Part shown: positions 1 through 42,183 of the stretch, one piece after another
Layout of the letters: every line of letters begins with the position of its first letter
Numbering within the stretch: the stretch's first letter is position 1
DNA from: Flavobacteriia bacterium
Lineage (GTDB): Bacteria > Bacteroidota > Bacteroidia > Flavobacteriales > Flavobacteriaceae
DNA length: 42,183 nucleotides
Assembly: GCA_011391075.1 (NCBI GenBank)
Contig: JAABRF010000012.1
Span: 1 to 42,183 of the forward strand
Direction of reading: 5' to 3'
The notes under the pieces: model-generated
What the model was told of the DNA's origin: nothing
Databases searched by the model: none
The model's input: the letters and a program-made list of their open reading frames with translations, nothing else
Made by a program: the position numbers and the translations under genes

Positions 1-16
1 ATAAAATATTACATTC

Positions 17-61
17 CAAGTGCAAGGATTTTAAACATTTTTGTTTTAATCCTTGCACTTG
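17..61. repeat. Long stem-loop with 14-bp perfect arms
   Basis: Arms at 17-30 and 48-61 are perfect reverse complements (CAAGTGCAAGGATT and its complement). The 17-nt loop can pair further (TTAAAC with GTTTTAA, one bulge). There is no long T-run on either side, so a classical intrinsic terminator is not clear. It could be the 3' end of a transcript from a gene left of the window, or a small repeat element. Confidence 0.6.
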
Positions 62-125
62 ATGAAAATTGATAATGATTCATTCTTCAATTTCAATATT
101 GAATCCGTTCATAAAGAGTAACGAT

Positions 126-259
126 GTCCCGTAGGGACTAAATATCTGTAGAAAAATCAAAAATACATAAAAACACGCCGACGGTTGCAGCGAAGCTGCA
201 ACCGTCGGCGATAATCTTGTCTAACATTATACGCTACAGATATTTAGTCCCTACGGGAC
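126..259. repeat. Nested palindromic element, MITE/REP-like
   Basis: A 26-nt perfect inverted repeat (126-151 and 234-259, GTCCCGTAGGGAC... type ends) flanks a second, GC-rich perfect palindrome at 176-210. The inner palindrome has 16-bp arms and a GAA loop; its tip reads GCGAAGC, a sequence known to form an unusually stable mini-hairpin. The inner arm is far more GC-rich than its surroundings. No ORF lies inside. The structure suggests a non-autonomous mobile or REP-type element, but no target-site duplication is evident. Confidence 0.7.
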
Positions 260-382
260 TATTCTTTATCGCATATTTATTGAGGAAATAAACTAAAAAA
301 ATATTTTAAAAATTACTATATTCAAAGATTGTACTTCAATTTAATCAGCAGACCCTATTTAAAAACAATAGATTATTGCATC
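260..382. other. AT-rich intergenic stretch, no gene seen
   Basis: The gene-free region 1-382 holds the stem-loop at 17-61 and the nested palindrome at 126-259. The remainder is AT-rich, and I see no gene or RNA in it. The glutamine synthetase reading from the right ends at 383 without an obvious intrinsic terminator. Confidence 0.5.
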
Positions 383-1894
383 TTACATACAATGCAAATG
401 TTCCATTACCAATTTGTATATCTCTTCGTGTTTGCCATACAATCGCTCGCTGAGTTTGTCATCATTGTAGGATCTCAGTTTGGCAATACTGCTATCAATT
501 AACCCTTTTGGGAAAATATCATTCTTTTCTAAATAGGCTCTTTTTTGTTCCAATGCCAAAGCCGATTCGTGGCAGGAAACTGGTAAACCTTTTAGTTCCG
601 ACAACCGATTTTTATTTTCATTGTGGAAAATGTTTACATTGACATAGAGATTTTCAGCCAATTGGAGCGAATCTTCCATCTCCAATCCATGTAAGGTAGC
701 GACTACCAAAGAAGCCATATACAAGAATATATCAGCCGATCCATCACCACTTCTGATTTCTACGGTTTGCTTGCTTATCTCTGTTTTTTTCTCAGACTTT
801 ATATTTGGATTGGCATCTTCTATCATTTTCAAATCTCCTCTCCAACCCAATGGTACTCTTATCAAAACACTTCTGTTGCGATCTCCCCAACAAATATTGG
901 TTGGCGCTTCTTGATAGGGAACCAATCGCAAATAGGAGGTAGGAATAGTATTGCCAAAAGCGGTCAACGCATCGGCCATGTCCAATATACCGGCAATCAT
1001 TTTTTTGGCTTCATCACTGAGCTCGTTTTGATGTACCATGATATTGCGTCCGTCTTTTTCAAGTAACATGTGGATGTGTAAACCACTTCCTGCTTTACCT
1101 ACCGAAATTTTGGGAGCAAAACTCACTTTTACGCCATATTCATTGCACACTTTTCTCAAAATCCACTTGGCAATGACCAATTGTTGCGCAGCCGATTCTG
1201 CTTCGCAGGGTAAAAATTCGATTTCGTGTTGCTCGTAAAAATACTTTTCATCCGAAAAATGACCTACTTCAGAATGTCCGTATTTGATTTGACCACCACT
1301 AGCCGCTATCAATCGCATGGCTTCTTTACGGATAAATTCATAACTCGTAAAAGGTTCTGAAGCGTGATATCCACGCTGATCAATGGCGGGAAAGGTCTTA
1401 TTTTCTTCTTTGGGGGCAATGATGTAATATTCCAATTCTCCCAAAGCTTTAAATGTCATGCCGGTTTTTTGAGTGAATATTTGATTGGCTTTACGCAAAA
1501 TATATTCAGGAGAAGATTCCAAAGGTTTCCCTTCGCTATTGTAGTATGAACATAAAATATCCAAACAAGGGACTTCTTCAAACGGATTGACAAATGCTGT
1601 ATTGTATCGCGGAACAACGTATAAATCGCTCGTACTGGCTTCTATGAAACTAAATAAACTAGACCCATCGACGCGTTCTCCGGTAGTTAAAATTTGATCA
1701 AGATAGGCTATGCTATTGATTACAAAGTTCAAAGTTTTCAATCGTCCATCTTCGGCCACATATCGAAAATTTAACATTTCAATATGGTTGCCAATGACAA
1801 AATCAATAAGGTCTTTTTTGGTAAAATGTTTGGATTCTTTTTGCAAATATTTTTCTAACACATTAGGGCTGAGTTCAAAATTGTTATTACTCAT
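383..1894 (-). CDS. glnA: Glutamine synthetase family protein
   Basis: This 503-residue protein has the features of type I glutamine synthetases, which make glutamine from glutamate, ammonia and ATP. An N-terminal beta-grasp part (about 35-120) is followed by the catalytic domain. Visible elements are the metal-binding ELE (153-155), the SEVG segment near 208-211, GSGLHIHM (269-276), NRSVLIRVP, and a late EIRSGDGSAD segment in the place of the ERR/D...NPY motif. The C-terminus carries an ENLYVNVNIF-type segment. It is slightly longer than the usual 470 residues. Other members of this fold ligate polyamines or other amines, so the substrate is inferred. It starts at ATG 1894. A TAnnTTTG-like -7 element lies 31-38 bases upstream of the start. 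Confidence 0.82.
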   Translation of the reverse strand: MSNNNFELSPNVLEKYLQKESKHFTKKDLIDFVIGNHIEMLNFRYVAEDGRLKTLNFVINSIAYLDQILTTGERVDGSSLFSFIEASTSDLYVVPRYNTAFVNPFEEVPCLDILCSYYNSEGKPLESSPEYILRKANQIFTQKTGMTFKALGELEYYIIAPKEENKTFPAIDQRGYHASEPFTSYEFIRKEAMRLIAASGGQIKYGHSEVGHFSDEKYFYEQHEIEFLPCEAESAAQQLVIAKWILRKVCNEYGVKVSFAPKISVGKAGSGLHIHMLLEKDGRNIMVHQNELSDEAKKMIAGILDMADALTAFGNTIPTSYLRLVPYQEAPTNICWGDRNRSVLIRVPLGWRGDLKMIEDANPNIKSEKKTEISKQTVEIRSGDGSADIFLYMASLVVATLHGLEMEDSLQLAENLYVNVNIFHNENKNRLSELKGLPVSCHESALALEQKRAYLEKNDIFPKGLIDSSIAKLRSYNDDKLSERLYGKHEEIYKLVMEHLHCM

Positions 1895-1924
1895 AAATTG
1901 AAGTTTGATTTAATTTGAATGCCT

Positions 1925-1932
1925 CAAATTTA
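1925..1932 (-). promoter_or_regulatory. Candidate -7 element upstream of glutamine synthetase
   Basis: The minus strand reads TAAATTTG, matching the Bacteroidota -7 consensus TAnnTTTG. No good TTG -33 element sits at the expected distance, so this is a weak call. Confidence 0.28.
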
Positions 1933-1983
1933 CGACAAATTAACAGTTTGAAACCTATCCTATCTATACTTTTTGGTTGGTTT

Positions 1984-2967
1984 TCAATCAAATCTTTGTC
2001 GCAACCATCCTAATAGGAAATGAAGTTTGGAGTCGGGACATGCACTCATATTTTGCATATTGAGAAACAACACACTTTTTATTCGACTCAACCAACTCAA
2101 TCTCATTAGTAGAAACCAGAGAGGTTTGTCATACGAACCAAAATATATCAATTGATAATTGGATTTTAAAACGCAAGTTTTCTGTGCAATCTCAAGGTGA
2201 TTGGCCAATCCTTGAGGTGTGAATTGCAGGATACTTCTAAATTTGTGCTGTATATTATTCAATTCACTTTCAGGATGTAGTTTTGAAAAGTTTTCAAAAG
2301 TTGATTTCCGCATCGGATGCGGCGTGTGGTGAAACTTGTAATACTTTTTAAAACCGACGATTTTAGCTGCAGTTTGTTGTGCTATTTTATGTCCGGCTCT
2401 GTCAGGATGCCCCATTTTAAGATGGAAAAAATGGAGTATTTTCTTGTAGATTAGGTTTTCTTCAAATCTCAACCATTTACCTCTTAAAACGGGAAATCCA
2501 TTCTGGAAAAAATCTTCAGGTTTTACCGGATTTAGAATGAAAAAGTCATCATTGATATAGATAAAATGTTCAGCTAAATCTGGGATTCTATACAGAAAAG
2601 TTTCAATTGAACGCGCATTAAAAGTTGGTAAGTATTTTTCATAATCCCTGAAGATTTCCGTATGATCTACAATTTTTACTTTTTTATACCTTTCGATATT
2701 TTGTAAATCCGGATTTTTCAAAAAGTCGGGAGTTTGTTGATCGGTTACAATAAAAATTGTTCTGACAAATGGTGCATTTTTTAAAATGGAACGCACTGCA
2801 AATTCAATTTCATTGACCTGCTTGAATCGTGCATCATTAATTTTTTTGTTTTTCTTTTTATCAGGATCTATATAAGTATTGATTTTTTCCTGATGTATCG
2901 GATCATTGCCATTTACCCATGTAAAAACAAAATCTATGTCGATATGGTTTTGATGATGCGATCCCAT
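1984..2967 (-). CDS. Stealth-family sugar-phosphate transferase
   Basis: This 327-residue protein opens with the Stealth conserved region 1 signature (DIDFVFTWVNGNDP, about 11-24). Region 2 follows: RFKQVNEIEFAVRSILKNAP, IFIVTDQQTP, and later FIYINDDFFI. A region 3-like HHTPHPMRKS lies near 214-223. Stealth proteins transfer hexose-1-phosphates during capsule or exopolysaccharide synthesis. No signal peptide is seen and the protein is probably cytoplasmic or membrane-associated. It stands alone: the flanking genes are glutamine synthetase and cytidine deaminase rather than a capsule locus. The fourth Stealth region is not obvious, so it may be a short member. It starts at ATG 2967. Confidence 0.8.
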   Translation of the reverse strand: MGSHHQNHIDIDFVFTWVNGNDPIHQEKINTYIDPDKKKNKKINDARFKQVNEIEFAVRSILKNAPFVRTIFIVTDQQTPDFLKNPDLQNIERYKKVKIVDHTEIFRDYEKYLPTFNARSIETFLYRIPDLAEHFIYINDDFFILNPVKPEDFFQNGFPVLRGKWLRFEENLIYKKILHFFHLKMGHPDRAGHKIAQQTAAKIVGFKKYYKFHHTPHPMRKSTFENFSKLHPESELNNIQHKFRSILQFTPQGLANHLEIAQKTCVLKSNYQLIYFGSYDKPLWFLLMRLSWLSRIKSVLFLNMQNMSACPDSKLHFLLGWLRQRFD

Positions 2968-3044
2968 GAGATGTTAGTTGGCATGTAAATTAATGAAATA
3001 CACTTTTTCCACCTTATTCACGATCCTAATAATAACGAATCGTC

Positions 3045-3527
3045 CTATAAAAACGATTGATCAAATGCAAAAGGCAATAAATCTTGCAATGAATTTGCTT
3101 TGATTACGACTCCAACTTCACCTGTAAAAAACACTTCGATGGGTGCTTTTTGATTGACCTCATATTCCAATAGCGTTTGTCTACAGGCGCCACAAGGAGA
3201 AACAGGTTTGTTTACTTCTTTGAGTTTTGATTTGACCGTAATTGCAATTTTTTTAATAACCATGCCGGGAAATTGAGAAGAGGCATTCCAAATGGCAACT
3301 CTTTCAGCACACATTCCAGATGGATATGCAGCATTTTCTTGGTTATTTCCGGTTACTATCGTTCCATTTTCCAACAATAGTGCAGCACCTACCTGAAAAT
3401 TTGAATAAGGTGCATAGGCATTCAGAATGGCTTTTTGAGCAGCCTTCATCAAATGTAAATCTTCTGTAGAAAGTTCTGCAATAGATGGATAAAGGGTAAA
3501 CTGCGTTTGAATAGTTTTGTTTTCCAC
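3045..3527 (-). CDS. cdd: Cytidine deaminase
   Basis: This 160-residue enzyme hydrolyses cytidine and deoxycytidine to uridine and deoxyuridine in pyrimidine salvage. The zinc site is visible: CAER (Cys73, Glu75 as proton shuttle) and PCGAC (Cys112, Cys115). This is the Cys-ligand form of homotetrameric deaminases. The substrate-binding NxE part is present as QENAAYPSG just before the zinc motif. It lies on the same strand as porV and porU and directly downstream of them. This order is seen in many flavobacteria, but a 108-bp gap with its own candidate -7 element suggests separate transcription. Confidence 0.92.
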   Translation of the reverse strand: MENKTIQTQFTLYPSIAELSTEDLHLMKAAQKAILNAYAPYSNFQVGAALLLENGTIVTGNNQENAAYPSGMCAERVAIWNASSQFPGMVIKKIAITVKSKLKEVNKPVSPCGACRQTLLEYEVNQKAPIEVFFTGEVGVVIKANSLQDLLPFAFDQSFL

Positions 3528-3584
3528 TATACTAAATGTTTATGAGCTTAGCCTATCTAACATATTTTGCTAAATAGCGGATGG

Positions 3585-3592
3585 CAAAGATA
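3585..3592 (-). promoter_or_regulatory. Candidate -7 element of cdd
   Basis: The minus strand reads TATCTTTG, an exact TAnnTTTG match about 58 bases upstream of the cdd start. No well-spaced TTG -33 box is visible. Confidence 0.33.
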
Positions 3593-3635
3593 CAAACTAT
3601 TGTCGAATAAATGTTGTGCAAAGCCCTATTTTTGG

Positions 3636-4760
3636 CTAATAACCATAGTTTTCACCTAAATTAAAGCCTAATGAAAATCGCAAGGTGTTTTCTAATGGAT
3701 TGTTGATGTCGGAAGCGTTAAACAAGTATGAAACATCAATATGAGTGGCTTTGAATTTGAATCCGGCTCCTAACGTGAAAAATTGACGTGAGCCTTTCAT
3801 TTTACTTTCATGAAAATAACCGGCACGCAAAGCAAATGCCTCATTGTAAATATACTCAGTTCCTACTTGCCAAGTAAATTCTTTGAGTTCTTCTGAAAAC
3901 CCACCTGGAGCATCTCCAAAAGAGGAAAACATGCCTTCCACAAATCCTATTTCTGAATCATCTTCATCAGGATTGGGTGTAGGAACTAACAGTTTATTGG
4001 TCTCAAGGGTTAGATTGACTTTGTTGAAATCATCAAATATAAAATCAAAACCGGCACCCAATTTTAAATTGGTAGGTAGGAAGTTTTCTCTTCCGCCATC
4101 TACATAAGATACTTTGGGGCCAATGTTTGAAATGTTGAATCCACCTCTAAAAACGCCATTAAAATCTCCATAATTATCTTCCATGGATTCATAGAAACCA
4201 GAAATATCTACGCTAAATGTATTGACGGTTTTCAATTCAGAATCTTGTACTTTTAATGCAAAGTCAGATCGAATGTATCTCATTGTTACACCCATTGCAA
4301 ATCCTTCACTTAGTTTTAATGCATATGTACCATCGATAGCCATTTCATTGGGCTTTTCAATGCCAATTTCATTACCATCATAATCAGTCAAATTGATTTC
4401 ACCCAAGGTAAAATACTTAAAACTTGCACTCCAAGCACTTTTTTCATCTATCAATCCTGTTGCAGAAATACCGCCTAAATAGACGTCATTGACCAATTTG
4501 TTCATCCAAGGCGTGAAGTTAACCCCAATTGATAATGAAGATTGATTGAATGCTGCCTTGGCAGGATTGTGATGTTGATTGTTGAAATCAGGACTGGTAG
4601 CAACGCCTACATCACCCATGCCTCCGGCTCTTCCATCGGGCGTAATCATCAAGAATGGAGCTGCAGTTGTGATGGCATTGATTTCATCCTCTTCTTGTGC
4701 TAAAATGGGGTTGTATATGGTAAATAAGAATAGTGTAAATACAAGTATTTTAGTGTACAT
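3636..4760 (-). CDS. porV: T9SS outer membrane protein PorV
   Basis: This 374-residue protein has a signal peptide ending at ..NPILAQ (about residue 22) and a FadL-like outer membrane beta-barrel body. It resembles PorV (LptO), the T9SS barrel that takes cargo from the translocon and delivers it to the PorU sortase. Support comes from the opening segment ITTAAPFLMITPDGRAGGMG, typical of PorV (GldJ-like 'sR.gGMGdvGvA'), from alternating amphipathic strands, and from the tail ending in ..NLGENYGY. It lies 99 bp downstream of porU on the same strand, the conserved porU-porV arrangement. An acidic loop (NPDEDDSEIG) is visible mid-protein. Confidence 0.9.
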   Translation of the reverse strand: MYTKILVFTLFLFTIYNPILAQEEDEINAITTAAPFLMITPDGRAGGMGDVGVATSPDFNNQHHNPAKAAFNQSSLSIGVNFTPWMNKLVNDVYLGGISATGLIDEKSAWSASFKYFTLGEINLTDYDGNEIGIEKPNEMAIDGTYALKLSEGFAMGVTMRYIRSDFALKVQDSELKTVNTFSVDISGFYESMEDNYGDFNGVFRGGFNISNIGPKVSYVDGGRENFLPTNLKLGAGFDFIFDDFNKVNLTLETNKLLVPTPNPDEDDSEIGFVEGMFSSFGDAPGGFSEELKEFTWQVGTEYIYNEAFALRAGYFHESKMKGSRQFFTLGAGFKFKATHIDVSYLFNASDINNPLENTLRFSLGFNLGENYGY

Positions 4761-4859
4761 AAAACTTCTTTTGGGAATATATTAAAATCTGTTTTGTCGT
4801 TATATAAAAATCAAAAAATGAATTTAAAAAAACATTTCGGGTTTCAAATATCTGTAAAA

Positions 4860-7800
4860 TTATTGAAGTATAACCAACTTTTCAAATTTTTCTGCTTTTA
4901 AATCCGAATTGGGAGCCGATACGCTGAGCTTGAAAACATACACACCTTTTCCTATTTTTTGACCAAAATCATCCAATCCGTCCCAAGAAATATCTCTTGA
5001 AAGACTCCCCGAACTCTGAATGTTTTGATTGATGGTTTTGACCAATTTACCGGAAACGGTATAAATCTGAACCTGTACTTCCAATGCCTCATTGGGCTTG
5101 TTGTGACTAAACCAAAACTCAGTATAATTGACAAAAGGATTGGGATAATTCAATACATGTTCTAAAATCAACTCAGCATCATCTACAACCACAAAGTGTA
5201 ACGTAGCTTCACTAGGATTATTGTATGTGTCATAAGCTTTTAATTGAATAACATGCGAACCTATCGACAAATCTCGTAATCTGTACTCCAAACTGCCCTT
5301 TGTATAATCATTTACATCAGTGATGTAATAATCGTTTAAAATATAGGGGTTTTGCTGGTCATCATCCAATACAGCCGTGATATCGTGATCTACAGATGAA
5401 AATGAAGTATTGATTCCGTTTTCATCTTCCATAAAAGCCATTAACAATGGTGATTCATTGGTGTTGCCACCATCGATAAATGAAGTGTCATTCATGTATA
5501 AACGAATAGTTGGACCGGTATTGTCTGTTGCCGCATCATAATTTATTCCACCGATCACAATGTCTGTATTGTAACCACCGCGGTCTGTAGAACCATTGTG
5601 CGCATAAAAACTCAATTTGCCATATCCATAAGCAATTCTAATGTCTTGTGGCGCTACAAATTCAATGTGAAACTGTCCATTGGTTACACTTGCTCTTCCC
5701 CTGAATATTTTGGAGTCTTGTGTGTCAAATGTCAGGGTTTCTGAAAAACCATCGTTATTTAAGGTCTGTCTATCCATAGGTTTGTCAAATACCGTTAAAT
5801 AAACCTCGCCGTTAAAATTGGAATCAATATTGCCATTACTCAAAGTTACTATTCCGTCAAATGTAATATGAGACAAAGCCTTGATGGTATCTAAAGATTG
5901 AGTTATAGGTGTCCCGTTCATATGGGTCAACCTTACATCAGGTTTTGGCAAAGCTAGTTTCATTGCGGGATCTCCAAATGAAAAAATAAAATAGCGCTGT
6001 TTGCTGCTTATACTCGAGTTTTTACTCATTCTCAAATAATCTGATATACTTAATGAATTGCCAGTATATTCTAATAATCGGGGAACTAAATTAAGGTTAA
6101 AATAAAGACCGATATTGATGAAAACTTCCCTAGCTGTAGCAATTTCATGTGCAGCTCCACCATTGGGATTTCTTATCACCAATTCTCCTGCAGTATTGGG
6201 TCGGTAGGGATTGTCAAATCTGGCAAATTCACAGGAAATAACGGTCAGTAAATTTAGATTGTCCATATTGGCCCAGTTTTCGATTTGACCCGTTTCAATG
6301 ATGCGTTCAGCCGATAAGCCATCTTCACCACCATGTCCAAAGTAATCAATCAGTAATACGCCTTTTTCAATTTGGTTGTTAATTTCATTAAACACTTGAG
6401 GGTAACGAGATCCACCGGCAGTAACTTCTTGGACATAAGCATCCATCCACAATTTTTTAACATTGACCAAAGGTTTATTTATCTTGATGTTGTCGGCCAA
6501 CGATTCTTGACTGATTTGCAAAGTTTCATCAGAACCTGCATCACTGTCATCGGCTATCATTAATACTTCGTTGCGCCAATCCCCTAAAGAATTGGAATGA
6601 TAGTAATTTAATATTTTCGTATTGATTGCTTGGGCTTCTTGAGATGTATTAAATGGAATTCGAGAAACTGCAACATCTTGCGTTTGACTGAAAAAACCAT
6701 CCAAATCACCTTCATTCAAGTCACTTACAATTCCGAAAAAATCATCTGTGACAAACGAACTGGTCATGTCAAAACTGTTGATTGATTCAAACGTCGGGAC
6801 TATACTGGCAGTCTGATTGCTGATGTTTTTAAAATCAAAACTGGCATCACCATACAATAAAATATATTTTAATCGTAAAGGTGAATTGAGGTAAACATGT
6901 CTAACAAAGTCTCGAATGGCAGTAATATCTTTGGATCCCGAACCAAATTCATTGTATATTTGATGCAAAGGGACGATTTCTACAGTTAAACCCGATTGTG
7001 TACGATGATATTGAGCTAATGATTCCGCTTCATCAGTAAAATCTTTATCGGTAATAATGAGATAATCAACATTACTTAATCCATGTAGATTTTGATTTTG
7101 TACTCGGTAATCAGATGGGCGACTAGGCGTATAGTAATCTTGAGAATTGACGATAACAAACTCTTTAAGTTGACCGCCTAAAGTGTTGAACGCATATGTA
7201 CCACCAGTTCCTTGATTGGATATGCTACTGACGTTGATGGGATCGGTTACATCCCATAGTTTAAAGATGTTGGTTGCATTTTGGATTTGATAATTGATAA
7301 TTCCAGTAGTATTTAGGGTTGCAAAATTTCTGAAAACAAATTGCTTATTACCAACAATCAAATTGCGTTTACCTATGATTTCGATATAATCTAAATATGC
7401 TTTGGCACTTGAATTCCCGCCATTATTGAATTGTAGGGAAACACTGATTTGTTCATTCCCAACCGTAGTCGAAGCTTGTGTTTGACCATTCATCGCCAAG
7501 GTATGACCCGAAACGGAGTTGATGTTAAAATTTGAAAGATTGCTTCCATTAACAGCCAATTGAAAGGAAGTATTGCTGGAAGAAATTCCTGCAGCTACTA
7601 CCTTTACTCTAATGGGAATACTAGTGTCCAAGTTGGGAAATGTATGCGTAAAGGTTCTTTGATTTTGAATGTCAAAACTTTCACCCAACCATTGCTGGCC
7701 TGCAGCAAACAAGTTGCGTGTATCTTTTTCATAAACCCAATAATCGTCAAAATTTTGAAGTGTTAACACAGGTGATCCTTCAACCAATGAGGCATTTTGA

Positions 7801-8696
7801 ATTCTTTTTCCAGGGCTAGAACCGACATGTATGAAATAGTATGCTTTGTCATCGTAAATATTTCTAACATGACTTAATGATTCAGTTGTATTATTGTGTT
7901 TCCAAGACTCTGGACCTTTGGCATAAAACAAAATGTAGTCTCCAGAATCAAAACTACCATCTTCTTCTCCTTCAACAAATATGGCATTTTCTTGTAAGTC
8001 ATCACGTCTGAAATCACCAATTCTGTATGGTAAGAGCGCTCCGCCATTTCCAAATATTTGAATATTTTGCGGATTAATCTGATTGGTTTTGATCCCCAAA
8101 TCGTTTAAAAATGAACGATCTAACTTGTAAACTCCAGAAGTATCAACAGCAATTTTATACCATGTACCTGCTGCTAAAACCGAATTGTTTGTTGATTTTA
8201 ATTGCCTTCCGGTTTGATTAACATTTTTTAAAGTATAATTAACTTCAAATGAAATCATTTTTTTAAATTGATTTCCATCCTTAACCAATGGAATAACCGT
8301 TAAAAAAGCTTCTGAAATTTGACGCGTGGAAACAGCATCCAATTTTACTTCAGGTATCGTAGGAATCGATTCCGGATTTATATCGAGTAAATCAACTGAT
8401 GAAATATTTTCATATACTACATTTTTCAATTCAAAATTTTGAATTTGCATATTCAATGGAACTTCCCATTGGGTAAAATAGAAAGGTAAAAGCCGTTCAG
8501 TATCAATATGTGCCGTATTTATAAGTGGAAGATTGATAGTATTTCCGGCGTTTAGGGTTATTTTTTGAGGTTTCAGCCATTGCAATTGAAATTTTTTACT
8601 CAGCGTTTCCTGGGCAAAAATAGATGGAGCTAATGCCAAACAAATCAGTAATAGAAAATGATATTTTGTATAATGAAATTTATCGGATATAATCAT
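4860..8696 (-). CDS. porU: T9SS sortase PorU (C25 gingipain-like)
   Basis: This 1278-residue cell-surface peptidase has a signal peptide ending ..APSIFAQ. It has the gingipain (C25) catalytic pair: a DYFGHGGEDG motif with His788 and ISCEFARFDNP with Cys822. PorU removes the C-terminal sorting domain of T9SS cargo and attaches the cargo to anionic LPS. The N-terminal part (30-500) is beta-rich, the caspase-like domain lies at about 540-910, Ig-like domains follow, and the C-terminus has a CTD/FlgD-like fold (NYPNPF.., DDFGQKIGKGVYVFKL). Length and order fit flavobacterial PorU. It lies upstream of porV and is divergent from gldJ across a 381-bp spacer. Confidence 0.95.
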   Translation of the reverse strand: MIISDKFHYTKYHFLLLICLALAPSIFAQETLSKKFQLQWLKPQKITLNAGNTINLPLINTAHIDTERLLPFYFTQWEVPLNMQIQNFELKNVVYENISSVDLLDINPESIPTIPEVKLDAVSTRQISEAFLTVIPLVKDGNQFKKMISFEVNYTLKNVNQTGRQLKSTNNSVLAAGTWYKIAVDTSGVYKLDRSFLNDLGIKTNQINPQNIQIFGNGGALLPYRIGDFRRDDLQENAIFVEGEEDGSFDSGDYILFYAKGPESWKHNNTTESLSHVRNIYDDKAYYFIHVGSSPGKRIQNASLVEGSPVLTLQNFDDYWVYEKDTRNLFAAGQQWLGESFDIQNQRTFTHTFPNLDTSIPIRVKVVAAGISSSNTSFQLAVNGSNLSNFNINSVSGHTLAMNGQTQASTTVGNEQISVSLQFNNGGNSSAKAYLDYIEIIGKRNLIVGNKQFVFRNFATLNTTGIINYQIQNATNIFKLWDVTDPINVSSISNQGTGGTYAFNTLGGQLKEFVIVNSQDYYTPSRPSDYRVQNQNLHGLSNVDYLIITDKDFTDEAESLAQYHRTQSGLTVEIVPLHQIYNEFGSGSKDITAIRDFVRHVYLNSPLRLKYILLYGDASFDFKNISNQTASIVPTFESINSFDMTSSFVTDDFFGIVSDLNEGDLDGFFSQTQDVAVSRIPFNTSQEAQAINTKILNYYHSNSLGDWRNEVLMIADDSDAGSDETLQISQESLADNIKINKPLVNVKKLWMDAYVQEVTAGGSRYPQVFNEINNQIEKGVLLIDYFGHGGEDGLSAERIIETGQIENWANMDNLNLLTVISCEFARFDNPYRPNTAGELVIRNPNGGAAHEIATAREVFINIGLYFNLNLVPRLLEYTGNSLSISDYLRMSKNSSISSKQRYFIFSFGDPAMKLALPKPDVRLTHMNGTPITQSLDTIKALSHITFDGIVTLSNGNIDSNFNGEVYLTVFDKPMDRQTLNNDGFSETLTFDTQDSKIFRGRASVTNGQFHIEFVAPQDIRIAYGYGKLSFYAHNGSTDRGGYNTDIVIGGINYDAATDNTGPTIRLYMNDTSFIDGGNTNESPLLMAFMEDENGINTSFSSVDHDITAVLDDDQQNPYILNDYYITDVNDYTKGSLEYRLRDLSIGSHVIQLKAYDTYNNPSEATLHFVVVDDAELILEHVLNYPNPFVNYTEFWFSHNKPNEALEVQVQIYTVSGKLVKTINQNIQSSGSLSRDISWDGLDDFGQKIGKGVYVFKLSVSAPNSDLKAEKFEKLVILQ

Positions 8697-9077
8697 AGTA
8701 AGTCAAAGTCAGGCTTATTTTAATAGAATTAGAACGCAGTTTTTTTGAATATATTATTTATGAAAACAAGGACAATATTAAATAATAAAAAGGGAAAAGA
8801 AACGTTGTTTAATAAAATTTACAATCATTTCTATTAAAATTTATAAAATACTTGTTTAAAAAAAGATTTATTGTAAATTGCGTCGCTCAAATTGTGATGA
8901 TTTATTGCAAGGTTGGTACAATATTATTGTTTATACCCCGTTGTAATAATATCATTTTAATTTGTTTATAATTAAGTTTGACACTGGTATTAAGGAATTT
9001 TATATCATTTTGTATTCAATTGATATTAAATAATTTACACGAAATTCGACTTTTTAAATTCTAACATTTATACACAC
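8697..9077. other. AT-rich divergent spacer between porU and gldJ
   Basis: This 381-bp spacer has no ORF of note. It is very AT-rich with many A and T tracts and presumably carries both divergent promoters. Upstream of gldJ, TAAGTTTG (8973-8980) fits the -7 consensus. I see no clear -33 partner, no terminator and no RNA gene. Confidence 0.5.
8973..8980 (+). promoter_or_regulatory. Candidate -7 element of gldJ
   Basis: TAAGTTTG matches TAnnTTTG and would give a leader of about 90 nt for gldJ. No TTG is found at the expected 19-21 nt spacing. Confidence 0.28.
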
Positions 9078-10766
9078 ATGAGATTTCTTTCAAAATTGAC
9101 TGTTATTGCATTAGTTGCCACAACTTTGATTGGTTGCGGTGGTAAATCCAGTAAAGGTTCATTGACCGGATGGACTAGCAAAGATAAAGCTGCTGCAGGT
9201 TTTTCTACTGATAAGCAATATAAAGGTCAAAAAACTCCCCCCGGAATGGTCTTAATAGAAGGTGGTACTTTCACAATGGGTCACGTACAAGATGATGTGA
9301 TGTTTGATTGGAATACTACCCCAATGCAACAACAAGTTCGTTCATTTTACATGGATGAAGCTGAGGTTTCCAACCAGGAATATATTTTCTATTTGGAATG
9401 GTTGGAAAAAGTATTTCCTAAAGACAACGAAAATTACAAATACATTTTCGAAGCAGCTCTTCCTGATACTTTGGTATGGAGAGATCGTTTAGGATTTAAC
9501 GAATCATTGACTGAAACTTATTTACGTCATCCATCTTATGCCAATTATCCTGTAGTTGGAATTAGTTGGGTACAAGCTGTAGAGTATTGTAAATGGCGTA
9601 CTGACCGAGTCAATGAAAAAATCTTGATGGACAAAGGTGTTTTGAAAAACTTATTCAACTTGGATACATTAAAGGTAGAAGGTAAAGATCATTTTGTAAC
9701 AGATACCTATTTATTGGATCCAACATTTTTGTTTGATGGAGATTCAACTATCTATAAAAAAGGTTTACCTAGCAAAGAACCTAGAAAAAGAGGAGATGCT
9801 AGAAGTGGTGGTAGAGGTGAATTCCAAGGAAGACACGTGAAAACTTCTGATGGTATTCTCATGCCAAAATTCAGACTTCCTACTGAAACGGAATGGGAAT
9901 TTGCAGCAAAAGCCAATTCTGAAAACAGAGAGTACAATAATTTAGCAGGGCGTAAAAAATTCCCTTGGAATGGAAGATATACCCGAAACAAATCATCTAA
10001 ATCACAAGGGGATCAATTGGCTAACTACAAATTAGCTAAAGGGGATTATAGTGGTGTGTCCGGTTGGACCAATGATGGTGCTGATATTACAATCGCTATT
10101 AAATCTTACCCATCCAATGCATTTGGTTTGTATGATATGTCTGGTAACGTTGCAGAATGGGTATCAGATGTTTACAGACCTATTATCGATACTGAAGCCA
10201 ATGACTTCAATTACTATCGTGGTAATGTGTTTTCTAAACCTAAAATCGATCGTGAAGGTAGAGTGGTTATTGCTGATTATGCTTCTATCAATTATGATAC
10301 ATTAGATAATGGTAAAATAGTTCCTTCCGATTTACCGGGCGAAATTATGTATGTACCTATTACTAAAAGAGATGCATTCATGCGTAATAATTATGAAAAA
10401 TCTTATAATGTAGATTACAAAGATGGTGATATTGCTTCAACCCGTTTGTACGACAAAGATGAGGACGAATTAGAAGTGCAACCTCGTATGTACAATCACC
10501 CTATCATTCCTAAAGAAATTGGAGAAGGTGGGATGAGAAGACAAATTTATGACGATAAAGAACGCAGAACTTTAGTTAGTGATAAAACCCGTGTTTACAA
10601 AGGTGGTTCTTGGAGAGATAGAGAATATTGGTTGGATCCGGCTCAAAGAAGATACTTACCACAGTATTCAGCAACCAATTACATCGGATTCCGTTGCGCT
10701 ATGGATAGATTAGGCCCAATGTCAAACGACAGAAGAAAACCTTATCCAAGTAAAACTAAAAAATAA
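9078..10766 (+). CDS. gldJ: Gliding/T9SS lipoprotein GldJ
   Basis: This 562-residue lipoprotein has a lipobox LIGC with Cys20 as the lipidation site. The body is a split formylglycine-generating-enzyme (sulfatase-modifying) fold: PPGMVLIEGGTFTMG near 55-70, the SNQEYIFYLEWL segment, PVVGISWVQAVEYCKWR near 160-175, FRLPTETEWEFAAK near 265-280, FGLYDMSGNVAEWVSD near 347-362, and the closing GGSWRDREYW and YIGFRCAM. GldJ is a T9SS core component needed for gliding and for stability of GldK. It probably has a structural role rather than enzymatic activity. Its length matches known GldJ. It is divergent from porU and followed by murF, the usual flavobacterial order, and a terminator separates it from murF. 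Confidence 0.95.
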   Translation: MRFLSKLTVIALVATTLIGCGGKSSKGSLTGWTSKDKAAAGFSTDKQYKGQKTPPGMVLIEGGTFTMGHVQDDVMFDWNTTPMQQQVRSFYMDEAEVSNQEYIFYLEWLEKVFPKDNENYKYIFEAALPDTLVWRDRLGFNESLTETYLRHPSYANYPVVGISWVQAVEYCKWRTDRVNEKILMDKGVLKNLFNLDTLKVEGKDHFVTDTYLLDPTFLFDGDSTIYKKGLPSKEPRKRGDARSGGRGEFQGRHVKTSDGILMPKFRLPTETEWEFAAKANSENREYNNLAGRKKFPWNGRYTRNKSSKSQGDQLANYKLAKGDYSGVSGWTNDGADITIAIKSYPSNAFGLYDMSGNVAEWVSDVYRPIIDTEANDFNYYRGNVFSKPKIDREGRVVIADYASINYDTLDNGKIVPSDLPGEIMYVPITKRDAFMRNNYEKSYNVDYKDGDIASTRLYDKDEDELEVQPRMYNHPIIPKEIGEGGMRRQIYDDKERRTLVSDKTRVYKGGSWRDREYWLDPAQRRYLPQYSATNYIGFRCAMDRLGPMSNDRRKPYPSKTKK

Positions 10767-10789
10767 CAATAAAGAATATTGATATAAAG

Positions 10790-10820
10790 CCTCATCACTT
10801 ACTAGTGGTGAGGTTTTTTT
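10790..10820 (+). terminator. Intrinsic terminator after gldJ
   Basis: A nine-base stem CCTCATCAC / GTGGTGAGG (one wobble pair) with loop TTACTA is followed by seven Ts. It lies 24 bp after the gldJ stop and before murF. Confidence 0.8.
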
Positions 10821-10838
10821 ATACTAGATACACCCATT

Positions 10839-12098
10839 ATGGAAATAAAAGAATTACACCAACTTTTTTTACAAAAAAAATCTATTTCTACTGATACCCG
10901 AAATATCTTACCCGATAGTATATTCTTTGCTTTAAAAGGAGATAATTTTGATGCCAATGCTTTTGCAATGGATGCCATTGAAAAAGGTGCTTCCTATGTG
11001 GTTATGGATAATGTAGTGTTTTGGCAAGATCAATCTCAATATATTTTGGTTGAAAATGTTTTACAAACTTTGCAAGAATTAGCCTCTTATCATCGAAAAT
11101 ATCTCAATTTGCCCATTATTGGATTGACCGGTAGTAATGGTAAAACAACTACAAAAGAATTGATTCATGTTGTATTGTCTAAAAGATATGAAACAGTTGC
11201 AACCAAAGGAAATCTCAACAACCACATCGGAGTACCTTTGACCTTACTTTCCATGGGTGAAGAAACGGCTATGGGTATTGTAGAAATGGGAGCCAATCAT
11301 TTTGGTGAAATCAAATCACTTTGCCATATTGCCTCTCCGGATTACGGGTACATTACAAATTTTGGCAAAGCGCATTTGGAAGGATTTGGTTCAGTCGAAG
11401 GTGTAGTTATTGCCAAATCTGAATTATACGATTTTCTGCATACACATGATGGGATTGCTTTTGTAAACCCCAATGATTCGATTCAAATATCACGTACAGA
11501 AGATCATAAACGAATTTTACTTTGTGATGTAAAGTTGGTTGATGAAGATTCTGAGTTTGTAGTTGTTCAGGTTGATCAAGTCGTGATTCGTACCCAATTA
11601 GTCGGGCAATACAACGTTGCCAATATTGCCGCAGCAATCAGTATGGGTTTACATTTTGGGATAAACATCACTGATATCAAAACCGCAATTGAATCTTTCA
11701 AACCGGACAATAAACGCTCACAATTAATTGATCAAGGATATTGCAAAATTATTCTAGATGCTTATAATGCCAATCCAAGTAGTATGCAAGCCGCATTGGA
11801 TAATTTTACAAAAAATGAGGTGTCTGATAAAGTAGTTATCTTGGGTGATATGTTTGAATTAGGAGAAAGTAGTATATTCGAACATCAAAAATTGGTTGAT
11901 TTTATTGAACAGTTTTCATTTCACCGCATCTTTTTGATTGGAACCAGGTTTAATGCAACACAACGCAAAACAGCCATCAGTTTTAATACCTTTGAAGACT
12001 TTAAAAACCATTTTAAAAAATCAGATTTTCAAAATCAAACTGTTTTGATAAAGGGTTCTAGAGGTATGGCTTTGGAAAGAGTTTTGGAATTGTTTTAA
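10839..12098 (+). CDS. murF: UDP-MurNAc-tripeptide D-Ala-D-Ala ligase MurF
   Basis: This 419-residue Mur ligase adds D-Ala-D-Ala to UDP-MurNAc-tripeptide in the last cytoplasmic step of peptidoglycan precursor synthesis. The three-domain plan is visible: an N-terminal substrate domain with SISTDTRNILPDSIFFALKG (about 14-33), an ATP-binding P-loop LTGSNGKTTTKEL (about 98-110) followed by KGNLNNHIGVPLTLL and EMGANHFGEI, and a C-terminal domain with LDAYNANPSSM and LGDMFELG. Its start is 25 bp after the gldJ terminator, so it probably has its own promoter. Confidence 0.95.
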   Translation: MEIKELHQLFLQKKSISTDTRNILPDSIFFALKGDNFDANAFAMDAIEKGASYVVMDNVVFWQDQSQYILVENVLQTLQELASYHRKYLNLPIIGLTGSNGKTTTKELIHVVLSKRYETVATKGNLNNHIGVPLTLLSMGEETAMGIVEMGANHFGEIKSLCHIASPDYGYITNFGKAHLEGFGSVEGVVIAKSELYDFLHTHDGIAFVNPNDSIQISRTEDHKRILLCDVKLVDEDSEFVVVQVDQVVIRTQLVGQYNVANIAAAISMGLHFGINITDIKTAIESFKPDNKRSQLIDQGYCKIILDAYNANPSSMQAALDNFTKNEVSDKVVILGDMFELGESSIFEHQKLVDFIEQFSFHRIFLIGTRFNATQRKTAISFNTFEDFKNHFKKSDFQNQTVLIKGSRGMALERVLELF

Positions 12099-12104
12099 AA
12101 TATA

Positions 12105-12134
12105 AAACGTAGGAAGATTGCTCAACCTGCGTTT
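12105..12134. terminator. Probable terminator between murF and the convergent gene
   Basis: Arms AAACGTAGG and CCTGCGTTT pair with one G-T wobble around a 12-nt loop. Reading on the minus strand, a T-rich stretch follows, so it best serves the gene ending at 12158. It also lies just after the murF stop. Confidence 0.5.
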
Positions 12135-12157
12135 AAACTGATATCAAAAATTGATTT

Positions 12158-12673
12158 TTAAATTTTCTTCAATTGCTCTTTAAACATCTTGATTTGATCG
12201 GTGAGCATGTTGTATTTGTCCAATTTTTTGGCTTCATTGAGTAATTCTGTGGCTTCGCGTTTACGTCTTTTGGTCATGGCTATTCCTGCCAATTGCAATT
12301 TGGCCATAGCAATATCATGGTTCATACTCAAACCTAATTTGAGTGCATTTTTCAAATATTTTTCAGATTCGTTTAAATTGGTTTGAGAAGTCATGATCCC
12401 TTTCATCAAATTGAAGTAACCTTCTTGTTTGCGTATCAAAGCACCACTTGGATTTTTAATTTTATCCAACCATTTATTGGCACCGGCAAAATCTTGTTTT
12501 CTAACTCTTAAAAAAGCCATCAGCAACATTTCATTTTTAAAGTAAAAAAAGACAATTACGCCTGCCAATAGTATATACATAATTCCCATTCCGATATGAC
12601 CTTGGGTAAATTCGTACACTGCCCATGCTGTAATGAGAACTGCTAACGCTATTTTGATGTATTTGTGAAACAT
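12158..12673 (-). CDS. Small membrane protein with TPR-like C-terminus
   Basis: This 171-residue protein has two N-terminal hydrophobic helices (about 5-20 and 26-48, DUF2892-like). A cytosolic helical part follows that resembles tetratricopeptide repeats (GALIRKQEGYFNLMKGI, NESEKYLKNALKLG, KREATELLNEAKKL). It is known in flavobacteria only as a conserved hypothetical. TPR scaffolds usually mediate protein contacts, but no partner can be read here. It sits downstream of a glycosyltransferase on the same strand, with a gap of 136 bp made largely of low-complexity ATTTTAGATTT-type sequence. Confidence 0.75.
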   Translation of the reverse strand: MFHKYIKIALAVLITAWAVYEFTQGHIGMGIMYILLAGVIVFFYFKNEMLLMAFLRVRKQDFAGANKWLDKIKNPSGALIRKQEGYFNLMKGIMTSQTNLNESEKYLKNALKLGLSMNHDIAMAKLQLAGIAMTKRRKREATELLNEAKKLDKYNMLTDQIKMFKEQLKKI

Positions 12674-12809
12674 ATTTTTATTTTAGATTTACGATTTTAT
12701 GATTTTAGATTTCCTTTTAGATTACTAAAAGAATAGGGTTGAGTTTGTCAATAATCTAATTAGATTAAATAAAAAAAACCAATCTTTCTAATGCTAAGTG
12801 GGTTCAAAA
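12674..12809. repeat. Low-complexity TTTTAGATT-type spacer
   Basis: The spacer contains degenerate repeats of the type ATTTTAGATTT / GATTTTATGATTTTAG. Similar tracts occur at 20115-20160 and 27255-27300. A minus-strand TAATTTTG (12812 to 12805) matches the -7 consensus and could drive the 12158-12673 gene. Confidence 0.4.
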
Positions 12810-14075
12810 TTACGCTTTTTTAAGCAGTTCAGCTAATTGAATTGTAAGATTTTTGCGATGAAATTTTTCCACATTAACCGACTCAATTTTCAATTGATTT
12901 TTCATAAAGTGTTTGAAATATATTTCAAGTCCTTGTTTGAGTCCTTCTTTATCGTCAAAATCTACAACAATACCCGATTGCGTATGGTCAATAATATCTG
13001 CCAAATCACCATCGGTTGGCGCAATAGCCAAAATAGGTCTCTTTGATCTCAAATATTCATATACTTTTCCGGTGATAATGGTTTTGGCACTGGGTACATT
13101 GTTGATTATCAATAATAAAACCTGACTTTTCATTTGAAATGCAGCTACGGCATGACTTGGTAAATATTGGGTATAATTGACAAAGCGCTCCAAATTATAC
13201 AAACGTATGCTATTGCGAACCTCATCGGCTATATGACCTACCAAATTGATTTGAACACTAGATTCAAAATCCTCATTTTCTTCCAACATTTCAGCTAAAA
13301 CCTCCCATAAAAGAATAGGATTGCGGTCGGCATTAAGCATCCCGATGTGTGTGAGCGTAAATGGTTTGTCCATTTCTGGAGCTTCTGAGACGTTGGCATC
13401 GTCAAACCCATTGGTTATAACGGTACAATTGGGATTTACTTTTTCAAATTGACTTTTCATGGTATTGCTGACAACAGTTACCTGATCGGCTTTTTGTAAA
13501 ACTTCGGTTTCTAGTTCCAAATGTCTAGCTATACTCTTTTGGGTCAAAGGTAAATGATGAAAATAGTCGATTTCTGTCCAAGGATCTCGAAAATCAGCCA
13601 GCCATTTTACGCCTGTTTTTTCTTTTACTTTTTTTCCAATCAAATGAACAGAATGAGGTGGACCTGTTGTAATTATCCAATCAACAGGATTTTTTTGAAG
13701 GTATTGAATGATTTTTTTACTGGAAGGATTGATCCAAAACTTTCTTGCATCGGGAATGAAAAAATTGGCTCTTATATAATGCTTGAACTTTTGAACCAAA
13801 GTAGGTTTTTCGGGCAAAAATCCACTTCCGGCATTCTTGTTTTTAGAAACCATTTGTCCGGGTTCCCATATTTTCTGGCGCAAGATTTCGATTCCTTCTG
13901 GAATTTGGCTTTCCAAACTTTTATCAGTAATGGGATATTTTGGATTTTCAACCGTAAAAACTACAGGTTCAATTCCGTTGTTGCGAAGATATTTGACGAA
14001 ATACAACCAACGTTGCACGCCACTTCCGCCAGCAGGCGGCCAATAGTAAGTGATGATAAGGGCTTTTAATGCCAT
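12810..14075 (-). CDS. Glycosyltransferase family 4
   Basis: This 421-residue GT-B glycosyltransferase starts with a GT4-type N-terminal signature (ALIITYYWPPAGGSGVQR, 5-22). Further on are PVDWIITTGPPHSVH (about 130-144), the KADQVTVVSNTM segment before an NGFD hinge, and a C-terminal donor domain with LTHIGML and SGIVVDF. No signal peptide or membrane helix is seen, so it is a cytoplasmic or peripheral enzyme. It probably acts in surface polysaccharide or glycan synthesis; donor and acceptor cannot be inferred. A second GT4 gene starts divergently 123 bp away. Confidence 0.85.
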   Translation of the reverse strand: MALKALIITYYWPPAGGSGVQRWLYFVKYLRNNGIEPVVFTVENPKYPITDKSLESQIPEGIEILRQKIWEPGQMVSKNKNAGSGFLPEKPTLVQKFKHYIRANFFIPDARKFWINPSSKKIIQYLQKNPVDWIITTGPPHSVHLIGKKVKEKTGVKWLADFRDPWTEIDYFHHLPLTQKSIARHLELETEVLQKADQVTVVSNTMKSQFEKVNPNCTVITNGFDDANVSEAPEMDKPFTLTHIGMLNADRNPILLWEVLAEMLEENEDFESSVQINLVGHIADEVRNSIRLYNLERFVNYTQYLPSHAVAAFQMKSQVLLLIINNVPSAKTIITGKVYEYLRSKRPILAIAPTDGDLADIIDHTQSGIVVDFDDKEGLKQGLEIYFKHFMKNQLKIESVNVEKFHRKNLTIQLAELLKKA

Positions 14076-14183
14076 GTAAATTCTTTATTCAATTATCGGT
14101 TTCAGAGACATTTAGAATGCTAATTCAATCAGAATTAGAAGATGTATTTTAGAAATATACATTCAAAATTCTTAAAATAGAAT

Positions 14184-14191
14184 TATATTTG
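14184..14191 (+). promoter_or_regulatory. -7 element directly before a start codon
   Basis: TATATTTG matches TAnnTTTG exactly and ends 7 nt before the ATG at 14199. Transcription would begin at or next to the start codon, giving a leaderless or nearly leaderless mRNA. No TTG -33 box is seen. Confidence 0.38.
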
Positions 14192-14198
14192 CGTCCAT

Positions 14199-15257
14199 AT
14201 GACAGACGGCAAAAATAATAAACCCATTTTGATAATGATGTATGTTTCGTTGTCAAGTTTTGTGAAAAGAGATATATTTTTACTGTCTGATGATTTTCAG
14301 GTTATTAATTACCATTTTAATACAAATAAAAAATGGAAATTACCTATAGCCTTTTTCAAGCAAATCATTTTTTTATTTTTTAATATTAAAAAAATGGATG
14401 TAATAGTAACTCAGTCTTCGGGTTATCTCAGTTTTTTACCTTCAGTTTGGAGTAAAATTACAAAAACCCCATTGGTTATCATTGCAATAGGAACAGATTG
14501 TGTTAAAATGCCTGAAATTAATTATGGAGCACATTCCAAAAGAATTTTAGGATGGTTTACGCGTTTTTCATTTAGAAATGCCAGCCTAATCCTTCCTGTT
14601 CACAAAAGCCTTATTTTCAATAAATATACCTATACTTCTTTAAAATATTCATTACAAGGTATTAAGGCTTTTGTCCCAAGTATCCAAACTCCTATAATTG
14701 AAGTAGTAAATGGTTTTGATACAGATAAATGGGTCATAACTAATCATAATCGTCCAAAACATTCTTTTTTAACTGTTACAACCGCAATAAATGAAACAGG
14801 TTATTTTCTAAAAGGCGTCGATTTAATTGTAGAAATGGCTGAAAACTTTCCAAAATTTCAATTCACAATAGTTGGAAAGGTTAAGTTGTTAAAGGATTGC
14901 CCAAAAAATCTTAAAATTCTTCCTAATGTTGCTCATGATGAATTATTAGAAATATACAATAGACATGAGTATTATTTACAATTGTCACTCTCAGAAGGGT
15001 TTCCAAATGCATTGTGTGAAGCCATGTTGTGTGGTTGTATACCAATTGGAAGTAATGTTGCTGGTATCCCTGACATTATTGGTGACGCAGGTTTTATTCT
15101 ACTTAAAAAAGATATTAATGCTCTCAGAATGATCTTATCAAAGTTACAAGATAATAATAAAGATAAAGCATATGTTAGAGAAACAATTGTCTCTAAATAT
15201 GAGTTATTAAAAAGAAAGCAACCTTTAATCAAATATATTACTGAAATTTTAAAATAA
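14199..15257 (+). CDS. Glycosyltransferase family 4
   Basis: This 352-residue GT-B glycosyltransferase has a C-terminal GT1/GT4 donor site: LSLSEGFPNALCEAM (about 266-280), GCIPIGSNVAGIPDIIGDAGF, and before it FTIVGKVKLL and VNGFDTDKW. The N-terminal acceptor domain is less conserved. It is probably cytoplasmic and takes part in cell-surface glycan synthesis, as its divergent GT4 neighbour may. The start at 14199 lies 7 nt after a -7 element. A start at Met13 or Met14 would restore a short leader, so the start is uncertain by about 13 codons. It is more AT-rich than the neighbours to the left. Confidence 0.82.
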   Translation: MTDGKNNKPILIMMYVSLSSFVKRDIFLLSDDFQVINYHFNTNKKWKLPIAFFKQIIFLFFNIKKMDVIVTQSSGYLSFLPSVWSKITKTPLVIIAIGTDCVKMPEINYGAHSKRILGWFTRFSFRNASLILPVHKSLIFNKYTYTSLKYSLQGIKAFVPSIQTPIIEVVNGFDTDKWVITNHNRPKHSFLTVTTAINETGYFLKGVDLIVEMAENFPKFQFTIVGKVKLLKDCPKNLKILPNVAHDELLEIYNRHEYYLQLSLSEGFPNALCEAMLCGCIPIGSNVAGIPDIIGDAGFILLKKDINALRMILSKLQDNNKDKAYVRETIVSKYELLKRKQPLIKYITEILK

Positions 15258-15337
15258 AACAACTATAAGAAATGGTTTTTAATTTGATACTAAAATTTAA
15301 AAAGGGTATCACAATTTAACAATTAATATTTTTAAAA

Positions 15338-15364
15338 TAAAAAAATCATTTCTTTATGATTTTT
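15338..15364 (-). terminator. Terminator overlapping the stop of the T9SS cargo gene
   Basis: On the minus strand, arms AAAATCAT and ATGATTTT flank a short AAAGAA loop and lead into a run of Ts. The 5' arm lies within the last codons and the stop codon is in the 3' arm. Confidence 0.55.
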
Positions 15365-16743
15365 GCTTTTCGAGTTACTTTTTCATTTTCTAAAATTACT
15401 GAATAAATCCCTGTTGATAAAAAATCTAATTGGATTTGAATTTGAGATTCTGGATTTAAAATATTTTGATGAAAAACTAATTTTCCATTTGAATCATAAA
15501 CACTTACATTTATAAAAGTAACAAAATCACCTAAATTTATATTTAAAATGTTTTGAAAAGGGATTGGAAAAATTGATAAACTTTCAATTTCATCATGAAA
15601 ATTTAATGAAATGGTTATGTCTAAATAATCTGCAACGCCATTGTTATTTATATCGTCATCTAATGGATTTGAATTGTTATTATAATCTTCATTAATGGTT
15701 AATGCGTTGTCATTGTCATCATCATCGTCTAAAAAATTAGGTATACCATCATTATCGCTATCATCATTATAAAGATTTGAATCTCCATTCAAATCTTCAT
15801 CAGTTGTTTGAACTGTATCCAAATCAAAATCCAAATTACAATTGAGTATCTCTAATGAAATAGTTGATATAACACTTTCATTTTCAATGTATAATATTTG
15901 AGGATTTGAGTTGTTCATATAGTTTAAATCATTGATTTGATTTATTCCATTTTGAGCATCAGAAATATTTTCATAAAATATAACATTTGAAGGATTTTCA
16001 TTATTAAAAAATTGTTGAACAACCTGAAGATTGAAAATTTCAAATCCGTTTAAATCTGTATCACATTTTACAAATCGATAAATTGATTCATTATTTGATT
16101 TAGGTGTAAAACGCCATCCTTCTTCAAATGCAGTCCAATTTCCGGTATTTCTGTTAGGTGGCGTTATAGCTTGCCCACCATCAATATTTATGAGGCCACA
16201 AATAGCCGAACCATTATTCCACTCATTACAACTTTGTTTATTAATCAATTGCACATCAATTATATTGAACGATTCATGTAATACAATTTGAAATGAACTT
16301 TTTGGAGTATCACATAGATTTAGGAAGTGAAAATTATCAATATAAGAAACAACAAATTTGCGATACGGAGCATAACCTATAATTGCGTAAAATATAGTGT
16401 TGTTATTATTATATAAGTCATGATAACATCCCAAAACTGAGTTTTTAATAGGAAAACTAGTAGAAGGTATTGTTGTATTAATTTGCCAAGGGGAAAATTC
16501 ATTCGCATTATTTTGGTTAAAATCAATATAACCATTATTACTAATAACAATATTATTATAAGTTTCACCATAAAAAACAAAAGGAAACATCAAATTAATT
16601 GAAGATGAACAATGATCATCTGCGATATTTGGTAAAACGTTTTCAACATTATATATCTGAAATGGGATACTAAAAACAGTATAATTTTGTGAATAACATA
16701 GAGAATAAAATATGAACAAAATAAACAGTAATTTTTTTTTCAT
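15346..16743 (-). CDS. Secreted nidogen-like protein with T9SS type A sorting domain
   Basis: The protein has 465 residues from the ATG at 16743, where a clear signal peptide (MKKKLLFILFIFYSLCYSQ) begins; an in-frame upstream extension lacks sense. Residues about 20-200 resemble a nidogen-like exterior domain (FPFVFYGETYNN, ISNNGYIDFN, later FQIVLHES and GWRFTPKS). Next is a DLNGFEIFNL domain often found in flavobacterial adhesin-like proteins. An Asp/Asn-rich thrombospondin type 3-like calcium-binding stretch follows (DSDNDGIPNFLDDDDDND). It ends with a type A T9SS sorting domain (LSIFPIPFQNIL...GKLVF...LSTGIYSVIL...KIIKK). It would be exported by T9SS and processed by PorU. The gene is AT-rich and lies 58 bp after a LamG gene. 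Confidence 0.85.
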   Translation of the reverse strand: MKKKLLFILFIFYSLCYSQNYTVFSIPFQIYNVENVLPNIADDHCSSSINLMFPFVFYGETYNNIVISNNGYIDFNQNNANEFSPWQINTTIPSTSFPIKNSVLGCYHDLYNNNNTIFYAIIGYAPYRKFVVSYIDNFHFLNLCDTPKSSFQIVLHESFNIIDVQLINKQSCNEWNNGSAICGLINIDGGQAITPPNRNTGNWTAFEEGWRFTPKSNNESIYRFVKCDTDLNGFEIFNLQVVQQFFNNENPSNVIFYENISDAQNGINQINDLNYMNNSNPQILYIENESVISTISLEILNCNLDFDLDTVQTTDEDLNGDSNLYNDDSDNDGIPNFLDDDDDNDNALTINEDYNNNSNPLDDDINNNGVADYLDITISLNFHDEIESLSIFPIPFQNILNINLGDFVTFINVSVYDSNGKLVFHQNILNPESQIQIQLDFLSTGIYSVILENEKVTRKAKIIKK

Positions 16744-16801
16744 GATTGATGATATTTTAATCAGGATATTTTGCTTTAAATTGTAATAAAGACTTATTCT
16801 T

Positions 16802-17614
16802 TCAATTATAATAGTTGGCATTTACAAATCTCTCATACTTACAAAGTCTATATATTTCTGTTAATGAAAGTTCTCGATTCCATATTTTAAATTCATCAAT
16901 AACACCATCAAAATAGCTTGAAGGATTGTATACATTTGAATCATATCTTCCAATTGATCCATTGTTATTATTATATTGCAAAGTAGTACCATATCCATCA
17001 TAATACCCAAAATCTCCATTACAACAAGTGTATTCATGATATTCTGAAGGATTGTTATATTCACTCAAATACATGTTGTAATTATTATATCCTCTAATGA
17101 CACAGACCACAAAGTACCATTTATCAGTCTCAATAAATTTATTTCCATGTAATGAATTTCTCCCATTTGGACTAGTTGAACCACCATTTCCAATTGAAAA
17201 TTCCATTTTATCAAATGTTATACTTGAAAAAATTCCAAAATATTGATTCTGAGTGTAATTTAATATAAAAATAGTGTTCCTATTGGCAATTAACGATCTT
17301 CTTTTAAACCAATATGATACTGTTATTGGTAAACTTGGCCTTAGAAGCGTATGGCTTGGCATATCAATAAACTGATTTACACCATTGAAATCATATGCGC
17401 TGTTTGGATGTCCAAACCTATCATTTGTAAGTGTTGCAGTAACATTTGTAGCATGAAGGTTGTTGCCACTGCTATCCAAAGTATTTCCATTCATTCTGTA
17501 ATTTACAATTAAACCTGTACTTAGATCAAAGTCACTATTAATTGAAGTTGTTTGAAAATGGTTTTTTTCATTAGAGAGAAGTAGTAAAAACAATAAATAC
17601 CATAGCTTTTTCAT
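16802..17614 (-). CDS. Secreted LamG-domain protein
   Basis: This 270-residue protein has an N-terminal hydrophobic leader (MKKLWYLLFLLLLS) and one concanavalin/LamG-like jelly roll. The fold opens at GLIVNYRMNGNTLDSSGNNLHA and continues with DFNGVNQFIDMP, LPITVSYWFKRR and TDKWYFVVCVIRG. It closes at FDGVIDEFKIWNRELSLTEI, the typical LamG end. LamG domains bind glycans or proteins at the cell surface. No T9SS sorting domain is present, so the protein may stay periplasmic or depend on another route. It lies upstream of the T9SS cargo gene on the same strand and is probably co-transcribed with it. AT-rich codon use is similar in both. Confidence 0.8.
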   Translation of the reverse strand: MKKLWYLLFLLLLSNEKNHFQTTSINSDFDLSTGLIVNYRMNGNTLDSSGNNLHATNVTATLTNDRFGHPNSAYDFNGVNQFIDMPSHTLLRPSLPITVSYWFKRRSLIANRNTIFILNYTQNQYFGIFSSITFDKMEFSIGNGGSTSPNGRNSLHGNKFIETDKWYFVVCVIRGYNNYNMYLSEYNNPSEYHEYTCCNGDFGYYDGYGTTLQYNNNNGSIGRYDSNVYNPSSYFDGVIDEFKIWNRELSLTEIYRLCKYERFVNANYYN

Positions 17615-17652
17615 AAAAATGGAGTTAATAATTATATCTATTTCTTTTCAAT

Positions 17653-17739
17653 TTACACTTAAATATAGACAAATATATATATAAATTATCAAAGCAGATT
17701 ACTTTGATAAAAGAAATAATGTAAAAGCTTTAAGTGTAA
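17653..17739. repeat. Nested inverted repeats between LamG and TPM genes
   Basis: Outer arms at 17653-17663 and 17729-17739 (TTACACTTAAA and complement) are perfect. They enclose a second perfect hairpin at 17686-17710 (TTATCAAAG / CTTTGATAA, 7-nt loop). The region is the 3' end of the TPM gene and the 5' side of the LamG gene. It may work as a weak terminator. Confidence 0.55.
17670..17677 (-). promoter_or_regulatory. Candidate -7 element of the LamG gene
   Basis: The minus strand reads TATATTTG, a TAnnTTTG match 56-63 bases upstream of the start at 17614. It lies in the loop of the outer inverted repeat. There is no good -33 box. Confidence 0.3.
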
Positions 17740-17801
17740 TTAAAATCGAATAAAAAAGTATTAATCCATTCAAAAGAATCAATAATTGGTGGATAAACAT
17801 A

Positions 17802-18596
17802 CTACCATCCACCACTAGCGCCACCGCCGCCAAATCCGCCGCCACCGAAACCGCCACCGAATCCGCCGCCTCCTGAACTACCACCACCAAAACCGCCGCC
17901 CCAGGTGCCACGTCCACCACTACTCAAAATAATAGGGCCAAAGAAATCGCCACTGCTTCCACTGCTACCCTTATTATTGGCTCCTTTGATGATAATGATG
18001 ATAATGAATAATAAAAAGATGAAGAATATGATGGCACCTACGATACTTCCGCCTTCTTCCTTGGGTTCAGCATCATATTCACCTGCAAATACTTGCATAA
18101 TGGCTGTAGTAGCTTCATCCAATCCACCGTAATAGTCACCTTCTCTAAAATGCGGAGCCATATTGGTTTCTATGATGCGTCTACTCAAAGCGTCAGTCAA
18201 GATATGTTCCATGCCATAACCGGTGCGAATGGTCATTCTACGGTCATCCTTGGCAACCAAAATCAAAACCCCATTGTCTTTATCGGCTTGACCGATACCC
18301 CATTTATGTGCCCAATTGGTAGCGTAATATCCAATATCTTCACCATTGGTAGTTAAGATAGTCGCGACTACTATTTGAGTAGAAGTGGAATCAGCATAAT
18401 GTATGAGTTTTTGTTCTAATTGCGTTTTTTGATCAGGGGTCAATAAGCCAGCATCATCATAAACGGATGTTTGAAACTTGGGTGTTACAGGAATTTCAGG
18501 TAATTGAGCTTTTAAGTTCAATGTTCCTAAAATAAAAAACATTATGGTAGATGCTTTTAAAAATGTGGACATATGGGAAGTGTTATTGTAATGCAT
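17802..18596 (-). CDS. TPM-domain membrane protein with Gly-rich tail
   Basis: This 264-residue YgcG-type protein has a signal or anchor helix (about 10-30) and a TPM domain (about 38-170: VYDDAGLLTPDQKTQLE, TQIVVATILTTNG, NGVLILVAKDDRRMTIRTGYGMEHILTD). A second membrane helix rich in Ile follows (about 190-212), then a long Gly/Ser tail (about 220-264) ending GGGGASGGW. TPM proteins act in the envelope, and in some lineages in photosystem repair or membrane stress; the role here is unknown. The start overlaps the upstream TPM stop by one base (TAATG), implying coupled translation. Met9 is a possible alternative start. Confidence 0.88.
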   Translation of the reverse strand: MHYNNTSHMSTFLKASTIMFFILGTLNLKAQLPEIPVTPKFQTSVYDDAGLLTPDQKTQLEQKLIHYADSTSTQIVVATILTTNGEDIGYYATNWAHKWGIGQADKDNGVLILVAKDDRRMTIRTGYGMEHILTDALSRRIIETNMAPHFREGDYYGGLDEATTAIMQVFAGEYDAEPKEEGGSIVGAIIFFIFLLFIIIIIIKGANNKGSSGSSGDFFGPIILSSGGRGTWGGGFGGGSSGGGGFGGGFGGGGFGGGGASGGW

Positions 18597-19033
18597 TATC
18601 CTTTTGATATTTCGTTGGTTAATTCATTACGATCATCCGATTGGTAAGGGAAAAATGCTTTGAGTTTTTCACCTACTTTTTCGATGCCTTTGGTCAAAGC
18701 CAAACAATTTTGTTTTTGGGCAAAAAGACCAATAATCATATCGGTTTCATCTTGCCAAAAATGAGAAGGAACTTTTTGATCAATACCGGAATCTCCGAGA
18801 ATAGCAAATTTTTTACTGTCTGTAGCTACATACAATAAAATGCCGTTTCGGTCTTTGGTTTGATTCATTTTAAGATCAAAAAAGACTTCTTTGGCACGAT
18901 CCATAACATCTTTTGAAGTGATTTTTTCTATATGCACTCTGATTTCACCCGAAGTATTGAATTCGGCTTTTTGAATGGCTTGTACGATTTCCTGCTCTTC
19001 CGTAGCAGTTAAAAAAGATTCTACAGAGTTCAT
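18596..19033 (-). CDS. TPM-domain protein, soluble
   Basis: This 145-residue protein consists almost entirely of a TPM domain. It opens with LTATEEQEIVQAIQKAEFNTSGEIRVHIE, and RNGILLYVATDSKKFAILGDSGID is the core motif. It has no signal peptide or membrane helix. It is the second gene of a LemA-TPM-TPM set common in Bacteroidota, and its stop codon overlaps the start of the larger TPM gene. It probably works with LemA and the membrane TPM protein on the cell envelope. No enzymatic activity is established. Confidence 0.87.
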   Translation of the reverse strand: MNSVESFLTATEEQEIVQAIQKAEFNTSGEIRVHIEKITSKDVMDRAKEVFFDLKMNQTKDRNGILLYVATDSKKFAILGDSGIDQKVPSHFWQDETDMIIGLFAQKQNCLALTKGIEKVGEKLKAFFPYQSDDRNELTNEISKG

Positions 19034-19114
19034 ATACGCAATGATTTAAGTTCAAAATAAAAGAAAATAGAGTTACTATATCAGAACTCTATTTTCTTGT
19101 ATTTTGGTTTTCAT

Positions 19115-19708
19115 TTATTTGGAAAAATCTACTTCAGGTGCGTCTTCAGCGCCACTCTTTGCTTTAAAAAATTCCATTGAATTTAAATTGAATAATCCAG
19201 CAAGAAGATTTCCAGGGAATTTTTGAAGGTGATTTCTATAAGGTTCAACTGCTTCATTATAACGATCTCTTGCAACATTGATTCGGTTTTCAGTACCTTC
19301 TAGTTGAGACTGTAATTCTAAAAATTGTTGATCTGCTTTTAAATTAGGGTATGCTTCCTGTAAAAACAACAATTTGCTTAATGCACCACTAATGCCTTGT
19401 TGAGCTTGTTGAAATTCAGCTAATTTTTCGGGTGTGATGTTTGTTGGATCTATTGAAATTTTAGTTGCATTTGCACGAGCTTGAATGACTCCTTCGAGAG
19501 TTTCTTTCTCATGTGCGGCGTATCCTTTAACTGTATTTACCAAACTAGGAATCAAATCTGCTCTTCTTTGATAAGAACTTTCAACATTTCCCCAAGCCTT
19601 AGTAGCACTGTTTTGTAAAGTTATAGCATTGTTGTAAAATCCTTTGATCCAACTATATGCTATTAGAAGAAAAATGATAATAATAATAGGAAGAATCCAT
19701 TTTTTCAT
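19115..19708 (-). CDS. lemA: LemA family protein
   Basis: This 197-residue protein has one N-terminal membrane helix (about 4-22) and the LemA helical bundle. Signatures are SATKAWGNVESSYQRRADLIPSLVNTVKGYA (about 34-64) and FLELQSQLEGTENRINVARDRYNEAV near 127-152, ending with the usual short tail. LemA proteins are envelope-anchored coiled bundles of uncertain function, often next to TPM genes as here. The gap to the TPM gene is 81 bp, so they probably form one transcription unit. Confidence 0.93.
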   Translation of the reverse strand: MKKWILPIIIIIFLLIAYSWIKGFYNNAITLQNSATKAWGNVESSYQRRADLIPSLVNTVKGYAAHEKETLEGVIQARANATKISIDPTNITPEKLAEFQQAQQGISGALSKLLFLQEAYPNLKADQQFLELQSQLEGTENRINVARDRYNEAVEPYRNHLQKFPGNLLAGLFNLNSMEFFKAKSGAEDAPEVDFSK

Positions 19709-19766
19709 AATTTTCGGTTTTAATTGTTAATGTTTGTGAATGTTAGTTGAATAAATATAACAAATG

Positions 19767-20114
19767 TTACTCTATAGATTGTTTAATCCGTAACAATTCG
19801 TCTTTAATTTTTTCCAATTTTGCAATAACCAATTGGTTTTCTGTTAATTCTGATTCTTGATTGGAGCCTTTTTTTTCTTTCATTTTTTGTTTGGCTCCAT
19901 CTAGAGTATAGCCTTTCTCTTTGACGAAAAAGTGAATTTGTTGAAAGATTTCAACATCCTTTTTAGTGTATAATCTATTGCCATTTTTATCCTTTTTGGG
20001 ATGCAACATTTTAAATTCCTTTTCCCAAAAGCGCAATAAGGAAGTATTGACTTTAAATGCCTCGGCAACTTCGCCAATTTTGTAGTAGAATTTTTCTGGT
20101 AAGTTTATATGCAT
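19767..20114 (-). CDS. MerR family transcriptional regulator
   Basis: This 115-residue regulator has an N-terminal winged-helix MerR DNA-binding domain: YYKIGEVAEAFKVNTSLLRFWEKEF (10-34), then LHPKKDKNGNRLYTKKDVEIFQQI. A short helical tail follows. It lacks a long dimerisation or effector domain and has no Cys metal site, so no ligand can be assigned. In flavobacteria this small MerR gene regularly lies between the M23 peptidase and LemA genes, as here. Confidence 0.88.
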   Translation of the reverse strand: MHINLPEKFYYKIGEVAEAFKVNTSLLRFWEKEFKMLHPKKDKNGNRLYTKKDVEIFQQIHFFVKEKGYTLDGAKQKMKEKKGSNQESELTENQLVIAKLEKIKDELLRIKQSIE

Positions 20115-20160
20115 GGTTGAAATTAGAAATTAGATCTTAGAATTTAGAAAGTAGGATTCT
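20115..20160. repeat. Low-complexity GAAATTAG-type tract
   Basis: Degenerate repeats of the type GAAATTAGAAATTAG / TTAGAATTTAGAAAG fill the spacer between the MerR and M23 genes. They resemble the tract at 27255-27300. Confidence 0.4.
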
Positions 20161-20172
20161 AATAAAATATGA

Positions 20173-21144
20173 TTAATCCAATGTTTGGCCACCTTCTTGG
20201 TTGGCTGCATTTTGAATAGCTAAATATTCTTCCGGAGTTAAATTGCCATAGAAAAAGTTAACCGGATCTACTGGGCTTCCGTTTTTGTGTACTTCGTAAT
20301 GCAAGTGGGTTGACACAGATAATCCTGTACTTCCCATATAACCTATAATATCGCCGCGTTTGACCCGTTTGCCCGCAGGAACTGCAAGGCGACTCAAATG
20401 GGCATATACGGTTTCATATCCAAATCCATGATTGATTTTAACTACATTTCCAAACGACGAACTTCTTTCAGCTTCCACAACTGTACCGGTTCCTGAAGCG
20501 TAAATAGGAGTACCTTCTTTGGCAACAAAGTCAATTCCATTGTGCATTCTCCTGATTTTTAAAATAGGATGCATGCGCCATCCATAACCGGAAGCTACAT
20601 GTGTCAAATGCTCTTTTTTTACAGGAGAAATAGCTGGAATTGCTGCCAGCATTTCTTCTTTATTTTCAGCCATTTTGATGATGTCATCAAGAGATTTGGA
20701 TTGTACGACAATACGTTTGGATAAGATATCCATCTGTTTAGTCAAATCAATAATCATCTTAGAATTGTCAAACCCATCCATATCTTTATATCGATCGACC
20801 CCACCAAATCCAGCTTTTCTCACTTCGTCGGGTATGGGACTGGCTTCAAAAAATTGACGGTAAATAGTGTTGTCTCGGTATTCTATTTCGGCAATGCGCT
20901 CATTGTGCTGTTTTTCCTTTCTGGAAAGCAACTTATAATTCATTTTCAAATTTTCAATTTCCCGGTTGAGTGCTTTTTCTTTTGGCGATTGAAAAAATGA
21001 ATTCAACACAAAAAAGCCAATTACAGCATTGAGTGTAAAGGCCAAAAACAAAAGAATTCCATTGAAAAGAACGCGTCTTTTTTTAGGAATTATCTTGTGA
21101 AAAGATAAGGTTTCGGGATTGTAATGATATTTTACTTTTGCCAT
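20173..21144 (-). CDS. M23 family metallopeptidase
   Basis: The protein has 323 residues from the ATG at 21144 (MAKVKYHYNPETLSF). A TTG 12 codons upstream is less likely because flavobacterial homologues begin with this MAKVKY(Y/H)Y motif. It has one N-terminal membrane helix (about 28-50), a coiled coil (about 60-95), and a C-terminal LytM/M23 domain. The zinc motifs are HxGxD (MHNGIDFVA) and HLH (STHLHYEVH). It probably hydrolyses peptidoglycan cross-bridges in the periplasm, or is a regulator of such enzymes. A minus-strand TAATTTTG (21196 to 21189) fits a -7 box and gives a leader of about 40 nt to the ATG. Confidence 0.9.
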   Translation of the reverse strand: MAKVKYHYNPETLSFHKIIPKKRRVLFNGILLFLAFTLNAVIGFFVLNSFFQSPKEKALNREIENLKMNYKLLSRKEKQHNERIAEIEYRDNTIYRQFFEASPIPDEVRKAGFGGVDRYKDMDGFDNSKMIIDLTKQMDILSKRIVVQSKSLDDIIKMAENKEEMLAAIPAISPVKKEHLTHVASGYGWRMHPILKIRRMHNGIDFVAKEGTPIYASGTGTVVEAERSSSFGNVVKINHGFGYETVYAHLSRLAVPAGKRVKRGDIIGYMGSTGLSVSTHLHYEVHKNGSPVDPVNFFYGNLTPEEYLAIQNAANQEGGQTLD

Positions 21145-21188
21145 GTCTTTAAAAATCTTACTTTTGCCGCTTATAGACAATAAAAATA

Positions 21189-21196
21189 CAAAATTA
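21189..21196 (-). promoter_or_regulatory. Candidate -7 element of the M23 gene
   Basis: The minus strand reads TAATTTTG, a TAnnTTTG match. Its position would leave the TTG at 21180 almost without a leader, so it fits the ATG at 21144 better. Confidence 0.3.
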
Positions 21197-21349
21197 AGAA
21201 ATATATTTTAATAAAATGTTAAATGTTAGTGGTTAATAGTTAATAGTTTAGCAGTCAAACCTTAAAGTGCTGAGATTGACTTTTTTCCTATCCATTTAAT
21301 ATGACATGCTCATTTTCATTTACAGAAAGAAATACTTTTATACTCAAAT

Positions 21350-23959
21350 ATGAATTCACATCAAATTCGTCAGCAATTTTTGGATTTTTTTGAATCTAAA
21401 AAACATCAAATCGTAGCTTCATCTCCCATCGTTGTAAAAAACGATCCAACCTTATTATTCACCAATGCTGGGATGAATCAATTTAAGGAGTATTTCCTTG
21501 GCAATGGTATTCCCAAACACAATAGAATCGCCGATACTCAAAAATGCTTGCGCGTTTCTGGTAAACACAACGACTTGGAAGAAGTGGGTAAAGATACCTA
21601 CCACCATACCATGTTTGAAATGTTGGGAAATTGGAGTTTTGGTGACTATTTCAAAAAAGATGCAATAGACTGGGCTTGGGAATTGTTGACCGAAGTCTAT
21701 AAGATTGATAAATCTCGTTTGTATGTAACGGTTTTTGAAGGTAGTACTGATGATAATTTAAGTAAAGACGACGAAGCTTTTGAATATTGGAAGAAACATA
21801 TAGCGGAAGACAGAATTTTATTGGGAAATAAAAAAGACAATTTCTGGGAAATGGGAGATCAAGGACCTTGTGGACCTTGTTCTGAAATTCACGTTGACAT
21901 CCGTTCTTTGGAAGATAGAAATCTAATTTCTGGAACCGATTTGGTCAACAAAGACCATCCACAAGTTGTGGAAATATGGAATTTGGTGTTCATGGAATTC
22001 AACCGCAAAGCCGATGGTAAATTAGAATATTTACCCGCCAAACATGTAGATACAGGTATGGGTTTTGAACGTCTTTGTATGGTTTTACAAGGAACCCAAT
22101 CCAACTACGATACTGATGTGTTTACCCCGATGATACATCAAATTGAAAAAACAACCGGTGTAGCCTATGGGGTAAACGAAGAGCAAAATATTGCCATTCG
22201 GGTAATTGCTGATCATATCAGAGCTGTATCTTTTGCTATCGCCGACGGGCAATTACCTTCCAATGGTGGAGCCGGATATGTGATCCGACGTATTTTGAGA
22301 CGAGCCATTCGTTATGGTTATACTTTTTTAAATCAAAAGGATGCTTTTATACATTTGTTGATTCCAACTTTGGTTCAGGAAATGGGGGACACTTTCCCGG
22401 AATTGAAAGCACAACAAAATCTCGTTACCAATGTAATCAAAGAAGAAGAACATTCTTTCTTGCGCACTTTGGAACAAGGTTTACAATTATTGGAACGCAT
22501 CATCCATGAAACCCAAGGAAAAGAAGTCACCGGTAAAAAAGCATTTGAGTTATTTGATACCTATGGCTTCCCCAAAGACCTTACTGCTTTAATATTAAGT
22601 GAACGCGGCATGACGTTTAATGAAAAGGAATTTGATGTCGAAATGTTGCAACAAAAAGAACGCAGTCGCGATGCTGCCGGTATGGAGACCGAAGATTGGA
22701 CCATTTTAAATCCTGCAACTGAAACGCTTTTCAAAGGATATGATAATTTGCAAACTTTCTCAAAAATTTTGAGATATAGAAAGGTAACTTCCAAAAAAGA
22801 TGGAGAATTGTATCAATTGGTTTTGGATCAAACCCCTTTTTATGCTGAAAGCGGTGGACAAGTAGGAGATACCGGTTGGCTGATTGCCGCTGATGGTAGT
22901 AAAACAATGGTTTTAGACGTTAAAAAGGAAAACAGCTTGTGGTTGCATTTCGCCAAAGTTTTACCCAATAATCCACACCAAGTTTTTACAGCTCAAGTAG
23001 ATGCGCACCAAAGAGCATTGACAGCTCGAAATCACTCGGCTACACATTTGTTACATCAAGCTTTGCGTCAGATTTTGGGAACACATGTCGAACAAAAAGG
23101 TTCGGCGGTTCATCCCAAAGGTTTGCGTTTTGACTTTTCTCATTTTGCCAAATTGACTGATGAAGAATTGGATCAAGTAGAAAAATTTGTCAATACCAAA
23201 GTGCAAGCTGCCATTCCATTGGATGAACATCGTAATTTGCCCATTAAACAAGCGATGGAAAAAGGAGCTATGGCCTTGTTTGGAGAAAAGTATGGAGATA
23301 GTGTACGTATGATTCAATTTGCCGATTCTTTAGAATTGTGTGGAGGAACCCATGTTTCAAACACAGGAGATATTTGGTATTTCAAAATTGTATCCGAAAG
23401 TGCTATTGCTGCCGGTGTACGTAGAATAGAAGCCATAACTTCGGATGCGGCTCAAAACTATTTCATGCAAAACAATCGAATTTTTGAAGATATCAAATCG
23501 GTTTTGAAAAATCCTAAAAATCCTGTGGAAGTTGTACAAAATATGCAGGAAGAGCTCAATCAATTGCGTAAGGAAATTGCCCATTTGCAGAAAGCAAATG
23601 CCAAAAATTTAGTTGGAGATTTGGAGCAAAAATTGGAAAATCGTAACGGAATTCAGTTTTTGGCGACTAAATTGGACTTGGATACCCAAAGTATCAAAGA
23701 TATTTTATTTGAATTGGGTGGAAATCATCCATCGGCTTTTTTGTTGATTGCTAATTCAGTGGATGGTAAAGCTACTTTATCGTGTTATGTTTCAAAAGAT
23801 TTGGTCGAACAAAAAGGAATGCATGCCGGAAATATAGTAAAAGAATTGGCCAAACACATCAATGGTGGTGGTGGCGGACAACCCTTCTTTGCAACAGCTG
23901 GAGGCACCAATCCAAATGGAATTGATAAAGCTTTGGCTGATGCCTCTAAATTAATTTAA
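21350..23959 (+). CDS. alaS: Alanyl-tRNA synthetase
   Basis: This 869-residue class II aminoacyl-tRNA synthetase charges tRNA-Ala. The catalytic core opens with [24 protein letters not shown]. Motif regions include [15 protein letters not shown] and [16 protein letters not shown]. The tRNA-binding part contains [18 protein letters not shown]. The editing domain has the zinc motifs HSATH (His562, His566) and CGGTH near residue 664. A C-terminal DHHA1/C-Ala domain ends with the [14 protein letters not shown] glycine motif. Its length is normal. It is divergent from the M23 peptidase, a conserved flavobacterial arrangement, and is followed by an octamer repeat array. Confidence 0.97.
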
Positions 23960-23961
23960 TA

Positions 23962-24097
23962 ATTAGCTAATTAGCATATTAGCACATTAGCACATTAGCA
24001 CATTAGCAAATTAGCAAATTAGCAAATTAGCATATTAGCATATTAGCACATTAGCACATTAGCACATTAGCACATTAGCATATTAGCACATTAGCAC
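23962..24097. repeat. 17-copy ATTAGCAN octamer tandem repeat
   Basis: Seventeen head-to-tail 8-bp units ATTAGCAN occupy exactly 136 bp. The eighth base changes in blocks (A, T, CCC, AAA, TT, CCCC, T, CC). The first unit is ATTAGCTA and forms a palindrome with its flank. Degenerate units continue to about 24128. The array starts 3 bp after the alaS stop and ends about 50 bp before the TerC gene. It has no spacers, so it is not a CRISPR array. Slipped-strand expansion is the likely origin. Confidence 0.9.
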
Positions 24098-24146
24098 ATT
24101 AATAAAATTGCTAATTAGCAAATTAATCATAAACCTATAACCAACC

Positions 24147-25100
24147 ATGGCTTGGATCATTTTATTTAGTGTATTTTTTATTTTAATAACTTTTGACATG
24201 CTGGTTTTGCATAAGAAATCAGAAAAAGTCAGTCATAAAAAAGCGGCTATTGAAACTGCTTTTTGGGTAGTATTTGCCATGCTTTTTGCAATTGCGGTTT
24301 ATTATTTTTACAAATTTGATTGGATCGTCAGTGAAATGGAACCTGCTGAGGCAGTTACAAAATACTTGACCGGTTACCTCATCGAATTGTCATTGAGTGT
24401 AGATAACCTTTTTGTCATTGCTACCATTTTTGCCAGTCAGAAAGTGCCCATGAAATATCAGCATCGCGTATTGTTTTGGGGAATAGTTGGAGCCATTGTG
24501 ATGCGAGCTTTGATGATTTTCTTTGGAATAGCCTTGATGGAAAAATTTGAATGGATGACTTATGTTTTTGGGATATTTTTATTGTATACGGCCTTTAATA
24601 TGCTCAAACATGAAAATGATGAACATCACGAAGATGAGAAATTCAAATTTATAAAGAAATATTTCAAAGTAACTAAGAATTTTCATGCAGAACATTTTTG
24701 GATTATTGAAAATGGGAAAAGAGTTTTCACCCCATTATTCATTGCATTGATTATGATAGAATTTACCGATGTCATTTTTGCATTGGATAGTATTCCTGCC
24801 ATTTTAGCTGTAACTACCGAACGATTCATCGTGTTTAGTTCCAATATTTTTGCGATTCTCGGATTGAGAAGTATGTATTTCTTTTTAGCCAATATGTTGG
24901 AAAAATTCCATTATTTAAAGTACAGTATATTTGCCATTTTGGTATTTGTATCCATCAAATTATTGCTTTTACATACCGAATTTATCAAATTACTTCCAAG
25001 TTGGTTCTCACTTACTTTTATTGGTGTTTCTCTACTACTCGGGGTTTTAGTGTCGGTAAATAAGATTACACACGATGATGTGGATGATTTAAAAGATTAG
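24147..25100 (+). CDS. TerC family integral membrane protein
   Basis: This 317-residue protein has about eight membrane helices and the TerC signatures ELSLSVDNLFVIATIF (about 83-98) and IEFTDVIFALDSIPAILAVT (about 205-224), with conserved Asp residues inside the helices. TerC-like proteins are linked to metal export, for example manganese, and to tellurite resistance or membrane metalation of exoenzymes. Substrate and role here are inferred only. A His/Glu/Asp-rich loop (NDEHHEDEKF, about 152-161) could bind metal. The gene stands alone between the octamer array and a strong terminator. Confidence 0.88.
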   Translation: MAWIILFSVFFILITFDMLVLHKKSEKVSHKKAAIETAFWVVFAMLFAIAVYYFYKFDWIVSEMEPAEAVTKYLTGYLIELSLSVDNLFVIATIFASQKVPMKYQHRVLFWGIVGAIVMRALMIFFGIALMEKFEWMTYVFGIFLLYTAFNMLKHENDEHHEDEKFKFIKKYFKVTKNFHAEHFWIIENGKRVFTPLFIALIMIEFTDVIFALDSIPAILAVTTERFIVFSSNIFAILGLRSMYFFLANMLEKFHYLKYSIFAILVFVSIKLLLLHTEFIKLLPSWFSLTFIGVSLLLGVLVSVNKITHDDVDDLKD

Positions 25101-25113
25101 TAACATATATGAT

Positions 25114-25148
25114 TAAAAAAAAACCGCTTTTACGAGCGGTTTTTTTTG
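25114..25148. terminator. Bidirectional intrinsic terminator after TerC
   Basis: A nine-bp perfect stem AAAACCGCT / AGCGGTTTT (25120-25128, 25135-25143) has a 6-nt loop. An A-run precedes it and a T-run follows, so it can act in both directions. It lies 19 bp after the TerC stop. Confidence 0.9.
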
Positions 25149-25165
25149 TTATGATATATTTTTTA

Positions 25166-25208
25166 TTGGAAATATTTGTACTAAAATTTCCAATATACTG
25201 GAAATTTT
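25166..25208. terminator. Two overlapping AT hairpins at the 3' end of rlmN
   Basis: TTGGAAAT (25166-25173) can pair with ATTTCCAA (25186-25193). Alternatively AAAATTTCCA (25183-25192) pairs perfectly with TGGAAATTTT (25199-25208). The two hairpins exclude each other. They follow the rlmN stop on the minus strand and may act as a weak terminator or 3' stabiliser. Confidence 0.4.
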
Positions 25209-25218
25209 CATACCTAAT

Positions 25219-26250
25219 TCAACTTTTATTAGCCAATTGTCCACAAGCAGCATCAATGTCTTTACCTCGACTGCGACGAATGTTGACGATGATTCCGTTT
25301 TTTTCTAATTCGCTTACATATTGCTCGATGATGATAGGCGAAGCTTGTTCAAATGCGCCGTCATCTATAGGGTTGTATTCAATCAGATTGACTTTGGCAG
25401 GTACTTGTTTGCAATAATGAACTAATGCATCAATGTCTTTTTGTTTGTCATTAATGCCTTTCCAAACTACATATTCAAAAGTAATGCGATTACCGGTTTT
25501 TTGATGCCAATATTGTAAAGCATCCATGAGTTCGTCCAGATTGTTTGATATATTGACAGGCATCATTTTACTGCGAACTTCATCGATGGCTGAATGCAAT
25601 GAAAGAGCCAGATTAAATTTGACTTGATCATCAGCCATGCGTTTGATCATTTTGGGAATGCCTACGGTCGAAAGTGTAATGCGTCTGGGTGACATACCCA
25701 AACCTTCTTCGGAAGTGATTTTATCTATGGCTTTCATCACATTTTCATAGTTGAGCAAAGGTTCGCCCATGCCCATAAAAACGATATTGGTCAATTTATG
25801 TCCGTAGAGTAATTCGCTTTCTTTGCTGATGGCTGCTACTTGGTCGTAAATTTCATCGGGAAGTAGATTGCGTTGTTTTTTTAATCTTGCAGTAGCGCAA
25901 AAAGTACATCCCATTGCGCAACCTACTTGGCTGGAAACACAAGCTGTTGTGCGGTTTTCTGTAGGAATCATCACCGATTCTACGACTAAACCATCGTGAA
26001 GTTTAACTGCATTTTTAACCGTTCCATCAGTACTCCTCTGTATGTTGTCTACAGCAATGTGATTGATGCTGAAATGTTCTTCCAAAAACAATCGCGTTTC
26101 TTTAGAGAGATTGGTCATTTCCTCAAATGTATGCGCATTTTTTTTCCACAACCATTCATAGACTTGATTGCCGCGAAAGGATTGTTGGCCTTGCGAAACA
26201 AAATAATCTCTTAAAGCTTCTTTAGAATAGGAACGAATGTCTTTTTTCAA
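25219..26250 (-). CDS. rlmN: 23S rRNA/tRNA A2503/A37-C2 methyltransferase RlmN
   Basis: This 343-residue radical SAM enzyme methylates C2 of A2503 in 23S rRNA and A37 in some tRNAs. Visible elements are the 4Fe-4S motif CAMGCTFC (Cys111, Cys115, Cys118), MGMGEPLLNYENV, LSLHSAIDEVRSKMMP, and the methyl-carrying Cys336 in AACGQL near the end. The N-terminus has KDIRSYSKEALRDYFVSQG...FRGNQVYEWLW, as in homologues. The start codon is TTG at 26250. An in-frame TAA lies five codons upstream with no ATG or GTG between, so the TTG start is well supported. A candidate -7 box lies about 60 bp upstream. Confidence 0.95.
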   Translation of the reverse strand: MKKDIRSYSKEALRDYFVSQGQQSFRGNQVYEWLWKKNAHTFEEMTNLSKETRLFLEEHFSINHIAVDNIQRSTDGTVKNAVKLHDGLVVESVMIPTENRTTACVSSQVGCAMGCTFCATARLKKQRNLLPDEIYDQVAAISKESELLYGHKLTNIVFMGMGEPLLNYENVMKAIDKITSEEGLGMSPRRITLSTVGIPKMIKRMADDQVKFNLALSLHSAIDEVRSKMMPVNISNNLDELMDALQYWHQKTGNRITFEYVVWKGINDKQKDIDALVHYCKQVPAKVNLIEYNPIDDGAFEQASPIIIEQYVSELEKNGIIVNIRRSRGKDIDAACGQLANKS

Positions 26251-26311
26251 GGTTGGATTTGATTAGAACGAAATGAGTATTGTGACTTTGATATGTCATT
26301 TATAAAAAAGG

Positions 26312-26319
26312 CAAAGATA
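26312..26319 (-). promoter_or_regulatory. Candidate -7 element of rlmN
   Basis: The minus strand reads TATCTTTG, an exact TAnnTTTG match, predicting a leader of about 55 nt before the TTG start of rlmN. Confidence 0.35.
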
Positions 26320-26351
26320 TAATTTTTTGAAACTTGAATAGAAATTCAATT

Positions 26352-27260
26352 TTACAGTGCCATTTCCCGAAAAGAAAGTACAGTTTCAAACCCTTTTCTT
26401 TTAAAATATTCTGGAGTATCTTCATTACCGGTTGCCATTATAAAATCTCCGCCCCAAGCGCCCAAACTTTTCAATTGTCCAAAATAATCTTTGAAATGGG
26501 TTTGAATGGGATTGCGTTTTAAAACGCTTGCCAGTAATTTTTCATGTTCATTCATCAAAAGTGCAAAATCATCTATGCAATTTACTTTCAACATCAATTC
26601 CGATATTTCGGACACCAGATGAATAACCTCTTTTTTGTCTGTTACAGTTAAGGATTTGTATCTGTTGATTTCTCTCGAACTGCGTTGTTTTTGATTGAGA
26701 TGAATAAAAAATAATTGGTCGGCAAAATCGGGTGAAAAATGTACAGGAGTTACTATGGATTTTTGATTTTGTAGTTGGTAGTATAAAGGTGTATTACTTC
26801 CGGCACATGCCAAATCATAACCACTGCCGCCCATAGTGTTTGCAAGCAACTCGTAAGGATTGACATGAGCCCAAGTTGCTAAATTGTAGATTAAAGTGGA
26901 GGAACTACCCAATCCCCATTTTCTTGGAAATTCTAGATGCGTTGTCACTTCATAGCCTTGAGATCCGTTGAAAAAATCGGGATTGAGTTGCCGGATTTGC
27001 AAGAATATATGTTTGAGCGTTTGAATGATTTTTGGATCGCTTTTGCGAATGGTAATTGGAAAGTGGAATGTGCGCTCCAACCATACTTTTCCATTTTCAT
27101 CATAACTTTTCCAAAAAACTTTATGCTCCGAAATTTCCTTGACAACCAAATCCTGACCTTTTTTGGTAGGCACAGCCAAAGCTAAAGCACCATCCAATAC
27201 GAGATATTCTCCAGTCAAGAGGAGTTTGCCGTGTGCATAATATGTTGATTGATTTTTGAT
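26352..27260 (-). CDS. GHMP kinase (GYDIA-type), probable non-AUG start
   Basis: This GHMP-superfamily small-molecule kinase resembles mevalonate-pathway kinases of flavobacteria. Visible motifs are HGKLLLTGEYLVLDGALALAVPT at the N-terminus (split by the TTG at 27218), the ATP-binding KWGLGSSSTL, a GGSGYDLACAGS segment, and the C-terminal GAWGGDFIMAT. The homologous N-terminus YYAHGKLL is encoded upstream of the TTG. Between the in-frame TAA (27276-27278) and that TTG there is no ATG, GTG or TTG. Initiation at AUC (27258-27260) or AUU (27267-27269) is therefore likely, and the end given here assumes AUC. The substrate is not certain. The gene is minus strand, upstream of rlmN. Confidence 0.8.
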   Translation of the reverse strand: MKNQSTYYAHGKLLLTGEYLVLDGALALAVPTKKGQDLVVKEISEHKVFWKSYDENGKVWLERTFHFPITIRKSDPKIIQTLKHIFLQIRQLNPDFFNGSQGYEVTTHLEFPRKWGLGSSSTLIYNLATWAHVNPYELLANTMGGSGYDLACAGSNTPLYYQLQNQKSIVTPVHFSPDFADQLFFIHLNQKQRSSREINRYKSLTVTDKKEVIHLVSEISELMLKVNCIDDFALLMNEHEKLLASVLKRNPIQTHFKDYFGQLKSLGAWGGDFIMATGNEDTPEYFKRKGFETVLSFREMAL

Positions 27261-27424
27261 TTTAGAAATTAGAAATTAAATTTTAGATATTTAGTTCCGA
27301 TTTCCGATAGACCTGCGACGTATCAGGTGTTGTATCGGGACGGGATTAGATTTTTAATTTTTATTAATCGGGATGATTATTGGATAATTGTCATTGACTG
27401 CTATTTAATAGGTGCCAACACCAA
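27255..27424. repeat. Low-complexity spacer before the GHMP kinase gene
   Basis: The segment 27255-27300 has GATTTTAGAAATTAGAAATTAAATTTTAG-like repeats that overlap the expected start of the GHMP kinase gene. The rest holds repeated CGATT/ATCGGGA words (27296-27375). No ORF or clear promoter is visible. Confidence 0.4.
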
Positions 27425-28318
27425 CTATACCTTCCGCATCTTCAGCACACTATTTAAAACCACTACACTTAAAATCAAAGCCCCGCCTATATAAAAAGAT
27501 GGGTACATCTTCTCTTTATCTCCAAATATAAGGAGTGCCAATATAATACCGTAAACCGGCTCCAAATTAATACTGAGCATGATGGTATAGGGACTGAGGT
27601 TTTTCATGAGTTTGATAGAAGTCAATCCGGCATACGCTGTACATATACTAGCCAAAATGAGTAAATACATCCAATCTTTAAAACTCAAATTAAAAAATTG
27701 CATGGAAAAGCCTCCACTTATAAGCAAGACTACCGAGATAATCAAAGCGCCTATTCCAAATTCATACAGCGTAATGACTTCGGGTTTGTAGGTTTTTACA
27801 TACAATCCATTAATGACAGAAAACAAGGCAGATGTCAAGGCTGCCGAAAGTCCCCACAACATGCCTTTGATATTAAATGTATCACCTTTAAACATGAAAT
27901 ACAAGATACCAATAATCATTAATCCGAGAACTACTTCGTATTTGCTTACTTTTCTTCTAAAAAAAACAGGTTCCAATAGCGATGTAAAAAAAGCACCGGT
28001 ACTCAAGGTAATGAGTGTAACCGATACATTGGATACTTTGATGGCATGAAAAAATGAAAACCAATGCAATGCAATAACAGCTCCCATAAAAAAGAATCTT
28101 AAAAACGCTTTGATATCAATGCGAATGGAAATTTTTTTATACCAAAACCAGAGTAATAAAAAAGGTATGGTCAAGGTTAACCGATACCAAACCAATGGAA
28201 TGGCTTCCAAGGATATCAAAGCACCGAGAATAGCTGTAAAACCCCATATAAAAATAAGTGAATGCAGGATGTAATAATCCCGATATCCGTTGGGTGTAAA
28301 GTTATTGTTTGGATGCAT
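27425..28318 (-). CDS. EamA/DMT-family transporter
   Basis: This 297-residue membrane protein has about ten helices arranged as two EamA repeats (about 15-140 and 155-295). The second repeat ends in SINLEPVYGIILALLIFGDKE, a typical EamA motif. Such drug/metabolite transporters export or import small metabolites; the substrate cannot be read. Its start lies within the 3' end of the LptF/LptG-type gene (17-bp overlap), so the two are translated from one mRNA. Confidence 0.9.
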   Translation of the reverse strand: MHPNNNFTPNGYRDYYILHSLIFIWGFTAILGALISLEAIPLVWYRLTLTIPFLLLWFWYKKISIRIDIKAFLRFFFMGAVIALHWFSFFHAIKVSNVSVTLITLSTGAFFTSLLEPVFFRRKVSKYEVVLGLMIIGILYFMFKGDTFNIKGMLWGLSAALTSALFSVINGLYVKTYKPEVITLYEFGIGALIISVVLLISGGFSMQFFNLSFKDWMYLLILASICTAYAGLTSIKLMKNLSPYTIMLSINLEPVYGIILALLIFGDKEKMYPSFYIGGALILSVVVLNSVLKMRKV

Positions 28319-29387
28319 GCCTATAAAGTAAAATAGCTAATATACCAAACACCATATTGGGTAACCAAACTAAAAAATAAGTTTGGGCACCGGCTACAGC
28401 ACCCAGTACTTCAGTGATCTTCATAAAGAATATATATATAAAAGCAATTCCGATACCTATGGCCAGATTGATACCTGTTCCGCCTCTTTTCTTTCTACTC
28501 GAAAGGGCTACTGCTATCATTGTCAATATAAAAGCTGAGAAAGGTAAACTAGTGCGTTTCAGTAATTCTACTTTGTAGGCATTGAGATTTTTAACGCCTC
28601 TTTCTTTCGACAAATTGATATAATGATACAATTCTGGGCTCTTCATTTCTTTAGCCAAATAATCTTCATAATATAAATCTTTGGGATAAAAATTAAAAAC
28701 AGTATCCATTTGAGCACCTATTTCAATCTTATCTCTTTCTTTATACACATGTCTTTTGGTATAATTACTCAACCGATATGTACTATCATTTTCATTCCAT
28801 TTGAGAGTATTGGCTTTGATTCTGTATTTCAAATGTATACTGTCGTAATGTTCATACACTATATCCGACCCTCGATTTTGATCTACGGTAAATGACTTCA
28901 TAAATAAATAATCACTTTCTCCCAATTGCAAAGACAAGTCAACTAGAAAACGATCATCGTGCTTTTTGGCTAAGTAAGTTCTATCAAATACTGTGAATTT
29001 ATAATTACTTCGCGGCACAATGAAATGATTCATAAACAAAGAGAAAATCGCAACGGTCAAAGAACCAATAAAAAATGGATAGAGTAAACGGTTGAAGGAA
29101 ATCTGTGCCGAATGCATGGCAATAATTTCTGTATTGTTGGCCAACTTGGAAGTAAACCACACAACTGCCAAAAACAAAGCCAATGGCAAAAACTGATTGG
29201 CATAGGTAATGATGAAATGCTGGTAATAATCCTTGACAATAATCCAAAAAGTCAAAGTGGGTTCGTGTAAAAATTTGTCAATTCGCTCTGAGATATCGAT
29301 CGCTATTCCCACCGGCAATATGATCACTATAATCAATGCCAACGAACTGAAAAATTTTTTTAAAATATATTTGTCGAGTATTCTCAT
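28302..29387 (-). CDS. LptF/LptG (YjgP/YjgQ) family permease
   Basis: This 361-residue protein has the LptF/LptG plan: three helices at each end (the first near 12-32, then 55-75 and 97-117; the last group near 280-355) around a periplasmic beta-jellyroll. Signatures are LDKYILKKFFSSL at the N-terminus and AKLANNTEIIAMHSAQIS-like text near 85-100 (SKLANNTEIIAMHSAQIS). It forms the inner membrane part of the LptB2FG ABC transporter that extracts LPS. It overlaps the EamA gene and lies downstream of tgt, a conserved flavobacterial order. Confidence 0.9.
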   Translation of the reverse strand: MRILDKYILKKFFSSLALIIVIILPVGIAIDISERIDKFLHEPTLTFWIIVKDYYQHFIITYANQFLPLALFLAVVWFTSKLANNTEIIAMHSAQISFNRLLYPFFIGSLTVAIFSLFMNHFIVPRSNYKFTVFDRTYLAKKHDDRFLVDLSLQLGESDYLFMKSFTVDQNRGSDIVYEHYDSIHLKYRIKANTLKWNENDSTYRLSNYTKRHVYKERDKIEIGAQMDTVFNFYPKDLYYEDYLAKEMKSPELYHYINLSKERGVKNLNAYKVELLKRTSLPFSAFILTMIAVALSSRKKRGGTGINLAIGIGIAFIYIFFMKITEVLGAVAGAQTYFLVWLPNMVFGILAILLYRHASKQ

Positions 29388-29511
29388 GTATAGAATAGTG
29401 TACCTATATAGTGTAAATTAATATATCAAATCCCAAATCCCATCCAGATAGCTATCGGGACCAAATTCCAAAAACTAATAACTTAATAACCTGAAACAAT
29501 AAACAATAAAC

Positions 29512-30642
29512 CTATAGCCTAACATCCAATCGTTTTACCATTTCCGCTTTCCAAGTACTAAAATCACCGGCCAAAATATGTTTTCTAGCTTCGCGAACCA
29601 ACCACAAATAGAATCCCAAATTGTGGATACTGGCTATTTGTTTGCCCAACAATTCATTGGCGACAAACAAGTGGCGAAGGTACGCTTTTGAATATTGTAA
29701 ATCAACATAGGTAATTCCCATTTCGTCTATGGGTGAAAAATCGGCTTCCCATTTTTTATTCTTGATGTTGATGTGTCCATTGGCGGTAAACAACATACCA
29801 TTTCTCGCATTGCGGGTAGGCATGACACAATCAAACATATCTACGCCCAAAGCGATATTTTCCAAAATATTGACCGGAGTACCTACGCCCATCAAGTATC
29901 GAGGTTTGTCGTACGGCAAAATATCACAAACCAATTCGGTCATTTCATACATATCCTCAGCTGGTTCACCTACCGATAAGCCGCCAATGGCATTGCCATC
30001 TGCATTTCGAGAAGCGATATACTCAGCCGATTCTTTTCGCAAATCCTTAAAAGTACTGCCTTGTACAATAGGAAATAGGGATTGTTGATAACCATACAAA
30101 GGTGGATTTTGGCCTAAATGGGTGATGGCTCTATCCAACCAACGATGCGTCATGTGCATGGATTCCATCGCATATTTATAGGTGGAAGGATAAGGCGGAC
30201 ATTCGTCAAATGCCATGATGATATCGGCACCAATGCCACGTTGAATATCCATGACACTTTCGGGTGTAAAGTGATGATAGGAACCATCGATGTGACTTTG
30301 AAACTTCACGCCTTCTTCTTTGATTTTACGCCTTGCTGCCAAGGAATATACTTGATAACCGCCACTATCAGTAAGTATGGGCCGGTCCCAACCGTTGAAT
30401 TGGTGCAAACCACCGGCTTGTTTCAGTATTTCAGTCCCGGGACGTAAATAAAGATGATAGGTATTACCCAGAATAATCTCGGCATTGATATCTTCTTTTA
30501 ATTCGCGTTGGTGAACGCCCTTGACCGTACCTACTGTGCCTACCGGCATAAAAATAGGTGTGTGAATAACGCCATGATCGGTGACTAATTCACCGGCTCT
30601 GGCTTTGCTTTGCGCATCCTTTGATTTGATTTCAAACTTCAT
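29512..30642 (-). CDS. tgt: tRNA-guanine transglycosylase Tgt
   Basis: This 376-residue enzyme exchanges guanine 34 for preQ1 in GUN-anticodon tRNAs on the way to queuosine. Motifs are TDSGGYQVYSLA with Asp92, IVQGSTFKDLR, GGLSVGEP, and GVDMFDCVMPTRNARNG with the nucleophile region at 268-271. The C-terminal zinc region is unusual. Where most bacterial Tgt have a CDCYTC triad after SPLDPE, this protein reads PIDEMGITYVDLQYSKAYLRHL and has no cysteine after Cys272. The later IHN histidine is kept. A -7 element ends 7 nt before the ATG, implying an almost leaderless mRNA. Confidence 0.95.
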   Translation of the reverse strand: MKFEIKSKDAQSKARAGELVTDHGVIHTPIFMPVGTVGTVKGVHQRELKEDINAEIILGNTYHLYLRPGTEILKQAGGLHQFNGWDRPILTDSGGYQVYSLAARRKIKEEGVKFQSHIDGSYHHFTPESVMDIQRGIGADIIMAFDECPPYPSTYKYAMESMHMTHRWLDRAITHLGQNPPLYGYQQSLFPIVQGSTFKDLRKESAEYIASRNADGNAIGGLSVGEPAEDMYEMTELVCDILPYDKPRYLMGVGTPVNILENIALGVDMFDCVMPTRNARNGMLFTANGHINIKNKKWEADFSPIDEMGITYVDLQYSKAYLRHLFVANELLGKQIASIHNLGFYLWLVREARKHILAGDFSTWKAEMVKRLDVRL

Positions 30643-30649
30643 AAGGCGG

Positions 30650-30657
30650 CAAAGATA
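30650..30657 (-). promoter_or_regulatory. -7 element directly upstream of tgt
   Basis: The minus strand reads TATCTTTG and then 7 bases before the tgt ATG, so transcription would start at about the start codon. No -33 TTG is seen. Confidence 0.38.
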
Positions 30658-30772
30658 AAAAAGTTAGATGTTTGAAGATAGCAGAAATCTATAAAAAACA
30701 TTGCTTTTAGCAAAGTTTTGTGAACTCCTTTCTTTTTTAACCGATTTGCATTAAAAAAAACAGCAAATATCA

Positions 30773-30803
30773 TTGACACCGATGATATAATACATTACCT
30801 TTG
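30773..30803 (+). promoter_or_regulatory. Promoter of the CXXX-repeat peptide operon
   Basis: TTG (30773-30775) is followed by 20 nt and TACCTTTG (30796-30803), a full match to the Bacteroidota promoter TTG-N19-21-TAnnTTTG. The predicted start near 30810 gives a leader of about 58 nt before the first precursor gene. It is the best-formed promoter in the window. Confidence 0.65.
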
Positions 30804-30868
30804 TAGTTCAATCAGTTCTAAATTCTATCTTACTAAATTGTTTTCTGCAACTTTTAATCTTTAAGATT

Positions 30869-31342
30869 ATGGATGAAAACAGTGAAAGAAAAACTTTTCA
30901 TAGTAGAAGAGTTTTTTTTAAGAATATGGTTAAAATTGCACTACCTACTCTAGCAATTTTAAGCCTCGGTGGTGTCAATAACCTCTTGGCGAGTCCTTCC
31001 CCAATTTTACAATCCAAAAACACTTCCGAAAATCCTCCGACTACTTGTGAGTCATCTTGTATAGGCACTTGTAAAGGAACCTGTGAAGATACTTGTAGAG
31101 GACTTTGCAAAGACGACTGTGAAGGCACTTGTTCTTATGTATGTAAGGATACTTGTGAAAACAATTGTTTTGGCACCTGTGAAGGTTTTTGTGGAGAAAC
31201 CTGTAAAGGCGGTTGTATGGGAAGTTGCGGAAGTACTTGTGAAAACACCTGTAGAGATAGATGCGATGGCAGTTGCAACAACACCTGTCTTAACACTTGT
31301 CAAGATACTTGCACTGCCAATTGTTCCAATACTTCAGAATAA
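30869..31342 (+). CDS. Tat-exported CXXX-repeat peptide precursor 1
   Basis: This 157-residue protein begins with a twin-arginine signal: SRRVFFK (12-18), a hydrophobic stretch, and a likely cleavage site after LLA (41). From Cys60 to Cys152 every fourth residue is cysteine, 24 in all without a break. The three residues between are rich in Gly, Thr, Glu, Asp, Asn and Lys (EGT, KGT, EDT, GST). The regular pattern and the downstream radical SAM/SPASM gene identify it as the probable substrate of a peptide-modifying system, named CXXX-repeat target in protein family collections (from memory). It is paralogous to the next gene and lies 69 bp upstream of it. The final product is unknown. Confidence 0.85.
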   Translation: MDENSERKTFHSRRVFFKNMVKIALPTLAILSLGGVNNLLASPSPILQSKNTSENPPTTCESSCIGTCKGTCEDTCRGLCKDDCEGTCSYVCKDTCENNCFGTCEGFCGETCKGGCMGSCGSTCENTCRDRCDGSCNNTCLNTCQDTCTANCSNTSE

Positions 31343-31411
31343 TTTTGTAGTCAAATTTAACTTTCAAATTACAATCTATTTAAACTCATTTTTAACCATA
31401 ATACTATAACC

Positions 31412-31942
31412 ATGTGGCCTTCCAAAGACAAAATCACTCCAAAATCAGATGATTCTGATTCTGAAAACAAATTGGGTTTAGTAAAATCCAGAAGAGATTT
31501 TATGAGTATGGTTGTTAAAACAGCCATTCCTACTATTGCCTTGATTGGCAGTGGCAGTCTCACCAATCTGATGGCTCATCCAATACAGGAAAAATTAAAT
31601 CCCACTTTAAAAAGCTCTCAAGAGCCTTCAAGTCAAGAGCAAATGACTCCTAGCAGTTGTATGCTTTCTTGTGAAGGCGGATGTATGGGCACTTGTGAAA
31701 ATGATTGTATGGGCTCCTGTCAAGAGGGATGTATGGGTTCTTGTAAAGGAGATTGTCAATTGGGTTGTAATGATGGCTGTCTAGGAACTTGTGAAGGTGA
31801 ATGTTTTGCAACTTGTGAAGGTGGATGTAGAGGTTCTTGTGAAGGCTCCTGTCAATCCACTTGTGAAGGATTCTGTACCGGTGGTTGTGAAGGTACTTGC
31901 AAAGGCACTTGTGAAACCGGCTGCTCAGGTGCGGCGTGGTAA
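31412..31942 (+). CDS. Tat-exported CXXX-repeat peptide precursor 2
   Basis: This 176-residue paralogue of precursor 1 has a longer N-terminal region, then SRRDFM (26-31), a hydrophobic stretch and a likely cut after LMA (55). A Ser/Gln/Pro linker follows, then 23 cysteines at exactly every fourth position from Cys83 to Cys171. The spacing residues are Gly-richer than in precursor 1 (EGG, MGT, MGS, EGT). It ends in SGAAW. Its stop is one base before the start of the radical SAM gene, so translation is probably coupled. The signal regions of the two proteins align (PT.A...G...N.L.A.P), pointing to duplication. Confidence 0.87.
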   Translation: MWPSKDKITPKSDDSDSENKLGLVKSRRDFMSMVVKTAIPTIALIGSGSLTNLMAHPIQEKLNPTLKSSQEPSSQEQMTPSSCMLSCEGGCMGTCENDCMGSCQEGCMGSCKGDCQLGCNDGCLGTCEGECFATCEGGCRGSCEGSCQSTCEGFCTGGCEGTCKGTCETGCSGAAW

Positions 31943-31943
31943 G

Positions 31944-33143
31944 ATGTTTAATTACAGTTCATTTCAAATGATTGAAACAAAAGAGGTTATAATAGAAAAA
32001 ACCAATACTTGGGAAGAAGGTAAAGCCAAAAATATCACTTTTATTGTCACTGAAGATTGTCAACTACAGTGTAAATATTGTTATTTAGTAGGGAAAAACA
32101 ACCTCCATAAAATGGACTTTGAAACGGCAAAAAAGTCTATTGATTACTTGTTACTAGATCGCAACTATTTTTCCGAAACATCTGTGATTCTCGACTTTAT
32201 TGGTGGCGAACCTTTTATTGAAATTGATTTGATAGATAAAATCTGCGATTATTTTAAAATTAGAGCCTATGAAACAGATCATCCTTGTTTTAATAGTTAT
32301 AGATTTAGTTTTTCAACCAATGGGCTGCTGTATAATGACCCCAAAGTACAACAATTCATAATCAAAAATGAAACGCATCTCAGCATTCAAATCACCATTG
32401 ATGGAACCAAAGAGAAACACAATTTACAACGTGTTTATCCCGGTGGCAAAGGTTCATATGACCAAGTAGTTAAAAATGTTCCACTTTGGATCTCCCAATT
32501 TCCCAATGCTTCAACCAAAGTAACCATTGCCCGAGATGATCTCCCTTTTGTCAAAGATAGTGTGATTCATTTGTGGCATTTGGGCATTAAGGAAGTCAAT
32601 ATAAATGTGGTCTTTGAGGACGTTTGGGAACCGGGTGATGATGCTTTATTTGAAGAACAATTGGTTTTACTAGCCGATGAAATTATTGAAAATAAGTATT
32701 ACGAAGATTTCACTTGTTCTTTCTTTTCCACTCAAATAGGATTGCCTTACAAAGAAAATATGAATTGGTGTGGTGCCGGTAAAATGCTCGCTATTGATCA
32801 TGAGGGTAATTTTTTTCCTTGCAATAGGTTTGTCAATTATTCGCTTCAAAACAGAGAACAACTCCTCATTGGAGATAATCAGAAAGGGATTAATCAAAAC
32901 AGATTACGACCCTTCCTCACATTGGATATGTTTACTCAAAGTTCGCCCGAATGCGTGTCATGCGAAGTCGCTACAGGTTGCGCTTGGTGTCAAGGAGCCA
33001 ATTACGATTATGCAGATTCTTCAACCATATTTCAAAGAGCCACTTATTTGTGTCTAATGCATAAAGCTAGAGTTCGAGCCAATAATTATTTTTGGAATAA
33101 ACTAGAAAAAAAATTACAAAAAACCCTTAGAACATTACCTTAA
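31944..33143 (+). CDS. Radical SAM/SPASM peptide maturase, CXXX-repeat type
   Basis: The protein has 399 residues from the ATG at 31944. An in-frame extension to 31791 only reads an alternative frame of precursor 2. The 4Fe-4S motif is CQLQCKYC (Cys39, Cys43, Cys46), followed by GGEP (87-90) and ITIDGTKEKHN, the TIM-barrel signatures of radical SAM enzymes. The C-terminal SPASM domain has seven cysteines (276, 293, 337, 340, 346, 349, 370) to bind auxiliary clusters. SPASM enzymes modify ribosomal peptides, often with thioether or C-C links. The neighbouring Cys-repeat proteins are the obvious substrate. It resembles the family described as 'radical SAM peptide maturase, CXXX-repeat target' (from memory). 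Confidence 0.9.
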   Translation: MFNYSSFQMIETKEVIIEKTNTWEEGKAKNITFIVTEDCQLQCKYCYLVGKNNLHKMDFETAKKSIDYLLLDRNYFSETSVILDFIGGEPFIEIDLIDKICDYFKIRAYETDHPCFNSYRFSFSTNGLLYNDPKVQQFIIKNETHLSIQITIDGTKEKHNLQRVYPGGKGSYDQVVKNVPLWISQFPNASTKVTIARDDLPFVKDSVIHLWHLGIKEVNINVVFEDVWEPGDDALFEEQLVLLADEIIENKYYEDFTCSFFSTQIGLPYKENMNWCGAGKMLAIDHEGNFFPCNRFVNYSLQNREQLLIGDNQKGINQNRLRPFLTLDMFTQSSPECVSCEVATGCAWCQGANYDYADSSTIFQRATYLCLMHKARVRANNYFWNKLEKKLQKTLRTLP

Positions 33144-33154
33144 ATTCACAATAC

Positions 33155-34240
33155 ATGGTTTTGAAATATCTTTTAGTTTTACTCAGTGATTCTTCAGCTT
33201 CCTTTTGTTATTATCCATCTCCAAAAGCTGAAATACCTAAGGGAATTGCTGTGGCAAACTCCCATAAAAAAGATAATGCCTTTCATATTTCCGATGAAAA
33301 ACCAACCGATATTTATTATAATGAAAAACAGCATTTGATTTCGTTGGATCATCTCAAAAAAACAGTTGTATTTGCTTTAAAAAACAATCTTAAAGTTAAT
33401 TTTTTATATCCTCATTTTTTATTGGATGAAGCTTATACCAAAGTGATTGAAGAAGTAGAACACATCAAGATTATTCCTTTTGACGCCAAAATTTTCAATG
33501 AAGATGCCATACTCATTTTAGATTCCAATGATTTTCCTACAACTCTCGATTTAGTAAATTATACCCATCAAAATTTCATCTTAAAACTTCAAAAAAAGGA
33601 TCTAAAAAAATTGGATACCATGATTCAAATACTTCTTGCCAAAAGTGCTAGAATTAATTTGGTACTCATGGATTTGGAAAATTATGAGGAAAAAGATTAT
33701 GCTATTTATGAAAAGCAATTGGGAAAAATAACCCGTAAATTAATCCAATATCAAAATCAAAATGCCATTCCCGAATTGAATTTTCTAACCGATCGCATTG
33801 ATTTAAACCAAATGAATAATTGTCAAGCCGGAATTCAACATTTGACCATAGCTCCCAATGGAAAAATGTATTTGTGTCCTGCATTTTATCACGAAAATCC
33901 TTCCGAAGATTTAGGCGAAATTAAAAATGAAATATTCATCAAAAATGCCCGACTTTTAGAATTAAACTATGCGCCTATATGCCGTATTTGTGATGCATAT
34001 CAATGCAAAAGATGCGTCTATTTGAATAAAAAACTCACTTTAGAAATCAATACTCCTTCTTCTCAACAATGTATTACTTCACATATTGAAAGAGATGCTT
34101 CGCGAAGAATATTGGAAAAACTACAAAAAATGCATCCGGATTTCAATCCTCAGATTACTATTCCACAATTAAATTATAGAGATCCTTTTGAAATCGTAAA
34201 AGGTAATCCACAGAAAATAGCAACGTTAAACCATCCCTAA
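33155..34240 (+). CDS. CXXX-repeat maturation partner with stand-alone SPASM-like domain
   Basis: This 361-residue protein has no radical SAM CxxxCxxC motif: its N-terminal 220 residues hold a single cysteine (Cys18). The C-terminal part has a seven-cysteine SPASM-like arrangement (223, 241, 276, 279, 284, 287, 306) around NGKMYLCPAF and CRICDAYQCKRCVYL. The N-terminal half has alternating beta and alpha segments and may be a degenerate barrel. It lies 11 bp after the radical SAM gene and is probably its partner, as in the family named 'CXXX repeat peptide maturase' (from memory). A 45-residue Pro/Asn-rich tail ends the protein. Its function is inferred from context only. Confidence 0.78.
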   Translation: MVLKYLLVLLSDSSASFCYYPSPKAEIPKGIAVANSHKKDNAFHISDEKPTDIYYNEKQHLISLDHLKKTVVFALKNNLKVNFLYPHFLLDEAYTKVIEEVEHIKIIPFDAKIFNEDAILILDSNDFPTTLDLVNYTHQNFILKLQKKDLKKLDTMIQILLAKSARINLVLMDLENYEEKDYAIYEKQLGKITRKLIQYQNQNAIPELNFLTDRIDLNQMNNCQAGIQHLTIAPNGKMYLCPAFYHENPSEDLGEIKNEIFIKNARLLELNYAPICRICDAYQCKRCVYLNKKLTLEINTPSSQQCITSHIERDASRRILEKLQKMHPDFNPQITIPQLNYRDPFEIVKGNPQKIATLNHP

Positions 34241-34250
34241 TTTCAACACA

Positions 34251-34544
34251 ATGACGACAACCAAAAAACTGGTAGGAACCGTAACACCTCAACAACGAGA
34301 CGAGATCAAAACCCTTTATGAACGTAAAAACGGATTGACCGAACTTTTTAAAATTGTAGATGTCAACAACACATCTCTTTACAATAAACTTGTAAATGAC
34401 ATGGGTGAAACCGCTACAAAGTTTCAAAAATGGTGGGATGACCAAAGCAAAACAAACCAATGGGAAGGTAAAAAAGAACACCATTGGGAAATTAACTTTG
34501 AAACTTGTGAAATTTTTCTCGTGAATGATGGATTGAAAAAATGA
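34251..34544 (+). CDS. Small accessory protein of the CXXX-repeat peptide system
   Basis: This 97-residue soluble protein has no signal, membrane helix or cofactor motif. It is Lys/Glu/Trp-rich (KWWDDQSKTNQWEGKKEHHW near 59-78) with a helix-turn-helix-like middle (DEIKTLYERKNGLTELFKIVDVN). It starts 10 bp after the partner gene and is the last gene of the operon. It matches in size and position the protein named 'CXXX repeat peptide modification system protein' (from memory). A role as leader-binding adaptor or scaffold is possible but not shown. Confidence 0.7.
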   Translation: MTTTKKLVGTVTPQQRDEIKTLYERKNGLTELFKIVDVNNTSLYNKLVNDMGETATKFQKWWDDQSKTNQWEGKKEHHWEINFETCEIFLVNDGLKK

Positions 34545-34550
34545 ATTTAA

Positions 34551-34573
34551 AAAGTAAAGGATAATTTTTACTT
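34551..34573. terminator. Weak AT terminator at the end of the CXXX operon
   Basis: AAGTAAA (34552-34558) pairs with TTTACTT (34567-34573) around an 8-nt loop in the 63-bp spacer of two convergent genes. The stem is AT-only and short, so this is tentative. Confidence 0.3.
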
Positions 34574-34607
34574 AAACAGTATTGATCATCAAGTTATATT
34601 ATTGAAG

Positions 34608-35240
34608 TCATTTAAATTTATTTTCCAATGCAAATTGCAACAATGAATTGGAACCCACTATTTCCAGTTTACGCATCATATTTTTGCGATGTGTGTCGAT
34701 GGTTGATTTTGATACAAAAAGAAGACTCGCTATTTCAATAGTTGTTTTGCCTTGTGCAATGTAATGGAGAATTTCCTTTTCCCGCATAGATAAAATCCCT
34801 TTTTCAGTTACCATATTTTGAGTATCCGACAAGTCGTGCAATAAATTTAAGGAAAGATTGGGGTCTAAAAATTGATTCCCCGACATTGCTTGCTCAACAG
34901 CAAATACTAAAGTTTTCAAGCCTGAATTTTTAAGCACATAAGCATCAGCTCCGGCTTTTAGCGCTTGTTGGATGGTTGTATATTGGTCAAACATGCTGAG
35001 TACGACCACTTTTATTTGGGGATATTGCTCTTTAATTTTAAATGTCGCTTCAATGCCGTCCATCTTGGGCATTCTCACATCAGTAATTACAACATCGGGT
35101 TGATGTTTATCAACGCTTTGTAACAATGCTTCTCCATTGGAAACAATTTCCAATATTTGGAGATTTGGATGATGTTCTAAAAAGGCCATGATCCCATCGG
35201 AGAGAATTTGATGATCTTCAGCTAAGACAATATGAATCAT
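34608..35240 (-). CDS. LuxR-family (NarL-type) response regulator
   Basis: This 210-residue regulator has a receiver domain (1-120) with the phospho-acceptor Asp54 in VVITDVRMPKMDG, and Lys104 in AYVLKNSG. The C-terminal LuxR-type helix-turn-helix spans about 150-205 (LSMREKEILHYIAQGKTTIEIASLLFVSKSTIDTHRKNMMRKL, split in two helices). It is translated 4 bp overlapping (ATGA) with the histidine kinase gene, so the two form a two-component pair. Its target genes cannot be read from the window. It is convergent with the CXXX operon. Confidence 0.94.
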   Translation of the reverse strand: MIHIVLAEDHQILSDGIMAFLEHHPNLQILEIVSNGEALLQSVDKHQPDVVITDVRMPKMDGIEATFKIKEQYPQIKVVVLSMFDQYTTIQQALKAGADAYVLKNSGLKTLVFAVEQAMSGNQFLDPNLSLNLLHDLSDTQNMVTEKGILSMREKEILHYIAQGKTTIEIASLLFVSKSTIDTHRKNMMRKLEIVGSNSLLQFALENKFK

Positions 35241-37330
35241 ATCGGTATATCAATATTAATGGTAGTTCCTTTTCCTTTAAAACTATCGACTAAAAATGTG
35301 CCACCAAGGTGTTCAATTTTTCTTTTGAGATTGTAAAGGCCCATGCCTTTTTCAAGAATTTTATCAGAATAATCAAAACCTGAACCATTGTCTTCAACCA
35401 AAATGTTAAATTCGTGGTCAAAATTGGTTATTTGCGCATTGATTTGAGTAGCTTTAGCATGTTTGATAGCATTGGAAATCAGCTCTTGAAGCGTATTGTA
35501 AATTAACACCTTGGATTCATCTTTCATATCTTTATCAAATCCAAATAATTCAATTTTAACCAAAGTTTGGTCATTGGAATTGATGTTGTTCAATAATTTT
35601 TCCAAAGCCAATTCCAATCCCTTTTGAGCTACCAAAGTATTGGATTTGAGATGTGATAAATTTCTTATTTTTTGATATGATTGATCTACGATTGATTCCA
35701 ATTTATATAGAATTTCCTTCGTATTAGGAGTAGTAGGTTGGTTTAAAAGATTCTCGATATGCATTTTTAAAGTAGCCATATCGCTGCCAATGTTGTCGTG
35801 TAGTTCTTCGGAAATAGATTGACGTTCTTGTTCTTGACCTGAAACACAAGCGTTAATGACTTGCATTTCCTGATTTTTAATTAAGGTCAGTACTTTTTGT
35901 TCTTCAATGGCTTGTTTTTGTTGGGCTAAAACTTTTTTTCTGTTGGAGTTTTTAAGAAACAAATATGCAATGTAAATTGACGACAAAAATGCTCCCAATG
36001 CACTGAATAATAAAATCTTATTCAGTTGGTTGTCTTTACTCAATTCACTTATCTTATTTTGATTTTCAAAATTGTCAATTTGCCTTTTACGGGTTTCAAT
36101 ACTATTTGAATTCTCAAAATTATAAATACTGTCTTTGGACGCTACCATTTTTTCAAAGTAATACAAAGCTGAATCAGATTTTTTCAAACCTTTGTAGGAT
36201 TGATACAGGTTTTCATAAACATTGAAAAGTTCGTTGTGTTGTTGATTAGATGACAATAAACGCAACGCTTTTAATCCGAATTGAATCGATTTTTGAAAAT
36301 CACCTTTGTCTTGATACAGTGCAGAATAGTTTTGATAAATGGTTCGTTCCAAATCTATATTCTTTTTGTCTTTGATGGTTTGATAGGCTGAGTCGTAGTA
36401 TTTTTCAGCCAAACTATAGTCTTTTTGAAAAGAAAATGTAGTACCTATATTCATATAAGCCAATGCTATAGACTTTAGATTATGAGTGAGTTTTTGGTTG
36501 GTTAAAACCAATTTATGATAATGAAAAGCGCTATCATATTGTTTTAAAGATCTGAAGGAAACAGCGATATTGTTGTAAAACTCACTGATTCTTTTTTTGT
36601 TTTGTTCTTTTAAAGCATAGTTAATTCCTTTTTTATTAAAGGCTATTGATTTTTGAATGTCTTTGGTTTTTCCATAATCAATTCCCAGTTGCAAATAGGC
36701 ATAAGCAATGTCATCATTGTTTTGCAAACGACTGACAATTTCGAGATTTTGTTGAAAATAATGCAAGGAATTTTTATAATTACCATTGGCACGCTCTAAT
36801 TTACCCAAATCAATCAAAACCTGACTTTCCAAGGTTGGGTTTTTAATTTTTTGAGCAACTTTCAAAATGGAATCCAATAAAAACTGAGCTGTTTCCTTGT
36901 CATTTTGTTTCAATAAAATACCGGCAATACGATGTTTTATTTTCAAGATTTCAAGCGTTAAATGATGCTTTTGAGCCAGCAATAAAGTGTTTTGATAGGT
37001 TTGAAGCGACCATTCCATATCTCCATTGATGGATTGAAAAGTACCCAATTGAATGGCATACGAAACTTGTTTGGATGTGTTTTTTTGACTTTTTGCCCAA
37101 GCAATGGCTTCATTGGAAAAAAACATTCCCGGATCAGGTTTGTTTTCCTTATTCAAGAATTCTAAAATTTCTTCATATTTTAAACCTTTTTGATGCTCAT
37201 TTTTGATATTGGATAAAACCGATGACAAGGAGTCTTTGAGTTCATCTTGTTTGGGTTTTTGAGCATAGACCATTTCCCATTGAAAAAAAAATGTAGCTAA
37301 AAGTAAGAAAATGAAGTTTTTAGTAATCAT
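35237..37330 (-). CDS. TPR sensor histidine kinase, HisKA_3 type
   Basis: The protein has 697 residues from the ATG at 37330 (MITKNFIFLLL...); a TTG 7 codons upstream is less likely. A signal peptide ends at ..VYAQ. A periplasmic tetratricopeptide repeat region follows (about 60-400, many A..Y..LG...AE.YY motifs), then one membrane helix (about 435-455), a coiled coil and a HisKA_3 domain with His511 in SEELHDNIGSD. The HATPase_c domain has N-box NAIKHAK and G-box GSGFD and GMGLYNLKRK. The TPR sensor probably detects a protein or peptide signal. A -7 element (37349-37356) lies 19-26 bp upstream of the ATG. Confidence 0.92.
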   Translation of the reverse strand: MITKNFIFLLLATFFFQWEMVYAQKPKQDELKDSLSSVLSNIKNEHQKGLKYEEILEFLNKENKPDPGMFFSNEAIAWAKSQKNTSKQVSYAIQLGTFQSINGDMEWSLQTYQNTLLLAQKHHLTLEILKIKHRIAGILLKQNDKETAQFLLDSILKVAQKIKNPTLESQVLIDLGKLERANGNYKNSLHYFQQNLEIVSRLQNNDDIAYAYLQLGIDYGKTKDIQKSIAFNKKGINYALKEQNKKRISEFYNNIAVSFRSLKQYDSAFHYHKLVLTNQKLTHNLKSIALAYMNIGTTFSFQKDYSLAEKYYDSAYQTIKDKKNIDLERTIYQNYSALYQDKGDFQKSIQFGLKALRLLSSNQQHNELFNVYENLYQSYKGLKKSDSALYYFEKMVASKDSIYNFENSNSIETRKRQIDNFENQNKISELSKDNQLNKILLFSALGAFLSSIYIAYLFLKNSNRKKVLAQQKQAIEEQKVLTLIKNQEMQVINACVSGQEQERQSISEELHDNIGSDMATLKMHIENLLNQPTTPNTKEILYKLESIVDQSYQKIRNLSHLKSNTLVAQKGLELALEKLLNNINSNDQTLVKIELFGFDKDMKDESKVLIYNTLQELISNAIKHAKATQINAQITNFDHEFNILVEDNGSGFDYSDKILEKGMGLYNLKRKIEHLGGTFLVDSFKGKGTTINIDIPI

Positions 37331-37348
37331 GGAATAAGATTGATGGGT

Positions 37349-37356
37349 CAAAGTTA
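37349..37356 (-). promoter_or_regulatory. Candidate -7 element of the two-component operon
   Basis: The minus strand reads TAACTTTG, a TAnnTTTG match giving a leader of about 12 nt to the ATG at 37330. No matching -33 TTG is visible. Its position supports the ATG over the upstream TTG. Confidence 0.3.
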
Positions 37357-37466
37357 GACATTGTTATGGATAATGAGTTTTGTTTTATGAGGTTTTACTG
37401 AAATAGTAAATGTGTGCTTCAATTTTATAAAACAGATATCCTATACAAACTGACCATTGCACCTTA

Positions 37467-38303
37467 CTAGTTGATGAAAATAGTATTGGCATACATACTA
37501 ATGATGCAATAATTTTCACAATTTGTATTTTCCAATAAAAAACAATTGGGATATTCAGGGTGAACCCAAGTTTCAATTATTTGAGGCTCATTGGAGTCAA
37601 AAGTGTATCGATCTGCGACTTTTTGTTGCATTTTAACAAAGCCTTTTTGTTTCAATTCAGTTTCCATTTGTAATACGTCAGACAAGTGGTTTATATATAA
37701 TTCAACGGATAAAAATTCATCATTATTACTATGAACTACTTGAAGGAATTCATCATCTTTTGCATCATAAAAGGTGTAAATTCTTACTAATTCATCTTCA
37801 CTTCTTACGATTTTGGAACCTTCGTCCAACAAAGTTTCATCGTCCAATGCACTTAAATACGCTATGTCATTTTGATTATTGGCCATTTGCAAAGTATATA
37901 AATCTTCATGATCAAAGTCAAAAAAAGCGGTCATTACTCCATTTTCATCCCAATTCTTGTTTAGTCCGGTAGAATTTCCATAAGAATCATAAAAATTTTC
38001 AAATTGACGTTTCCCATTTTGATAAAAACCCACCGTTTTCCCTTTCCATTTTGAATTACTATCATCAGCTACATCGATACTGATGGCTTCGCCTTCAAAT
38101 TGTAATTCGCCGGTAATGTAATAATCTTTGACCATGCCAATCGGTTTATTGTAAGCATCAAAAGTGACGATTCTATAATATTCTGCTTCGCTTTTGTCGC
38201 ATACACCCCAAAAAAGGTCATAGTAAATTACTTCTTTTTTTTGAGCAAATAATACAATACTTTGGAGTAATAATAAAAGTAAAAATAGGTTTGATTTTTT
38301 CAT
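37467..38303 (-). CDS. Secreted protein with MORN/YwqK-like repeats
   Basis: This 278-residue protein has a signal peptide (..LLQSIVLFAQ). The N-terminal half has degenerate MORN-like units of the type G.....Y..G.L.FEG (MVKDYYITGELQFEGEA; GFYQNGKRQFENFYDS; KNWDENGVMTAFFDF), as in YwqK-family proteins. The C-terminal half (about 150-278) is not recognised. No enzyme motif is seen. It is probably periplasmic or surface-exposed. It is on the same strand as the WG-repeat gene, 70 bp away. Confidence 0.72.
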   Translation of the reverse strand: MKKSNLFLLLLLLQSIVLFAQKKEVIYYDLFWGVCDKSEAEYYRIVTFDAYNKPIGMVKDYYITGELQFEGEAISIDVADDSNSKWKGKTVGFYQNGKRQFENFYDSYGNSTGLNKNWDENGVMTAFFDFDHEDLYTLQMANNQNDIAYLSALDDETLLDEGSKIVRSEDELVRIYTFYDAKDDEFLQVVHSNNDEFLSVELYINHLSDVLQMETELKQKGFVKMQQKVADRYTFDSNEPQIIETWVHPEYPNCFLLENTNCENYCIISMYANTIFIN

Positions 38304-38373
38304 TGGTAAAATTTGATATTATTTAACATGTAAAAGATTTTAATTTGAAATGTTTTAAATTAATTTAAAATCA

Positions 38374-39462
38374 TTAATCAACTATTTGTCCTTTTGAATT
38401 GATAATGAATTCTTTCTCCTCTTTTTTTACTTTAAAATTACCATCTCTAATATATGTGGTTTTGATACTTTCATATTGAAATGGGATTATAGTTTTGCCT
38501 GTAACATCTATAACTCCCCATTTATTGTTTAATTCAACAGGGCATAATCCATTCATAAAATAATAATCAGAATTGTCGTATATACTGTTTATTACAATTT
38601 TCAAATCGGTATTTATAAATCCATATTTTCCATCTTCATTTGTAAACCGCCAGAGTACTACGTTTTCATTCTCCATTGGAGGAAATATACTGATAAAAGT
38701 TGTTGTCTTTATAATTTGATTTTTAGAATCTATAAAGTTGAATAAGTCATTATTGCCATAGGGTATTGCCGCATAAATATTTGAATCAAATCTCTTAATC
38801 ATTTTGTAGGGTGGAGAAATGTCTTTCCCGTTTTTATCTATCAGCTCATAACTTCCTTTATATTGTACCACACATACACCAAAATCATCAAAAAAATCCG
38901 CCTCTTTATATTGTAAAGGAATTACTTCCTTTCCTTGTTCATCTATAAAACCAATTCCATTATTGTTTGAAATCCAAGCTCTTTCGTTACTAAAGTTATG
39001 TGCATATGTATATTTAAAAGGGACAATTTCTTTTCCAAATGCATCAATAAAACCCCATAATTCACCTTTTCTTACAGGTGCTAATTTTTGGTCATAAAAA
39101 TATTTTATTTCATCAAACTGAATTTTTGAAAGTTCTTTTCCTTGAAAATTTATCAATCCAATTTTTTTATCAATTGTTACCCAAATTATTGAATGATTTA
39201 ATTCTGGAGTAAAACTGTCATAAATTAATTTGGTTAGTTCATTTCCTTTTTTGTCAATAATTCCGGACTTTTTGTTGATAGTTACAGCAGCTATATTATC
39301 AATAAAATCTGAAACCGCATCATATTTTGCGGCTATTACGATTTTTCCAGTTGCATCTTTGTAACCAAATTTACTATTTACTTCAAATGCTGTTAAAGTT
39401 TGTGAATTAGCAACTAATGCATAAGAGCAACTTAATAAAATGAGTAAAATTATTTTTTTCAT
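38374..39462 (-). CDS. Secreted WG-repeat protein
   Basis: This 362-residue protein has a signal peptide (..ALVANSQ). It consists of about nine WG beta-repeats, each 35-40 residues, of the type (K)(W/F/Y)G(F/Y/L)ID..GK.(I/V)...YD. Examples are FGYKDATGKIVIAAKYDAV, GIIDKKGNELTKLIYDSF and WGVIDVTGKTIIPFQYESI. Such proteins are common in Bacteroidota envelopes and are thought to form beta-rich binding structures. No catalytic motif is seen and the partner is unknown. Confidence 0.85.
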   Translation of the reverse strand: MKKIILLILLSCSYALVANSQTLTAFEVNSKFGYKDATGKIVIAAKYDAVSDFIDNIAAVTINKKSGIIDKKGNELTKLIYDSFTPELNHSIIWVTIDKKIGLINFQGKELSKIQFDEIKYFYDQKLAPVRKGELWGFIDAFGKEIVPFKYTYAHNFSNERAWISNNNGIGFIDEQGKEVIPLQYKEADFFDDFGVCVVQYKGSYELIDKNGKDISPPYKMIKRFDSNIYAAIPYGNNDLFNFIDSKNQIIKTTTFISIFPPMENENVVLWRFTNEDGKYGFINTDLKIVINSIYDNSDYYFMNGLCPVELNNKWGVIDVTGKTIIPFQYESIKTTYIRDGNFKVKKEEKEFIINSKGQIVD

Positions 39463-39569
39463 AATTTTAATTTTAGATTGTTTGAATTTTTTTAAATATA
39501 GAATTAAATATAGAAATTGAAAGAAATTGGAAGTTGATGCTATTTTTTATTGATTGGTCAACAATTAAA

Positions 39570-40010
39570 TTATTTACATTTTAATTTAACAATGATTTTC
39601 ATCAAACCTTCTCTGTTTTTGGCTTCGTGGTAAAATTTGGGTAATTTTTCCAAAAGTGTAAAATGAGTTCGGTCTTTGTGTTCCCGAATAGTGGCTGAAA
39701 TATAACGTTCTAAATACGCCATATGTTTATCATTGTACACCCAAAAAACCTCATTCTTAAACGGTATTTGTAACCAAAGTTCTGCTTGAAAATATTGATT
39801 TGCAGGCATCTCTATGGTGGCATTTTTGTCTATGGCAGCTGCTGTTTCTTTATTGAGACCACAATGTGTGCAAAACATACGAGCCGTTTTAGTTTCATCA
39901 TTTACCGTTGCCATTGCTTTTTTGGAGCAAGACGGACATACTATCCAAACTTCCTGGTAGAAATTGGAAAGGAGTAGGTTTTCGTCTTGGAAGTGGCTTG
40001 GATTTGGCAT
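39570..40010 (-). CDS. Zinc-ribbon protein
   Basis: This 146-residue protein has a single zinc ribbon near the N-terminus: CPSC at 25-28 and CTHC at 47-50. The C-terminal region is mixed alpha/beta (WLQIPFKNEVFWVYNDKHMAYLERYI) and does not match an enzyme I know. It has no signal peptide, so it is probably cytoplasmic, unlike its neighbours. Similar proteins are described as TFIIB-type zinc-ribbon proteins of unknown function. Confidence 0.72.
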   Translation of the reverse strand: MPNPSHFQDENLLLSNFYQEVWIVCPSCSKKAMATVNDETKTARMFCTHCGLNKETAAAIDKNATIEMPANQYFQAELWLQIPFKNEVFWVYNDKHMAYLERYISATIREHKDRTHFTLLEKLPKFYHEAKNREGLMKIIVKLKCK

Positions 40011-40084
40011 ACTTTAGAATGTTTTTTTATACAATGAGGATATCATTTATAAAGAATAAATTAATATAAACTGTATTTGAGTTT

Positions 40085-41179
40085 TTATCCTCCTATTATA
40101 AAGTTAAAAGATATATTGGAATTTCCAGTACCATAGGTAATGTAAATAATCTCAATTTTTAGATTTTTTTTAGGGTCTGAAATTTCAATAGTTTGGTAAT
40201 CTTTATCATCATTGATATAATACTCATAATACTCTTTTGAAATATTCTTTTTTATATCTGTAAAAAAATTTGAAAAATAGAGATTACAATCAGATTTACC
40301 CTTTTTATCTTCAATTACCATTATTTCGAATCTAGTAATAATACTGTTAGTAAAAGTAATATTATTAATACCCATTTTATCATTTTGCCTCCAATACATT
40401 ACAGTGTTTTCAGCAAATCTAGTACTTCTAATAGGTTTAATAATATTTTCTGCATCTGGATTGTAATTTATAAATTCTTTTTCAGTTAAACCATGTTTAA
40501 ATTTAAATACTTGACAAATACTATCAATATATATTGATGCCGATTTATATTTCAAATTGTCCTCTCTCTCTTTAGCTTTTCGTTCATCCAAAGAATTACT
40601 TGTTTTAAAATCCCCACTTAACATATTTATAAAAAGACTTGTTGTTTCGCTACTAAGTACTTCTATATTTTTTGTAATTACTTTTTGATTATAAGTAAAG
40701 GTTATAGAATAGTTGCCTTCTGGTATTTCATCAGCTTGCCATTTGTCTTTGGTTTTCTCACTTTTATTAATTCCCTCTATATCTGGAATTGTAATTTTAA
40801 TTTCTATAGGAACAGATTGAATGACTAGTTTTCCGGTTTTAATTATTGCTTTTTTACCCGTTTCTTCAGTATTTCCTTCCTCTGATACATATACTTTGTG
40901 TTTAGCAAAAGGTTTTACAATATACGCCAATACTTCATCAGGCTTAACGGTAATAGTTTCTTCAAAAGGAGTAAAACCTTCTTTTACTATTTTGATTAGG
41001 TTTTTACCAGGAGTTACATTTTCTATAATCAACCCGCCTAGATCAGCTGTAGTTTTTCCAATGAATTTACTGTTTAAATAGACCGAAAGATCGGGTTCAC
41101 CTTTTACCTCAATATAAGATTGTCCCAAAAGTATTGTACTGTTAAGCATTAATAACGCAAAGAAAAATATGTTTTTCAT
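40085..41179 (-). CDS. Secreted PEGA-domain protein
   Basis: This 364-residue protein has a signal peptide (..ILLGQS) and a PEGA domain at about 20-90 (GEPDLSVYLNSKFIGKTTADLGG, TPGKNLIKIVKEGFTPFEETITV). A second, more divergent PEGA-like repeat spans about 115-190 (KLVIQSVPIEIKITIPDIEG, DEIPEGNYSITFTYN). The C-terminal 170 residues are not recognised. PEGA domains are beta-sandwich modules of surface and S-layer-type proteins and possibly bind other proteins. The gene starts 11 bp after the stop of the gene at 41191-41781, so the two are probably in one operon. Confidence 0.8.
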   Translation of the reverse strand: MKNIFFFALLMLNSTILLGQSYIEVKGEPDLSVYLNSKFIGKTTADLGGLIIENVTPGKNLIKIVKEGFTPFEETITVKPDEVLAYIVKPFAKHKVYVSEEGNTEETGKKAIIKTGKLVIQSVPIEIKITIPDIEGINKSEKTKDKWQADEIPEGNYSITFTYNQKVITKNIEVLSSETTSLFINMLSGDFKTSNSLDERKAKEREDNLKYKSASIYIDSICQVFKFKHGLTEKEFINYNPDAENIIKPIRSTRFAENTVMYWRQNDKMGINNITFTNSIITRFEIMVIEDKKGKSDCNLYFSNFFTDIKKNISKEYYEYYINDDKDYQTIEISDPKKNLKIEIIYITYGTGNSNISFNFIIGG

Positions 41180-41190
41180 AAAGGTTTATT

Positions 41191-41781
41191 TTATTTAAAA
41201 AAAGTTGTTCTAATTTTTTCAGTAATATTAGATTCATTTTTAAAATGCCAATCTACAAATTCAATTCGTACTACTTTCGCTTCTCCTGATATAACAGCAT
41301 CATGTGGAATAGCAGTAGTATTTGGATTACTTATACTTGTAGAACAATTTAAAAAACTGCCGTTTTGAGAACTCAACTGTATAGAACCCGTTTTGTATTC
41401 CAAGCCCTGATAACTCCATATAGCAACAATATTTACTGAACTCAATATTAAATTATCACAGAGATTGTCCAATTGAGTGCAACTGTAATATTTGCCTTTT
41501 TCTCTGGAAGGACTAAAATAATATCCTTTTGAAGTATTGGGTTTTATTGCGTGAATTTGTATTAAATAAGATGTTTTATACATCATTTGCAAACCAATTG
41601 TAACATCGAAATCTACATTAAAAGCATATTGATATCCAGAGTTTAAATTTTCAGGGTTTGCATTTATTGTTTGACTTATCTCATTTGTTGCTTCTGATTC
41701 TCCTTTAGAATTTTTAATTTTTTGGGCGTTTGCCGTGTAAATGGTTGCCATTAACAAGCAGATGGTGAGTAGTTTTCTCAT
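41191..41781 (-). CDS. Secreted protein of unknown function
   Basis: This 196-residue protein has a typical signal peptide (MRKLLTICLLMATIYTANAQ). The rest looks beta-rich with two cysteine pairs (YSCTQLDNLCDNL, FLNCSTSI). I do not recognise the family. It sits directly upstream of the PEGA gene and the two may be co-translated. It is probably periplasmic or outer-membrane-exposed. Confidence 0.75.
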   Translation of the reverse strand: MRKLLTICLLMATIYTANAQKIKNSKGESEATNEISQTINANPENLNSGYQYAFNVDFDVTIGLQMMYKTSYLIQIHAIKPNTSKGYYFSPSREKGKYYSCTQLDNLCDNLILSSVNIVAIWSYQGLEYKTGSIQLSSQNGSFLNCSTSISNPNTTAIPHDAVISGEAKVVRIEFVDWHFKNESNITEKIRTTFFK

Positions 41782-41873
41782 TTTTTTTAAATATTCCTTG
41801 ATTAGTAGTTGTATAACTTAGTTAATGAAAGTTGTATTACAAATAATTGATTTTCCATATTTTTTATCATTTT

Positions 41874-42183
41874 TTATTCTACAGTTTCAAATATCATAAT
41901 CTCATCAGTATCAATTTTGGCATTTCCATTATAATCCCATTCCATATATAGTTTTTTTTCAGTTAATTTTGTGATTTTAATTTTATTCAAAAGGACTTGA
42001 ATTGCTTTGAAATTTTCATCGTCTTTTTTGGATTCAACATTGTTCTTTGTATTTTGGTCTAAAACAAATAATCGGCCACAAACTATTTTTAAACTTATTA
42101 AGTTATCGCTATCAAAGAAGAACCCACATTGCGCTTGTCTAAGTTTAACATGCATTAAGCTATTTTTAAATTCTTCTTGCTCG
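41874..42183 (-). CDS. Partial CDS of unknown function, cut by the right edge
   Basis: The reading frame is open through the right end of the window, coding EQEEFKNSL before the internal Met at 42155, so the gene is probably truncated at its 5' end. It ends at 41874 with an acidic tail (YNGNAKIDTDEIMIFETVE). I do not recognise the family. An internal start at 42155 (93 residues) is possible but less likely. Confidence 0.5.
   Translation of the reverse strand, partial: EQEEFKNSLMHVKLRQAQCGFFFDSDNLISLKIVCGRLFVLDQNTKNNVESKKDDENFKAIQVLLNKIKITKLTEKKLYMEWDYNGNAKIDTDEIMIFETVE

Follow-up and report, generated by a model that had tools for sequence, protein, structure and literature searches.

What is made from two cysteine-repeat peptides encoded beside radical SAM/SPASM proteins, and by what chemistry? 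The question is raised by a contig of a Flavobacteriia bacterium, analysed here over a stretch of 42,183 nucleotides that we call the window. Five genes make up the locus:

30869-31342, + strand: P1, Cys-repeat precursor, 157 aa, 24 Cys; TIGR04117 56.1 bits (cut-off 50), TIGR04114 34.6 bits (cut-off 20)
31412-31942, + strand: P2, Cys-repeat precursor, 176 aa, 23 Cys, C-terminal CSGAAW; TIGR04114 29.8 bits (cut-off 20), TIGR04117 48.9 bits (cut-off 50)
31944-33143, + strand: rSAM, radical SAM/SPASM maturase, 399 aa; TIGR04115 575.3 bits (cut-off 350)
33155-34240, + strand: MAT, degenerate radical SAM/SPASM partner, 361 aa; TIGR04119 239.1 bits (cut-off 150), with a profile match to the maturase
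34251-34544, + strand: SML, small accessory protein, 97 aa; TIGR04116 78.6 bits (cut-off 50)

The first-pass annotation had read this block as a CXXX-repeat peptide modification operon, an interpretation that holds in outline, family assignments and neighbourhoods being in agreement. The single-strand, five-gene operon is real, and by ORF coordinates the claimed packing of the last four genes, with gaps of 1, 11 and 10 bp, is exact; P1 and P2 are separated by 69 bp. The maturase is counted here from its ATG, and the ORF list also holds a longer frame that begins with a GTG at 31791. Family names proposed in the annotation were borne out by HMM search, with rSAM, MAT and SML above the cut-offs of TIGR04115, TIGR04119 and TIGR04116. 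P1 exceeds both precursor cut-offs, and P2 exceeds that of TIGR04114 while missing that of TIGR04117 by 1.1 bits, the single tested departure from an NCBIfam CXXX-repeat set (TIGR04114/04115/04116/04117/04119) of which every component is present. By these profile scores, the operon is a member of a catalogued, uncharacterised set. Because NCBI catalogues the families, the earlier description of an undescribed system was too strong; no paper naming them was found in the literature searched, and therefore the accompanying statement that product and chemistry are not established stands as far as that literature goes. Tat motifs, a pseudo-radical-SAM second protein, gene fusions and an ABC-exporter variant, all described below, go beyond that annotation.

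Of 34 neighbourhoods examined, representing 33 distinct places, 32 (31 places) have a Cys-repeat gene next to the maturase homologue. The exceptions are L075 and L030, whose rSAM gene is truncated by the contig end. To the extent that the contigs reach, every locus examined yielded both rSAM and MAT. A TIGR04114 search of the window's own genome returned nine matches, all in the operon save one 12-position match below cut-off. We also searched with the gene upstream of the operon for an operon-less site and obtained no match in G002 or G003.

Upstream of P1, a motif scan found one promoter-like sequence:

30773-30803, + strand: match to a Bacteroidota-type promoter, TTG-N20-TANNTTTG, with 65 bases between its end and P1

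This pattern, which we take to be the Bacteroidota promoter consensus, had been described as a full promoter ahead of the four packed genes. The sequence is present and its position is plausible, but it stands before P1 and not before the packed four, and its number does not exceed chance: the window holds 1 match, and shuffles predict 1.69. A sigma-70-type scan, little informative in this phylum, found 25 sites where shuffles had 15.8 (sd 4.3).

We then considered the precursors, whose C-terminal cores were delimited by array count:

31046-31339, + strand: P1 core, 24 consecutive CXXX units
31658-31939, + strand: P2 core, 23 consecutive CXXX units

When each core was shuffled 10,000 times, C-X3 runs reached at most 7 units (P1) and 6 units (P2), against real runs of 24 and 23. 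Relative to the same-genus copy at L019, no core Cys has changed (0/24 in P1, 0/21 aligned in P2), and other core residues have changed at 10 of 74 positions in P1 and 6 of 65 in P2. For wider comparison we used 43 precursors, comprising the Cys-array ORFs minus an Arg-rich artefact (L027 4161) and a duplicate (L081, the same place as L028); the window's own genome or the seeds are among the genomes sampled, L019 and the window are both counted despite belonging to one genus, and precursors seen only at a looser threshold (L068, L076, L080, L082) lie outside the set. Cys-Cys spacing equals 4 in 579 of 631 cases, and Cys is the sole invariant residue of the repeat. The one clostridial precursor scanned, that of L028, matched no CXXX precursor model.

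The composition of the repeats constrains which links are conceivable. At least one D, E, N, T or S occurs in 519 of the 579 repeats, a slight excess over the 480-516 obtained in 300 shuffles, and the remaining 60 have none of these residues. In 6 of the 43 precursors D and E are absent from all repeats, and Cys-Asp/Glu was rejected as a universal link. The Cys-X3-Asp geometry of PapB is impossible within an uninterrupted CXXX array because position +4 is the next Cys; accordingly, freyrasin-type CX3D/CX3E core motifs are lacking from the P1 and P2 arrays, and the PapB reaction cannot be general, given both this spacing and the six precursors without acidic repeats.

The maturase itself keeps both sets of Cys expected of a radical SAM/SPASM enzyme:

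32058-32081, + strand: CX3CX2C radical SAM cluster motif, C39/C43/C46, invariant in 29/29 sequences
32769-33053, + strand: seven-Cys SPASM region, C276 to C370, all seven Cys in 29/29

Its best solved relative by sequence is CteB (5wgg, E 3.1e-39, with a profile of 15 maturases). CteB also leads by fold (Z 32.7, rmsd 2.9, 335 residues) for a predicted model of the rSAM-MAT fusion of L072, which over its first half shares 57% identity with the window's maturase and for which the search effectively covered residues 18-375 of 730. The PapB model NF047865 was second-best at 196.3 bits, far below its cut-off of 340. By sequence and predicted fold, the maturase is thus closest to the thioether-forming ranthipeptide enzymes PapB and CteB. 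An auxiliary cluster of CteB is described with an open coordination facing the peptide (PMC8326336), and one of PapB as binding the substrate Cys (PMC10470005).

A different outcome would be that the maturase makes some other change, such as epimerisation, sulfatase-maturase-like Cys oxidation or carbon-carbon links, with thiols kept or turned into disulfides after export. That candidate thioether acceptors, unlike Cys, vary among repeats is in keeping with this view, as is the good fit of anaerobic sulfatase maturases by fold (Z 27.0, same fusion model). CteB nevertheless scores higher, the sulfatase maturase model reached only 60.2 bits (cut-off 349), and the odd core Cys number of 26 of the 43 precursors speaks against disulfide-only closure, which makes that form of closure unlikely; we regard this alternative as a whole as rather unlikely.

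What role, then, does the second SPASM protein play? Two of its features are informative:

33206-33208, + strand: C18, the single Cys left at the radical SAM motif position of MAT (28/30 by script, the other two by eye)
33821-34072, + strand: seven-Cys SPASM region, C223 to C306, intact in MAT (30/30)

MAT had been annotated as SPASM-like and without a radical SAM motif. CX3CX2C is indeed absent in 30/30 sequences, one of three cluster Cys remaining and all seven SPASM Cys being kept, yet SPASM-like understates the protein. One profile match to the maturase reached a probability of 93.3 over residues 132-332 and a second 96.8 over 284 columns from residue 2, with the alignment read to residue 318; on these alignments MAT is a decayed radical SAM protein, with a barrel predicted from them and from the secondary structure of the fusion model. 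The top match of the second profile run (72 columns, mostly insert columns) was taken as an artefact of fusion cutting. C18 pairs with C43 or C46 of the maturase, the register being ambiguous.

The two proteins are encoded as one rSAM-MAT ORF at 14 distinct loci (NCBIfam agreed on all 3 scanned), and MAT is fused to SML at 2 loci (one scanned, NCBIfam agreed). Because of these fusions, rSAM, MAT and SML probably form one complex. MAT might instead be an independent second maturase with its own step, as its NCBIfam name and its retained Cys for two auxiliary clusters would allow; with CX3CX2C in 0/30 sequences and a single chain shared with rSAM at 14 loci, we consider this very improbable.

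The third member of the putative complex, SML, has a predicted beta-alpha-alpha-beta-beta fold (pLDDT 92). In this model the strand order differs from that of an RRE, which consists of three beta strands and a winged helix-turn-helix. A Foldseek search with the SML model gave nothing at E <= 0.001, the best VIA Z of 7.2 lay within the stated background for helical models, and a profile search of the PDB had no match with E under 0.24. Three loci (L067-L069) lack SML, which is therefore not always needed. Weighing against the scheme preferred below, in its account of leader recognition, are the lack of a recognised RRE in SML and of a CteB-type N-terminal extension in the maturase, whose alignment begins at profile residue 17 and CteB residue 92.

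We next examined how the precursors might leave the cell. Both carry Tat motifs, found by motif and reading by eye:

30902-30922, + strand: SRRVFFK, the Tat motif of P1, after which comes a hydrophobic stretch containing ALPTLAIL
31487-31501, + strand: Tat motif of P2, SRRDF

A Tat motif consists of RR-x-F ahead of a hydrophobic stretch, and the pathway moves folded, cofactor-loaded proteins. P1 and P2 both have RR-x-F before a hydrophobic stretch, and TatC is encoded in their own genome; judged by these leaders, both are probably exported. RR-x-F leaders occur in 31 of the 43 precursors, TatC in 21 of 22 carrier genomes tested (one genome entered twice among the 22), and tatA-tatC adjoin SML at three Bacteroidales loci (L023, L026, L031). 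An ABC exporter lies nearby at 9 of 11 loci without RR, compared with 0 of 20 RR loci scanned, which include L076 and of which some are on short contigs (3,221 bases at L018). Exporters were called by similarity of at least 229 bits to that of L028 or L067, with Pfam run on 3 of the 9 (L028, L067, L080). Before L068, L076, L080 and L082 were added, the association was 6/8 against 0/20 (P = 7e-5, Fisher test ignoring relatedness). A hydrophobic-P-x-hydrophobic motif, chosen on the same leaders as scored, occurs in 29 of 31 RR leaders, where shuffles of the same residues predict about 7; all 4 non-RR leaders from L067, L069 and L074 have it as well. Several observations run against the explanation we prefer: the motif occurs in 0 of 8 clostridial leaders, two non-RR loci (L077, and L074 with its contig of only 4,966 bases) have no ABC exporter in reach, and G497, the genome of locus L028, encodes TatC although its precursors lack RR.

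Because Tat accepts cofactor-loaded cargo, the product could also be a Tat-exported metal-binding protein, whose Cys ladder would take up metal or Fe-S while still in the cytoplasm, the radical SAM pair doing no more than tuning it. The very high Cys density would suit such a role, and bufferins are a described case of RiPPs that bind copper and have a Sec signal and Cys motifs (PMC12452194). Conversely, both SPASM proteins recur at every locus within the limits of the contigs, and P1 shares 33 of 58 non-Cys residues with one acidobacterial precursor (shuffle maximum 0.50), beyond composition. The four other relatives compared with P1 were not above shuffles, and P2 was within shuffles for all five relatives compared. 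A family-level neighbour count weighs weakly in the same direction, the ABC exporter alone being common to more than four independent loci within 5 kb. Overall, we find the metal-binding proposal improbable.

Taken together, we favour, at a probability of roughly 55%, a RiPP or protein that is exported by Tat once an active/pseudo radical SAM pair has cross-linked its Cys ladder. P1 and P2 would be synthesised with a Tat signal peptide doubling as recognition leader, and a cytoplasmic complex of rSAM, MAT and SML would move along the C-terminal CXXX array, joining Cys sulfurs as thioethers to carbons of neighbouring residues, with Thr, Ser, Asn, Asp or Glu as the candidate acceptors that most repeats offer. 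MAT, having lost the normal SAM-cleaving cluster site and kept its seven-Cys SPASM region, would hold substrate, relay electrons, or both. The finished, rigid product would leave by Tat and then be cleaved, or in some relatives be retained as a lipoprotein. That the operon's enzymes cross-link P1 and P2 before export is probable; an extracytoplasmic role, most likely as a secreted or surface interaction or structural peptide, is put forward with low confidence.

A further reading, to which we give little credence, envisages a new RiPP architecture, a covalent ladder of up to about 45 units, each Cys i being joined to i+4 (the next Cys, at the same distance as Asp in the Cys-X3-Asp of PapB) or to a residue between. 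A processive, obligate active/pseudo pair would build it, with successive thiolates held by the SPASM domains of the two proteins. With the Tat signal peptide as leader, only a rigid finished ladder would then be exported, which fits the tatA-tatC genes beside the three Bacteroidales operons and the replacement of Tat by an ABC exporter elsewhere.

We finally compared the preferred cross-linking scheme with known systems; for the catalogued families themselves, the literature searched gave no known product. Among characterised or solved enzymes, those of the ranthipeptides, a class defined by a Cys sulfur linked to a non-alpha carbon, come closest in sequence and fold. Ranthipeptide systems (CteA/CteB; PapA/PapB, freyrasin) likewise pair a Cys-rich substrate with a radical SAM enzyme bearing a seven-Cys SPASM domain. 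In contrast, the window precursors are longer, have Cys rather than Asp at i+4 and carry a Tat motif in the leader, the maturase has no N-terminal extension like the one that holds the RRE in CteB, and the system further includes a degenerate partner of the maturase and, as a protein of its own, SML.

Bufferins also use a general-export signal peptide as the leader of a RiPP precursor and yield a Cys-containing product, but the signal is Sec and the modifying enzyme an MNIO, of another class; the study of these RiPPs calls Sec signal peptides on RiPP precursors rare and the avoidance of premature export unresolved (PMC12452194). The leaders of P1 and P2 bear the Tat motif instead. By moving folded proteins, as is generally known, Tat would directly answer the premature-export problem, and the occurrence around the same maturase of Tat-linked leaders at some loci and ABC-exporter-linked leaders at others makes the idea testable.

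For the enzyme pair itself, thuricin CD offers a precedent in that TrnC and TrnD are also two SPASM-type proteins. They form a complex in which the only strictly needed radical SAM cluster is that of TrnC, one partner supplying the essential chemistry (PMC12093266). Unlike the window system, both carry RRE domains (TrnD's not canonical), and TrnD still cleaves SAM, whereas the cluster motif is gone from MAT. What auxiliary clusters do has been termed largely enigmatic (PMC10470005), and a natural cluster-less radical SAM subunit such as MAT, with its auxiliary-cluster Cys and often fused to a live partner, would help to tell apart what each of the two kinds of cluster contributes.

An ORF check recovered five + strand genes at the positions proposed in the first-pass annotation, separated by gaps of 69, 1, 11 and 10 bp:

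30869-31342, +, first Cys-repeat precursor (P1)
31412-31942, +, second Cys-repeat precursor (P2)
31944-33143, +, radical SAM/SPASM maturase
33155-34240, +, degenerate radical SAM/SPASM partner (MAT)
34251-34544, +, small accessory protein (SML)

By name, the operon is a member of a catalogued family. In an NCBIfam search, the maturase scored 575.3 bits against TIGR04115 (cut-off 350), MAT 239.1 bits against TIGR04119 (cut-off 150) and SML 78.6 bits against TIGR04116 (cut-off 50), while P1 scored 56.1 bits against TIGR04117 (cut-off 50) and 34.6 bits against TIGR04114 (cut-off 20), and P2 scored 29.8 bits against TIGR04114 (cut-off 20) and 48.9 bits against TIGR04117, slightly below its cut-off of 50. 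These scores thus show that the CXXX-repeat families named in the annotation were right, with the maturase, MAT and SML all passing the HMM check. The promoter fared less well: the proposed upstream site is present, but its count does not exceed chance (1 match in the window, 1.69 expected). A search of a literature collection for the family names and the five accessions found no paper.

Each precursor carries an uninterrupted C-terminal core of C-X3 units, 24 in P1 and 23 in P2, where the longest runs in 10,000 same-residue shuffles were 7 and 6, respectively. Relative to the same-genus copy, L019, no core Cys had changed (0/24 in P1, 0/21 aligned in P2), other core residues had changed at 10/74 and 6/65 positions, and the two P2 copies were 8 residues apart in length, exactly two repeats. 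The window and L019 are similar (92% over 24190-34544) up to exactly the SML stop codon (34544-34545); beyond it L019 continues for 6.6 kb with no match in the window, through either a rearrangement or an assembly break; the − strand genes downstream in the window (34608-37351) resemble, judged from ORFs alone, a LuxR-type response regulator and a TPR sensor kinase.

Across 34 homologous neighbourhoods (L017-L032 and L065-L082, with L081 repeating L028 and L019 from the same genome as L002), the proposed pairing of maturase and Cys-repeat genes held in 32, four of these at a looser threshold only; no Cys-repeat gene was found in L075, and the L030 contig is cut within the maturase gene. Among 43 distinct precursors, 579 of 631 Cys-Cys spacings equal 4, with position +2 favouring Gly, then Ser/Asn/Asp, and +3 Thr/Gly/Ser. 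Cores contain 5 to 45 Cys, an odd number in 26/43. Seven of the 43 end in CSG-x-AW (window 31922-31939, L017, L018, L019, L020, L021 and L070), a subclass hosted by Bacteroidota, Ignavibacteriae and Acidobacteria whose terminus is a possible recognition or processing signal.

The maturase retains CX3CX2C and seven SPASM Cys in 29/29 sequences. Its best solved relative by both sequence and fold is CteB (Z 32.7 over 335 residues; ChlB 27.9, sulfatase maturases 27.0), the fold query being a model of the maturase-MAT fusion protein of L072 (mean pLDDT 85, pTM 0.86). MAT matched the maturase profile with probability 93.3 over residues 132-332 and, in a second run, 96.8 over 284 columns from residue 2. 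None of 30 MAT sequences contains CX3CX2C; one Cys is left at about the motif position (28/30 by script, two by eye), and 30/30 keep the full set of seven SPASM Cys. Maturase and MAT form a single protein in 14 distinct loci of Thermoguttaceae and Clostridia, MAT and SML do so in L065 and L066, and all four fused proteins scanned with NCBIfam were confirmed. Maturase and MAT also occur together at every locus examined, as far as the contigs reach; with these fusions and the precedent of thuricin CD, this points to a single enzyme complex with one live and one dead radical SAM subunit. SML, modeled as beta-alpha-alpha-beta-beta (pLDDT 92), has no clear structural relative and is missing in L067-L069. 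At individual loci, the L076 fusion (5684-7866, turned locus) appears broken by a frame change, through sequence error or decay; L082 (12841-14184, turned locus) has a second radical SAM gene ~3.6 kb downstream of its fused maturase, at 101 bits to the window's maturase; and in L024 MAT and SML are separated by a DUF4595 gene (6391-7245) whose product starts like a lipoprotein.

Passages of PMC11002830 and PMC8326336 describe CteB and PapB as joining Cys by thioethers to non-alpha carbons, and thioether formation is, by homology, our best guess here. The geometry preferred by PapB cannot apply, because +4 in an uninterrupted array is never Asp and six of the 43 precursors have no D/E in any repeat. 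Repeats with D, E, N, T or S number 519/579 (480-516 in 300 shuffles), D, E, N and T being acceptor types named for ranthipeptides in parts of the same two papers; this slight excess is compatible with thioethers but decides nothing. In PapB, as set out in a portion of PMC10470005, one auxiliary cluster binds the substrate Cys and, in its authors' model, the electron passes out, likely via the other. Paired SPASM domains could similarly grip two array Cys or provide an electron exit.

An RR-x-F motif, which we take to define a twin-arginine (Tat) signal, precedes a hydrophobic stretch in 31/43 precursors, P1 and P2 among them. Such a leader would suit a product completed ahead of export. In four loci (L024, L032, L065, L066) a Cys closely follows the hydrophobic stretch, lipoprotein-like by eye. 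TatC is present in the window's own genome, whose assembly is 68% complete. Of the 22 carrier genomes tested, two of which (G001 and G488) are the same genome, 21 encode it; G498 lacks TatC and has non-RR precursors, and G497 has TatC although its precursors are non-RR. In three Bacteroidales loci, tatA and tatC follow the SML gene (L023 by Pfam; L026, L031 by similarity), with a second tatC elsewhere in each genome. A further leader motif, L-P-x-hydrophobic, occurs in 29/31 RR leaders, on which it was picked (~7 expected from shuffles), in L067-L069 despite RR loss (L068 by eye) and in 0/8 clostridial leaders; it is possibly the feature recognized by the maturation enzymes. Thermoguttaceae-family precursors of L074 (1080-1631, 4376-4663, turned locus) start M-[LF]-Y-x-K-I, like clostridial leaders, and keep V/I-P-F-L without RR, possibly an intermediate type.

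Precursors are non-RR at 11 distinct loci (L028, L029, L067-L069, L074, L077-L080, L082), nine of which have an ABC exporter gene within ~6 kb (by similarity; Pfam on three); L074, on a contig of 4,966 bases, and L077 have none. No such exporter occurred in 20 RR loci scanned; in L025 a small ABC ATPase (70 bits) lies 4.8 kb upstream. The exporter is the sole neighbour family within 5 kb common to more than four independent loci. Since seven of the 11 are Clostridia, kinship accounts for part of this pattern; an independent instance of RR loss with an exporter comes from the window's own phylum (L067-L069). The gene immediately upstream of the fused maturase encodes a subtilase in L078 (Peptidase_S8, 67 bits) and, by similarity, in L077; it is possibly a clostridial-type leader peptidase. 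Large proteins related to one another recur next to clostridial operons (L028:12660-14894, L029:3162-5300, L079:3194-5374), with a solute-binding-protein domain match above cut-off in L028 and below it in L029.

In the genome samples searched, TIGR04115 above cut-off was rare and patchy: 2/99 relatives and 6/395 of the window's phylum (the window's own genome counted in both), 3/86 in a family within the phylum (each already among the six), and, with seed genomes in the samples, 4/396 Acidobacteria (L021's phylum), 8/119 Thermoguttaceae (L027's family) and 5/341 Clostridia (L028's class). Hosts of the sixteen named loci are MAGs of Bacteroidota, Ignavibacteriae, Acidobacteria, Aminicenantes, Chitinivibrionales, Thermoguttaceae and Clostridia. 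The window's maturase shares 69% and 68% identity (best segment) with acidobacterial and ignavibacterial MAG maturases (L017, L018), and P1 shares 33/58 non-Cys residues with one acidobacterial precursor, more than all 300 phase-preserving shuffles; non-Cys identity did not exceed shuffles for P1 with four other precursors or P2 with five. Transfer of the system between phyla is likely.

The literature among the matches listed contained no equivalent of a Tat-motif RiPP leader combined with a cluster-less radical SAM protein of intact SPASM domain and an exporter swap. The family is catalogued; what may be new is its architecture, namely the Tat motif in a RiPP leader, the cluster-less, SPASM-intact subunit and the exporter swap.
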